The position numbers were made by a program, and so were the translations under genes. 61,204 nucleotides of DNA from Laetiporus sulphureus 93-53 (taxonomy: Eukaryota > Basidiomycota > Agaricomycetes > Polyporales > Laetiporaceae): the NCBI RefSeq assembly GCF_001632365.1, contig NW_024468533.1:445079-506282 (forward strand). The letters are read 5' to 3'. A model generated the notes under the pieces. The model ran no database searches and was not told the DNA's origin. It saw only the letters and a list, made by a program, of their open reading frames with translations. Shown piece by piece: positions 1-61,204 of the stretch (positions are counted from its first letter, which is position 1; every line of letters begins with the position of its first letter).

Positions 1-812
1 GGGGTGAATTGGCTTGTTAGGCCGCATGCAATAGAATAATGAATCTAAGGTCCTCCCTTAGATCCTCATGGGCTTATATACATGTAGGGCAGGGCCCCTG
101 GCACTGTGCTACTGTGAGACCTCAGATACCTACATGTGAATATATTGCCAGAACCGGCAATGGTTCTGGGCTTTGCCATAGCAACTATCTACAAAGGCCA
201 TGGATACGCCGAGGTAATCCTATCTAGTCTAATGAGATAAATGCCTGTAAGTGGGCCCACTGTTGAGGGGCCAATGGGTGATGGCCAACAGGGCACATCA
301 CAATGGTTGCGACATCAGATAAGAGGATCTGTCTAGACTCAGAATAATGAGTGTGACGATCAGTCTTCATCTGGATAGGGTTGTGAGAAGATCTAGCCTA
401 TCCTGTACCTGGCTATACTGTATGCCAGTTGGTAGGGGGATCCTCTGTTGTGGTACCTGCCTATTGGTTTAGGTGGTAAAGTGGTGCCACTATCTTGAGT
501 GGCGAATTGGGTGCTTGCTAGCTTGATGGTCTAATGAGTTCCTTTCTGGGCAAGTGGCCTGGTGTCACATGACCAACCCCTGACAACTTCCAAATAGGGC
601 AAGTGGCCAGTGTCACGTGACTGGGTGGCTGAATCATGGGCGCTTAGTGGTCCAATGGTAGACACAGTCATATCTGCAATGTATGTGGTGGTATTGTGCT
701 GTTTGTCCAAGTATCCACTTTGTGAGACCAATATGAAGGTTGGCGTCTGAATAACCACTCAAATGAGGACTTTAATGGTGCAAAAAGAAAGGTGCCACCT
801 AATACTGTGACA
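1..812 (-). mobile_element. LTR of a small LTR family, inverted, cut by window edge
   Basis: The reverse complement of this stretch matches the complete LTR at 34433-35284 over almost its whole length. On the minus strand it begins TGTCACAGTATTAGG (at 812) and continues through the same landmarks. About 180 bp of its far end lie outside the window. Because LINE sequence starts directly at 813, this is either the 5' LTR of a minus-strand element or a solo LTR inserted into the LINE. No protein is encoded; small ORFs inside it are chance. Confidence 0.85.
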
Positions 813-1700
813 GCGGCGAATGTCTTGGATCTGCTTCGTACCCGACCTCATGTTACACATGTGGTCTTTGCTTCAGATAATCGTGCAGCGGTCGAGTCCA
901 TCCTGGATCTTCGCCCTCACGACTGCCAACTGCACTCTATCCTCTTCTCTCAGAAGATTACCATGATGCTCGAAAGTCAACCGGACCTACGCATTGAAAT
1001 TGTGTGGGTTCCAGGTCATGCCGGCTTTCTGAGCAATGAAGTCGTTGACCATCTTGTGAAACGTGGTGCTTCCTCCCCTGCCATTCATCCACCTTCTCTG
1101 GTGTTTGCAAAGAGAACTGCGTGCAAAAGAGCCCTTCATAAGTGGAGGCACAATTTTCGTCGAGATGCACATCCATCCAATTTTCGTGCAGCAGTCACGA
1201 CCGAGCCCCTTCTCACCCTACATCGTTACTTCAAAGAGAACGAAGACACCCACATTGTAGAGTGCCGACTTGTCCAGTTGCTCCTAGGGCATGGACACGT
1301 CGGTAGCTACTATCATCGCTTCATGGCAGAAGAGTCCACACAATGCCAGTGCCGCACTGCTAACATACAGACCCGCGAGCATTTGCTCATTCACTGCCCG
1401 CTCTACGCCTCACATCGCCGCCATCTTGGCAACCCAACCTGTCCCATCTGACTCAAGCAGCTGTTCACCTCTAAACACGCCCGGCGCAAACTCGCGGCAT
1501 TCCTGGCAGAGACGGACGCCTTCACCAAATTCTCGCTAGTTCTCTGGGATCCTGGCTGAGGGGTATCCTTCTGACTGAGACGCTATATATGCGTGCTATG
1601 TATTCGATCCTGGGTGCACCCAGTCCACCGTAGACACCTGCCTGTACCCACACCTATGACCACCTTCAGTGGTATATAAATTATAATCAAAAAAAAAAAA
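813..1700 (+). pseudogene. 3' end of a Tad-like non-LTR retrotransposon (RNase H, CCHC tail, poly-A)
   Basis: The coding part (813-1559) gives an RNase H domain with the motif VWVPGHAGFLSNEVVDHLVK. It is followed by the C-terminal Cys/His cluster (QCQC...TREHLLIHCPLY) typical of Tad/I-type LINE ORF2 proteins. The endonuclease and RT are missing because the inverted LTR replaces everything upstream of 813. An in-frame TGA at 1449-1451 interrupts the frame. Reading continues in the same frame to a second TGA at 1557-1559, so the first stop is probably a CGA-to-TGA change. A 12-nt poly-A run at 1689-1700 marks the LINE 3' end. This is a dead fragment. Confidence 0.85.
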
Positions 1701-2123
1701 GTGAGCAGCCTCTGTGATTGTTGAGGCCTTTAAGGACCTGTGCGTATCAGCACGCACATGACAGTGAGCAGAAAACAAGCATTCAATGTCAACACTTGCA
1801 CCAGGAATGACCAGGAAATCTCATGTCATACAAGAAATGACAAGAAACTCATGTTCATGAGCCTACATGATGATCAACTATCAGTGGTGGCTTTTGTCAA
1901 CACTATGACTTTCAACTGGCTCACTGTTGTGCTGTCAAATCTAGCAATTGTGCACTCAATAGTTCTATATCATCATAAAACTATTTATACTGTATATATA
2001 CATCTATTTACTATATACAGGCCTAACTGTAAATAAACGGATATAGTAAACAGTTAAAACTATGTAACATAGTAAATAGATAGAAATGTTGGAGCCTTAA
2101 TTGACACGATCCCGCACAACTGG
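1701..2123. other. AT-rich non-coding stretch
   Basis: No convincing gene. It has an imperfect inverted repeat, with TCTATTTACTATA near 2000 and TAGTAAATAGATAG near 2080 enclosing about 70 bp; this could be the remains of a small MITE-like repeat. The ORF at 1740-2036 has no recognisable content. Confidence 0.4.
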
Positions 2124-2145
2124 GCCATCAGCAAAAGTGCAAAAA
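2124..2145 (+). repeat. Left 22-bp terminal inverted repeat
   Basis: Exact inverted partner of 5691-5712, with no mismatch over 22 bases. Both copies are followed by AT-rich palindromic sequence. Confidence 0.75.
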
Positions 2146-2437
2146 GATTATAAAGGGTTTATAATCCGTTATAATACCTTTAATACCCCCCCTATCTTAT
2201 TTACTGTGACCATTCTGACCTACTAGTATAATGGATCTCTGAGTTTCACAAGAACCCCCTCTATTATTATAATGGCTTGTAAGATCGGCCATTCTGATCA
2301 CGCATTATAATCATGCTCAGGATGCATAAAATAGTTTATGATTTTTTCCGACGAGTATAAGGTCCGGCCTATAATTGTAAGAATATCATATATTACAGTT
2401 CTACTCGAGTACACTCATTGTTTATAAAGTCTGTGCA

Positions 2438-2875
2438 ATGATGTGGTGCTCCAAGTCTAAGACACAACTCAAGAGAGCGAGGCAGCAGCAGGTAGGCATG
2501 ATTGTAAGGAGGCAGAGGAGCGAGTCAAGGGCAGGCCAAAGAATAGTGCAAGCTGAGTGCGAAAGTGTCGTCCAAGTGGGATATCTCAGATGTCAAGAGG
2601 GACGGAATATGATGGAAGAGACCAGAAGTGCCAGAAGACATGACGCTGAACTTCTGAGGTCCTCACGAATTTGGTCCATGAGTGAAGGGCCAGCGCATTC
2701 CTCACTCGAGCGTGTTCCCCATGTGGTGACTAGCGATCTCCCAAATAAGTTTCTAATCAACCCGTCAGTATGTGCATGCGTCATTCTGTATCACTTACTC
2801 ATTCCATATATCCAGAATGCGCACACCAACAATCGAGTGCTCGAGAATTTCCATCAGTACATGTTGATTTCATAA
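2438..2875 (+). CDS. Unrecognised 145-aa ORF
   Basis: An ATG-initiated frame of 145 residues with an Arg/Gln-rich first half and a more hydrophobic C-terminus. I recognise no domain. It lies inside the block bounded by the 22-bp inverted repeats, next to degraded coding sequence on the other strand. It may be chance or a remnant. Sequence between 2876 and about 4500 contains only short, unrecognised frames on both strands. Confidence 0.15.
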   Translation: MMWCSKSKTQLKRARQQQVGMIVRRQRSESRAGQRIVQAECESVVQVGYLRCQEGRNMMEETRSARRHDAELLRSSRIWSMSEGPAHSSLERVPHVVTSDLPNKFLINPSVCACVILYHLLIPYIQNAHTNNRVLENFHQYMLIS

Positions 2876-4599
2876 AAGTTCATGAAGTGAGCAGCATGGC
2901 AAACGTACCACGACAGGAGTCGTCATGTAAGCGCGAGCAAATACTGCATCGTCGCCGGTGAGCAGGAGGATCACCCAGTGTGCCATGATCGTGCTCGTGG
3001 AAGTGTTGATGCGCCAGATGGCACTCTCGATGTCCTCGTCATCGTCAGTCGTGAGCTTGAAGAAGTTGGCTCCAGGGGCGAGGCGTGCATCCAAAGAGGA
3101 CATGTGATACATACAAACATTTATAGTCTGGTTAACGCCACATAAGTGTGCAGATTCATGTTCTTCTCGTCCCGCTGCAAATGTTCTTGATCTGTTAACC
3201 CTTAGATGCGCTGTTATTCACGCTCACCTCGGGCGAAAAGGGGTTCTTCACTGAGACGATCGTCTTGCCTTCTTCTCGTGTTGCAGCTTTTTCCGCTCCT
3301 TCATTACTCGCACGATTGCTGCATGTAGTGCGTGCTTCCAGTCACCCTCAGTGGACGTCTGTGTCACCGGGCCTCCTCCAGCTAGTAGTACACATATGAG
3401 CATGATGAAGGGACATGAGTGCACAAGGGGAGAATGGCACCTAGAAGACCTTACCAGTGCAGCATCCGAACTTGAAGGGAACGAAGACCTCTCCATCTTT
3501 TCCATGTTTAAAGACTCCTCCCTGCACAATTCCCTGAAACATCTTGATAAGCCAATCCTGAGCATGTTTGACAGATATAAGCATTACATATATGCATTGC
3601 ACCAAATTCTCTTTCCGATGCTGGAGCGGGTCAAGATCAGCACTTTCTTTGCTCCTGTTTGCCCACAAAGAGGGCATTCACCTTGATCTTAGTTAGAAAA
3701 AGCTTTTTCTCAAAAGTGCACGCGAGTTCTGGTATGTTTTCGACCTCTTTAGTGGATGCATGAGCGTGGGAAGCCACCTGGATAGCTTTCAAAATGTCAT
3801 CTCAGAGCCATTCCCGGGTGGTGTAACACCTGCAGAAAATTAGTTTCCGTCAGTGTCAAGCAAATCTTCATCATCTGAGATGTTGCTTTCAGTGCATTGG
3901 ACGTTCTCGAACTCGATGATTCCTGCTGAAGCACCGGACCAATGGTTGCATGAGGATCCATCCGTGCTGTCAGAGCCCTCTGAACTGCCAGCCATGCCTT
4001 GAGCAGACTTCGATCCGGCACCTGTGGTCGTGCTCCTTAGTCACGTACACACATGAGAATAGGTAAGCGAGCTGGAAAACGGCTAAAAAATGCGAAAAGC
4101 TACATGAGAATGCTATGAGACGATGATGAGGACAGTAGTGCAAACAATGCATCTTGACCTTCTGGACATTGTCACTCCTTGCATTATGTGCACATTTCTC
4201 AATCTCACATGATGTGTAAGCATGACTCTATGTATCTCTTCACTTAAACAGCTACACTTACAAAGTCAGCCAGAACGATGACACATCCGACTTCGACTGC
4301 CATCTCTTCAGATGATACCAAGTGTCTCATCGCGTTGATAATGCTACGATACATCGTCAGCTTATCTTATATTCAACTAATTGTCCTGAAAGGTACTTAC
4401 ATTAGCATCCTCTCTATATTGCGCATATATACGCTGTCTTTGCGCATACTCTTGCCTCCGTTAGAGTCAATGGTGGCAGTCTTACTCTTTTGACCTTGTG
4501 GGATTGTGCAGTGTTCAGAACCTTGAAGCCAGGTGGTCAGAAAGGTGCAAGTCTCCAGGGGGGTGTGGAAAAAAGCGACGATGGATTCTGCTGGGGGCT

Positions 4600-5010
4600 A
4601 AGGTGGCGATCACATGATTGACGCACCAATGGCCATGTGCCCCACATCCCCAAGACGTTGCATCCGCTTGCAGCTGCAATGCGTTCTCCTGTAACCATGC
4701 TGCCAGCATACAGACTTACGTCAATGCCGTCCTGGAGAATTGGCAATGCGAGTGAAGAGAACATCCTGCAATGAAGACTCACCACTATTCCCAGCAGCCT
4801 CGCCATCCTCGCCACGGCTCGACCATGGTTGCCCTGCATGGCAGCAAAGAAAGTGATGCCCTTCCCTTTCGCCCCTCTGGTGAGATCCTCAATGCTCCAT
4901 GTTATGAGCCATAAGCATGCTTGTGACGAAAGAAGCAGCTGCATAGAAGCCAAGATGGGAGAAGTGACAGCGAGGGGAGGGCGCGATCCGAGTCGTGCAT
5001 ACACGTTCCT
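4600..5010 (-). pseudogene. Relic of a PLP fold-type II lyase (diaminopropionate ammonia-lyase-like)
   Basis: On the minus strand one frame gives QGNHGRAVARMARLLG. This matches the ATDGNHGRAVA(W/R)xARxLG segment of diaminopropionate ammonia-lyases and related threonine-deaminase-type enzymes. Just upstream, in another frame, HDSDRALPSLSLLPSW resembles the KDES.R.GLP.FK.LGAS.A segment that carries the PLP lysine, but the lysine is not preserved. Downstream, VTGERIAAASG resembles the next conserved helix. The match jumps between frames and key residues are missing, so this is a decayed copy. The family assignment rests on short motifs. Confidence 0.45.
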
Positions 5011-5690
5011 ATAAAACGTTACACGAAAACAATGATTTCCGTGAGCACGTACAGGAGGAAAGGTGTGGTCTGTTGGGAAATAATGCATTCATCATGACGG
5101 GCTTGACTTTGAGGTCGAGAGGATGTTGTCCTTGCTCATTATGAGCTTCATGAAGGGTGGACAGAGCGCGCGCGGAGGTAGGGATTTCGATGAGGATGCA
5201 CCAGCCAATACAAAACCTGCAAGAAATGACCCGGCGTCCCGGGCTCAAGTCGCCGTGGTCATCAACGTAGGCTGAAATAGGCAGGGTAGGCAGGGGGTGT
5301 AGTATGTGACAGTGGAACACACAGAGGATGCCATAGTATGAGAACGGTGACCCAGAACATAAAAAGAAACAAGTTGCAGTCTGTCTCGAGGCGCCTATAT
5401 GCGTTCACATTGAGTTCGATTATTTAGACTTGAAATTGGCTCGCATGAATATTGCTTTGGGGGAGAGCGAGCTTGAAGTAAATTGGCCGCGCTTGTAATC
5501 TATCCGGTGCGGACATTGCAATCCTATGTGATTCTTGGATTTGATCAGTGCAAATTGCTTAGAAAAATAAGAATTACGAGGTTGATAATTGTGAAAGACA
5601 GTTTACAAGAGTTTATAACGCGTTATAGACCGTGATAATCCCCCCTAATATACTCAGAGGTTTCTAAGAACCTTAAAATCTACTTTAACG

Positions 5691-5712
5691 TTTTTGCACT
5701 TTTGCTGATGGC
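5691..5712 (-). repeat. Right 22-bp terminal inverted repeat
   Basis: Exact inverted partner of 2124-2145. It lies about 60 bp upstream of the first recognisable P450 codons, so the block may have removed the 5' part of that gene. Confidence 0.75.
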
Positions 5713-5774
5713 AAAGCAGCAAATAGTCAGTTAGCACTAACAACCGTACGCCATGCTCCCTCATCCTCATAAAT

Positions 5775-6725
5775 CCTTTCTATCCCCCAGGAATCCGGCA
5801 AGTACGTCGAGTCATTCACGTCGCTGAACCTCCGACCAGAAGGCGGTACGATCCCGGACGCAGAAGAGGAGGACATCATCAAGTGGTGTAGTAGCGCGTT
5901 GTACGCCGGCGGGGCTGATACCGTGCGCACTTTGCCTCTCAACGTTACTAACCGTCTCAGAACATCGTCCAGGTCGTCGGGCTGCTCACAGCGTTCGTCC
6001 TTTTGATGGTGCTCAACCCAGAGGCGCAAAAGCGTGCGCAGACAGAAATTGCTCGCGTCGTGGGTGCTGGCAGGCTGCCGACCGTGGATGACCAGGAGAG
6101 TCTGCCTTATGTGGGGGCGCTCATAAAGGAGGTGATGCGATGGGCCCCGGTGGCACCACTAGGCGAGTTGCCATACGAGCCTTGGATGTAGTGCGATCCT
6201 TACTGGTGCGCTAGCTTTGCCTCATAGAGTGATAGAGTGACGGAAGACAATGTCTATCAAGGGTGTTGGATCCCCAAGGGAACTGTGGCACATGCGAATG
6301 TGTGGTGAGCACCTCCATGCGCATCGATCCTCGATTATGTTTGGTTGATAATCGACCGATGGTCAGGGCCATCGCACACGATCCCAAGACTTGCCCGGAC
6401 CCGTTCGCCTTCAAGCCCGAACGATTCCTTGCAGACGAGCTCCACGAACCGCAACTTGACCCACGCAAATCTGTCTTTGGATTCGGATGTAGCGTCTGTC
6501 CAGGTACCGTCCGACTATCATATAATATATCATGTCGGGATGTGGGAAGTACCCACGCAGGCACGCACGTGTGGTTCTAGGATCTCATTTCGCTGAGAGC
6601 TCCGCGTTTCTCGTGATCTCGTGCATCCTCGCACGTTCAACATCTCGAAAGCGGTGGACGAGAATGGCAGAGAAGTCGAGCCGCCGGTCGCGTTCACTTC
6701 AACAGTCACAAGGTTCGCACGATTC
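5775..6725 (+). pseudogene. Cytochrome P450 pseudogene, 3' half
   Basis: Exons of a fungal class II P450 can be followed. The I-helix is GGADTV, interrupted by an intron that starts at about 5918 and contains CTAAC. Then come NPEAQKRAQTEIARVVGAGR, LPYVGALIKEVMRW with the ExxR pair, and DPFAFKPERFL (PERF). The heme loop reads FGFGCSVCPG, where FxxGxRxCxG is expected: the heme-propionate Arg is Ser. After it the frame is lost, but FNISKAVDENG fits the usual C-terminal strand in a shifted frame. The first half of the protein is absent; upstream is the inverted-repeat block ending at 5712. Not functional as written. Confidence 0.8.
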
Positions 6726-7350
6726 ATATGCAATATCGATATAATGCAAGTGCTGACCACCGACTCGCGATTATCGGTGCAGCCATGTTAAGCCGTTCCG
6801 TTGTCGAATCATCGTGCGTTCTCCGGAGTTGTTGGCAACTGTGGCCTCGGGCTGAGAGGACGGCGAGGTGGCGGAGACTCTGTAGTCTTTTTTCGAGTTT
6901 CGGCTGGTTTCCTTTCTATGTGGTTTGACGATACAGAAGAACGTTGCGCATCGCACATCGATCATGGATGGGGTGAGGTGGAAAAGAAGCCTTTAGGACG
7001 AGCCTGGAAACGTTCAGGGATTAAGTCTGTACAAGCTGGCAGGAGGATCGATTGGTCGTGATGACACTCATCAGCAAGCGCATTTGAAGGATCACCATTT
7101 TGTACCCTGCACTATGGCATGGGAAATAAAGACTTTCCTGCCTTCCAAAATGACGATCATTTTCTGGAATCTCTGTGCAGTCTATGGTTTATGTTTATGC
7201 CGCCGCCTTCAACGCAGACAACGGATTCAGTTGCTTCGAAGCCTCTTGAGGTGCACATCATGAAGCTGAGGCAAGCTCTATACGAACATCCGAAGTGATA
7301 TATATGCACCTACGTTGTTTTTTATCATGAGAGGACCGGATCTCGCGGTC
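6726..7350. other. Intergenic, nothing recognised
   Basis: Follows the P450 relic. Overlapping short frames exist on both strands, but none shows family motifs or splice structure. Confidence 0.4.
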
Positions 7351-7653
7351 TCATGTCAATTCTCGTTTAGTAGGCTTGCCAAAATGGTCGCAGTTGCATT
7401 CGCTGTTCACTTGGTAATCATCAGAGTGGACCAGAGGCTCTCCCATGCCTGTTTGAGATGAGCAGTTGAACGTTAACAACCTGTCGGAAATTCCCTGGAC
7501 AATGGTGCCGCCACCATCATAGCATTCCATGTAAGGCAATGCCTCTGCCCAATTTGGACTTCTCGCAGTGGCCACGGTGCAAGAACGAAAGCTGTCATGT
7601 CCTTCCGTGATCGGAACCTTATTGTTCGCGCATATATAAGATATCGTCTCCAC
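7351..7653 (-). CDS. Hypothetical small Cys-containing protein or exon
   Basis: A 100-aa frame with six cysteines and an ending rich in Cys and Asn (VNSECNCDHFGKP). Codon use looks coding-like. No signal peptide is visible in this exon; a missing upstream exon could hold one, as in small secreted basidiomycete proteins. I recognise no family. It may be an exon of a small gene or chance. Confidence 0.25.
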   Translation of the reverse strand: METISYICANNKVPITEGHDSFRSCTVATARSPNWAEALPYMECYDGGGTIVQGISDRLLTFNCSSQTGMGEPLVHSDDYQVNSECNCDHFGKPTKRELT

Positions 7654-7760
7654 GCTCTACGTCTAGTCATGCTTTCCCCCCAGATTGACCTCGTTCTCTG
7701 CCTCTGCGACGGATTCTTCAACTGTAGCTCAGCGTGTCCGCTATGCGAGCATTTTTAGCG

Positions 7761-7768
7761 TATAAAAG
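7761..7768 (+). promoter_or_regulatory. TATA-like box upstream of the mannosyltransferase gene
   Basis: TATAAAAG in a + strand intergenic context, about 390 bp before the start codon at 8156. It could serve that gene with a long 5' leader (possibly spliced), or a small upstream transcript starting near 7795. Weak evidence from sequence alone. Confidence 0.25.
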
Positions 7769-8155
7769 CACGGAGAAGTTATCTAGATCTGTAGATGCAC
7801 ATTTTGACATATTGTCTAGTGAGTTCTCCGCGAGTGTGTGGGGAGGCATCAATTGCTAACCTCACAGCTCGGACGTTCAAGACGTGGTGGCGCAATATGG
7901 GCGCTTGTCCTTATCCGCGATGTGATGAGGTTATTTCCATGACGGCGGACGGGTGCGCAGCAGCGGCGGGCGCGTCGGTGGCTGTCCTCTCTCGTCCTGC
8001 CAGTGGCTTTCATCGATTCGCACTTGGGTCCATCTCATTGTCTTTGACTCTTCCACGTCCTCTGGTTTCCACCACGTTGCCCAAATCTGCCGATCCTCCG
8101 CACCGCCGAAGCGCCGTAACCGTGTCCGCCGGTCGCGACCACTCGAAATAGCACG

Positions 8156-10020
8156 ATGCTGCTAAAGCTAACAACGTCCACGCGCTACGTGCTCCTCGTC
8201 CTCCTTCTCGTCGTGCGTCTCCGGCTCCGCTGTCCCTGCTACTGCTCTCGTGGCTGACACCCTGGCTGCGCCTCCCACAGCTCGGCATCCACTCCATCCT
8301 GAGCTTCACCCACGAGGACTACGGTCGTGCCACGTCCCTCTCACAAACAGCCGCCAAACTCTCGTGGGGCTCCAACGACGCGCTCGACAGCATCCCCGAC
8401 GAGTATTTCTACCATGAGCTCGAGCCGACGCCGTACAACGTCACCCGGCGCGCGAATGCGACGATGCTCATGCTCGCGCGGAATAGCGACCTCGACGGGG
8501 CGATGCGCAGCGTGCGCGAGCTGGAGGACAGGTTCAACCGTCGGTGTCGCTACCCCTGGGTGTTTCTGAACGACGAGGAGTTTTCGGATTAGTTCAGGAG
8601 GTGCGCGATTGTTGAGGCTCGTTGCGTCTGGTGCTGACGGTCAGCGGGTAGACGGATAAGCAACGTCGTGTCGGGCCCTGTGTTGTTTGGCTTGGTTCCG
8701 CGCGAGCATTGGGTCCAGCCTGACTGGATCGACGAGGACAGGGCGCGGGAGAGCAGGGACAAGATGGTGGAGAACAACATTATCTATGTCGGTGCGTGCA
8801 CTACCCTCTTTCCACGTGCCGCATGATACTAACATATCCATCCTGCAGGGAGTGTCTCGTGAGTACTGTTCTGATGCTGTTCACGTCGGGGAGGTGAGTT
8901 AATGCGACGCAGGTAATGTGCCGCTTCAACTCAGGGGTGCGTCGAGCCCGCTCTCCACCCTCAACTCCCGTCGCCTGACCATCCCCCGTGTAGTTCTTTT
9001 ACCGTCACCCGCTCCTGCAGCAGTACAAGTGGTCCTGGCAAGTCGAGTGCGTCGCCCCCCTCACATGTTGTGTTGTACCCGTCTCAGTGAAGTGGTCGTG
9101 CGTGTAGGCCCGACGTGCACTTCCACTGTGACATCGAGTTTGACCCGTTCGCGTATATGGAGGACAATGACAAAATCTACGGCGCGCAGCTCAGATTTGT
9201 ATGCAGAGCAGGACATGGAGAAGGCGGCTGACGAGCCGATCTGCATCTCAGGCTTCACGATCACCATGTATGAATATGAGGCGACGATCCCGACGCTCTG
9301 GGAGACCATCAAGGTTGCGATCTTCCCCGCTTCCCTATCTGTCCGCACGACTGACCCGACACGCGCCACTAGAGTTCACGCGTCTGCACCCCGAGTACGT
9401 CTCTCCGAACAACGCGATGGGCTATCTCTCCGATAACAACGGGAACACGTACAACCTCTGCCCTTGCAAGCCCGCTCGTCTCGCGTCTGAGTCTGTCTTT
9501 GATCTTTGGTGACGACGTTGGGCGGACAGTTTGGAGCAACTTTGAGATCGCGAGCATGGACCTTTGGCGCGGAGAGGCCTATTCGAAATACTTTGATTTC
9601 TTGGACTCCAAGGGCGGGTTCAACTACGAGGTACGCGCATCATCCCACCTTTCCCTATCCCTCCTTGACATGCTGACTCTCACTGAACCAACATCTTGCT
9701 TGTCATGGCGTCCGCTAGCGCTGGGGCGACGCACCGGTACACAGCATCGCAGCGGCGCTGTTCGCGCGGAAAGACCAGATCCAGTTTTTTGACGAGATTG
9801 GGTACGAGCATAATCCGTATACGCATTGTCCGCGCGGGCCTGGTAAGTGGGCGCGTGGGCGGTGTGCGTGTGATGCTGGGAGGAGTTTTGGTGAGTGCTG
9901 TCGGTCTTGATCCTGCTGGCTTGGGATTGGGATGTTGTCGGTGTGTGAGGAGGCGCTGATGGTTTTGGGATAGATTATGATGGGTATTCGTCTATGAGGC
10001 AGTGGGATCGCGTTCAGTAA
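8156..10020 (+). pseudogene. KTR/KRE2-family alpha-1,2-mannosyltransferase, interrupted as sequenced
   Basis: Encodes a Golgi type II glycosyltransferase (GT15) that adds mannose from GDP-mannose to protein glycans. Exon 1 (8156-8212) is a membrane anchor, followed by an intron to 8280. Later exons give THEDYGRA, YPWVFLNDEEFSD, GLVPREHWVQPDWID, MCRFNSG, FFYRHPLLQQYKW, the HCDIEFDPFAYM segment with the catalytic region, TIPTLWETIK, AMGYLSDNNGNTYNLC, WSNFEIASMDLWR, WGDAPVHSIAAALF and GYEHNPYTHCP, ending at TAA 10018-10020. About ten introns are needed. Two problems are visible. There is an in-frame TAG at 8590-8592 where the family has Glu (FSD-E-F). Near 8860-8914 no junction keeps frame between VS and MCRF. 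At least two introns appear to use GC donors. Either a recent pseudogene or sequence errors; the family call is very secure. Confidence 0.85.
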
Positions 10021-10846
10021 AGTCTTGTTGGCGGTTGGCTGGCATGATGTATAGACGGTGAGATGCTTAGATCTATAGCGTTTGCTTATATGTACGTGTA
10101 AAAGTGTATATGTCGTTGGTAATGTGATTTATGATGCTCGGCGCTGGTGTTTTCGGAATCGTTTCGTGCTGTGGTTTGTTGTTGGGAGATATGTTTGATG
10201 CGTGTGCGTGTGCGGAGCGGGTGAGATTTGTGTGCGAGGCGATAGCCTCGTGGAGGATGATGTTCCCAACGTGTCTTAAGCGGTGCGATGAGGAGGTCAA
10301 AATTCAATGATGTGAAGTGCGCGTATAGTACTTGAACTGAATGTTGTATGGGAAAGACGGCCGTAACTTGGACAACGGGAAAATAAAATAGTAGGATCGG
10401 ATGTGAGGTTGTCCACTGCCTTCATCGTGGCAAACTTTACACCTCTCCTGCGCTGTTTCTGCAGAACAGCTGTCCACCTTCGAAATGAAAATGATCTTCC
10501 GGTCATCATATGAACATGCAAACATCTTGAAATGAGAGGAACTTTACACCTTTCCGTACGGTAGCGAACTCATTGATGACGGTTAATGTGCCTTCATGAG
10601 AAGCAGAGGTGCACCGCAAGCTAGAGGGCAGCGCGAAACGATCATGATCATTATCGATCAACGCCATACATGCCATACATTGTGTGCATTGCGCCGGCAC
10701 CGCAGCTGATACACTCGGCACAACGCGTACATGCAGATGTGTGCCGACCATGAATACATGACATCCTGCAGCTCTATGACAAACGGACCGTAAGAATAAC
10801 AAGCCAGAGCTCTACGTCACGACGTACATAGCATACACCGATCAGT
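10021..10846. other. Convergent 3' intergenic region
   Basis: Lies between the ends of the + strand mannosyltransferase and the - strand bromodomain gene, so it should hold both 3' UTRs. No gene recognised; the short frames at 10073-10525 have no motifs. Confidence 0.5.
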
Positions 10847-13365
10847 TCACGAATCGATAGTAGGCACGACCGTACGCAGGCGCTCCGGCACCAGCTCCGG
10901 CGGGAGCTTTGCGATCTGGTCCAGCGGTGCGCGCTTCGCCAGCGCGAGGAGGTTCAGCCGAAGCTGCCTCATCCTCGGATCCTCCTCTTCTCCGCTCTCC
11001 TTCTTCATTGTCATCGCCGGCTCCTCCATCGCACCCTTCATCGACGCGCCCCCGCTCTCCACCTTCCCGGCGCCCGCGCCCCCACGCTGCCCCGCGATCT
11101 CATCAATCGCATCCGCCGAGCGATCGAGTATGTATTGCAGCAGCGCCGCGTCCTCCTGCGTCTCCGTCCCCATCCCCGCCGTCACGCCCTCCTCATTCTG
11201 CTCGATCGCATACTGCAAGTACTCCATCGCGCTGCCCGAACTCGCCGCGCGCTCCTCCTCCTGCGCCTGTCTCCTCGCCTCGATCACCGCACGCCCATCC
11301 CACGCCTCCTCGACGGGTAGAGCTCCTCTGGCGCGCGAATCAAGGGCCTCATGTCGATCTGCGTGCCCAAAGCGTGCTGCAGCTTGAGAGGTCATGCGCG
11401 ATGTGAAGGTAGAGGTGCGCGGAAAGGGATAGCTGTAAGAGGACGTGCGACGATGCGTGGAAGGTAGGGTCGTCCAGCCGGCGTGCAGCCTCGCGGAGGA
11501 GCCGATGCCGCCCGTCGGTGAGCGGCTCGAGGATGTGCGTGTCGACGTACGCGGCGAGCGGCATACCTAGAGCGGTGTTCAGTGGCTTGCTCGTCTCCTC
11601 CTGCACGAGCCACTTCGTCAGTGCCTAGGACACCAAATCAAGAAGAAGCTTACGAGGTCCTCGGACGGTCTGACGAACTCTGTGAGACTCCGCACGTACG
11701 CAAGTCCGTCTACACCTCCGTAGACAACGTCCCGCAGATACTCCTCCGCCTCCGCGCCCTTGCCCCTCCAGTACTCTTCTTCTGCACCCTCCCCACCACC
11801 CATCTGCACATCCCTTGTATAGCCTTCTATCGTGCTCGCCTCGATACTCTCCCGTATTGCCTCACACACCTTCTCCTCTGAGTCGAACTCCTTCGCTACG
11901 TCCTTGACCTGCCTCTGCTTCGCGAGCTCACCCATCAGCGTCGCGTACACGCCAAAGTCCACCGCCACAGGCTCCCGGCCAGGCGAAGACTCGCCTTCGT
12001 TGTCCCGCTCGCGCGCGCGGCTGCGCGCAGGCGCATTACGGATGATCGTCCAGTGTCGCCGGGTCGCGCGTGTGCGGGACCTGGCGGAGATCTTCAGTGT
12101 GGAAGGGACAGGGACCGGTGCGGTGGGCGAAGCAGGGAGGTTCACCTGGACGGATAGGGTGCGCCAGGACGATCGGAGGGTCGGAAAGTGGGGAAGAGGG
12201 GGGTGAGAAGCGGTCGTGAAGGAGACTCGGGGGCAAAGAAGGAGAGGACAGAAAATGGGTTGTCCACTGCGAGGTGTTAGCTTTTCTCACATTATATAGG
12301 ATGTATGCTGCTCCCGTTCAGCATAGTCGAGACTGCCGTCTGCTCGATACGGCGGGCCTCCCTTCTCCATCCGCAGGCGCTCCTTCTTTGTTCTGTGTCG
12401 CTTGCCTGTACGGCTAATGAGCAATCAGTCACTTGTGAGCGGAAGGCCACCCACCTCGCAGCTTAAGTGCCAGCATCAATTCTGCCCAGTCCGAGCCAGG
12501 CGGGAACGCGCCCAGGCCATCCTTCGCACCAGGCAGTCCACCGTCATCCTCGAGGGTCTCCGACAGCGCGCCTGGCAGTTTCCGTGTACCTGCCGCTGCG
12601 GCGGCCCGCCGGCGGGGATGTGCGCTGGTTGATGCAGTAACGGAAGTGGGTGCAGACGCAGTGGATGTCCCGTCGTCGACGTCCATCGGCGTGCCCTTGT
12701 CCTGCGCGTCGTGGTCCCCCTCGATCTCGATAGTCCAATCCGTCTCGTACTTGATCACGCTGGCGGACGCCTTTGCGATGTGCTCGAGCGCAAAGGCCTC
12801 GATCTTCTCCGCTTCTGTGTGGTAGATCGTGCCGGGCGGGTTGAATGTCTTGGCGTTCGTGGTGACCAGGCGGATGTCGTCCTGTGGAGAATTCAGAAAC
12901 GTTAATGACAAGAAATTGTACACTACGCACCGCAAACTCCTCCAGTGATCGATATCTTCCGCGCTGTACTTTGTGAGACACCGTGCCTAGATCCATAGGT
13001 CGTTGGATCACATCCATGTAGCCAGGGACCTGCGAGACATCCACTGGTTGCAAGAAAAATGCATAGTCATCTTTCCTAATATCCCAAAAATTCAGAATAT
13101 AGCCTGAGAGCTATGCGCAGCATACTGACTTTTTGATCTTCGCAATGAGCTTTGTGAGCACCTCCTTCAGCGGCTCGAGCTTTGGCGGCCGAGGGATCTT
13201 CTGCACCTTGCCGTCATCGTATGGACTGTTGAGGCTTTTCCGGCCTTTCCTGTTCTTTAATGCCTGTACTGTCTTGAGGAATGGGAGAACGAGTCGCAAG
13301 CCACTTCCTCCACTTCCGCTGGCATTGTGGGAGTGAGATGATGGAGGAGAATCGAGAGCGTCGTC
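10847..13365 (-). CDS. Bromodomain protein (BRD7/BRD9-like), probable chromatin-remodelling subunit
   Basis: Minus-strand gene with about six exons. The first recognisable exon (from about 13365, N-terminus unresolved) gives RLVLPFLKTVQALKNRKG and leads into a bromodomain: DDYAFFLQPVDVSQVPGYMD, RPMDLGTVSHKVQRGRY, an intron at about 12885-12930, then DDIRLVTTNAKTFNPPGTIY. The acetyl-lysine-contacting Asn is in TTNAKTFN. A linker, a GKRHRTKKERLRMEKGG segment and a helical C-terminal region ending PELVPERLRTVVP follow; TGA or TAA at the 10847 end. Near 11375 and 11315 the family-like frame is left and regained: a 2-nt gain (CTCTC) and a 1-nt loss about 60 nt apart, which together restore frame. 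These could be sequencing indels. The resemblance to BRD7/9 is inferred from layout, not proven. Confidence 0.75.
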
Positions 13366-13379
13366 TATCGTTCGGGGAG

Positions 13380-13658
13380 TCGAACGTTAGGGAGGAAATG
13401 TCACGTATTAAGTTAGGTTGAATTATGGGCTGTTACGTCGCATCCTGAATTTGCAAATAGGGGGATAACGGTCGATAAGTCGTCATTGCTGGTGGGCGGC
13501 GGCCACCTTCAGTTTGTTCGCTACATCCAGCGGTCCATCGCGCATGAAAGCTAAAATTACAATCAGTAGGCTAATCGTGAAAGGCGTGCGGACAAGATCA
13601 CTTCTGCCGACAGTGCTGATCTGCTCGCGGTAACTTGTACGCGTTAAGACCGGATACC
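13380..13658. promoter_or_regulatory. Divergent promoter region between bromodomain gene and MON2
   Basis: About 280 bp separate the two divergently arranged genes, so both promoters should lie here, possibly with a first exon of the bromodomain gene near 13440-13490 on the minus strand (ATGACGACTTATCGACC...). No clear TATA box was seen. Confidence 0.4.
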
Positions 13659-16600
13659 ATGAGTTCCCTCACATTTCTGGTAACGGAGCTGCAGGTGCGT
13701 CGGATTTCGCGGGGCACATACTGTACATTTAACCGGGTCCCTTTTGTCTAGTCGCTCGCTAGTGAGACGCGCCGGAAGCACCCCGACGTCCGCGAGGTAT
13801 TTATCTGATTCACTGCTGCGACTTCCGACTGTAGATCGCGTCCACGTTGCTGATTACATCTTGGACTTAGTTCAGGCTGCAGAGAAATCCCTTGCTATCC
13901 TACGCTCATCACCAGAACAGGCCACTATCCATTTAGCGTCAGGTATGATGCTAGTTTCGCCGGAGGCAGGGTGATCTCATTTCTCGTTGATAGATGGACC
14001 TCAATCCGACGATCTCCTCCGTCCCGTCTTCATGGGATGCGCCACAAAGAATGCCAAAGTCGTCGCTATTTCCCTAGGGTCGCTTCAACGCCTCATTGCG
14101 CTGAAGGCGGTACCGCAGAGCACCGTACCGCTCATCGTCACTACTATGAACGACTGCGTGAACCAGGGAGTCGACATACAGCTGCGCATACTACAAACCC
14201 TCCTCTCGCTCATCACCAATTTCCTGGCTGTTCATAGCGAACTACTGGGTGACGTGTGTACCCGCGAAATGCGGAAGCATAGACACAACTGACAAGTCAA
14301 CGTAGGCTCTCCTGCTATGCTTCAAGCTCCAGGAATCGCGCATAGCGGTCGTGACGTCAACCGCTGCCGCGACTCTCCGACAATTGGTTATGTTTGTCGT
14401 GGACAAAGTCGTGGACGAAGACCACCGAGACGAGGTTGAAGTCAGCTCAATGACGGAGACTACTCTTCCGAATGGCAAGACCAAGGCTCTCGGCCCATCT
14501 GCTCTCGATGCCTTTGCTGTATTCCAGGACCTGTGCTTGCTAGCGGACGCTGAACATCCGCACTTTTTGAAGCCGAATGTGCTACGAAAGACGTTTGCGC
14601 TGGAGCTCATCGAGAGCGTGCTGACCAACTATCACGATCTGTTTCGAAAGATATTTGTTGTGCGATTTCTTATAGAGAAGCAGTGATTTAAATCCTTGCA
14701 GCATGACGAGCTTCTACAATTCCTACAGCACCATCTTTCTCTTTTACTGCTCAAAGCTCTATCGGACCGTCCAAACTTTCCCCTCACCCTGCGTGCGACG
14801 CGAGTATGTTTTCCTGCTGCCAAAGCAGTTCTCCCTCGAGCTCAAGAGTGAGTCCGAGGTCTTCCTCATGCTGCTCATCAGGATTGTGAGTGCAGACGGG
14901 ACCGATGGAGACCAGATCGATCACGCTCACCCACATGGGCCGCGTCCTTTGTGGATGCGTGTACTCTCAATGGAGGTGATGAGAGGGTGAGTTGACTGCC
15001 CAGGTAATCGACTACTGATGCTCAACTGTCTCGTAGACTTTGCAGTGATGCCGAGCTGATGCGTAAGATCTGGGAACGTTACGACGCAGAGGCTGAGGGC
15101 TCGAAAATCTTCACATCCCTCGTCACAGCCCTGAAGCGCCTCGTGACCGAGAAGCCCGACCTTCTTGGAGTGTGCACAGAGATGTACGGTGTCGGCGTGC
15201 CTACAGGCAGTGGGTCAAGTTCAGATCTTAGTGCATATGGCTTGGATGTTGGGGGTGTGGCTGGAATGGTGGCAAATGCTGCGAGCGCTACGGTATCAGA
15301 TGTTGCAAGCATGATGGGCTCTGAGGTTGGGCTCAGTATGCAAGAATCAGCGATGAAGCTGCAATGGTGGGTTGTGCGAGTAAGCAACGACCTATTGAGC
15401 GGGGACTAATGTGGCATAAAACGTTACAGCATCGATCAACTTGACAAAGCGGATTCCCCGGGGATCCCAGAACCGTACATCTATCTGCTCGGAGTTCAGT
15501 GTCTCGTCGCACTTTGCGAGGGTTTCTCGGCGTTCACAAGGCCTCTGTAAAACACGATTATGCTTCAGCGTCCCCGCGCTGCAGGAGAGCCTGTCATGCG
15601 TGCACCCCCTGCGCTGAACATTGACGCAATTCCCACCGAGGAACCATACGCGAAACCACTTCGCACCGTCCACGACATGGTAGAGAGCGGATGGCCTGCA
15701 CTTCTTGCAGCGCTCTCCTTCCTGATCTCGACCAATCTCTCCGACGAACTCTTCGTAGACGTCCTAGCAAGCTACCAAGCGCTCACTACGGTCTCAGGCA
15801 TGCTCGGGCTTTCTACACCTCGCGACGCCTTCTTCACGAGTCTCGCACATCTGGCGATCCCCATCGGGGTCTTGTCGAGCCTAGACGCTTACCCGCACCT
15901 TTCAATACATGGCGATCCCATCACTCCTCGGAGCACTGCCAGTACATTCTCAGAGAATCTTGGCCTCGCTCTTACAGGATCTGCACCTTCGACACCTCCA
16001 GGATTCTCCGAGCGCAACATGGCTTGCCTTAAGGTACTCGTTAGCAGCGCGCTGTTCCTTGCTGGTAGTCTGGGCGATAGCTGGCTGAACATATTGGAAG
16101 TGCTTCAAAACGCGGATGATGTCCTGTCGGTGAAGGGTGGTCGTCCATCTGCGTCGAAACGTGCCACTATCGGACCAGGGTCTGGCGTGTTGCCCGTGGC
16201 CCGCACAGGCTCATTAGGTAGTTCACAATCGCCATCGGCTGGCGGTTCAGGTGGCAGTCAGGGCCAAGTGCAACCCACTCACCCACTTTTGGCTGATCTG
16301 GATCCGGAGAGCATGCAGCATGCGATTCAGCGCCTTTTTGATGCGTCGAAGAATCTCGATGATGATGCGTTCCGGGACTTTGTCAATGCTCTTTGCAAAC
16401 TCAGCGCAGCAATGGTTGAGATGCAATCGTCGAACAACGAAACGTTGGTTCGTGACTCTGAATCAGTAGATGATGTGGCGAGCAGTCCTACTTTGTCTCC
16501 ACCTTCCGACTCGGCACATCGCAGAAGGGTTAGCGGGCTCCAGATGCTCCGGACTCCGGTAATTACTCTTTCATGCGCGAGTGACGTGTACTTACTTGGT

Positions 16601-19440
16601 TATTTATAGCTCTCTGGCGACTTTGGGATCAGCAAACTGGGCGGAATAGCTACTCTAAACATTCATCGCCTCATCTATAGATCCCCCGAGGTCGCCTGGG
16701 ATCCTATCACCGAACATCTCTTATCTGTCATTCTTAATCATACTGCCCCTGGTTCTGTGCGCGTCCAAGCTGCCCGTGTTCTCGATGACATACTCGTCGT
16801 GGTTCCCAGAAATCTGTCTACCACCGGTGACCTGCAGCCCAAAGTACAATGACGCGTATTGGACGTACTTGCTCAACAAGTGATATCGGACGGGATCGCG
16901 ATGAACAGTTCGACCATCGAGGTGCGCCGGATGGGATTTGAGACTCTTCACCAGATCCTCCAGGCGTCTGGACATACGCTCGTCATAGGATGGGAAACCA
17001 TTTTCGAGATGCTGAGCAGTGTCTGCAGGCCCGCGTTTCCCTCATCATTATCTGTGGAGACTGTAGTAGGTGCATCATCAAAGGCTGAGCCTTCAAAGAC
17101 AATCCCACAGCCACTCACGTACACAAGCGAGAAGGGATACAACACGCTAGTCAAGATCGCCTTTCAATCGCTGACTTTGGTTTGTGATTCTCTGACATCA
17201 CTTTCACCTGAGCATCTCCGGCTATGCATCAGCACTCTTGGCCAGTTCGGTCGACAGGCAGATACCAACATCGCTCTCACCGCTGCGGAGAGCTTGCTTT
17301 GGGGTGTGTCGGACTCGATACAGGCCAAGCGCAAAGACTCGGACAAGGAGCCGGAGTATAGTGAATTGTGGATGTTCCTCTTGACGGAGATCCTAGGCTT
17401 ATGCACGGATGCCCGACCCGAAGTGCGCGTTGGCGCTAATCAGACATTGTTCCGTACGCTTCAGCTCTACGGAGCCACGCTCAGCCTAGAGACATGGGAC
17501 GCATGCATATGGAAGATCACGTTTCCGCTCCTCGACGCAATCACGGCTGGCGTGCGACAAGCCACATCTGGCGAACCGGCGCACTTGGGACCCATACCAG
17601 CTGATCAACAGTGGGACGAGTCGAAGATCCTCGCATTGCAGTCCATCGGCTCCATATTCCACGAGTTCCTCGTCTCCAAGATCATGCCACTGGCGTCATT
17701 CGCTGATGCCTGGGACGTCTTCGTCAGCCGCATCCGGGATTCATGGCTGCATGACAATCGGGATGTGAGTGCCACAGCGGTGCGCTGTATGGATAAAGCG
17801 ATTAGGGCCTTGGCCGACGTGAACGAAGATGCCGCAAATGCAACCGAGGCTGCATTGGACAGAGTATGGCGTGCGTGCGATGAGATGGGGGAAGCCGTTC
17901 AGATGGGCGGTTCCGAGGGGTCCGTCAATCGGTCATCGGTGAAGGAGACCTTCAGACCGTTCACTCAGGAGAGCCTGATGGCGTTTGTGGACGTCATTCG
18001 TAGCATGCGATCTGTTGCAAAGTCGGTGCACAAGCACGAATGGGCCATAGAACAGCTTGAGCGGCTGATGGCTATACTTAAAGGTGAGCTGTCTCGGGCG
18101 TTGTCCTTGTCCTTGACGTGTAGCACTAAGCTCATGTGCAGGCGTCCTCACGTATCCGGATTCGCAGGACTTCAGACCTGATGTGGACGCACTCAGCCCG
18201 GTCCAGGTATGTGCTTCTGACGGCAGTCATTCCGGAAGGTAAACAATATATAACTGTATCAACAGGGAGCAGTCTTGGAGGTCATCGATACCATCGACCT
18301 CAATGTACCAGGAGCCTCATCTCTCGTCCTACGCGACCTATCAGAATATGTGACCCTGCCCTTCCTTGCAGCGTTCGACATCCCAGAGCCAAAGCCCTCA
18401 TCGGTTCCGGCTCGCTCAGCTCAGCTGCGCATGGGTCCTAAACAGGTCACGTACATCGGGCTATCGAAGAAGGTCATGCCGATGCTCGTCGATCTGTTCA
18501 TGCGATTCAAGGACCAGGCCACTTTGTATGTCGATGGGACTCTTGAAAGGATTTTCTCGGTGCGTCCGGCGGTGGATCTCGTGCCAGAGATTGCTTAATT
18601 TTGCTTGCAGGCTTACGGCATACCGATCAAGATGAAATATGAGTGCCCTGCGCCGTCAAAGTTTGGTAAAGATCCTCCGCTATGGAAGACAGCCACGACT
18701 AGCTTCCTCAAGATCGTCAAAGAATGTGGACCACAGATGCAAGCCCTCGGAGAAAGTGAGCATCGGTTTCATACACTTCGCTCCGTGGCTGACATCCGTG
18801 AGCAGGCATCCCCGATGACAGAAGAGAAGCTATATGGCGGCAAATCGTTGACACCTTCAGAGGAGGCATCTTAGCCGACTGGTGAGCCGCGTCACTGACG
18901 AGATCCTCACGTTTCAGCTAACGATCGATCGAAACCATCCTTCAGCTCTCCCGCCGACAGCTTCCCGCTTGACGTCCAAGAAGAAGAAGAGAACTTTGAC
19001 CTCGCCCTGCTCGCCGCGCTCGAGATCGACGTGATCTCGTATCTCGGGGAAGCCTGCATCCCGGACTACCTTATTCTGCAGCTCGCGCGGATCCTGCACC
19101 AGGGCAGCCGGCTGCGCGATGAAGACAACTACCTCCCGCCCTCACCAAAATCGATCTCGGAAGGCTTGGGCAAGCGGCTGTCGCAGGAGTTTGAAACGAT
19201 AGAGCGGTTCGGAGACCCCGAGCTCGCGGTGGGGAGCACCGAGGCTGGGCGGGCACTTCCGCGCGAACGGTTCTCGTATTGGTGTTTCGACTTGCTGTTC
19301 CTCATATGCTCTGATACAGCCAAAGGTGTACGCCTGATGCTTGCACGGTCACTTCATCCAGAACGTCGTCATCAGAACTGCTGCTGTGCTCGTTCTACGA
19401 GGCCGCTACGAATCGGCGCTTCTTATTGTCCATCAATTGC
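13659..19440 (+). pseudogene. MON2: MON2-like endosome/Golgi trafficking scaffold, with lesions and a lost 3' end
   Basis: Mon2 is a large Sec7-related HEAT-repeat protein without the Sec7 domain. It works at the trans-Golgi and endosomes with Dop1 and the flippase Neo1. The start ATG at 13659 gives MSSLTFLVTELQ, then an intron, then SLASETRRKHPDVRE. Further matches are LLRPVFMGCATKNAKVV (about 14020), QLRILQTLLSLITNFL (14180), PRPLWMRVLSMEVMRG (14945), KIWERYDAEAEGSKIF (15063), TNLSDELFVDVLASYQALT (15735) and YLGEACIPDYLILQLARILH (19040). About twelve introns are needed. Lesions: a 1-nt frameshift near 14803, a TAA at 15548-15550 (family residue Tyr), and a TGA at 16850-16852 (probably CGA). 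After TAK at about 19324 the C-terminus becomes poorly recognisable, and a P450 start codon follows at 19460. Probably inactive as written, unless the lesions are sequence errors. Confidence 0.8.
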
Positions 19441-19459
19441 CACGAAGGTGACTTACATC

Positions 19460-20070
19460 ATGTATCTGACTTCGGTAGCGGTGCCCCTGCTGCTCTCGCT
19501 TGTAGCCATAGTCGTGTACAAAACGTCGTACCCACGTCTTCCGCTTCTTCCTGGTCAGAAGCCCACTTTTTGGGTCGGCAATTGATGCTCGTCAGCTTCC
19601 AGCCACCAAGCCTTAGTTGACGCATGTGAAATGGGCGCAAGAATATGGTATGCGACCGCGAAACCCCTTAACGTAGATTCCACTCACCTCGGACAGATTC
19701 CTCTTGTGTACTTCCATATCTACGGCCGGAAGATACCATCCTGTATTCATTGCAGACAACTCTCGATTTGCTCGACAAACCGCTCGGCTGTCTACTATGA
19801 CCGGCCGATGGCATGCTGTACATGAAGCTTCCGGAAGGAAGCTTGCTGTATGCAGCATATCAGTAAACCATCCTCGGCTCAAGAAATATCGTAGACCGCT
19901 GCAGACGGGTCTAATCCCGCGTGCTGTACACAGCTATCGCCCAATGCAAGAAGGAGAGGTGCATGCGCTCGTGCGCCAGCTTGCGAAGTCGCCCGAATAG
20001 TTCATTTCTCACGTTAGGAGGTCAGCTAACGAAACCATGTCAATAGAGCGAAATTTGGCCCGTCACTGAT
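19460..20070 (+). pseudogene. Cytochrome P450 relic, N-terminal part
   Basis: ATG at 19460 starts MYLTSVAVPLLLSLVAIVVY, a membrane anchor. It is followed by the Pro-rich hinge PRLPLLPGQKP and then, with a frame change, KWAQEYG. An intron at about 19650-19698 leads to IPLVYFHIYGRKI. In other frames come fragments matching the B-C helices (LDLLDKP, YYDRPMA) and NPRAVHSYRP-like GLIPRAVHSYRPMQEGEVHA. Several stops and shifts break it and no heme region follows. It begins immediately after the damaged end of MON2. Confidence 0.7.
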
Positions 20071-20701
20071 GCACACAACACTTGCTAGAAATGCGGCAGA
20101 CCCGAACCGGTTTCAGGATCAAAGGTCATTTCGGCATCTTCCTGCGAACATTTGCGAATCAACAAATAGATAAGGCGGGCATTTGATTGCACAGCATACA
20201 GTGGCGCCACTCACTGGGTGGTGAACCAAATACTTTTTTCGGTGGACATTTCCAGGCCTTCGCAGATGGACGACCGATACATAGATCCGCGATGTCTGCT
20301 AATGTCATTACTTTATCACTTTCTACCAACTCATGATAGTGATGTTCTGCGTGGCCCTGGAGTTTACATACTACGCGGTTAGCGTAGTCGTGGTAAATTG
20401 TGCTGTAGAAAAGACTCCGCCGTTCTATAAGCATGTGGCCCTCATAGTAATAGGGAAAGTTGTTGGAGCAACTTCTCGCTATATGCATCATGTAATTGAA
20501 TATTTTGTTATGTTGGTAAGACCCATCATACTTGCTCCTTGATCCAAACAGTATTTCTATGCATTTTGGGTATACATACATCGATGAGATTTAGAAATTG
20601 AACAAACTTGAACATGGTATGGACTGTCGCCGAAGGTGATGCCTTCACACCGAAGATTTGAGGTTTGCAACTGGAGGTGACCGATTGCGTTCCATGCGAC
20701 T
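20071..20701. other. Gap between two P450 sequences
   Basis: Holds a 140-aa minus-strand frame at 20159-20581 with no recognised domain. The rest is non-coding as far as I can see. The + strand frame at 20333-20542 is hydrophobic but unrecognised. Confidence 0.35.
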
Positions 20702-22830
20702 CTATTCCTCTATCTTCAGCCTCAACTCAGACCGACGCACAGCCCTGACCATGAGCGGCTTCTGGAGTATCGTCGTACGCATGTTGAGGATGCCATCGCG
20801 GTATGCCTGTACGTCGAATCCCGCAGCAAGCTCCATGTCGTAGTTCAAGACGAGTCTAGCGAGCACGAGCCTCATTTCCTGGTATGCAAATGCTTTCCCG
20901 ATGCATGCGTGCGGTCCTGCATGGATAGTCAAATTGAGCTTGCATTGTAGAAAATTGAAATGCATCAAGCGTTCGACATACCGGATGAGAAGGAAAATAA
21001 AGCCGTCTTCTCCGTCTTTGAACCAGGCCCGAGGCCCTCAGGCAGCCATCGTTCGGGCCGGAAACCCTAAATCACCACGCATCTCGGCATCATCGGCATA
21101 TCTGAACTTTCGCGTGTTGGCTCACCAACGGGTCGGGCCAATAATTCTCTGGGCTCATTTGTTGTGAATAAGCAGCAATCGCAACGATTGTCCCCTCTGG
21201 TATGTGCCTCCCTTCAAGTACGAAACCTCCGGTAGGCACGATACGCGGCACGAAGAAGGACGATCCGAGGCGGAGTGCCTCGGTGATTACTGCGTTCAGG
21301 AACGCGAGACTTGCCAGCGTCCCATGGTCAAGGTGGTCCATCGGGTTAGCGAAAACATTATCGAGCTCTGCACGTAGCATGGTGTAGTATTCCGGGCGCG
21401 ACAACAGAAAGTAGAAAATGTGGGCCAATGTGGTCGACGTATTGTCAGAGCCTGTGATGAAACTAAAAACCCGCTGCGATGATGACACAATTAGAAGCAT
21501 GGTGCTCACCTCCTTGAATGGCTATAATAGCCTCGACCTTGAGGTCCTCGTGTGGGATCTTATCTCCAGTCACGGAATCCCCCGCCAACTGTGGCATTTG
21601 TATGATCAGCAGGAGCATACAGCGACAGAAATCCATCGAGAACAAACCAAGTACGAGCTGAGATCGCGTATTGTCACATTGTCATCGGTTTCGATTCGCC
21701 TCTGCATGAACTGCGCAGCCACATCCCGCAGACGCGTGAGGGATCGGCCCACAGGGAGGTGCCAGATAATGTCCATGAGCCAGGGGGACTGTCCAATGCT
21801 ACTACATTGTAAGTCACTGATACATACGACAGACGAGGGTGATATTGCACCTGTCCACGTAGCTCACCGCTAACCTGCCGCCATGAACGAGATGTTCCGG
21901 ATCGCCGCGCCTCATGAGCTCCTACATGTGGATCTAGATTCAACTATCTCTGAATGTTGTATGAATGCTGCGACTGACTAGATCATTAGATCCACCGAAA
22001 ACTATTTCACCCTGTTGAGCGGTCAGGCCAGACCCTACGGAAGTCCAGATTGCACGTACCATCACGTCATATGCCCAATGGCACAAACACTCTGCAAGGT
22101 CGACCGTTCCCTCCTTGCTCCTGGCCTGCCTCTTCTCGATGCATTCCAGAATCTGTGACGCCCGCCGCTCCAGCACGGGGAAGAAGTTCGAAACCCTTCA
22201 ATTACCAGTATCAGATACTTAGCATGAGGAGATGCCGGGTTCGCTCACGCTGCGCTAGTGAATGCTGATGACCAGATTCGCTTGCGGTCACTATGGATTT
22301 TCTCCGTGTCCTGCTTAAAGAAGAGGGCGACGGCGCGATTATGCCCGGGAAAAAGGTATGAGTCGCTCTTCGCCATGTGCATGTGTGCGCTGTAAATAAT
22401 GTTCGCGGAGAGCGTGTTGATGGAGAGCGTGTTCGGGCCTGGAAGATAGTAGCTTTCGCAAGGATGAACTATGCTAAACATGATGGGACACACCTATCCG
22501 GACGAATGGGCCGTACACGCGATGCAGTTCGTCGAGGACGTGGTGGTGCTTTCCCTTGAATAACACGTAAGTGAGACATAGGTTGCTAACATGCCATAGT
22601 CGCGGTCCGGGATATGATGCAAGGGGATGCAAGGGCGACAAGCGGTACACCACTACACTGAGCAAAGCGGAGGCCATATACAGGCACACGACAGAAGCGG
22701 TATGTATCAGCGCCATGTGGGCGGATGCGACTCGCAAGTTGATTCCATAGAGAAACACAAAAGTTATGCATAGCGCTGCGGCGGCATAGTCACCACGGAC
22801 GGAGCGGCGATTCAAAATTGCCCATGTTCC
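20702..22830 (-). pseudogene. Membrane-bound cytochrome P450 monooxygenase, nearly complete, one frameshift
   Basis: Minus-strand multi-exon P450. The N-terminal exon (from about 22830 to 22515) has two hydrophobic segments, then LSPLHPLASYPGPRLWHVSN, the hinge, and VYGPFVRIG. Next exons: GPNTLSINTLSANIIY (22440), HSDRKRIWSSAFTS (helix C WxxxR-like), ECIEKRQARSKEGTVDLAE (22130), SPWLMDIIWHLPVGRSL (21800), HEDLKVEAIIAIQ, the I-helix GSDNTSTTLAHI (21450), ITEALRLGSSFFVPRI with ExxR (21280), and GTIVAIAAYSQQMSPENYW. Heme loop: GPHACIGKAFAYQEMRLV (20900). The PERW segment near 21055 is only readable after a 1-nt shift in GGGTTTCCGG. Start codon not resolved. Resembles Agaricomycete P450s that begin with several membrane segments. 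Substrate unknown. Confidence 0.8.
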
Positions 22831-24233
22831 CTGCGCGCACTTGTGAGTGACGCATGCATTTGGTGGGCTAGCAGAGTTGGTACGCACCACACCTGCGAAA
22901 GCAACCACGACCTTCGCGTAAGAGCCAGAGAGAGATGAGGTTGGTAGACCCATTCGCTTGGAATCTGACCGAGTGTGAGGATAATGAGAGAGAGATTGCT
23001 TTAGTACTCCAATCACAACCTGCCAGTGGTGTCACGAGGGCGTCCAATATTCAGTTTACGCACTTAGAGTCCAGATGCATTATAGGAATGGTATGTCACG
23101 CAATAGTTCTGACTGCCGGCGTGTACAAGCGCGCACAAGCCTCAGGACAAGCACAGATGAGATCGAAGCTAGCAGCTCATCCTGGATAACAATCTTTTGT
23201 CCCAGACATCCGCAACAGTCCCAGGGCTGGTTCCATCAGAGCGGATGTTGAGGAGAACTGGAAAAATACCTGATCATCACTAATAGAGCGCTCACCGTGA
23301 CGCAGATGCAGTCCCTCAACTAGAGACGGATACAAATAATTCTTGATCATGTTCTTTGACTCGGTTATCACAGGATTTTGAAATCTGGAATTGGGCTGCG
23401 CCGCGTGCCGCAGATTTATCAGTGACAAGTGTGATACAGCGGCATAGGAATAACAGATGATCGATGAGTACTGCGTGAGCATCAGATATCAGATGCCAGA
23501 CTGTGCCAGACAGACCGCACACATCATGCCTTACCTGAACGGAAAACAACGAACAGCAAACTGTTGAGGAGGATACGGCCTGGCATGTTGGATGTTGAGC
23601 CGAACAATAATGTCACGATGAACGCGCGCCGGAGCTTGGCAAAATGCCGTGATAGCTGGAGATAGCGCGTGGCAATTCTACTACTAGTGACAGATTCCTG
23701 ATGCAAACACGAGAGAGATGCAGCAAATTTGCTCGCCTCGTTCACATCATCGTTCAATTTCAATTGAGTGAGCCAACTAGGAGGTGCTGGGAAATTCTGA
23801 TAGTACCATCTCTCTAGCATCGTGAGCTCGGTCGCATCTGCAAGTCAAGATTGTGCTATTATTGCTATCAGCGGCTATATTGTGATATATTCACCCTGTT
23901 AGTGAATTTTAGCACAACCAAGGCGACAAATACCACTGGTGCCGGTGTGGGATCCAGTGGCTGCCTGAGAAAAGGAAAAGCGCCTCAACATGTTGCGAAA
24001 TACCCCGCGCCCCGGGCCTGGTTTTCAACCTGATCTTAGTCATATGAGAATTTATCATGTCAACATTGGGTAGCAGAAAATTGCGAAGGCCAGGATAAGC
24101 AGGTAGATAGGTACATCTGTCTAATGTTCACTGTTAACAAGGGCAGCACCTACGACAAGCGCATGAGAGAAAAATCAACAGAGTCCAGAATCGCACTCCA
24201 CAATGCACATATCTAATTTGCACCATCGACATA
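22831..24233. other. Mostly unassigned region between P450 and ICMT genes
   Basis: Contains the putative P450 5' region, then two unrecognised minus-strand frames (see 23177-23820). From 23821 to 24233 I see no gene. Confidence 0.35.
23177..23820 (-). CDS. Hypothetical two-exon ORF
   Basis: A 98-aa frame starting MLERWYYQNFPAPPSWLTQL can be joined across an intron (GTAAGG donor near 23534, CAG acceptor near 23471) to a second frame that ends near 23320 or, in another phase, near 23177. Hydrophobic part LLNSLLFVVFRS. No family recognised. It could be part of a gene with further exons or a remnant. Confidence 0.2.
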
Positions 24234-25009
24234 TCAGTAAATACCAGGAATCATACTACGTGGAACTCGCTCGCGGTACTCTAACCACTCCTTCCCAATG
24301 GCAGTCTCCAACAGCTTGTCCTCTACTCTGCCTCTTTTGACGACCGACAGCATGGCGAACACGTAAACTACATACAAGCCATGCACGAACCACCGGGCTG
24401 GTGTCAGCATCAGCCCGCACTCGTCGATATATCCGCTCGGAGTGCGGAATGCGCTGTACGTCCCCCAAAAGAGAAGCCACACCGCGGTGTAGCTCGGGTG
24501 GCGTACGTGTTTATATGGCCCGGACGTGATGAGAGTGTGTCTTGGCTTGAGAGTAACGAGGTAGGTGAACTGCGAGCCGAGCGTAGTGTAGCACCACAGG
24601 CGGAGGAATGACCCGAACATGATCATGAAGAAGCCGGAGAGGAACGCTGGAGAAAGCGAGGCGAGAGTCTCGAGGCGCGGCGCAGGGCTCGGGCAAAGGT
24701 GAGAAAGCACGAGCTGCCCATGAGGGTAATCCACAGAAAGGGAGAGCATGACCGCGATGTGAGCGATGCTGACCGATGCAACGGTGACCTGGAGTGCGGA
24801 GAGTGTATGTCAGTAGGATATGCTATATCTGTATCATAGTACACTACCTTCTCGAGGCCGATTAAGAACATCACGACACGTTCAAACAGCTCTCCTCTGT
24901 ACACCTTGTCCCCTTTCGAGGACGGAGGGTAGGGCGGGGTGAAGCTGACATAGTGCGCAAGCACTGCGACGATCAATAGCCCGGACTTGACAATTGCTGT
25001 TGCGAGCAT
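24234..25009 (-). CDS. Protein-S-isoprenylcysteine O-methyltransferase (ICMT family)
   Basis: Two exons: 25009-24848 and 24788-24234, with a 59-nt intron between them (GTAGTG donor, CAG acceptor). Together they give 238 residues and no internal stop. The protein starts MLATAIVKSGLLIVAVLAHY and is strongly hydrophobic with about five membrane helices. The C-terminal half carries the ICMT/PEMT signature: GPYKHVRHPSYTAVWLLFWG (the SAM-binding RHPxYxG-like region), EDKLLETAIGKEWLEYRERV and PRSMIPGIY at the end. ICMT methylates the prenylated C-terminal cysteine of CaaX proteins in the ER. Agaricomycetes often carry several short copies like this, so it need not be the housekeeping enzyme. It is one of two genes in the window that look intact. 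Confidence 0.9.
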
Positions 25010-27063
25010 GGCGCATGGACAACGGGGTAAGGAACTATGGCAGTTGCGGAGATCTATATTGATGGTGTTTTGTAGAAGTAAATTTCGTTGAGTTCCGAAA
25101 AGGCCGGATGGAAGGGCTACCTGACACACCTGAGACTTCTTATGTTATTTCTAGGACTGCTATAGTGGCATGTGCGAGTATCTCGAACTATGTCGCATAT
25201 TTGACACATTCTCACTCGGCTGCTACGGACCCATTTGTGACACAGGGTGATTCCGATCTATGTATATCGGATACGTCGAAGCACGTACGTTGTGCGAGAC
25301 ACTTGATCACAACCACTTTTGTTCAGTTGGGAGAGTCGGGGTAGCTCTAGCCTCTACTCGAAGGTAAAGATGGGTGCCCTTTCGGTAGCCAAATGCATTG
25401 CTTAGAACTCTAGCAATATAAATCTGACTCCACCGCGCATAGCGCGGTATACAAATAGAAATGTACAAACAAAATATATAGATATATAAATCTGACTTGC
25501 CGGTTCCGCTTACTGATGCATGTTGGCAGGTAGCCAATTGAAGCTAGATAAGATGGAAAACTTTCAAACAATCTTGAGAACTCCCTAATAGTAGATCCAC
25601 CTCGTCAAAAGAAACGTATCGGATGGATGAGAAACTGGAGTATTTCACCTTGCCTGAGTTACCTTGCACAAAGGGGGTGCACCGTTAACGCGAGTTGTCA
25701 GTTCGCAGTACCAGGCTAGACACACAGTCGAAAGAACAGATGCTACCAAAGTCAGCATACAATTCTCAGCCGGCGCTTGAGCAGGTGAGGATTGCGCCAC
25801 CTCCAGTTATTTATTTGAGTTAGTTAGTTATGTTAATTTCTGCAATGGAGGACCGAGTAGCGCCACTGGATCCGAGGCTGAAAGTTCGTAAAATTCCGGG
25901 CACTCCGAGCTGAAAAATTGTACCCATCTTGAAGTTCGCACTGCGATGTCTGGTCCTGTCTTTCTCTTCAAGCGCCTCCGTGATGTCGGTAATTCAAATC
26001 TGGACTCTTGACGACGTCTGACTTTGAGCGGCTCAAAATCCCTCCCACCGCACCCCCTAGAAACGCCAACGCACTTCCGCTTTGGCATTCTCGGCGTGGC
26101 TCGTATGCTCTGATGACCCCAGTGATCCGATGTCGTCGTGACATACCACACTATCATACCGGTCGCTCGTCCGACCGGGTTAGCTCCGCCGTGCACGCGG
26201 TCGACTCACGTTGCGCTCTCTATGGTCAAATTGCGTCTAGAGCCGGTACGGCCCAAAATATCTGCCATCCCTGAGATTCATCATGGAAATTAGATGCTGC
26301 GTAGCATGTGGTGCCATTGTGGCGTTGCTCGCTTGTTCCCGTGTGAGCATGTCGCTTGTGGAGAGAGGCCACCTCAACTGCTCGAAGAGCTTAGATTCTT
26401 CATGAGTCTTGCCCATCAACTCGGGTGAGGCAAGTTCAACATCATCCTGGTGCATGCACATCTCCCATTAAATGGTATAGCGTTCTGGGCGCTCTGCGAG
26501 ACTTCAACATATTTTGTATCAGACCCTAGGATCGGAAGCGTATCACGAGATGTTGAATCGAGGCTTTGAGGGAGGCGGACTGTAAGCTCTTTTTCCCCAG
26601 CAGGTGCAGTCTCATTACTCCGACAAAGTTTGCTTGGCCATGTATGATCTTTGGGAGACATGAGATGAATTTAGCTCAGGGGTTTCACGCAGGATGATGT
26701 TCTCTGCGAACGTAGGGCTCTCTAAACTGTTGTATCATCGTTCTTATCGGACCCTGGAACACGACTCCGCGCGCCGCAGCTCTTCCGAGAAGCGCGGGCA
26801 TTTTGCAAGCGTCGACCGGAGGAATGGACGGCTTATTTATTGTCATGATGCGTGGAAACATCAAATTACCACTGGTTCCTCGGGTATCGTCTGATGGGCG
26901 TTCCATAGGTCTTCACGGTTCAGCGCTCGGCCTTTTGATACTGCAGAAGCAAACGTGCGTCCTGTCATCCTGACTTCTACGGCAAGGCGTTAGTCCATAC
27001 TTGCAACGAATACATTTGTCTGACTTTATTGAGAACAGGCATTCTCTGCAACCACCGCCCGCC
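25010..27063. other. Intergenic, no gene recognised
   Basis: Two kilobases between the divergent ICMT and MFS genes. A few frames of 70-120 residues on both strands (for example 25828-26196 minus and 26237-26661 minus) show no motif. A perfect short palindrome, CCGCGC-ATA-GCGCGG, lies at about 25431-25445, flanked by two copies of ATAAATCTGACT at 25418 and 25487. Both promoters should be here. Confidence 0.4.
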
Positions 27064-28914
27064 ATGTCCGCGGTCGAAGAATTCAAACTGCAACAAGTCA
27101 CGGCAGACTCGGAGCCGCCGAAGAGAGACATCCACGACGTCAGCACACAGCAACTCCTTCTCCAGAGTCCTGCGCCACCACCGGTGGAAATCCCAGATGG
27201 TGGCCTCCGTGCGTGGATGTCCATCCTCGGAGGGTGAGTCGCGATTGTTTCTGTGCGGGAGAGGGGGCTTGATCGCGCCATGATCAGGTTCATTGTGCTG
27301 TTTTGCACACTCGGATACCTCAACTCGTTTGGTGTCTACCAGGCGTACTTTACACTCGCTGGGACGTCCAGCTCGTCCAATATCAGCTGGATCGGCTCTC
27401 TGCAGGTATGTCTTCGGAAATTTCATACTGCAGTTACATTCATACATCGTCCCAGCTCTTCCTGACATTCTTTATGGGGCTGCCAGCCGGGCGACTGCTG
27501 GACAAGGGGTACTTTCGCATCACCACAATCGTTGGAAGTCTACTGTTTGTGTTCTCGTGAGTGACGAGCGTCCTGAACACTTTTGTTCTGCTCCTGACCG
27601 CGTGGTATAGGATGTTCATGCTCTCGTTGACCGATCCTCACGATTACTACCAGATCATCCTCTCACAAGGCATCGGGCTGGGACTTGGTAGTGGGCTGCT
27701 GTTAGTCCCCGCCCAGTCCGTCCAAGCTCACCACTGGAAGCGACGGCGTGCATTTGCCATCGGGATCGTGTCGACAGGCAGGTCCTCGCACTGTCGTTAC
27801 ATTCAATTTCATGCTGACCGGTCCTCCAGGTGCCGGTGTGGGCGGGATTGTGTACCCGATCATGCTCAACCAGCTCATACATGGCTCGGCGGGGTTCGCA
27901 TGGGGCGTGCGCGCGTCGGCGTTCTTGACGCTCGGCCTGCTCGCCATCGCAAACTGTCTCATGACAACGCGGCTGCCTGGAAGGAAGGACGGGTTGGCGT
28001 CCATGGGCATGCTCAAGGCTTTCTTTGCCGACCTCGCGTATATCGCGTTGATGATTGGGTACGCCGCTGCTGCTCAGTGTGATCAGATGGGTAGGTAAGA
28101 TTGTCGCAGGTTCTTCCTGACGCTCTGGGGACTGTACTATCCATGTCTGTCCTCATCCGTTCTATGCGCTGTGCTCCATTGACGGCGCCTCGCAGACTTC
28201 TACCTCCAACTATGGGTGAATCTCCACGGGCTGTCCGAGAACCTCGCATTCTACACCGTACGTGCCGTCCCCATTCAAATGCCACGTCGAACCACTGACT
28301 GCCCGACAGATTGCGATCCTCAATGCGGCCTCGATCCCGGGGCGGGTCGTGCTGAACATACTCGCGGACGACTTTGGGGTGTTCAACGTGCTGTGTCCCG
28401 TCATCTTCATAATGGGCATGCTCGTGTTCGCAATGTTCGGCGTGACGCATACTGGCTCGGTCATCGTCTTTGCGATCCTCTACGGATTCTTCAGCGGATC
28501 CTGTAAGCGCTCCCGCTATCCGCTGTGCGTACGCTGAACTGTGATCGTAGACTTCTCACTGTCCCCCGCGGCACTCACATCGCTAGCAAAGAACGTAGAT
28601 GAAGTCGGGTGCGTATAGCGAGTAAGCTCGAGCCTGTGCTGCTGATCATGTCACTCTATTCTGAGCAGCGTCCGTCTCGGGGCAGCATACTTCATGGGGT
28701 CGCTCGCGTTCCTCACGGGCACGCCAATCAACGGTGCACTGCTGGGGAGCGACGATCGGTGGTACCGGCCAACCGTGTTCAGTGGCGTAAGTGGTCCCTC
28801 ATGTCTAGCGGTCCTCGTGCTTATCGTGATCAGGTCGTGCTCGTCGTCGGGTCTGTGTTCACCATCATCACGCGATTCCTGTATGCACGACGCAAGGGCA
28901 TGCACCGCGTCTAA
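27064..28914 (+). CDS. MFS transporter, monocarboxylate-transporter-like (MCT/MCH family)
   Basis: ATG at 27064, TAA at 28912-28914, nine introns, and the frame is open throughout once these are removed. The cytoplasmic N-terminus is followed by PDGGLRAWMSILGG, the conserved DGG-W entry to TM1. Then come YLNSFGVYQAYF, GLPAGRLLDKGYFR (loop 2-3, the GRxxDRxGxR-like motif), GIGLGLGSGLLLVPAQ, WKRRRAFAIGIVSTGAGVGG (TM5), WGLYYPYFYLQLWV, LNAASIPGRVVLNILAD and GSLAFLTGTPINGAL in the C-terminal half. Twelve helices are expected. This family moves monocarboxylates or related small acids, or drugs, across the plasma membrane; the substrate cannot be read here. One intron appears to use a GC donor (at about 27778). 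Looks intact. Confidence 0.9.
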
Positions 28915-29317
28915 CGGAGCACGTCTGCATGTCCTTGGTTGCATCACTCAGCGGTCATATTGCCCTCTAAAGTACAACAATTCATGTTAATTATGGGGTC
29001 GACACGATGCCGGTTTGCCAACTGTCAACTTGCAGAGTCTTGGTGTTTAATGTTCCTAGCATAAGATGTCTGGATTGCACTGCGCACTGATATTGTAAGT
29101 TCTGGTGTGAAGCCTATCTCGCTTGTCAGGCATGGTACTCATGATGAGCCGCCTGCGTCGCCCAGGCCTGAACATTGAACGTCGGATGTTGGCCAGTGAA
29201 CGCTGAGAGCACTGGATGCTGATAATTGTACAGGTTGCAACAGTACATCAGCAGCTCTGCTCGCTTAATTCGCTTGCTGTGCGAAATGGACATATTCGAG
29301 TTGCGTGATACTAGACT

Positions 29318-29390
29318 TGGGGGTATTGGCGCTGCGTCCGCACGCCCGGGTCCGAATGACCGGTGGATAAGCCCAACAAGTAGTTTCGAA
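29318..29390 (-). repeat. Inverted-repeat copy A (partner 37208-37280)
   Basis: The reverse complement (containing CTTATCCACCGGTCATTCGG then ACCCGGGCG) matches 37208-37280 with a few mismatches over about 70 bp. Most differences are C/T or G/A. Confidence 0.7.
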
Positions 29391-29724
29391 TGTCTTGAGA
29401 GCGATAGAGTAAAAATACAAAGATCGATAGTCCGCAATATACAGAAGATAGAGTATAAACAGAATATACATTTCGTCGTGATACAGAGAGGAGAAAGGAT
29501 GAGATACAATAGGAATAGAGAGTGTGTATGTAGTGTTTGTTCGGATTGTTCTGTAGTGGGAAGGTAAAGCAATGAATGAAGAACGTAGAGTGAATCAAAT
29601 GCGGACGTTGTCCTTTATTCCAACTTGTTCCTTTATCATCGGCTCAGGTCCCTCGATGAGTTTGGTGATGGTGAGTAGTTCAAGTTGAGCACGCCAATGT
29701 TTCCACCCATCCTTGTAGACTGCG

Positions 29725-30357
29725 TCACTGTTTGTGTCGCATTTGAAGCATGTGACAGTACACCCTAACATGACCAGGTGAATTCATCCGTCGTTTGCGC
29801 ACAACAGTCTCGACATTCATGATGCCTAAGCACGCACACAATGGCATCCAGTGTTCGGCATGAACATCAAAGACTGAGATTATGCAGATGCAACAACGGC
29901 ACCAGCAAACAGTAAGGCAAATGATCAGCGAGAAAGGAAACAGCAAGGGTACAGCACCACTGATTGAGGCTAGGTGGATGTGATGAAACGTGCTCCTCGA
30001 TGAAAGTGCCGCAGTACAGAAAACGAGCGTTGAGTGCAAAAACGACTGGAACAGAAGGAAGCTCACCAGCCTCAAATACATTGCGACGCTGAACGGCGCT
30101 ACCACCAAATGGACGACAACCATGATCGAAAGCAGCACACATGCGTGCGAGATGTCGGCCCTTCACACACAGTAAACTGCTGGCGGGCCAAATGGCCTAG
30201 CGGAAGACAGCAAACTACGGACGATACAATTGGTACACAGAGGATGGTGACAGCATGCACAATGAGGTTGCAAGTGAACGAGCATGCTATCTGACAATTT
30301 GCACAGCTGGAATGCTTCGAAGGACCTGCAGATTGCAACTGAAAAAGCAGCAATCAC
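29725..30357 (-). pseudogene. Possible remnant of a multi-pass membrane protein
   Basis: The 137-aa frame at 29725-30138 and shorter frames up to 30357 on the minus strand are rich in long hydrophobic runs (for example ISGAVPLLFPFSLIICLTVC). They may be exons of an Agaricomycete multi-helix membrane protein, but I find no motif that fixes a family. Low certainty. Confidence 0.2.
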
Positions 30358-30359
30358 AA

Positions 30360-30390
30360 CAGTTCCGAATGACCCTAGTCATTCGGGTTA
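30360..30390. repeat. Palindromic repeat B (partner near 37420-37450)
   Basis: TTCCGAATGAC-CCTA-GTCATTCGG is a 9-bp perfect hairpin. A close copy, CTGAATGAC-TTAG-GTCATTCGGAA, lies at about 37427-37450, with extra matching flank in inverted orientation. Confidence 0.5.
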
Positions 30391-30949
30391 TAGCGAGCTA
30401 TTGCAGAGCATGTGCTTACATTATCATGACCCTCATTTCCTGTTTCCCATGTTTGTGGCTGGATGAGCACCCCGAAAGTTTTGCTCCAGCACGAGCTTGT
30501 GGTGATTGGCACAGGGGAGACATGGTGCCATTTTCAAGCATGTAATATGCTTAGCAAATGATAATTAGATAGTCAGATTCTATTTCATTATTTGCACTGG
30601 TCGCAATTTGTGTAGCAAAATTAACATCTGAGACCATACATGGGATTGAGCAAAATCTTACAGGGCAAATTCAAACTTCGCAGAATGCGTGTAGTCACAA
30701 ATATAAAAATATAATTGGCAACCTCCGCCAATCTGTTATTTTGCGAGAAGTATGAGACTCCCAAACTATGGTTTGTCATATACCACAGTTTCATTGTGGC
30801 CGCCATGTAATGTTCACTTATTATGGTTGAAGGTTGACTATCTAATTAGCATTTGTCACAGCATATAGCATGCTCGAAAATACCTCCATGTCTCCTGTGT
30901 GGTCCTTGTCAATGACTGTGTCCCTAAATGGCTGTTGTCGACTGCTCTT

Positions 30950-31014
30950 GTAACTTGAGGTTAATCTCCCAACAAGTTTGTATGGCCTTTCAAACCCCAC
31001 TGTGGCTGAAGTGA
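30950..31014 (-). repeat. Inverted-repeat copy C (partner 36830-36890)
   Basis: The reverse complement, with GTGGGGTTTGAAAGG and AAACTTGTTGGGAGATTAA, is nearly identical to 36830-36890. The two copies lie on either side of the LTR element at 31244-35284, which may have inserted within or beside a palindromic repeat. Confidence 0.7.
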
Positions 31015-31243
31015 CTGAAGGTAGCCGTCACATTGCAGTGGCTTCCGACTTCATTTTGGAATGAGATGTTCTCTCATATCTTGTGAAATTCTTAGATGGT
31101 TTAGCAAGATCTAGTACACGTTAAGAGTTCTTTGTAGTTTATCAGCATTGTGAAGCATATATAGTATTATAACTCACCCAAGCACTAATGTATATATCGA
31201 CCCAACTGTGTTTAAAGACTCAGTGTTACAGTGTCATGCATTC

Positions 31244-32054
31244 TGTCACAGTATTAGGTGGCACCTTTCTTTTTGCACCATTAAAGTCATCATTTGGCAA
31301 CCACAAGTGGTTATTCAGATGCCAACCTTCACATTGGTNNNNNNNNNNNNNNNNNNNNNNNNNNNNNNNNNNNNNNNNNNNNNNNNNNNNNNNNNNNNNN
31401 NNNNNNNNNNNNNNNNNNNNNNNNNNNNNNNNNNNNNNNNNNNNNNNNNNNNNNNNNNNNNNNNNNNNNNNNNNNNNNNNNNNNNNNNNNNNNNNNNNNN
31501 NNNNNNNNNNNNNNNNNNNNNNNNNNNNNNNNNNNNNNNNNNNNNNNNNNNNNNNNNNNNNNNNNNNNNNNNNNNNNNNNNNNNNNNNNNNNNNNNNNNN
31601 NNNNNNNNNNNNNNNNNNNNNNNNNNNNNNNNNNNNNNNNNNNNNNNNNNNNNNNNNNNNNNNNNNNNNNNNNNNNNNNNNNNNNNNNNNNNNNNNNNNN
31701 NNNNNNNNNNNNNNNNNNNNNNNNNNNNNNNNNNNNNNNNNNNNNNNNNNNNNNNNNNNNNNNNNNNNNNNNNNNNNNNNNNNNNNNNNNNNNNNNNNNN
31801 NNNNNNNNNNNNNNNNNNNNNNNNNNNNNNNNNNNNNNNNNNNNNNNNNNNNNNNNNNNNNNNNNNNNNNNNNNNNNNNNNNNNNNNNNNNNNNNNNNNN
31901 NNNNNNNNNNNNNNNNNNNNNNNNNNNNNNNNNGTCTTTTTGGCCTAGCCCTTTGTGGCAGGCCCTATTTTAGTATTTGTGCAGGTCATGAGCATGGCTA
32001 GCACCTTGCAGCCATTTCCTTGCCTTTTGACAAAATCTATGATGCGCCATGACA
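31244..32054 (+). repeat. 5' LTR with internal assembly gap
   Basis: Identical start to the 3' LTR for about 95 bp, then 595 Ns (31339-31933), then 121 bp matching the end of the 3' LTR. The final 25 bp differ at several positions between the two LTRs. Confidence 0.9.
31339..31933. other. Run of 595 Ns (assembly gap)
   Basis: The gap lies wholly inside the 5' LTR. The corresponding stretch of the 3' LTR is 34528-35163, 636 nt, so the true gap is probably about 40 nt longer than the N run. Frames drawn through the Ns are meaningless. Confidence 0.95.
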
Positions 32055-32892
32055 TTTGAATAAAACTCCATGCACACCCCCAGCTTCCTGCTGCTGGTGT
32101 GATTTTTTGGTCCTAAACATGACCACTTTAAATAAAACTATTTAATTTTTAGTCAAGCGAAGAATATCTAGAATTATTTGCTTGTACATTTTCAGCCCAG
32201 AGAAACTCAGGTGTGGGGTGCACCTTTTTTGCCATTATACTCCATCCATCGATGTCTACCCATCGTCAGCCTTCCTCAAGACTTGGGAGCAGGAATCTAT
32301 CATCAAAATATGGATCTTGAATACTTGTGCAGCCCCCACCAACATTCCTTTCAATATGGGCAATATTTGCAAAAATATCACGAGTTATTGCTCCTTATAT
32401 GCGAAAATACTATGAGTTATCACTTACATAAGACACCTGGCGTCCGAAATGACATTAAACTATTATCATTACACATTTATATATCATTTGTATATAGGTT
32501 TGATCACCTATAGATATATAAAACATCATTCAGACATCTCAGACATGCTACCCTATATCAATAAGATCTCCAAGAGCACGATGGCCTTTGACCATAAACT
32601 GCTGGTGGAAATGGATCTTTACTTAGCAGTCCAACATAAATAGTCTATTTAGGGAGTTATTTTAGCACACACAATGAGATATTGGGAACCTTTCACACCC
32701 AAAAATGGTCTCAAAATTACTACATATTGCGCAAACAACTAGTAATTTATTCACCATGGGATGCCTACACTATTTATTCTCTTACAAAAGTGATAAGACC
32801 TTTTTTTCCACCCACCCTCCCTTACTTTTGTGTCATTTTGTCTTGTTTTTGTTTTATCTCGCTCATGCCATGTCGATCTCAGTGAGGACCTG

Positions 32893-32920
32893 GCAAGGGG
32901 GAGGTAATGTAGGAGATAGC
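32893..32920 (+). other. Polypurine-tract-like sequence followed by TGTAGGAG
   Basis: GGCAAGGGGGAGGTAA followed by TGTAGGAGATAG looks like a PPT/3'-LTR junction inside the internal region. It could be a trace of another, older LTR element within this one. No matching second LTR was found. Confidence 0.3.
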
Positions 32921-33721
32921 GAGTGTATATGAGCTTACATAGCAAGTAACCGAGCGCATCTCCTATTCGAAGAGTCAAGAATGATCGGTGATGCAATTAG
33001 ACACACATTCGTAGGGAACAGCAAAAGTATATCTGAGTATGGGAATACCTGCAGTGTCTGTGTACTATCAGAAGATGAGCGGAACACACCCTCAGGTGTA
33101 ACGAGTCAAGGATGATCCAAGAAGCGACAAAGACCACATTTTCACCTCTATTTTACAATTTTTACCTATATAGCATGCCAACCTAAAGGGCAACCGAGAG
33201 ATCATTGCCAACAGTAGAGAAAGTGTTAGGGAACACTTCCTACTTTTGCATACTACAATGCATAACTGGCAGCTATTACATGTAAAATTCTAGAAGAAAT
33301 AGGCAAACTTCTGGGTACAAGACACCATTTTGCATAAGTCCTAGTGATCACACAGGCAGCACCCTTATTGGGCAGGCAATAAGACCCCTTGACCAAGGGC
33401 ACCCTGATATTAGGCAGCTTTGAGCGCCACCATGAACCTGGGCATGTCACGAAACTGCATCACTAGGCAGCTTGCGAGGCCAATAAATGACGTCATTCAA
33501 GATCACAATCAATCAGAAAGTCTATCTTGACTCAATCACAGATCAAGTTTTGATCACGATCAATCGATCAAATCAAAATACATCATATCTTCAACCACTC
33601 AAACATGTAACTAGGCACACCACGTGATCTTTTGAACACCACCTGATTATGTCAGCATTAGATGCCACTTGATTATGTAATAAAAACATATACTGGTCGA
33701 ATTCGAACTGGATATCTCACT

Positions 33722-33838
33722 CGTTCAAGTGGCTTAGGGGTTAAGCCATAATGTTCAAGTCCCCCAGAGATCACCTGACACTACACTCAGGTCCTGCTCG
33801 ACCCCCAACGAGCACAGGTTCGAATCTCAGTGGGAGCG
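33722..33838 (+). other. tRNA-like sequence with A-box and B-box, not a functional tRNA
   Basis: GTGGCTTAGGGGTTAAGCC resembles a tRNA D-arm/A-box, and GGTTCGAATCTC resembles a B-box/T-loop about 90 nt later. The spacing would allow a Leu/Ser-type tRNA with a long variable arm or intron. The acceptor stem and T-stem do not pair, so a working tRNA is unlikely. A tRNA-derived SINE-like piece captured in the LTR element is possible. Confidence 0.35.
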
Positions 33839-34432
33839 AACAATATCATGACTTAATTTCTGACTCAGCAGCCATAACACAAAAGCACGAGGTCATGACC
33901 AAAAACTGAGGATAAGGAGATTGCATCTGCAATCAAAAAACTATGTTTTGCATCTACAACCCTTATCTTTTAATTCAACAACCAAGTCTATCATGCCATG
34001 ACCTCAGCACGTCATTAATCTGTTAAGTTTTTGCGATCATCCCTTCACATTATTTCAGCAAGGGTAGCAACATACAATCTTGGCATGTCATTAAACTGTT
34101 CAGTTCAAATTTTGACAGCTTTGAGCATCACGAATGACCAAGAGCATGTCTTTAAACTGCAAGCCTTTTGCACACTATCTTGGGCAACAGCAGCCAATAG
34201 TGCTGTCTGTGACATCAGACATCTAGGACCAAGAACTGTTAGCCTCACAAGTGCACCATTTACCTGAGCAAGTCATTAAACTGCATCACCCCTTTTTGCT
34301 GCTAGCAAAGTCCTGAAATGCCATCTACACACCCTGCCATTCCACCCTGGAAGTCAGAACCTGAAGTGAGGGTACTATTTACCTTAGCATTTATTCAGTT
34401 CATCCAGAGTCTGAACCTTGAAGCGAGGATAG

Positions 34433-35284
34433 TGTCACAGTATTAGGTGGCACCTTTCTTTTTGCACCATTAAAGTCATCATTTGGCAACCACAAGTGGT
34501 TATTCAGATGCCAACCTTCACATTGGTCTCACAAAGTGGATACTTAGACAAACAGCACAATACTGCCACATACATTGCGGATATGACTGTGTCTACCACA
34601 TGACCACCAAGCACCCATGATTCAGCCACCCAGTCACATGACACTGGCCACTTGCCCTATTCAGAAGTTATTAGGCGTTGGTCATGTAACATCAGATCAC
34701 TTGCCCAGAAAGGAACCCTTTGGACCATCAAGCTAGCAAGCACCCAATTTGTCACTCAGATAAGTGACACCAACCCTATTGGCTACTCCATAGTGGCTCC
34801 ATGTCACTGCTCAATAGTGGCACCACTTTGCTGCTCAAATAGTGGCACCACCCTCGGGCAATTATCCCATTGGATTAGATAGGATTACCTCGGTGTATCC
34901 ATGGCCTTTGTAGATAGTTGCCATAGTAGCTACCAGAACCTAACCAGTTCTGGCAATATGTTCACATGTAGATATCTGAGGTTTCACAGTTGCACAGTGC
35001 CAGGGGCCCTGCCCTATATGTATATCAGTACCTATGAGGAAGCTGGATATCCCCAGTTTCATTCATCTATTTCATGCAGCCTAAGAAGCCTTCACCCCCT
35101 CTTTGTGTGACATAAGGCTATGGGCCCTTTGAGCTCCTTTTTGTAGGCTGCATGTCACTGCATGTCTTTTTGGCCTAGCCCTTTGTGGCAGGCCCTATTT
35201 TAGTATTTGTGCAGGTCATGAGCATGGCTAGCACCTTGCAGCCATTTCCTTGCCTTTTAGCAGGATCTATGATGTGCTGTGACA
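34433..35284 (+). repeat. 3' LTR, complete (852 bp)
   Basis: TGTCACA at the start and TGTGACA at the end form a perfect 7-bp terminal inverted repeat. A purine-rich stretch GAAGCGAGGATAG directly precedes it and may be the polypurine tract. Confidence 0.85.
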
Positions 35285-35700
35285 CATTTGGAGCAGTTAA
35301 AAAACATAGTGTGACAGTTCTCATGCAGTTCAACATCACATTTCCATCGCATCATTGACCACATGACCTGTTGGCATTCAGGATGAAGCGTGGCTCTGCA
35401 TTGCCCTTCCGTATTTCAAGAATTGAGGGTTTCACTGATATGCTCAACCGCGTCATGGCCGTAAGCAGCACTCCTAACCAAACCCCTGCTGGTGGAAGGC
35501 AAACCGGGGCTCTGTCCATCTGCGGTCCCTTTGGACTACAGTCATAGGAAACTTCAGATGATAACGCAGTGATGGGCGACCATGAGTCGTTCAGCTGTGA
35601 TGCTTGAAATGGAGTCAGATTGGTCAACAGTTCTAAATCAGTGAGTGTTGGACTTGACTGTATGGACGCCTCTGACTGAGAAACAGTCAAAAGCTGGAAT

Positions 35701-35719
35701 GTGGGTGTGTGTGTGTGTG
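35701..35719 (+). repeat. GT microsatellite
   Basis: A run of GT dinucleotides (GTGGGTGTGTGTGTGTGTG). It forms the His/Thr-rich part of the unassigned minus-strand frame, which argues against that frame being a gene. Confidence 0.8.
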
Positions 35720-36829
35720 GAATGCGATTGGTGACTCCTATGCTCGTGAAGTAATGGCTGAAGGCCTGGGCTGTGGCACAAGGACTTGCTATATCTAGAA
35801 AGCGCTGGTGAAGTGGCAACGACGAATCCCTAACTGCTTCTGAACTGGCTCAAGTGCTGATGATGAAGCCCTGAGCATCTCTAGAACTGGGTGAAGTGCC
35901 GACGACGAACCCCTAATTGCTTCTGAACTGGAACGAGCACCAACGATGAACTTCTAGGTGCTAGCGAGGCTACGGAGTATGATGGAAATGGAATCCTGGT
36001 TTGAGACTCGTGACTGGTGACGTGCGAGCAAAATGCAATGGCGTGAGATATGAGAATATGATAACGTGACTTATTTAGCTGAAACCTGAGTCGAGCTAGA
36101 GGCCATTGCTGAGAGTGCTGCCTCTCTCAGTATCAAGAGTCCCAAAGACATAGAACGTGATCGCAATAGATGTAGACGTAGTCGAGCACGATGCCCTAGC
36201 ATAGACGAGATGTGAACTGAGTGCTGCTTGGTGGGGAACTTCGTATAAAACTTCCTTTTTTATTCCTATGTATAGTGTAGATTATATAGTGGATCAAAAA
36301 TAAGCCAGCTGAGTCGCTGAAATGCGTTTCTGATCATACATTGTGTTTTTGATCCATTGAAACCTGTCGCAGAGCTCATCCCTGCCCCCTCTCCATATCA
36401 TACATTCAGAAAACTGGAAGTTCAGCCCTGTCAGAGTCTGTCGGTCTGCTACCCTACCTTCCATTTAGTTAGTGCACTTGCTCATTTTTGAGTTGCCTAA
36501 CCGGTCACGTTCTGCTCTCGCACTGCACCTGTAATCGACTATGCTTCCTCGTGGCTCGCTCATCATTTTCATGCCTCATGTTCACCTTTCAACCCCTTTA
36601 TGTGGTCCCATGTTCCCAGGCTATCAGTAAAGTCTTTTTTGCCCACTCTGGACTGTTCCAGCTCAGTGTTTGTCTTTTCAGATCGTGGTGACTTGCTATC
36701 CGATTGTGCGATAGTTAGCCACAGTTTCTGATGTTTTTTAATTGCAGAATATCTCAGTGCGTATTATCGCATTTATGAAGCTGATCGCATTGGGAATACT
36801 TATCGATCATGCAATGTGAGGGTTGGTCA

Positions 36830-36890
36830 TCTCAGCCATAGTGGGGTTTGAAAGGTCATGCAAACTTGTTGGGAGATTAATCTCAAGTCT
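36830..36890 (+). repeat. Inverted-repeat copy C'
   Basis: Partner of 30950-31014. Confidence 0.7.
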
Positions 36891-37207
36891 CTTGTGGACT
36901 TTGTCGATGTTGTCTGTCTGTCACTGTTCATTGTGTGGCTGTCTGTCATGCCTACAACTGTTGTTGCTTTGCTGTGAAAGGCCGATGTATGTGATTATCT
37001 CTATGTTCTTCATTGACTTTGACTATTCTACATTCCCACTGCTGAACTATCCGAACTACTCTTAACTATTCTTCTCAAATCTCCTCATTTATACTCTGTA
37101 TATCGTAGACAAATGTACATGCCATTGGTACTCTATCCTTTGTATATCATGAACTATCATACTTTCTCTCGTAACTCAATGCCCTCCTCCGAGTCACAAA
37201 TGGTTAG

Positions 37208-37280
37208 ATGCTTGTCGGTCTTATCCACCGGTCATTTGGACCCGGGCGTGTGAATGCAGCACTAACACCACCAAGTACTA
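37208..37280 (+). repeat. Inverted-repeat copy A'
   Basis: Partner of 29318-29390; contains CTTATCCACCGGTCATTTGG then ACCCGGGCG. Confidence 0.7.
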
Positions 37281-38233
37281 TCAATACAACAGAGGTGGGA
37301 ACAGAGGCACAGCACGCACGACTCACAGGAGAGGGCATCAGGAACGGGGGACACAATGATGTAAGCCCTTTGTTCAACAAGGTTACTGATTATATAAGCA
37401 TTTGCCATGTAAGAGTCAGTAAAAACCTGAATGACTTAGGTCATTCGGAACTTGAATGGCTAGTGCATGGCTACTTTGGCAGCAGACACGGTGCTGAAAT
37501 CACTGCTCAGCGCCAGTCTGACCTTCAAAATCTCATCTATCTCCACACTGTAATGCGATGAATTATCAATTTCTGACTCACTTTCCTCAGTACGGTGCTT
37601 TCAGCTCACAGCGCTGCAGCTGAATCATCATCACCAATCAGGCAGAGCACAATGTCACTGGAAAGGCTCTGAGATAAAAAAATGTCAGAGTTTAAAAGTG
37701 TCACGCTGTCATGCCAGCTAAAGAGTCCCGGGAACAGATTTTTGTTCTAAATGGCCTACAGATGCCTGAAGCTGTCAGGCACTGGTCTCATAATTATGAG
37801 ACTTCTCTATTCACTAACCTCTTTTCTGCGGTGGTGGGGTGTGAGTAAAGAGGTTCAGGTACGAGACCACCAAACACCAGGAGCAAGTACTTCCTATAAG
37901 ATGCTGATCATTCTGCTTATAAGAGCCCTGAAACCATTATGATGGATGAGACTGCACAATCTTGCCAGGAGAATTTGTTCCAAGGCATACACGTGATGTA
38001 GGGCAGCCATTTAATTATACGATCCCGTGCAATATTGACTAAAAGTGTCAATGTCTGCGATGTATCAATTACAACTTGAAGGGTGCAGCCCTGTGCACAG
38101 ATCCTTGGGTGATCTTTGCAAAGTGGTTGAAAGCTTTCAGTTGGTGTGAAATGCAAAGAGTCATCCATGAAGTCTTATAGCCATTTCAGGACCACTTTAT
38201 CACTTCTCTGCATATGCATAACATGTCATCGTC

Positions 38234-38530
38234 GTGAATTCCCTTAAGGCCATTTCGGACCTCCTGAAGAGGCGATCTGCACTCTATGAGTTCCAGCCAG
38301 GGTGGTCTATAGTCGGCCTGACTAGTCTGAACAACTTAATACTCTTTGCGGACCCAGAAATTCAAAAAAGCTTGCACTATCGTATATCTCACTGTAAGTA
38401 CTTCATCTCAAGACCATTGGGGCTCCTTACTGGAAGATGAAACCAGTGTGAAGTTGATCGACAGCCTCTCGCAAACTCCAGAGCAGTATCAACAGCACAT
38501 CAAAAGGCTTGACATTACGAGACTTCTCTT
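38234..38530 (+). pseudogene. Cytochrome P450 relic (B-D helix region)
   Basis: One frame reads KAISDLLKRRSALYEFQPGW, matching the K/R-A-x-x-DLLDRRSxxYSxRP segment of Agaricomycete P450s. Shortly after, in another frame, LIDSLSQTPEQYQQHIKRL matches the following helix. I-helix, ExxR and heme regions were not found nearby. A small fragment. Confidence 0.55.
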
Positions 38531-39650
38531 CCCGTGTTGTCGCTGATGGGCCGTAGATATATGCACTCCTTCTTCTGACAGTTTGTGTATGGAGCGAAAG
38601 TTGCTGACACTCACCTGCAGCTTGCAGTGCAAGTGAATGAGTGGGTTCTGCAGTCTTTGGCACCTGGCCAGTGGATGAGGAACTGTTTTCACTTCTGTAA
38701 GGTGGAAGATTGAGGCTCTGAAGTCAGCAGTCGTGACAAAAATATGAACTCATCAGAAAGCCGTATAAACATCTGAATGTTCCTGTAAGCACTAAGATCC
38801 CTTGCTGAGTTTTCATGTGCAGAATGAACAACTATGAGTTGTGAGGCATGCTTGTTGACAGAATTGTTGGTGGCATTTTGCAAGAGGCAAGTCCGAGTTC
38901 AGTGAAGACATACTGCAAATTGCAATGTGCTGCCACGAGTACTCTCATAGGTATGTGGTCGGCCCATCATAATAAGTCCTCAACTAATTGCTCACATCTC
39001 ACGTGAAGCCAGTACATCTTCTGTGAGTAACGTTTTACCTGCCTCTTCTTCTAGAGATCATGCTCAACCTCTCCAGATGCATACCTTGATAGTGCATTTC
39101 TTGCTCCAGTCCCTGTTCATACTAGTTCACTGAGCTTCCTGGGCAGTTTTTTTTCCCTCTATTACTCATATTATCCTCTCGCTTTATCAAGTGTTGTTGC
39201 ATGTACAGTAATTTTGTTCGCCATGCAGAATGCTTTGATTCTTTTCACTGACCTGTACAACATCCATGATGTAACCTAGTCTGGCTGGATGTGAGGTGGT
39301 CAGAAGCCTGTTCACAGGTCAAGCACTGAGAATTGTGCGAAGCATATGAACAGTGGCATCAAGCAAATGAATTTGTCTGTAAGGGCACATGAGACTTCTG
39401 ATACACTGACATAAGTATGGGACTATGGACAGATAACAATAGCTAAGGCAACGTCTAAGACTGTCTTGTCAAGCAACCGACACAAGGGTGGAAGATTCAT
39501 ACTTGACAGAAACATCATCAGACTCGTGATCTTTGTGTATAGTGGATGAGATATTGACCGCCAAAGGCCTCATCACGAATGACTGATCACTACTAGCTGA
39601 TATGCCCGAATCAGCTACAGACATTGAAGTTGCAGCTGTTCCATTCTGAG
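38531..39650. other. No gene recognised
   Basis: Short frames on both strands without motifs, probably decayed DNA between two pseudogenes. Confidence 0.4.
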
Positions 39651-39659
39651 CTCATTCTA

Positions 39660-40960
39660 TGCCAACGCGTACATTGATGAGCATGAAGGATATCCCAGCG
39701 ATGACACCCAATGTCTCGTTGGTCATGAACTGCAAGTTGGTTTGAGCCTCGTAAGTGATCAGGAAGAAGATAGTTCAGATCCTACACATATCTTAGATCA
39801 CGAACATTGCTGGAGTGTGAAACTTACATGTAGAGCGCAGCGCTTTTGACAACTATAGCCATGACAGACTGAATGGGTTGAAGGATTAGGAGAATATCCC
39901 AAAGCCAAGGGTATACATACCATCAGACTGCTATGTCTATACCCTAAGATAGCTGAATTTAATTTCCAAATACACCATGCGATCATAACTGAAGACGACC
40001 ATTATAAATCATCATTAGCAGAAATTCTCAGTCCACAGTTAACAACTTACCTGTGCTGTACACATTGGTGCTGTCCCATTTATGAACCTTGTCAGTGTAA
40101 GACTTTGGAACAATCATATATCTCATGTACCAAAGCATGAACACACAGTTGCTGGTCAGCCAGCGACCCAGAACATTAACGAAGACTTCTTCGCCTAGTT
40201 GGAATGTCGTCATCTGATACATGGTACCAACACCGCAGACTACTATGACTTTAGTTCTTGTGCCTCAGCACATGAATGGCTTCTCTTACCGGTCAAGCCA
40301 ACAAGTGTGCAGAGCAGAAATATGACTACTTGTTTGTTATATGCCCACATAATCCAAAGGCAGTATATCTGCACACACAGCCTGTCAGTCAGTCTGAAAA
40401 ACATTAAACAGTGTTAACGGACAATCATTGCATCGTTGACTATGATTGTAAATATTAGTGCAGCAGTTTGAACAACTTCTGTTGGCTGCAATAGATTGGC
40501 GTAAAATTCAAATGATGCATTGCTGCCTTTATAGTATATGAAAGCCTCAAACAGCTGTGCCATGACCACCATAGAGTGCTATCAGTCATCTTCAGTCAAA
40601 TCATAGCAAATCATATTAGAAAAAGCAACTGACAATAGTGATGGAGAGGAATATAAGCACGATGGCGACCAAGAAGATTGTGATTGATGTCCGAGATGAA
40701 GAGTCTGACTGGCTTTGTCCTCCATGCTCCCATGCTCTGAGTCTCAAACCTTTCTGTCATCGGTATAATAGATAGAAAGAAACTGTAGGGAGAGTAAAGA
40801 AGATGCTGTAGAACAAAACTTCTACGCAGAGTGTTGCAAGGTCTGCAGGTATGAAACTGATCTCTCCCATTGAAAATGCTACTAGTAGATCTGGATGAAA
40901 AATAGGAATGGTGTCCTGTGATCGCCCAACATCCATTAACATAATATGCACTCAGGCGTG
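39660..40960 (-). pseudogene. Relic of an Agaricomycete seven-helix membrane protein
   Basis: Minus-strand exon-like pieces in the right order resemble a large, uncharacterised family of multi-helix membrane proteins in mushrooms. They are MGEISFIPADLATLCVEVLF then FYLLYR (40757-40900), TIFLVAIVLIFLSITIVS (40650), YTLGFGI and IVVKSAALYM (39830-39930), and TNETLGVIAGISFMLINVRV followed by GIE-stop-AQNG (39670-39740). In the last motif the family has Trp where TGA stands. Frames change between exons and the middle pieces are poor, so the gene looks dead. The family assignment rests on recall of its motifs. Confidence 0.5.
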
Positions 40961-41319
40961 TGACTTCTGAGAAAAGGAGGCTGTGTATCAACACTATGAT
41001 CATTGATGAAGGGCAGTGATGCATTTGGTTGAGCACAGCGTGCTTCACTTGACAGATTGCATGATGAGAATTATGCTGCAGACGCGCTTGAGCCTTGTCA
41101 GAGATTTTTGCCACAAAGTCCACACGTGACTTTTCTCATGCCACAGATCATGTGCTTCACCAATATCTCATGCCACTCAGCCACAAACATGACACGTTGA
41201 GATCAGGTGATAGTCCACATCACATGTTATGGTCCAGACCCGCAGATGATACGGTCAGACCTGTCTATTTTAGAGAACAATAGAGGCACCCATTTGAGAA
41301 CAAAGGAAACAAGGACTAT
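40961..41319. other. Flank of the nested retrotransposon block
   Basis: No gene recognised. It ends at ACTAT (41315-41319), directly before the first LTR; this 5-mer should recur after the 3' LTR of E1 if it is a target-site duplication. Confidence 0.4.
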
Positions 41320-41796
41320 TGTTAGGGATCATCTAGGCAATCAGCTCAAGGAATAGTCATTACCATGATAGGATGGATCATCTCACTGTTATTACAGATG
41401 AAGACAGATCTTCTCACCTATTGTTCTACTTATGGATAGATCTTCTCACTTATTGTTCCACATATAGCTTAGTCGCCTAGATATGTAGATAGCCAATCAT
41501 CCATTTTGTAGTAGTGGTACGATGAAGGTTATGTAATCAGGCTCCTGTACATGTATATGAGACCAGCCATGTAGAGGACGAAACTTCAGATTGTTTCTCC
41601 TCATCTATCACTGTAGCGACCACTGAGCTTACCAGCTCCAGCATATATCTATCAAAACTTCCATATGCTTGCTACACAGCTAGTAAGTGTTAGGCTCTTT
41701 AGCCACTTTAGAGATCAGGGGCAATAGGGCGGCATGTTCCACGTGGCCATTTTCTTTTTTAGTCTTGTTGATCTCTTGTCCAGCGTCGCTGTGACA
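41320..41796 (+). repeat. E1 5' LTR
   Basis: Starts TGTTAGGG and ends CTGTGACA. The sequence after it (TTAAAAACAATCTGACA...AGTGTCTAACA) resembles the sequence after the E2 LTR (TTAGAATAAGACTGACC...AGTGTCTAACA), which supports the boundary and shows that the two elements are related. The partner 3' LTR is not in view. Confidence 0.65.
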
Positions 41797-42174
41797 TTAA
41801 AAACAATCTGACAATTTTCTGTGCCCCTGCTTAGTGTCTAACATAAGTGGCCACATATTTTCAGTGCAAGCAGTTTCAGCTGTAGCGTGCGGCTTTTTTG
41901 ACACACATGCCAATTCGATCTCTACCCAGTGTGAGCCTCAGCAAGACTCTGAGCAGCCTCAGGCTTCAAAGCACAAGGTCACACCCAAGATCAACCTCGA
42001 TGCCCACTACAAGCATCAAGAAATCAACAAGGAGCATGGAAGGCTCCTCACACTTGCGTCACTAGGTGCATCGTCAACAGACAGGCAGCATGCAGCAGCC
42101 AGGGTCGTTGATACCACACATATCATCAAATGAGGCATCATTCAATACTCTCGCAATCGCACCCCGCCACTTGA

Positions 42175-42680
42175 ATGCTACAAGCCCAGAAAAAATATCT
42201 CACCACCGGTGGTCACAAACCAGTGCCACCTCCAGAGCTCATCACATCCAATGCAGTACCTCCCCCCATCATCGCTCTCATCCCAGTTCAGCCCCTTCTG
42301 AACTTCATAAATACCAACATCGTTGCCCATCTCATTTGTCCACTCCCATCTGGAGTCAGGCCAATGATACACATCAAGATGCTCACCAAGCAGGTAGATG
42401 CTACCCACTTCAGGCTCCAGCCCATACTAGGAGCATTCATGTATCATCTCAGGGACGAACATCAGGGACCAATCTACAGTCTCGCCACAGAACTCGATAA
42501 GGTCTGCACTGATCTACATACTGGAATGTGCACCTACATGTTCATCGAGAAGCAGGTCATCAACACAGTCTGTCTGGAAATAGGAGGCATCAGCTTCAAG
42601 CAGATAGGGAAGGAAGAAAGGTTGCAGGAAATCGCCAAAGCTCTGGTCTTCATCACAAAGAAGCGATCTTTGAATTTTTT
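42175..42680 (+). CDS. E1 ORF A, extra ORF upstream of gag, unknown function
   Basis: The frame starting at 42175 is open for 235 codons (to 42882), but only the part up to about 42680 seems meaningful. Its centre, THFRLQPILGAFMYHLRDEH, and VCLEIGGISFKQIGKEER resemble the ORF at 49260-49733 of E2 (CVDLGKVSFKGINKEQAR). I recognise no known domain. Its position between LTR and gag is unusual for a Ty3/Gypsy element. Confidence 0.45.
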
Positions 42681-42885
42681 TCTACTAGTCTACATATATA
42701 CCTCACAATGTCAGAATCTGGTCATGCACACATGTCCACTTTCACGCAAAGAATGCAGGATGTGCTTTGACCAGACATCGAGACAGTGCATGACGGAAGC
42801 ACACTCCATGCTTCTAGACAGCCATCACCTGAGCTCAGCCCTCAGGACTCCACATCACAAATCAGAGGACCATCATCCCTGACTC

Positions 42886-44308
42886 CATCACTCTGCCCTG
42901 CCTACATACCTCTCACATGGTCGTATGATGGACACCAATATGAGCATCTTGAAGATGCCATAAGACAGTCTGCACTCAGCCAAATTTCCGATAACATTCG
43001 TGAATGGGTAATCATCGTCATGCAGTCTATGGTCGACAATGAGCTCAAGAAAATGTACAATGTGCTCGGCGACAAAATGTACGAGCACAAGAGAATTCTT
43101 GAGGCCTCCCTTGCATCTGCTCCAACTGAGCGATGACTCAAGGAGGTGGTACTCAAGTCCGAGAATGAGAAACTCTCAGATCTAATCAAGGCCCAGGACG
43201 CTCATGTAGTCATCCTCAACAACAAACTCACAGCAACACAGGGAGCAATGCTGGACATTGGCAAGAAAATGATGGAAATCAAGGCAGCAAACACCATGCT
43301 GCATCATGAGTTAGCTTCACTTAAAGCAAGTGGCGTCCCAACGGTGCAAGGTTACACCTCCAGAATGGTCCAATCGCACAAACTGCACATTAAGATAGCT
43401 GAACCTCCACACTACTCGGGCAAAGGAAGTCTGGAAGACTGGCTCCAACAACTTGGCATCTGGATGCAGTGGAATGAGATCAACGATGACGAACGAAAAA
43501 TCACCATGGTCCTGCTACACTTAGAAGGTGGCGCATTCACCTACATGTCAGAATACACAATCAAGGCAGTGGCAAGGCAATCACTCAGCACCTGGGAAGA
43601 CTTTGTCGACATTCTCAAAGTAAACTACAGGACAAGGATGTGCAGCAGCACTTGAAGGAGATCTGCTCAAAGACCTACCCCACTATGGTCTCCTTCACAG
43701 AGAAGTTCCACCAGTGGGCCACCAAGACCAACTTGGGGCATACTGCACTCATCGATTATATTGCTGAACATTGTGACAAGGATGTGCACCAAGCAATGGT
43801 GACCCGAGACAGCCTAGGCATCACTGACCTGACCACATGGCTAGAGTACCTCAACCTATGTTTGCAACTCAAGTCAAAGTTCAGAGCCGACAAGGCAGGA
43901 CAGCACGGAATAACAACATCATCATCACAGGCACTGAAGCCCCAGAAAGATCCTAATGTCATGGACATGAACCATGCATCCCAACTTACAAGGGAACAGA
44001 AAGGATGGCTGAAGAAGAAGCTGTGCGTATGCTGTGAAAAACACCTCTTCATATTTAAACAGCACTGCCCAGACCTCAAGTACAAAGGCAAATTCGAAAT
44101 GCCAAAGCGGGGTCAAGCGACAAGGGCAGTAATGACACCAGTGGCATCAACTAGTTCTGACAATAGCAAGGCAAGAGAGGAAGCTGTCCATGCATTTCTC
44201 ACCAGCTACGACACAAAGGGTAGCGAGGCAGAACCAGAACCAACTGTCGAGGCAGCTAGGATCACGGAGGTGGAAAATGATGAGAATTTTCTTCAGTGGG
44301 TTCTCTGA
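42886..44308 (+). pseudogene. E1 gag
   Basis: Coding sequence in pieces: LTWSYDGHQYEHLEDAIRQS, a coiled-coil-like segment, then the capsid core EPPHYSGKGSLEDWLQQLGI, LHLEGGAFTYMSEYTIK, WEDFVDILKVNY and LEYLNLCLQLKSKFRA. The zinc-binding region reads CVCCEKHLFIFKQHC, an imperfect CCHC knuckle. A TGA at 43135-43137 stands for a likely Arg, and a frameshift near 43640 separates the two halves. Gag ends at TGA 44306-44308. Confidence 0.75.
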
Positions 44309-44330
44309 GATCTGGCCAGAGTTCCCATAG
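44284..44330 (+). promoter_or_regulatory. E1 gag/pol -1 frameshift region (imperfect)
   Basis: Gag and pol overlap in the -1 frame. Right after the upstream pol-frame stop lies GAATTTT (44284-44290; zero-frame codons AAT TTT), then a 6-nt spacer. A stem of TGGG-TT-CTCTG (44297-44307) with CAGAG-TT-CCCA (44317-44327) follows. The gag stop falls at the top of the stem. The heptamer is not canonical in its first base, so it may be mutated. Confidence 0.55.
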
Positions 44331-46284
44331 ATACTGTAATAGTACCTACTCACTCTCACATGTACCAGTATCAAGTTTTTTATACATAGCATCAACTGGT
44401 TCATCAAAACATGTGATCGATCTACCTGTTCACCTCAAACAGGAAGTAAGGGAAGTTCAGACTGAGGTGCTCCTTGACTCAGAAGCATATTCTTATTACA
44501 TCAACTCACGGCTGGTTGATCAGTTGAATCTTGCTATGATCTCAATTGAGAAGGAGATCAGGGTTTATAATGCAGATGCATCTCACAGTAAGGGTGAAAT
44601 CATTAAGAAAAGGGTTCTTCTCAGTATAACTATCAGAAATCACACAAGCAGACAAAGTCTTCTGGTTACTGATATAGGTCACAAAGACATTATACTAGGC
44701 ATGAGTTTCCTCAAAGAACATAACCCAGAAGTGGATTGGGGAAAACTCACAGTCGATTTCACCCGATGCCCACAAAGATGCACACCCTCACAGGTAGCAG
44801 TCCAGGAGGAGGATCTGGAAGACACAAACATCCCCCACATCGAAGACTTAATGGAGTTCGTCAGTTCCCAGGAGTTAGGTGACAACTGGAACGACATGGA
44901 CAGCTTCATTAAATGGGTGTCATTATCAAAAGACCCTGATGCACAAGCCGTAGCATCACTCATCATGGGTCTTGACACCAAGAGGAATCAGGATAGAGTG
45001 CCACAAAATGGAGAACAGGACAAGGACTACTGGTCAGCCTATGTCCCCAAACACTTCCACGAGTATGGTGATGTGTTCTCCAAGAAGCAGTCAGAATGAA
45101 TGCCGACAAGAAAGCCCTATGATCATCCAATTGAACTTGTTTCAGAGGCATCGTTACCACACCCAGCAAAGTTATATTCTATGAGCCTACAGGAAAGAAA
45201 TTCGCTCGACACATGGATAGACCAAGAGCTGGCCAAAGGATACATCAAGAGATAAAGGAGTCCAACAGCAGCACCCGTCTTCTTCGTCAAAAAGAAAGAT
45301 GGGTCACTGAGGCTAGTACAAGACTACAGGAACCTCAATGCAGTAACAAAGAAGAACAAGTTCCCAATCCCATGCATTTCGGACCTCATTGACAGGCTCT
45401 CACATGCTAGCATATTCACAAAGCTTGACCTGAGGTGGGGGTTCAACAACATAAGGATCAGGGAAGGAGACAAAGAAAAATCCACCATACAGTCCTCGAA
45501 GACTTAGTTCGCGCTGGAAAGGTGGTAGTTTACCTAGATGACATCCTCATTTTTACGGACGATCTCGAAGAACACTGACGACTAGTAAAAGCAGTTCTAC
45601 AGTGCCTCCGGGACAATGACTTATATGCCAAACTGGAGAAATGCTTCTTTGAACAGTCCTCAATCGAGTATCTTGACATGATCATCAGCAAGAACTCAGT
45701 ACAGATGGACCCTGCTAAAGTCGAAGGCATCCTTGGCTGGCCAGCACCTACAAAGGTCAAACAAGTACAGGCCTTTTTAGGATTTGCAAATTTCTACAGG
45801 TGATTTATAAAGGACTTTGTGAAACTCGCATGACCATTAATGCTTCTCACCTGTAAGGACGTGCCCTGGCAATAGAAGGAAGAGCAAGACCAAGCCTTCA
45901 GTGCACTCAAAATGGTGTTTACCTCAGCCCCTGATCTTACAGCTCCCAAATGACACTGCACCATACCATCTAGAGACCGATTTTTCAGACTACGCAACTG
46001 GTGCAGTACTCGAACAACTGGGAGAGGACAAGCTATGGCATCCAGTCACATATCACTCAAAGTCACTCAACGAACATGAAAGGAACTATGAGATTTACGA
46101 CAAAGAGATGCTTGCAATTATTTGGGCACTAGAAGAATACTGGCACTATTTAGAAGGACACCCAGAACCCATTGAAAATTTGGTCAGACCATCTCAACCT
46201 TATATACTTTCACCAGGCACAGAAGTTATCCCGGCGCCAAGCGTGTTGGTCATTATTCCTCACACATTTCAATTTTGTACTTAG
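44296..46284 (+). pseudogene. E1 pol: protease, reverse transcriptase, RNase H
   Basis: The protease motif is VLLDSEAYSYYINSRLVD (Glu in place of the usual Gly in DSG). [55 protein letters not shown] and the catalytic VVYLDDILIFTDD at about 45530. Between GDKEKS (45480) and [11 protein letters not shown] the conserved FGL-NSPATFQ block is missing, a deletion of roughly 25-30 codons. RNase H: LETDFSDYATGAVL and YEIYDKEMLAIIWALEE. Stops at 45097, near 45577, 45802 and 45831 are TGA at expected Arg codons. Confidence 0.85.
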
Positions 46285-46486
46285 TCACTGACCTGGAAAG
46301 ACAATGCTACATGCTGATCCTCTGTCCAGGAGGCCAGACCATGAGAAGGGAGTAGACAATGACAATTCGAACCAAATGCTGTTAAAACCTGAATTTTTCA
46401 CTATCAATGCGATTTGACCTGCTCACGCATCTGAAGTTGATGATGCTCAACTACTGGAAAGGATTAAGAAGGCACTCACAGACAAC

Positions 46487-47983
46487 ATGATGATCAAGGA
46501 TTATCGTGCACTTTTGACTACAGGACAGCACAAATTTGGGAAAAACCTCGCAGAATGGAACTTTGAGCATGGACTGTTACTCCATCACAAAAAGGTTTAC
46601 GTCCCCAAAGATCAACAGCTATGCCTCGACCTAATAAAACTTCATCATGACGCATTACCAGCCAGACACCCAGGCAGGTTCAAGACATTGGAGCTCATTA
46701 CTTGGAACTATTGGTGGCCAGGAATGTCTGTAATAGTTAAACAATATGTACAAGGTTGCAACAGTTGTCAACGCAACAAGTACTCAAGGAAAAAACCATA
46801 TGAACTATTACAACCCAATGATGTACCAGGAGGACCATGGGAGATCATCACAGTTGATCTTATCACACAACTTTCTCCAGCCATGGACTTTAGGGGAGAG
46901 AAGAAGACGGCAATACTTGTCATCGTAGACAGACTCAAGAAGCGAGTGCACTTTTATGCAACGGACAACACAGTCACCTCATCACAAGTCGCAAACGTAT
47001 TCTATAATGAAGTCTTCAAACTCCACAGATTACCACACCAGATTATCTCAGACAGAGGTACTCAATTTGCGAGTAAACTATTTCAGGAGTTCTGTCAGAA
47101 GCTCAGTATAAAGTTTACAATGTCTACGGCATACCACCTCCAAACAGATGGTCAGACAGAAAGGGTTAACCAGGTGTTGGAACAGTACCTACACATGTAC
47201 TGCAACCACAGACAAAATGATTGGGTCTATTACCTGCCAATGGCAGAATTTTCATACAACAACCAGACTCATAAGTCCACCGCACTCTCCCCATTCTTTG
47301 TCGAATATGGCTGACATCCAAAAATGGCACCAGACGTACACGAATCAATATGTCACCCTTCATTGGAACATTTATTCACCTGCCAATTCAAGGCACAAGA
47401 ACAGGCAAAGGCAGCATTGAAAGTTTTAGATTCATGGATGAAATGGTACTTCGATGAGAAAAAGGGAGAAGTCCCATTCAAAGTCAGAGACCTAGTACTA
47501 CTCAAGGGAAAAGATCTCAGAGTAAAAGTCAAATCTGTGAAGTTAGGCACACAAAACTTTAGACCTTACAAAGTACTTTAGAAGCTAGGCCCAGTCACAT
47601 TCAGACTAGAGTTGCCCAAGCAAATGAAGGTCTTCCATGCTAGCAAGTTGATCATGTATCATCAAGACACGGTCAGAAAATGCAAACCCCCAAAGCCCTC
47701 AGCTATAGAAATTGAAGGAGAACCAGAATTTGAAGTTGAAGAGATACTAGACTCTAAGGTTGTGAGGGGAAGGGTCCAATACCTCATCAAATGGAAAGGC
47801 TATGACCATTCTGACGACACATGGGAACCCCGAACAAATCTCACCAACGCCGATGAGCTCCTGCAAGAATTTCACCAACAACACCCAAATGCAGCCAAAG
47901 CACCAATCAGGGTTGTCACTTATGGTGGAAAATGCTTCGAACTGTCCTCATACGAAGTTGCACTGATATCCACACACAGGATC
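46487..47983 (+). pseudogene. E1 integrase with C-terminal chromodomain
   Basis: The HHCC zinc domain is seen in LHHDALPARHPGRFKT and CNSCQRNK. The catalytic D,D-35-E core is present as ITVDLIT, ISDRGTQFAS and QTDGQTERVNQ. After a TGA at 47312-47314 (EYG-stop-HPKM, family Arg) and a TAG at 47579-47581, the sequence continues with [14 protein letters not shown] chromodomain follows: [35 protein letters not shown]. This places E1 among the chromoviruses, whose chromodomain is thought to guide integration toward heterochromatin. Confidence 0.9.
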
Positions 47984-48049
47984 AATATGTCCGACCACCC
48001 AGACGAGTTCTTCCTATATCATAAAATGATAGATAATGCCAAATCACTG

Positions 48050-48267
48050 AAAAAATCCTCAAATGAAGCAGCTGGATGGGATATTTATGCAGCAGAAATG
48101 CACGAAATCTCTCCACATTCATGAGCTGTGATAGGAACAGGAGTGGCCATTGACCCTCCCAAACACACCTACACATGAATAGCTCCATGCAGCGGACTGG
48201 CTGCTTGAGGAATTGACATGGACGCAGGAGTCATTGACCCAGATTACACCGGAGAACTCAAGGTCAT
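48050..48267 (+). pseudogene. E1 dUTPase domain fused after the chromodomain, cut by E2
   Basis: Downstream of the chromodomain the same polyprotein frame gives [20 protein letters not shown] (dUTPase motif 1), VIGTGVAIDPP (motif 2), and SGLAA-stop-GIDMDAGVIDPDYTGE (motif 3). dUTPase hydrolyses dUTP and lowers uracil incorporation during reverse transcription. Three stops or changes (48122, about 48177, about 48207, plus Arg to Cys in APCSG) fit CpG-to-TpG changes. The domain stops at GELKVI, where the LTR of E2 begins, so motifs 4 and 5 should lie beyond the nested insertions. Confidence 0.85.
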
Positions 48268-48922
48268 TGTCATGGTTTTACCTGACAAGTCTATAAATGG
48301 GAACATATTATTGGAACACATTATTTTTCATCATTTCAAGTCGCACAAGTCACGTGACCTGATGGGAGATAAGATAACCAATCATCTAATCACAAGACCT
48401 CAGATCTCTCCCGGCATAGTCACGTGACACTGAGCTCCTCGGCATTGCGTCATATGTTGCAATTGCCATGACACCATATTACGTGCTCAAGAGGAGCTCC
48501 GTCTCCATGGGTTATTATTAGGCAGGCTAATCAGAATAATTGGGATAAGTCATACAATTGTAGCACCATCCAGTAGAATAGCGTGTGACCCTCTTATATA
48601 GTACTGTACAGTAGCTAGAAATTATGTATATAAGGACCAGCGAGAGGAGGAGAGATCCTCAGTCTTATTCTCCTTCATCTACCACTACTATCACAGAGGG
48701 GTCTTACCAGACACTCTCAGTGTGCTATACATTTCAATTCACTCTCATATCTGTGATAGCACCCCTTGCTTCACCAGTAAGTCTTACTCCACAACAAGCA
48801 AGTCAGCCTCATCAGTGGACACGTCATATCGTCACAGCTCATCGCTGTTGGCTTTTACCCAGAGACCTTCAAGGGGACTCTTTTTTTGGGTTGTCTATCT
48901 TTCTCATCGGCGTGCCGTGACA
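48268..48922 (+). repeat. E2 5' LTR
   Basis: 655 bp, starting TGTCATGG and ending CCGTGACA, an inverted pair with one C/T difference. Contains TATATAAGGACC near 48627, a plausible promoter TATA box. Confidence 0.8.
48627..48634 (+). promoter_or_regulatory. TATA-like box in E2 LTR
   Basis: TATATAAG, about 295 bp before the LTR end, followed by AGGACCAGCGAGAGGAGG. Likely the element's own promoter (U3/R boundary). Confidence 0.45.
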
Positions 48923-49259
48923 TTAGAATAAGACTGACCTTTTATGCCCCAATCAAGTGTCTAACACTGGTTGCCATGCATTTTTGTCCAGAGATACATC
49001 TGCCCAGGGCAGGGCTATTTCCACACCACTTCCCTATACACTTCCTTTGCGTCTCTACTGCCTAAGCTGCTTCCTTCCTCCAAAAGGAACAGCACTGCAC
49101 CTCAAACGATCAACGGTACTGTTCCACCCAATGGACGTTACCACCCCTATCAACGACAGCCGTGAGTCCATCGCTTGACTCAAGACAATCTCGTTCAGGC
49201 ACAGCAGCTCGAAGACGGTCCCATTGGACATACAGCTGAACGCCACAAGCAAGAGTGTA

Positions 49260-49733
49260 AGGTTAGCCTCTGAATTGAAAGCATACCTAAAGAGACACCT
49301 AATCCATCTACTTCACTTCTACCTCCACACCCCTATGCCACCTTCTCCGCCATCGACATTATCAACTTCACACTCTCCAAGAGCTACCACCCTCGCAGTA
49401 TCCACGAGAACCCCAAAGGGATGCTCCCGGAAAACATTGCCCTCACTGTATATGCTACCATTCAGCAATACAAGGTCTTACAGCAGCTGCATATCGCTGC
49501 CAAGTTCACCAAGGAGCAGATAAAGTGTCAAGACAGAATTCTTTGACACCTAGGAGAGATAAATGCATGCATTGGAGATGGACACGATTTCACCTTTGTC
49601 GATAGGTGCATCGCTATTAAGCTTTGCGTAGATCTAGGAAAGGTCTCTTTCAAAGGGATCAACAAGGAGCAGGCGAGAGTAGAAAAGAACTTAGTAAAGT
49701 TTGAGAAGGAGTCTTGTTACTGGCCCTACTAAG
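49260..49733 (+). pseudogene. E2 ORF A, related to E1 ORF A
   Basis: The frame runs with one TGA (near 49545). Recognisable parts are LSKSYHPRSIHENPKGMLPE, VLQQLHIAAKFTKEQIKC, HLGEINACIGDGHDFTFVDR and CVDLGKVSFKGINKEQARVE, ending CYWPY before TAA at about 49733. The last part aligns with E1 ORF A, so this is a conserved accessory product of the family. Function unknown. Confidence 0.5.
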
Positions 49734-49959
49734 CCAGTCTTGTCATTTGTATCACTTGTATATGCCACGATATAGTTTTAACTTCATCTATTGAAACTAC
49801 GTGGTTAACCACTACTTGGAGGACGACGAACTTCATGTCTCGTTCACCATATACTTCATCTATCAACCACTACTTGTCGGCTCACCCATCATTCTTCATT
49901 ACAGCTCGCTCAATATTGAATGAGCATATATTCGATTTGTCCCCTTTCTTCTCTCCGAC

Positions 49960-50222
49960 GCAGGCTACGACATTCACAATCCGGTCAGAGATTACGCAGA
50001 AGGACAAATCTGGGAGTTCTACGCTAGACTCTATCAAGAAGATGAAGAAAGATTTCAACAAGTGTGGAATGAAGATTTCCCCTTACAAGTGCATCCGAGA
50101 CCCACAGCACTAGAACGAAGGAATCGACTTATCGAACAAGCCCTACTCCAGGAACAAGAACAACAACTCTATCAGGAGTTGACAGAAGAGGACCTTATCG
50201 CCAACAACACGGATCCCTTCTA
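49960..50222 (+). CDS. E2 ORF B, Glu/Gln-rich, unknown function
   Basis: A short frame in a different phase from ORF A: YDIHNPVRDYAEGQIWEFYA, LYQEDEERFQQVWNEDF, then a Glu/Gln-rich helix (LLQEQEQQLYQELTEEDL), ending before TAA at 50220-50222. Only the position between ORF A and gag links it to ORF B of E4; sequence similarity is not evident by eye. Confidence 0.4.
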
Positions 50223-50479
50223 AATTGTCATCAAACTCATTTCCTCTTTCTTCCACCTCGATTCCCATGTCTTAGTATAATCTTGGAGGCATCCTGTTTC
50301 CAGGAGGAACCACAAGGAGTGAGCCCGCAGACCCCTGAAGGAGTCAGGCCACTTTCCAATCATCAGAACCAGAAGCTGCTGCCCCTGGTTCAGAGCAACC
50401 CACAAGCAGCACACCAAAGGCATCAGGTGTAGTCAGAAACCCGTCGCCGTCAGTCTTACCAGAATATGCCACTCCCTCG

Positions 50480-51523
50480 ATGTGGGAATGGGATGGCGTA
50501 CCCTATGCCACTATTGAAGAGGCAGCCAACACGGCCGCACCAGCCACAGTCCCAGTAGACATCAAGGACTGGGTGATGAATGTGGTCCACTCATTCATCC
50601 TAAGAGATGTAGTAGGCTCCTATGAGGCTCTATGCCAAAAGATGAATGAAAGGCACGAATGAACAGCTGCCAGCATAGAGGAGGAGATACTGGCCCACAT
50701 TCACATTGAGATAATGGTGGTGGAAACCCGAGAACAGTTAAAAACTGCAAGAGCACAGATCGGCACCCTCTTCACCGATGTTGAAAGACTCGCTAAAAGC
50801 AGTACTGCTCTGACACTCGAAGCCCAATCAATCCACAAGGACTTCAAAGATTACAAGGATGAGGTAAAGGGCCAGATGGATGCCCTTTACGCAAACATGG
50901 TCACCCTGAAGGAGGCTCAGGAGAAGACCACCACTTACATTGTCGGCTTGGAGTCTCGACTCAACAATGCCATCATCAATGCACCTCCCCAAGGTATCCA
51001 ACAACCGGCCAGCCAATCCACCCAATCGCCCTGTAGAATTAAGCTCCCAGATCCTCCAAAGTACTCTGGAAGGAAATCGTTGGAAAACTTCAAAACCTGA
51101 TTTATGAATCTTCAAATTTGGTTAGATTATAACAATTTCACCGATGACAAGAACAAAATTCAACAAGCCAATGCCCACCTTGAAGGAGGAGCTGCTCTAT
51201 ACATGAAAGAGTATGCAATCAAGCTCTCCTCTGGGCAACCCGTTGGCACATGAGCAGAATATACACGGAAACTGGAAATGGCTTACAAGATGCTTGACCC
51301 CAAGCATACAATCCAATCGCAACTGGATGTGCATTGCACAATTCACCACAAGACAATGATCACCTTTGCAGAAAACTTCAGGGCCTATGCACCTGAATCA
51401 GGATACTCTGATGAAGATTTAATCATCAAAATAAGGGAACAACGGTCGCCACACATTCAAACGGTGATGTCAGTCACAGAGACGCTGGATCCCACCAAGA
51501 TTCCAATGGATTGGATGGATTAC
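50480..51523 (+). pseudogene. E2 gag, truncated by E3
   Basis: Starts MWEWDGVPYATIEEAANTAA. A coiled-coil segment (50714-50960) is followed by the capsid core: LPDPPKYSGRKSLENFKT, an in-frame TGA, NLQIWLDYNNF, HLEGGAALYMKEYAIKL, TGA, LEMAYKMLDPKHTIQSQLD, ending IPMDWMDY where the E3 LTR begins. The order matches E1 gag closely (PPHYSGKGSLEDWLQQL, HLEGGAFTYM). The zinc knuckle should lie beyond E3. Confidence 0.8.
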
Positions 51524-52211
51524 TGTTACGGTTTCAGCGCTTCATGGTCACGTGACAGTTTAGTTGCACGTGACACTTACTATTTATGGTTCATAGGTCT
51601 TGTGGACATATTCTAGGGTTAGCAGTTTTCGTTTTTACGATTTACTCACTCAGGCCATGCAAACAAGACCTTCGTATTTCAGGTTTCTATTTCACCTGTA
51701 CTAACATTAGCTCGCCAACTACTTGGCTCGCAGCAGTTAGTATTTGTCTCAGTCTATTTCATTTACTCTATGAATAGCTGTAGGAGACCCCTTGTACTAG
51801 TACCCCAGACTATAGGTCTGCGACTATATAAAGGGGCGGAGCAGCAGCTGGAAGATAACCTCTTCCACCTGTGACTCTGAACGTTCTCAGTTCTAGAACC
51901 CTCGTGCAATCGTACTCGCTCTCAAGAGGTAGTAAGCTCGTACGCTTACTAGAGTCAGAACAGCGAACCTAGTAACCTGTGGGTGAACGTGCAGTAGCTG
52001 TAGCGGCCAAGGCCTAGCAAGGGTAGAGTGAGGACCTCACTGCTATATCGTCTACTAGGCTTGACCACACTATAAACCCTGCTAATAGTCTGCCTGACTA
52101 TTAGAGACGTCAGGTACATTCGATACCTAAGTCTCCGTCCACGTTGTGGACTAGTACGTGTGAGAAAGCACACGTGGTTCTGAACATTCTAGCAGGGAAC
52201 GCTTCATAACA
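51524..52211 (+). repeat. E3 5' LTR
   Basis: 688 bp, TGTTACGG at the start and CATAACA at the end (TGTTA/TAACA perfect inverted ends). CTATATAAAGGGG at about 51823 is a good TATA box. The sequence interrupts E2 gag between two codons of a recognisable capsid segment. Confidence 0.9.
51824..51831 (+). promoter_or_regulatory. TATA box in E3 LTR
   Basis: TATATAAA followed by GGGGCGGAGC in the middle of the LTR; likely promoter of E3. Confidence 0.55.
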
Positions 52212-52372
52212 TTTGGAAGAGATTTTTCTATAGGTCAACCTGTTTAGGTTTAGAACCACTTACAAGAAGTGGAGTCTACTTGGACGCTACAGAAAAACAA
52301 TTCCATCAAGTCCTCAAACAGGGGTATCCAATTCTAGGGAACTCGGTGCACGCTGCGGCCTCTGCACCACTT

Positions 52373-52482
52373 GGAAAAACAGGGAGAACCACTCTGAAGT
52401 ATCCGTCGCTACGGTACTTCGCCCAAGGAGGGAAAAACAGGGAGAACCACTCTGAAGTAGCTGTCGCTACGGTACTTCGCCA
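52373..52482 (+). repeat. Tandem duplication in E3 leader
   Basis: About 50 bp starting GGAAAAACAGGGAGAACC occur twice, at 52373 and 52431 (period 58), ending in CGGTACTTCGCC. The copies differ by a few bases (TATCCGTC versus TAGCTGTC). Confidence 0.8.
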
Positions 52483-53099
52483 GACAGGAGATTCTCGGAG
52501 AAGCGGAACCTGGGTACTTGTTGCGGCAAGGTACCTGCTGAAGGCAGTGTCGACTTGAGCCCCATCCTCACTGAAGGCACTGGGTATCCAGAAGATGCCG
52601 GTTAAGGGCCACCGAAAGAAGGCACCCAGACCTTGCCGAGGTCAGTTTTCAATCAAGAAAACGTGAATAGGAAGGACGATTGGTTATAGGACACCAAGCA
52701 GAGGAAATCAAAAAGCCAGAACGACCAAGCGCTCAAACGGGAGTAGGCAGGAGTTCGAAGTGACTAGCTGAGCACTTTAAAAAGTGAGCACAGGATATCT
52801 GAGGTCTAGAAAGGAAGACTAGGACTCCGACTGGTTGACGCTACCAGGCAAATCAAAAGGCGTACAAGATTGGTTAAGGGCCACCAAAGATCAAAAGGCA
52901 GGAGTGCGGAGTTTTTGTTACAGGAACGAACTCAAGCACTAGTGATTACTTGTGTGGTAATCCAGAAGAGAAGCCCTCATCTGAGGCACACGTTGAAGAC
53001 GTGCTAAAGCCCTTCCCAGGGAAGGCAATCAAGAAATCTTAGGACAAGACAAGATCCAACACGAGTGCTTCACAGGAACACGATCAAGTATCTGAGGAA

Positions 53100-55139
53100 G
53101 ATACACCAGAAACATGACCGGTGACTTCTGACGAAGAAGTACCACCATTTACGCTCAGTGACGCCACCACAGAGGAGTTAACAGACCTCTACGACAAAAA
53201 GTCGACAGAAGCGGTTCAACTTTGACTTCAATTTAGGCTAGGATGAGTCTATGAACCAACAGATCGCCCAAGGCTAGAGCAGCTCGAGGGTGAAATCGAA
53301 GAAATAAGACAAGTTCTTCACGGAAGGGAAAACTTTGATGAAGAATCTCTACGAATCTTTGACGAAGCAACAGAACTTCCACGAGGAGAATCAATCCAAG
53401 TTGAATGACAGGAAGGGCGTTCACAGGAAACCAGTGGATTACAGCCAGTTAATCCTCTCAGAACAAGAACAGTTCCGTTCGAGAGATCTATCTCGGATAG
53501 TACTACTCGACCAGATTATCCAGGAATCACACATCTCAGAAGGGACCAGCCACCCCACCTACCCAACATGCCTGGAATCACATGTTCGGTTTCAACTGGA
53601 TCAAGACCAACTGGTAGCTTCCAGTTCTCAGGAAGTATGGCTACACATGCACGATACAACCCGGCTCTCGGACCACCAGTCCATCCCGGAACTTGTACCG
53701 ATGCCATCTGGAATGAGTACCAACAAGCATTGGGACTCTATGCACAATACCAGGGAGCAATCCCCAAGCAGCCAGCAGCACGGGAAAAGAAGATGGGAAA
53801 AATCAAGAAGTTTAGAGGAGACAAACGAGAATATGCATCATTCCTCTGAAACGTGGAACGATACCTACAGGCAAACGATGGAGTCTACAGTGATGACTTC
53901 AGCAAAATTGCCTTCATCCTCTCTCAAATTGACTCCTCATCCATGGCAGGAAAGTGGGCCGAGTCATGGGAAGCCAACCAAATGGCAAAATATAGCAATC
54001 TTGGGACATACCAAGACTTTAAGACGACACTTACCGAAAAGTATGGAGGTGTCGCAACCAAGGACCAAGCCTGGCAAGTACTTCTCAAGGGAAAGCACAA
54101 GCAGGACAAGCAAACCGTCAATGAGTATATTGGAAATCTCGATATCCTCTACCGATATGCCGAAATCGACGACGAATACGCCAAGCTCATCCACTTCAAA
54201 TGAGGCCTTAATGAGAAACTTGTAAAAAAAGTCTTCATCACGGAAAATCCACCAACGACCTATGCAGCAGCATGCAGGGCCGCAAGAAAGGTCACGGACC
54301 TCCAGGATATTCATAGCAGAAAGACAAATATCTTCAAGTTCATCTCAGGCTCTTCAGGAAGTGAAAGAAGGACGGAGAAGGACCCTGACGCAATGGACGT
54401 TGACCGGATCTCCCCAGAAACCCATCAGAAACGTTCTGTGGGTGGACTCTGCTACAACTGCAGAAAGTCAGGACATGTTGCCACACAATGCACAAGTCCA
54501 GAATATGATCCGGCACCAGATCGCTCAGGAAAGACAGCTTCATATGCCAAAACCAAGACATCCAATTCCAGGACAAAGAAATACTCCGGATCTGGCAAAC
54601 GAAGAAAGACTTCCAAGCTGACTAAATCTTACTCCAAGAGAACGGAGAAGAAACGATGACGAGTAAAGAGGGTCGAGGAAAGCGATTCTGAGGATAACTC
54701 GGAGGAGTCAGAACAGGAAGAATCAGAATCTGAATCATCAGAATCTGAAGAAGTATCTGAACAAGAAACGGTTGTTCACAGGGTACGAAGAACTTGTCCT
54801 GTTAAAACCAAAACAGTTCAAAAAATCCGGAGAACCAAGGATGAATCCAGCGACTCAGAAGAAGAGTCATATGTGGTTCGAAAATTCATCCCCAAGGAAG
54901 AACTTGCCAGAATACGACGGGAAGATGCACTCAAAATGCGAGGAGACCGTATTAAGAAACGCAACATGACGATGCCCCATCTCGACGATCTTCTGGAATT
55001 CAGAGACAATCCAGATAGATATAAATATGCATGCCGATATCCACCACCCATGGAAAAAGACGATCCAGAGGGTTTTGGAATTGGGTGCACGTTGGGATCT
55101 CGTGGCACCCAGATAAAGAAACGGTCCTCGAGGAAGTAA
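53100..55139 (+). pseudogene. E3 gag with CCHC zinc knuckle
   Basis: One reading frame runs from before 53100 to TAA at 55137-55139, broken by TGA codons. Parts: ATTEELTDLYDKKSTEAVQL, LEQLEGEIEEIRQVLHGREN, GKIKKFRGDKREYASFL, TGA at 53848-53850, NVERYLQANDGVYSDDFSKI, KWAESWEANQMAKY, QDKQTVNEYIGNLDILYRYA, TGA, GLNEKLVKKVF. The knuckle is CYNCRKSGHVATQC (CX2CX4HX4C). A Ser/Glu-rich tail and FIPKEELARIRREDALKM follow. The start lies in the leader and is not resolved. The overlapping frame at 53335-54225 is a shadow. Confidence 0.85.
55070..55110 (+). promoter_or_regulatory. E3 programmed -1 frameshift signal (slippery site and bulged stem-loop)
   Basis: GGGTTTT at 55070-55076 sits as G-GGT-TTT in the gag frame. 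It is followed by a 6-nt spacer (GGAATT) and a stem: GGGTGC-ACG (55083-55091) pairs with CGT-G-GCACCC (55101-55110), nine base pairs with one bulged G and a 9-nt loop. The pol frame (-1) is open from 55025 and leads into the protease. Same heptamer, spacer length and stem design as in E4. Confidence 0.85.
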
Positions 55140-55870
55140 TCATACGAGGCGATATCAAATGAGGAAGCGAAATATACCTCAATATCGTCTTCCGAGATTA
55201 CGATGGCACAAGAACCCGAAGTATTCCAGCAAGAGCCTTAGTCAATTCTGGAGCAAAAGGAATGTTCATCAATGAATCGTTTGTGAAGGAAGCAGGACTT
55301 CATCTTCTCAAATCGCAGAAGGAAGTCAAGATTCGCAGTGTCGATGGAAGTCCCATCAACTCTACAAACCAACGATTCAAAGGAACTGTTCAGGCAGGAA
55401 CATACAAGTGGAATGATGACTTCCTTGTCATCGACTTAGGAAAAGAAGATGTGATCATTGGCAATACGTGGCTTCATGATCACAACCCAATTATCAATTG
55501 GCAAACAGGTGAAGTCAAGGTCCGTCAATATGTAGAAAACGTACCAGGCGAGGAACCATGGCCTTTCAAAAACAAAGACACTGTTCGTCTTCCAATCACC
55601 AAAAAGGAGAAAGCCAAAGCCAAGCAAACCTTGAGAAGGATTGACTGGTCTGATGTCGATCCCATACCGGATGAAGCAGGAACCGTTGATTCGGACCTCT
55701 TGCTTGCATACATAAAAGGCGCACCATACTTGGAGGATCAGGAAATAGGAGAAAAAGAAGCTATTTTCGCCTATCAACCTGATACTGGCATACTCCAAGA
55801 AGTTACACTCGAAGAAAAAGAACATCGCTCAGCCGGAGAAAGGAAGATGCAGTATCTTGCACTGCGATGA
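55140..55870 (+). pseudogene. E3 protease region
   Basis: Entered from gag by -1 frameshift: WVHVGISWHPDKETVLEE, then a TGA at about 55158 (likely Arg), LNIVFRDYDGTRTRSIPARA, and the retropepsin motif as LVNSGAKGMFINESFVKEAG. The catalytic Asp of D-S-G is Asn here (GTCAAT, from a likely GTCGAT, a CpG-to-CpA change). Then DDFLVIDLGKEDVIIGNTWL and HNPIINW, the usual C-terminal protease landmarks. TGA at 55868-55870. Catalytically dead as written. Confidence 0.85.
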
Positions 55871-55939
55871 ACGAATGCCAAGAAAGATCCCCATCAAACA
55901 AGAAAGAAAGATGGAATCTTATGGAAGGCATCAAACAAG

Positions 55940-56884
55940 GTGCAGGAACTCACGCAAAAGAAAGCACTCGAGGAGAAGAAGAATTCCAAGAAGAAAGTAA
56001 CGATACCATCGTACCTTCTTAAGTACAAGCAGATTTTCGAAGAAAAGGCATCGGAACAGTTACCACCACATAGATCTTATGATCACAACATAGACTTCAA
56101 GCCGGACTTTGTTCCTAAACGAGGAAAGGTCTATAACCTATCAAAGCCAGAAGAAAAAGCTATGAATGCCTTTATCAACGAAAATCTTGCGAAAGGATAT
56201 ATTTGTCCTTCACAATCTGCAATGGCATCACCTTTCTTCTTTGTAGGAAAAAAGGACGGTGGGCTACGTCCATGTCAGGACTATCGCTATGCGAATGAAG
56301 GAACAATTAAGGATGCCTATCCACTCCCACTCATATCGGACCTAATGGATCGACTCCACCATGCCAAGTATTTCGCGAAGCTTGACATTCGTCGAGCATA
56401 TACCAATGTCAGAATTTGTCAAGGAGACGAGTGGAAGGCTGCCTTCATCACAAAACATGGATTGTTCGAACCCACAGTCATGTTCTTCGGAATGTGCAAT
56501 GCACCGGCAACCTTTCAGCGAATGATGAACGAAATATTCGCAGAAGAAATTGCCAAAGGATGGCTACTATGCTATCTGGACGACATCCTCATCCTTGGCG
56601 AAAGTGAACAGGAGTTGGAAAAGAAGCTTGAACAAGTCATTAAGAAGATGGTCGACAATGACCTCTATCTCAAGCTAGAGAAATGCGTGTTTAAACCTAT
56701 GTGCACAGACTTTCTAGGACTGGTTCTCCTCCCAGGATGACTTCAGATGGATCCAGCAAAAGTCAATGGGATCATCAAATGGGAAGCTCTGACTGGTGTA
56801 AAAGGAGTGCGAGCATTTCTAGGATTCGCCAACTTCTATCGAAAGTTCATCCGGAACTATTCTGAAATTGCAAGACCCTTAATT
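55940..56884 (+). pseudogene. E3 reverse transcriptase, cut by E4
   Basis: Begins upstream as one polyprotein; the 55940 frame gives YDHNIDFKPDFVPKRGKVY, LAKGYICPSQSAMASPFFFV, GKKDGGLRPCQDYRYANEGT, FAKLDIRRAYTNVRI, FFGMCNAPATFQRMMNEIF and the catalytic LLCYLDDILILGESE. After a TGA at 56738-56740 (likely Arg) come [16 protein letters not shown] and [20 protein letters not shown], where the LTR of E4 interrupts. RNase H and integrase should lie downstream of the window. Confidence 0.9.
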
Positions 56885-57599
56885 TGTCACAGATTTTCAC
56901 GTTTTCACCTCTGCACGTGACCAAGACATCATTTGACATCAGCGCTAGGCTGTTCAGAAAGGAACGAACCGGTACGCGAAGTACTAACAGTCCTAGACGC
57001 CACAAAGGTCCAGGTCTAGTCACGTGACATATCACGTGATATCCACACATGTGACAAGTAGCGCTGGTATTAGGTAAGCCTAACTTATACAGTAATATCA
57101 TCCCACCTAGAAGCCACGGTCGGACTCCGGAAGAATCCAACGAAGGGGATACACGACACTGGAGATATGTCCTTAAGGGGATATTAGTTCACATGCACGA
57201 GGTAGATAGATACCATGCCACCGGAGATGTAGCCATTACAGGCAATACCATTCCCATGGTCTTACTAAGTAGTTCAGAGATTCGGCATACATGACACACG
57301 TAGTCTGACAGGTAGTGGTAACCAATCAGACAATGTCCATTAGCTAGCGGTTCTGGGGTATCAGGGTACCAAGGGTCCCTCCGCTCATGTATATAAGTCA
57401 GAGCTCTGAGACGCATAAGTCCCCCAGACTTATTCTCATCTCTGCTACGTCTATTCATATAGTGTCACCAGCGACCACTTGCAAGTCGCTGCTTTACCTT
57501 GATCATCTTTGTGTCCATCCTTACTTCGACAACAGTCAGTAAGTGTTTGATCCTAAGGTCATAGGCTTAGTCGGCGCTCTGCGTCCTAAGTTTGTGATA
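56885..57599 (+). repeat. E4 5' LTR
   Basis: About 715 bp. Starts TGTCACAG; the end is taken as TGTGATA, which pairs with the start except for one base, so the right boundary is less sure than the left. CTCATGTATATAAGTCAGAG near 57384 looks like its TATA region. Confidence 0.7.
57390..57397 (+). promoter_or_regulatory. TATA-like box in E4 LTR
   Basis: TATATAAG in the LTR, followed by TCAGAGCTCTGAGACGC, which contains an 8-bp palindrome (CAGAGCTCTG). Likely promoter of E4. Confidence 0.45.
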
Positions 57600-57632
57600 G
57601 AAGAATAAGTCTGCTTATCTTACCTGCCTCGA

Positions 57633-58334
57633 GTGCCTGCCCAGCGTACTCGCCGCAGTGTTGCGTCTTCGCACGTCCACCCGCATGTTAGCGGTGTCAT
57701 ATCTTCACCTGACGTTCTGTCAGTCGCCGACTCTACCAGCGTAAGCCGCACCAAGGCATTGTGCAGCATCGACGGTGTCATCCGTTGTCCTCGAGCAAGA
57801 ACTCCAGAAGAGTTCTACGAGCAGCGGCCCATAAGACCCCTGCCAAGGCCAGGACACATCTCTACGGGAGGTCGGCCCCCTCGCGGCACTAGTTCAGTTT
57901 CTATTATCCAGACTCCCTCGGTCAGGCGACCAAGACTACCTGCAGGACCATCTGGTCCAGATCTCAATCAAGGGACATACGTCGAGACCGCTACCGGATC
58001 TCATTTCATCTATCCTCTCACCGTCTCCATCATCTCGACTCAGCGCGTCGAAGGCACCCTTCGACAAATTCGTATCCTACTCACTAAACGATACCGTCGT
58101 CAACTTGACGACCACGACATCTTCGATCTCGAGCATCTCATACTCAAGCTCGAATCCATCCGCACCAACATCGCGGAATTCAAGCTTTCCTTCGTTCACC
58201 AACACGTGGTTCGCGACTTCTGCAACTACGTCCAGGAAAGGAAGCATCAGGGTGGAGAAGCTCGCTGGATAATCAGAGATATTATCCAGAAGTATCGTCT
58301 AGGAATACAGGTCACAGGGCGACCTTTGCTGTAG
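57633..58334 (+). CDS. E4 ORF A, 233 codons, unknown function
   Basis: Open from a GTG at 57633 to TAG at 58332-58334; no ATG start is apparent at the left end, so initiation is unclear. The N-terminal half is Pro/Ser/Arg-rich and probably disordered. The C-terminal half is helical and charged: GTLRQIRILLTKRYRRQLDD, HDIFDLEHLILKLESIRTNI, VVRDFCNYVQERKHQGGEAR, WIIRDIIQKYRLGI. No family recognised. It occupies the place of ORF A in E1 and E2, though similarity by eye is weak. Confidence 0.6.
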   Translation: MPAQRTRRSVASSHVHPHVSGVISSPDVLSVADSTSVSRTKALCSIDGVIRCPRARTPEEFYEQRPIRPLPRPGHISTGGRPPRGTSSVSIIQTPSVRRPRLPAGPSGPDLNQGTYVETATGSHFIYPLTVSIISTQRVEGTLRQIRILLTKRYRRQLDDHDIFDLEHLILKLESIRTNIAEFKLSFVHQHVVRDFCNYVQERKHQGGEARWIIRDIIQKYRLGIQVTGRPLL

Positions 58335-58349
58335 ATACGAATATTCACT

Positions 58350-58886
58350 TTGTATATGTCTTCATCGGGCGATTCGAACAATCTTGATAACTTCGAGCAA
58401 TTAAATCCAATCGGTCACACTTTCGATTATCTTTGGGATTCAATTCCACGTGTTCTTCGAGACAGAGCAGGCGAAGCGTTTGCTACATACGAGGACACGT
58501 TCGACATCGACTACCACGACGTATATCACATATACGCCCTCCAAATCTATCCAGAATTCGATTGGAGGAACATCGTGGTTCATATCTGTTATATCCCTAT
58601 TGGGTCCGAAGAACCCGAAGACCGTCTCACCGAAGCTTACAATAGCTTCGTCGATTGGCTCGAAGAAGTCGAGCGCATTTGCGAAATCCATCATAACCAT
58701 CAGTGGCCCGCAGTCAGAGACAAGACCAGGTTTTTGTGGCAACCCTTCGTCAAGGTCATTCATCGAGACCTTTGCCTGCTGCGAAACCAACGCTCAGGAT
58801 GAGTAATTGTCCGACAGGCCACGATTGCCAATAGGCATATTACCGAGTTCGAAGAACATCTTCGTGAGATAGAGGAAGAATTGTAA
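58350..58886 (+). pseudogene. E4 ORF B, unknown function, one in-frame TGA
   Basis: Starts MYMSSSGDSNNLDNFEQLNP, 15 nt after ORF A, and continues with GEAFATYEDTFDIDYHDVYH, YPEFDWRNIVVHICYIPIGS, and a C-terminal helix. TGA at 58800-58802 stands for a probable Arg (GGA-TGA-GTA); the frame resumes and ends EHLREIEEEL with TAA at 58884-58886, two bases before the gag ATG. The tight spacing of ORF A, ORF B and gag suggests translation from one RNA by reinitiation or leaky scanning. No known domain recognised. Confidence 0.6.
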
Positions 58887-58888
58887 AG

Positions 58889-60598
58889 ATGACGACTCCC
58901 ACCCCCAATGATCCAAGCTTCTCTCGTGCTCCATCTCCGGAGCTTCTCGCATGTCTTAATATTGTTTTGCAACCCCCGAATCCTATCATTCGTCAAGCTC
59001 TTGCCGACACAGCGCCCCCAAATGCGAATATACCCGAAAATGTGAAGAACTGGGTAGTTGATCTGGTCACAAACGTGGTGGAAGAGATGTGTCAACAAAC
59101 GGTGGTGCATTACGAAAATCTTATCCAGCGCCAAGCGCATACAATGGAACGTAACACCACGGAGTTCCACAATCGAACGGTCTTCTTGGACCAACATCGC
59201 CAACAATCTGAGTCTAGAATTGCAGACTTGGAAAAAACCTCGGCAGCTTTAGCTGAGGATAACAAAGCCATTAATGACTCATTTGTGGCATTTGACGATG
59301 AGGTCAAGGATCTCCAAACCAGGATGGAAGACCTGAAGAAATCACACGATCGACTTCGCGCATGGGCATCTACACAGGGAAGAAAGGCAGGGCAAGGCAG
59401 TAACAATGTCGACGACACGGACGACGACGATGAGCCGTCGTTTGGTCGCAAGGGTAAAGGCGTAAAAATTGACCAACCAGAAAAATATGGTGGCAATAAG
59501 GACGGAGTCAATCTCGATGATTGGCTCGAACAAGTAATGCTCTGGTTGAAATATACCAGACATACCAAAGACGAGTCCAAAATTATGTCTACCCTCTTGC
59601 TCCTGAAAGGAGGAGCACGCGAATACATGCAGCATTGAATCACCGAAATAAACGAAAACAACAAGGCACCCGGAACTTGGGCGGAGTTCTTCTCAGAACT
59701 TCGCACGGCATACGAATCATTGGACAAGGATGACAAGAAGCGAACGGAGTTAGAAGCCTTCGTCAAGAAGGATCATCGAGACTTCCGGAAGTTCGCAGAA
59801 GACTTCCGTCCAAAGGCAACAGGTACAGGCTTCTCGGATCAAGATTTGATCGAAAAGATCAAGAAACATATTCCGGAGAAAACGTGGCTGCTCATGCTGG
59901 CAGACACGACCAAGGACAACTGGCCCAAGAAGTGGACCGAGTTCCTTACATTTGCACTTCGGATATTTACATCATTACAACGAGAAGGCCACCATGCCAA
60001 GGCCGAAACCAAGGATCCGAATGCTATGGAGGTTGATGCAGTCGGGAAGAAGGGAAAAAGTAAATCGGGCAAAGCGCGAAGCGTGCAGGACGACAAGTTG
60101 GTTTGTGCCAACTGCAAAAAGAACAAGCCAACGTTCTTCAAATCGTCGAAACGCTTCAGCAAGTATTGCACCGATTGTTTCAAATTGGACCATGTCAAGA
60201 AGCAGATTGAGAAGGAGAAGGAGACAGCCACGAAGAAGAAGGATGGGAAGAAAAAGGACGACGCCAGGAACAAATCCAAGTCGTCCAAAATGAGACAAGT
60301 AGCATCGGATTCTGCTTCATTCGATAGCGAAATGGACACGGACAGTGGCCCCGACATCAAGAAGCACAAGAGCTCTTCCTCTAAGACTAAGGGGAAGGGG
60401 AAGGAGACAGCTGCGCATATCAGCGACTGCAGCATCCACTCGGAAAGCAAGCCTGATGCATCTGAGTCGGACGAAGATTTCGCCGCGATCCTCTCAAGGC
60501 TCAGGTGCCTGAGGGCGAATGGATCCAGTTCATCAAGGAAGGCGGGAGAAGGTTCTTCAAGGAAGGATCGGAAGGGTTTTCTCAAAGGGGATCTGTAG
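58889..60598 (+). pseudogene. E4 gag with a CxxC-CxxC zinc site instead of a CCHC knuckle
   Basis: ATG at 58889. A coiled-coil region (59090-59350: QSESRIADLEKTSAALAEDN) precedes the capsid core QPEKYGGNKDGVNLDDWLEQ, LLLLKGGAREYMQH, TGA at 59636-59638 (likely Arg), then WAEFFSELRTAYESLDKDDK, FRKFAEDFRPKATGTGF, WPKKWTEFLTFALRIF. The nucleic-acid-binding part is CANCKKNKPTFFKSSKRFSK followed by YCTDCF: two CxxC pairs 19 residues apart. A Lys- and Ser-rich tail ends at TAG 60596-60598. Confidence 0.85.
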
Positions 60599-60617
60599 GC
60601 AGCTCGTCAGAGTCCCC
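60574..60617 (+). promoter_or_regulatory. E4 programmed -1 frameshift signal (slippery site and bulged stem-loop)
   Basis: GGGTTTT at 60574-60580 reads G-GGT-TTT in gag. A 6-nt spacer (CTCAAA) follows. GGGGATCTG (60587-60595) then pairs with CAGA-G-TCCCC (60608-60617), nine base pairs with one bulged G and a 12-nt loop that holds the gag stop codon. The -1 frame is open through this region and enters the protease. Confidence 0.85.
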
Positions 60618-61204
60618 AGAACATTACAATATAAGACCTGTACATCTAGCACCCGAATCAGACACCTCTGTAGATCGTCGCAACGCAGAGGATGATAATG
60701 TAACAATAAAGAATTCGTCTCCAAATTTATCATCATTCTATTTACCAGTTACATTATGGGTGTACGGCAAAAAATCGAGTGCCGAAGCTCTAGTCGACTC
60801 AGGAGCATATTCCATGTACATCAGCAAGCGATTCGTAAAGAACAATCGAATCGCAACCTCCAAGCTAAACACTACATACAAAGTGTACAATGCTGACGGA
60901 TCCCAAAATAAACATGGTGAAATAACCGACTATGTAAAAGCATACCTCAAAGTCGGAGATCATGGTTCTACCCACTGTCTGCTAGTCACGGACATCGGGA
61001 AGTTAGACATGATCATTGGGATGTCATACTTACATCAGCATAACCCAGAAATCAACTGGCAAGCTGGAGAATGGAAATACTCACGATGCCCGAGTACGTG
61101 TCACCACCAGAGGCTTCGTAAAAAACAACAAGCCATTGCGAGAGAGGAAGCTGAAGAAATCTCGCAACGAGCACAACAAGTGGCAGATGAGGAGCCAACT
61201 GCAT
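60600..61204 (+). CDS. E4 pol start: retropepsin-type protease, continues past the window
   Basis: Pol frame, reached by -1 frameshift, open from about 60541 to the end. It gives LSSFYLPVTLWVYGKKSSAE, then ALVDSGAYSMYISKRFVKNN with an intact D-S-G active site. KVYNADGSQNKHGEITDYVK, LLVTDIGKLDMIIGMSYLHQ and HNPEINWQAGEW follow, the standard order in Ty3/Gypsy proteases. No stop in the visible 200 codons. RT, RNase H, integrase and probably a chromodomain are expected downstream. Confidence 0.9.

Follow-up and report, generated by a model that had tools for sequence, protein, structure and literature searches.

Putative -1 frameshift signals with sequence-unlike hairpins at the gag/pol junctions of Ty3/Gypsy elements in Laetiporus sulphureus

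Comparison of the gag/pol junctions of Ty3/Gypsy elements in the genome of Laetiporus sulphureus 93-53 revealed, in representatives of all seven lineages, a predicted hairpin of 26 to 34 nucleotides (nt) that starts 5 to 7 nt downstream from the slip site. On sequence grounds, each site is very probably a -1 programmed ribosomal frameshift signal yielding Gag-Pol. The slip-site sequences, their phase and spacing, the reading frames, hairpins as predictions, and compensatory changes within them are what the sequence data show. This kind of signal is already known; what is found here is the hairpin kept, with its bases largely replaced, in several families of one genome.

Elements and copies compared

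The window analyzed is a stretch of 61,204 nt (assembly GCF_001632365.1, contig NW_024468533.1, positions 445,079 to 506,282, forward strand). The first-pass annotation of this DNA described two elements, E3 and E4; a third element of similar layout, E2, was not mentioned there. Ty3/Gypsy domains were found in E2 (RVP_2, H2C2, rve, and Chromo), in E3 (zf-CCHC, RVP_2, and RVT_1), and in E4 (RVP_2 and a subthreshold Retrotrans_gag); of gag, protease, reverse transcriptase, and integrase, all four were not detected together in any one window element. No direct repeat pair flanking E2, E3, or E4 was detected at a seed of 16 and a length of 60, and the sequence at 51524, a candidate start of an E3 long terminal repeat (LTR), has no second occurrence in the window.

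All relatives compared are copies within the host genome, many of them decayed. The junction table holds 134 copies in four groups (E2, n = 47, with the window copy included; E2', n = 43; E3, n = 13; E4, n = 31) and was drawn from fetched loci, further genome matches being listed but left out; seven additional copies from two further families were inspected. Loci L012, L013, L015, and L016 to L030 were dropped as repeat views of copies already tabulated, and L057 (1-nt insertion) was excluded from the E4 pair counts. L135, an E4 copy whose spacer is shortened by 2 nt, stands outside the table of 134, as do L172 and L183. The original proposal was framed from E3 and E4, independently of the other five lineages.

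Features at the three gag/pol junctions of the window (window positions; stem-loops are predicted)
Element	Feature	Position	Strand	Remarks
E2	-1-frame stop codon	44281..44283	+	adjoins slip site on its 5' side
E2	slip site G-AAT-TTT	44284..44290	+	gag phase
E2	pol open frame, aspartic protease	44284..45099	+	-1 to gag
E2	stem-loop	44298..44326	+	3 bp and 5 bp on either side of a 2x2 U-U internal loop; terminal loop of 9 nt; begins 7 nt after slip site
E2	gag stop codon	44306..44308	+	within hairpin
E3	gag C-terminal open frame	54660..55139	+	holds slip site; stop 67 nt past first heptamer base; further in-frame stop at 54657-54659
E3	slippery heptamer G-GGT-TTT	55070..55076	+	gag phase
E3	spacer	55077-55082	+	6 nt
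E3	stem-loop	55083..55110	+	9 bp, one bulged G (one of two G at 55104-55105), 9-nt loop
E3	hairpin parts	5' arm 55083-55091, loop 55092-55100, 3' arm 55101-55110	+
E3	pol, aspartic protease part	55163..55870	+	-1 frame; preceded by UGA at 55160-55162
E4	gag open frame	59639..60598	+	Retrotrans_gag, under Pfam cut-off; in-frame stop at 59636-59638
E4	pol, aspartic protease	60466..61203	+	-1 frame, open across site, leaves window end
E4	slippery heptamer G-GGT-TTT	60574..60580	+	gag phase
E4	spacer	60581-60586	+	6 nt
E4	stem-loop	60587..60617	+	stem of 9 bp with the G at 60612 bulged; loop of 12 nt
E4	hairpin parts	5' arm 60587-60595, loop 60596-60607, 3' arm 60608-60617	+	gag stop starts at 60596, first base of loop

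Slip sites and reading frames

A -1 frameshift signal had been proposed for E3 and E4 in the first-pass annotation, and this reading is supported by the phase of the slip sites, the -1 frame, the spacing, and the predicted hairpins. The placement of GGGTTTT in the gag phase G-GGT-TTT in both elements was borne out by the coordinates and frames, as was the -1 position of pol relative to gag by the frame check. The same slip phase and a pol frame at -1 to gag recur in E2, E2', and the C38 group, as well as in the dUTPase family, whose three copies all carry the heptamer. Three marks of the -1 frameshift class are present: a slip site in phase, a predicted structure about 5 to 9 nt downstream, and an open -1 frame. 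GGGTTTT or GGATTTT stands in gag phase at 117 of the 134 junctions (GGATTTT in 40 of the 47 E2 copies, the window copy with its G-AAT-TTT being among the 47), and TTTT is retained at 132. This near invariance of TTTT, set against a preference for TTC over TTT for Phe (59 versus 30 codons) in the ten window frames counted, speaks for a frameshift signal. GGGTTTT by itself is not unusual, with 3 matches in the window versus 5.18 expected, and the P-site half re-pairs poorly in L125 and L130 (GCATTTT) and in three of four C38 copies (GTCTTTT).

The pol frame is free of stops for 96 nt past the site in 45/47 copies of E2, 33/43 of E2' (one E2' stretch being shorter), and 30/31 of E4. Within the window, the pol frame is open across the site in E2 and, as the first-pass annotation had stated, in E4; for E3 that statement is only partly right, the -1 frame being open at the site but cut off from the protease frame by a UGA. 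Nine of the 13 E3 copies, the window copy included, have a pol-frame stop at most 96 nt after the site, and four are open; since the position of this stop varies among copies, we read it as decay. E3 is the weakest case, and its pol-frame stops weaken it as a candidate working signal. In E2, a -1-frame stop lies immediately before the heptamer in 44/47 copies and the gag stop lies at +22 in 46/47; with stops on both sides, entry into pol is possible only within about 25 nt beginning at the heptamer. In six of the seven lineages, the gag stop falls within the hairpin, at 19 or 22 nt counted from the first base of the heptamer.

Predicted hairpins

The layout first described for E3 and E4, a 6-nt spacer and then a stem of 9 bp in which a single G bulges out, was recovered in both; the E3 stem can alternatively be read as 10 bp after a 5-nt spacer, an outer U-A pair stacking on. 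These two hairpins, unlike the heptamer, are unusual: against 7,428 scored positions (every second base of the three window elements), the hairpin score was matched at 0.13% for E3 and 0.54% for E4, and dinucleotide shuffles reached it in 0/300 and 2/300 cases, respectively. The shuffle results were individually weak for E2 (13/300), E2' (8), E2'' (12), and C38 (12). Among 23 copies scored from the seven lineages, 21 fell within the lowest 1.2% of the 7,428 positions, with L134 at 1.7% and L097 at 2.3%. The E2 site in the window was scored with its start two bases too far, and the identical hairpin was found. By-eye comparison of E2 copies also indicated a possible 4-bp pseudoknot (GTCT/AGAC), which is broken in some of them. 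An Rfam search over 42000-61204 found no known frameshift element and one subthreshold snoRNA match, far from the sites, and two scans of viral contigs, one with the E3 reverse transcriptase and one with E4 pol, found no relatives.

Pairing and compensatory changes

Among distinct rows, the stems paired canonically at 98.7% in E2' (n = 34), 93.9% in E3 (n = 11), and 96.0% in E4 (n = 14). When the partners were slid by 1 to 3 nt, the values were at most 57%, 59%, and 65%, respectively; for E4, these slid partners served in place of a shuffle control. In E2, the paired fraction of 76.9% counts two U-U positions (273/288 cells are paired if these are excluded), the outermost pair is A-C in 10/36 rows, and shuffling the 3' letters hardly reduced the fraction (0.761 versus 0.769). 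When arms were exchanged between the seven lineages, mean pairing was 44% (maximum, 78%), compared with 80 to 100% for a lineage's own arms, bulged bases being omitted.

The covariation check proposed in the first-pass annotation, run on this genome's copies, gave double compensatory changes in all four groups: at 4/7 pairs in E2', 3/9 in E3, 3/10 in E2, and 1/9 in E4. The slid controls gave such changes at up to two pairs in E2' and one each in E2, E3, and E4, so that E4's single change has its equal among the controls. In E2, E3, and E4, the slid version with the most pair types had at least as many as the true pairing, and in E3 shuffles likewise reached the true count (886/1000). Compensatory changes are clearest in E2'. 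Together, the unlike arms and these changes support selection on RNA pairing, in agreement with the original suggestion that the stem structure is kept while its bases have changed.

Proposed mechanism and alternatives

A ribosome reading gag would meet the hairpin with G-GRU-UUU in its P and A sites, and both tRNAs would re-pair one base back (GGU or GAU to GGG or GGA, UUU to UUU). Translation would then continue in the pol frame, with only a minority of rounds of gag translation yielding Gag-Pol, while ribosomes that do not shift would terminate at the gag stop. Slippage and its efficiency, stimulation by the hairpin, and control of the Gag to Gag-Pol ratio are what we infer from this arrangement. 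We also put forward, tentatively and as a rather unlikely extension, that slip site, hairpin, and a gag stop within the hairpin form a three-part module kept in at least six lineages, in which nearly everything but the UUU is free to change and termination inside the hairpin would help to set the ratio, as the nearby stop does in pea enation mosaic virus RNA2 (PEMV2).

It is improbable that the hairpin is instead an RNA element of other use (e.g., packaging, dimerisation, or RNA stability), and that pol is made through re-initiation or has a start of its own. Hairpins can be selected for other reasons, and the position of the gag stop within the hairpin, seen in six of the seven lineages, is also compatible with termination followed by re-initiation; such a role, however, predicts neither the start of a hairpin 5 to 7 nt after an in-phase slip site in seven lineages nor the near invariance of TTTT, and the -1 stop right before the E2 heptamer fits a shift at that exact point. 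Still less likely is a bulged 9-bp stem of fixed shape as a conserved, recognised feature, for example, one bound by a host or element protein. In E3 and E4 alike, one bulge sits on the 3' side, preceded by three or four inner pairs, but the "same bulged stem" that had been claimed as conserved is contradicted by the other copies: a different base is bulged in the E3 copy L009, E2 has an internal loop instead, the E2 relative L105 has a perfect stem with no bulge, the E2' copies L093 and L086 carry their bulges on the 5' and 3' sides, respectively, and the dUTPase family hairpin has none, so that no one bulge is common to all families. The least credible reading is chance, with a Gly/Asp-Phe dipeptide in a commonplace gag/pol overlap and local folding that is nothing out of the ordinary: the lack of GGGTTTT enrichment and the weak shuffle tests in four of seven lineages fit it, but seven lineages with unlike arms fold at this point, nearly all scored copies rank among the lowest positions, and compensatory changes are present.

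Comparison with known systems

The -1 frameshift signals proposed here resemble the gag-pol signals of retroviruses and LTR elements in having X-XXY-YYZ in gag phase, a short spacer, a downstream RNA structure, and pol in a -1 frame overlapping gag. They differ in that the structure is a simple hairpin, about 30 nt long, which in six of the seven lineages encloses the gag stop, and in that slip sites of the G-GRU-UUU class are spread over several families within one genome, their stems having been replaced. Sireviruses belong to a superfamily other than that of these elements. They too have a conserved gag-pol boundary motif with a possible 11-bp stem and covariant bases, but in these plant elements pol lies in the +1 frame and the loop is 4 nt long (PMC5009743). 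The same review describes LTR elements of animals and fungi in which pol is at -1 to gag, gives G_GGU_UUU and G_GAU_UUU as known -1 sites, and lists the former among the most shift-prone heptamers (PMC5009743). G_GAU_UUU, the heptamer of most E2 and E2' copies, is also the site of a fungal and a plant RNA virus, Fusarium oxysporum virus 1 and PEMV2, which have other kinds of genome; in PEMV2, a stop codon close behind the slip site matters for shifting, and it lies 3 nt after the site, compared with 12 or 15 nt after the heptamer for the gag stop here (PMC5009743). Yeast Ty3 is likewise a Ty3/Gypsy element that makes Gag-Pol through frameshifting. At GCG_AGU_U, however, its shift is +1, and the 3' stimulator is considered to work without pairing inside the mRNA (PMC5009743). 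PosPlaTy3, a chromodomain Gypsy element of Postia placenta with a dUTPase, resembles E2 in its chromodomain and a relative in this genome that has a dUTPase upstream from the protease in pol (PMC2864245); the word frameshift is absent from the main text of that paper.

Occurrence and significance

Twenty further protease loci were fetched, and only part of them were classified. By their gag ends, L172 and L183 are E2' copies, L183 with disrupted frames; five loci (L165 to L169) look by eye like members of the dUTPase family, their junctions lying beyond the fetched stretch. Four loci (L170, L173, L178, and L180) have a pol frame that stays open for at least 580 bases upstream from the protease, and these may be single-frame elements or have a junction further upstream. 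Given these four and the unclassified loci, the signal cannot be called universal in this genome.

One genome thus appears to hold seven related but sequence-unlike versions of a putative frameshift signal, together with natural compensatory changes. They provide a comparative set for determining which parts of a stimulatory hairpin matter, including spacing, length, bulge, and a stop inside the stem. For these elements, gag and pol lying in different frames is insufficient ground to call them broken at the junction.

Results

The junctions between gag and pol in the Ty3/Gypsy retrotransposons E2, E3 and E4 of the window, and in related lineages of the same genome, are very probably best read as sites of -1 programmed frameshifting for Gag-Pol. 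In E3 and E4, frame reading placed the heptamer in gag phase as G-GGT-TTT and pol in the -1 frame, and a sequence check found both sites where the first-pass annotation had put them. That the open pol frame covers the site held for E4; in E3 the frame is open at the site and is cut off beyond it by a UGA. A -1-frame stop lies within 96 nt of the site in 9 of 13 E3-family copies, its place varying between copies (L008, L010, L014 and L134 have none). Gag carries in-frame stops in both elements, and these window copies are partly decayed.

Features of the elements and their surroundings (window positions)
Feature	Position	Detail
E2	~43.1-48.1 kb	Protease, integrase, chromodomain
E2 junction	44284	G-AAT-TTT, 7 bases, then GGG-UU-CUCUG / CAGAG-UU-CCC
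E2 3' end	~48000-48290	Resembles decayed dUTPase by eye
E3 possible 5' LTR start	51524	Inside gag region of another decayed element (~50.3-51.5 kb)
E3 gag in-frame stop	54657-54659	
E3 slip site	55070-55076	GGGTTTT, 6 bases, then stem GGGTGCACG / CGTG(G)CACCC
E3 UGA, -1 frame	55160-55162	
E3 protease frame	from 55163	
E4 gag in-frame stop	59636-59638	
E4 open pol frame	60466 to window end	
E4 slip site	60574-60580	GGGTTTT, 6 bases, then stem GGGGATCTG / CAGA(G)TCCCC
Inverted repeat copies	482-759; 34495-34772	278 nt, 89% complementary, 34 kb apart
N block	~31.3-31.9 kb	Between short direct-repeat copies
Further copies of that direct repeat	near 34.4 and 35.2 kb	

Among the matches listed, up to about 150 scored candidates per list, the window's own genome (38.6 Mb, 124 contigs) carries many copies. 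From these, 134 junctions were tabulated: 47 from E2, 13 from E3, 31 from E4 and 43 from E2', a lineage whose protease region mostly shares 42-47% identity with that of E2 and whose count takes in three diverged copies named E2'' (L125, L128 and L130). Inspection extended to two more families: C38, with four copies at 50-55% identity to E4 across the stretch that matched, and a family of three copies, at 31% identity to E4, in which a dUTPase precedes the protease. GGGTTTT is the heptamer in 11 of 13 E3, 29 of 31 E4 and all three dUTPase-family copies, and GTCTTTT in three of four C38 copies; E2 has GGATTTT in 40, GAATTTT in 3, GGGTTTT in 1 and others in 3, and E2' has GGATTTT in 35, GAATTTT in 4, AGATTTT in 2 and GCATTTT in 2. 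The TTTT was retained in 132 of 134 junctions, against a codon preference the other way: a count over ten frames of the window gave 59 TTC and 30 TTT. Five copies keep the A-site UUU with a P-site half that re-pairs poorly (L101, L102 and L104 with GTCTTTT; L125 and L130 with GCATTTT), which may reflect decay or single-tRNA slippage.

Conserved features, in the copies scored, are a slip site with a UUUU end, a 5-7-nt spacer and a 26-34-nt hairpin of 9-13 predicted pairs. The gag stop falls inside the predicted hairpin at +22 in E4 (31/31), E2 (46/47), C38 (4/4) and the dUTPase family (3/3), and at +19 in E2' and E2'' (43/43); E3 is the exception, with the stop at +67 in 10 of 13 copies. In E2, a -1-frame stop codon ends just 5' of the slip site (abutting it in 44 of 47 tabulated copies) and the gag stop follows 22 nt after the site's first base, so that pol entry is possible only in a short stretch at the site. 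This confinement is the strongest positional evidence for the heptamer as the shift point.

Scored as one hairpin, 24-36 nt long and beginning 5-8 nt past the slip site, against 7,428 background positions from the three window elements, the predicted hairpin fell in the lowest 1.2% for 21 of 23 copies from seven lineages, the weaker two being L134 (1.7%) and L097 (2.3%). Five of these lineages test the first-pass proposal, since they were absent from it. Among 300 dinucleotide shuffles per lineage (45 nt), the observed value was matched by 0 in E3, 2 each in E4 and the dUTPase family, 8 in E2', 12 each in E2'' and C38, and 13 in E2. Own arms pair at 80-100%, against a mean of 44% for arms swapped between lineages (42 combinations, bulged bases omitted; highest 78%, E4 with E2).

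A covariation check of the stem, run on copies of one genome, supported the proposal that structure is kept while bases change, with compensatory changes in E2, E2', E3 and E4. One pair is exchanged in E3 copy L010 (C-G to U-A) and E4 copy L051 (G-C to A-U), E3 copy L134 retains the stem with several G-U pairs, an outer pair is altered in E2 copy L107, and E2' copies L094, L097, L125, L128 and L130 have one to several pairs altered on both sides. The bulge, proposed as part of the conserved structure, is variable: E3 copy L009 retains the stem with a different base bulged, and in E2 copy L105 the U-U internal loop is replaced by pairs, leaving a perfect stem. Canonical pairing in E2', E3, E4 and E2 was 98.7%, 93.9%, 96.0% and 76.9% (U-U positions counted in E2), against maxima of 57%, 59%, 65% and 67% with partners slid by 1-3 nt, and these and the control numbers that follow are indications, not probabilities, because the rows are related copies from one genome. 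The observed paired fraction was attained by 0, 6 and 10 of 1000 3'-letter shuffles in E2', E3 and E2. Double changes also arose in slid versions, at up to two pairs in E2' and one in E2, E3 and E4, which matched the single double change of E4. For E2, E3 and E4, sliding the partners gave, at best, at least as many pair types as the true register (886 of 1000 shuffles attained the E3 count), and 10 of 36 E2 rows lack a canonical pair at the outermost position. Taken together, the covariation signal is strongest in E2' and between lineages and weakest within E4.

Other observations concern the elements themselves. The dUTPase domain precedes the protease in L137-L140 (PF00692, E 2.7e-40 in L138); the dUTPase-like stretch of E2 follows the chromodomain, and a profile search of 47582-48121 gave no dUTPase match. 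The position of dUTPase in Gypsy pol varies in Postia placenta (PMC2864245, excerpt). A near-identical candidate E3 LTR start interrupts E4 copy L136 elsewhere.

Discussion

The frames of such elements were surveyed in 2003, reportedly by Gao and colleagues. Of the 51 animal elements in that survey, 28 had a -1 pol frame, and the proportion of +1 to -1 was less skewed among fungi (PMC5009743, excerpt). The same excerpt ranks G_GGU_UUU among the most shift-prone sites and gives the PEMV2 site as G_GAU_UUU with a nearby stop that matters; that heptamer is the one in most E2 and E2' copies. Four protease-bearing loci of the genome (L170, L173, L178 and L180) have a pol frame open for at least 580 bases upstream of the protease; they are perhaps single-frame Gag-Pol elements, and would form a natural contrast set to the frameshift junctions.

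Among the papers listed from the openly licensed literature, no title or abstract opening describes this conserved gag/pol hairpin, an absence that is weak evidence. The junction signal is of a kind already known, to which these elements add a well-supported new instance, together with a tidy natural series of altered stems.
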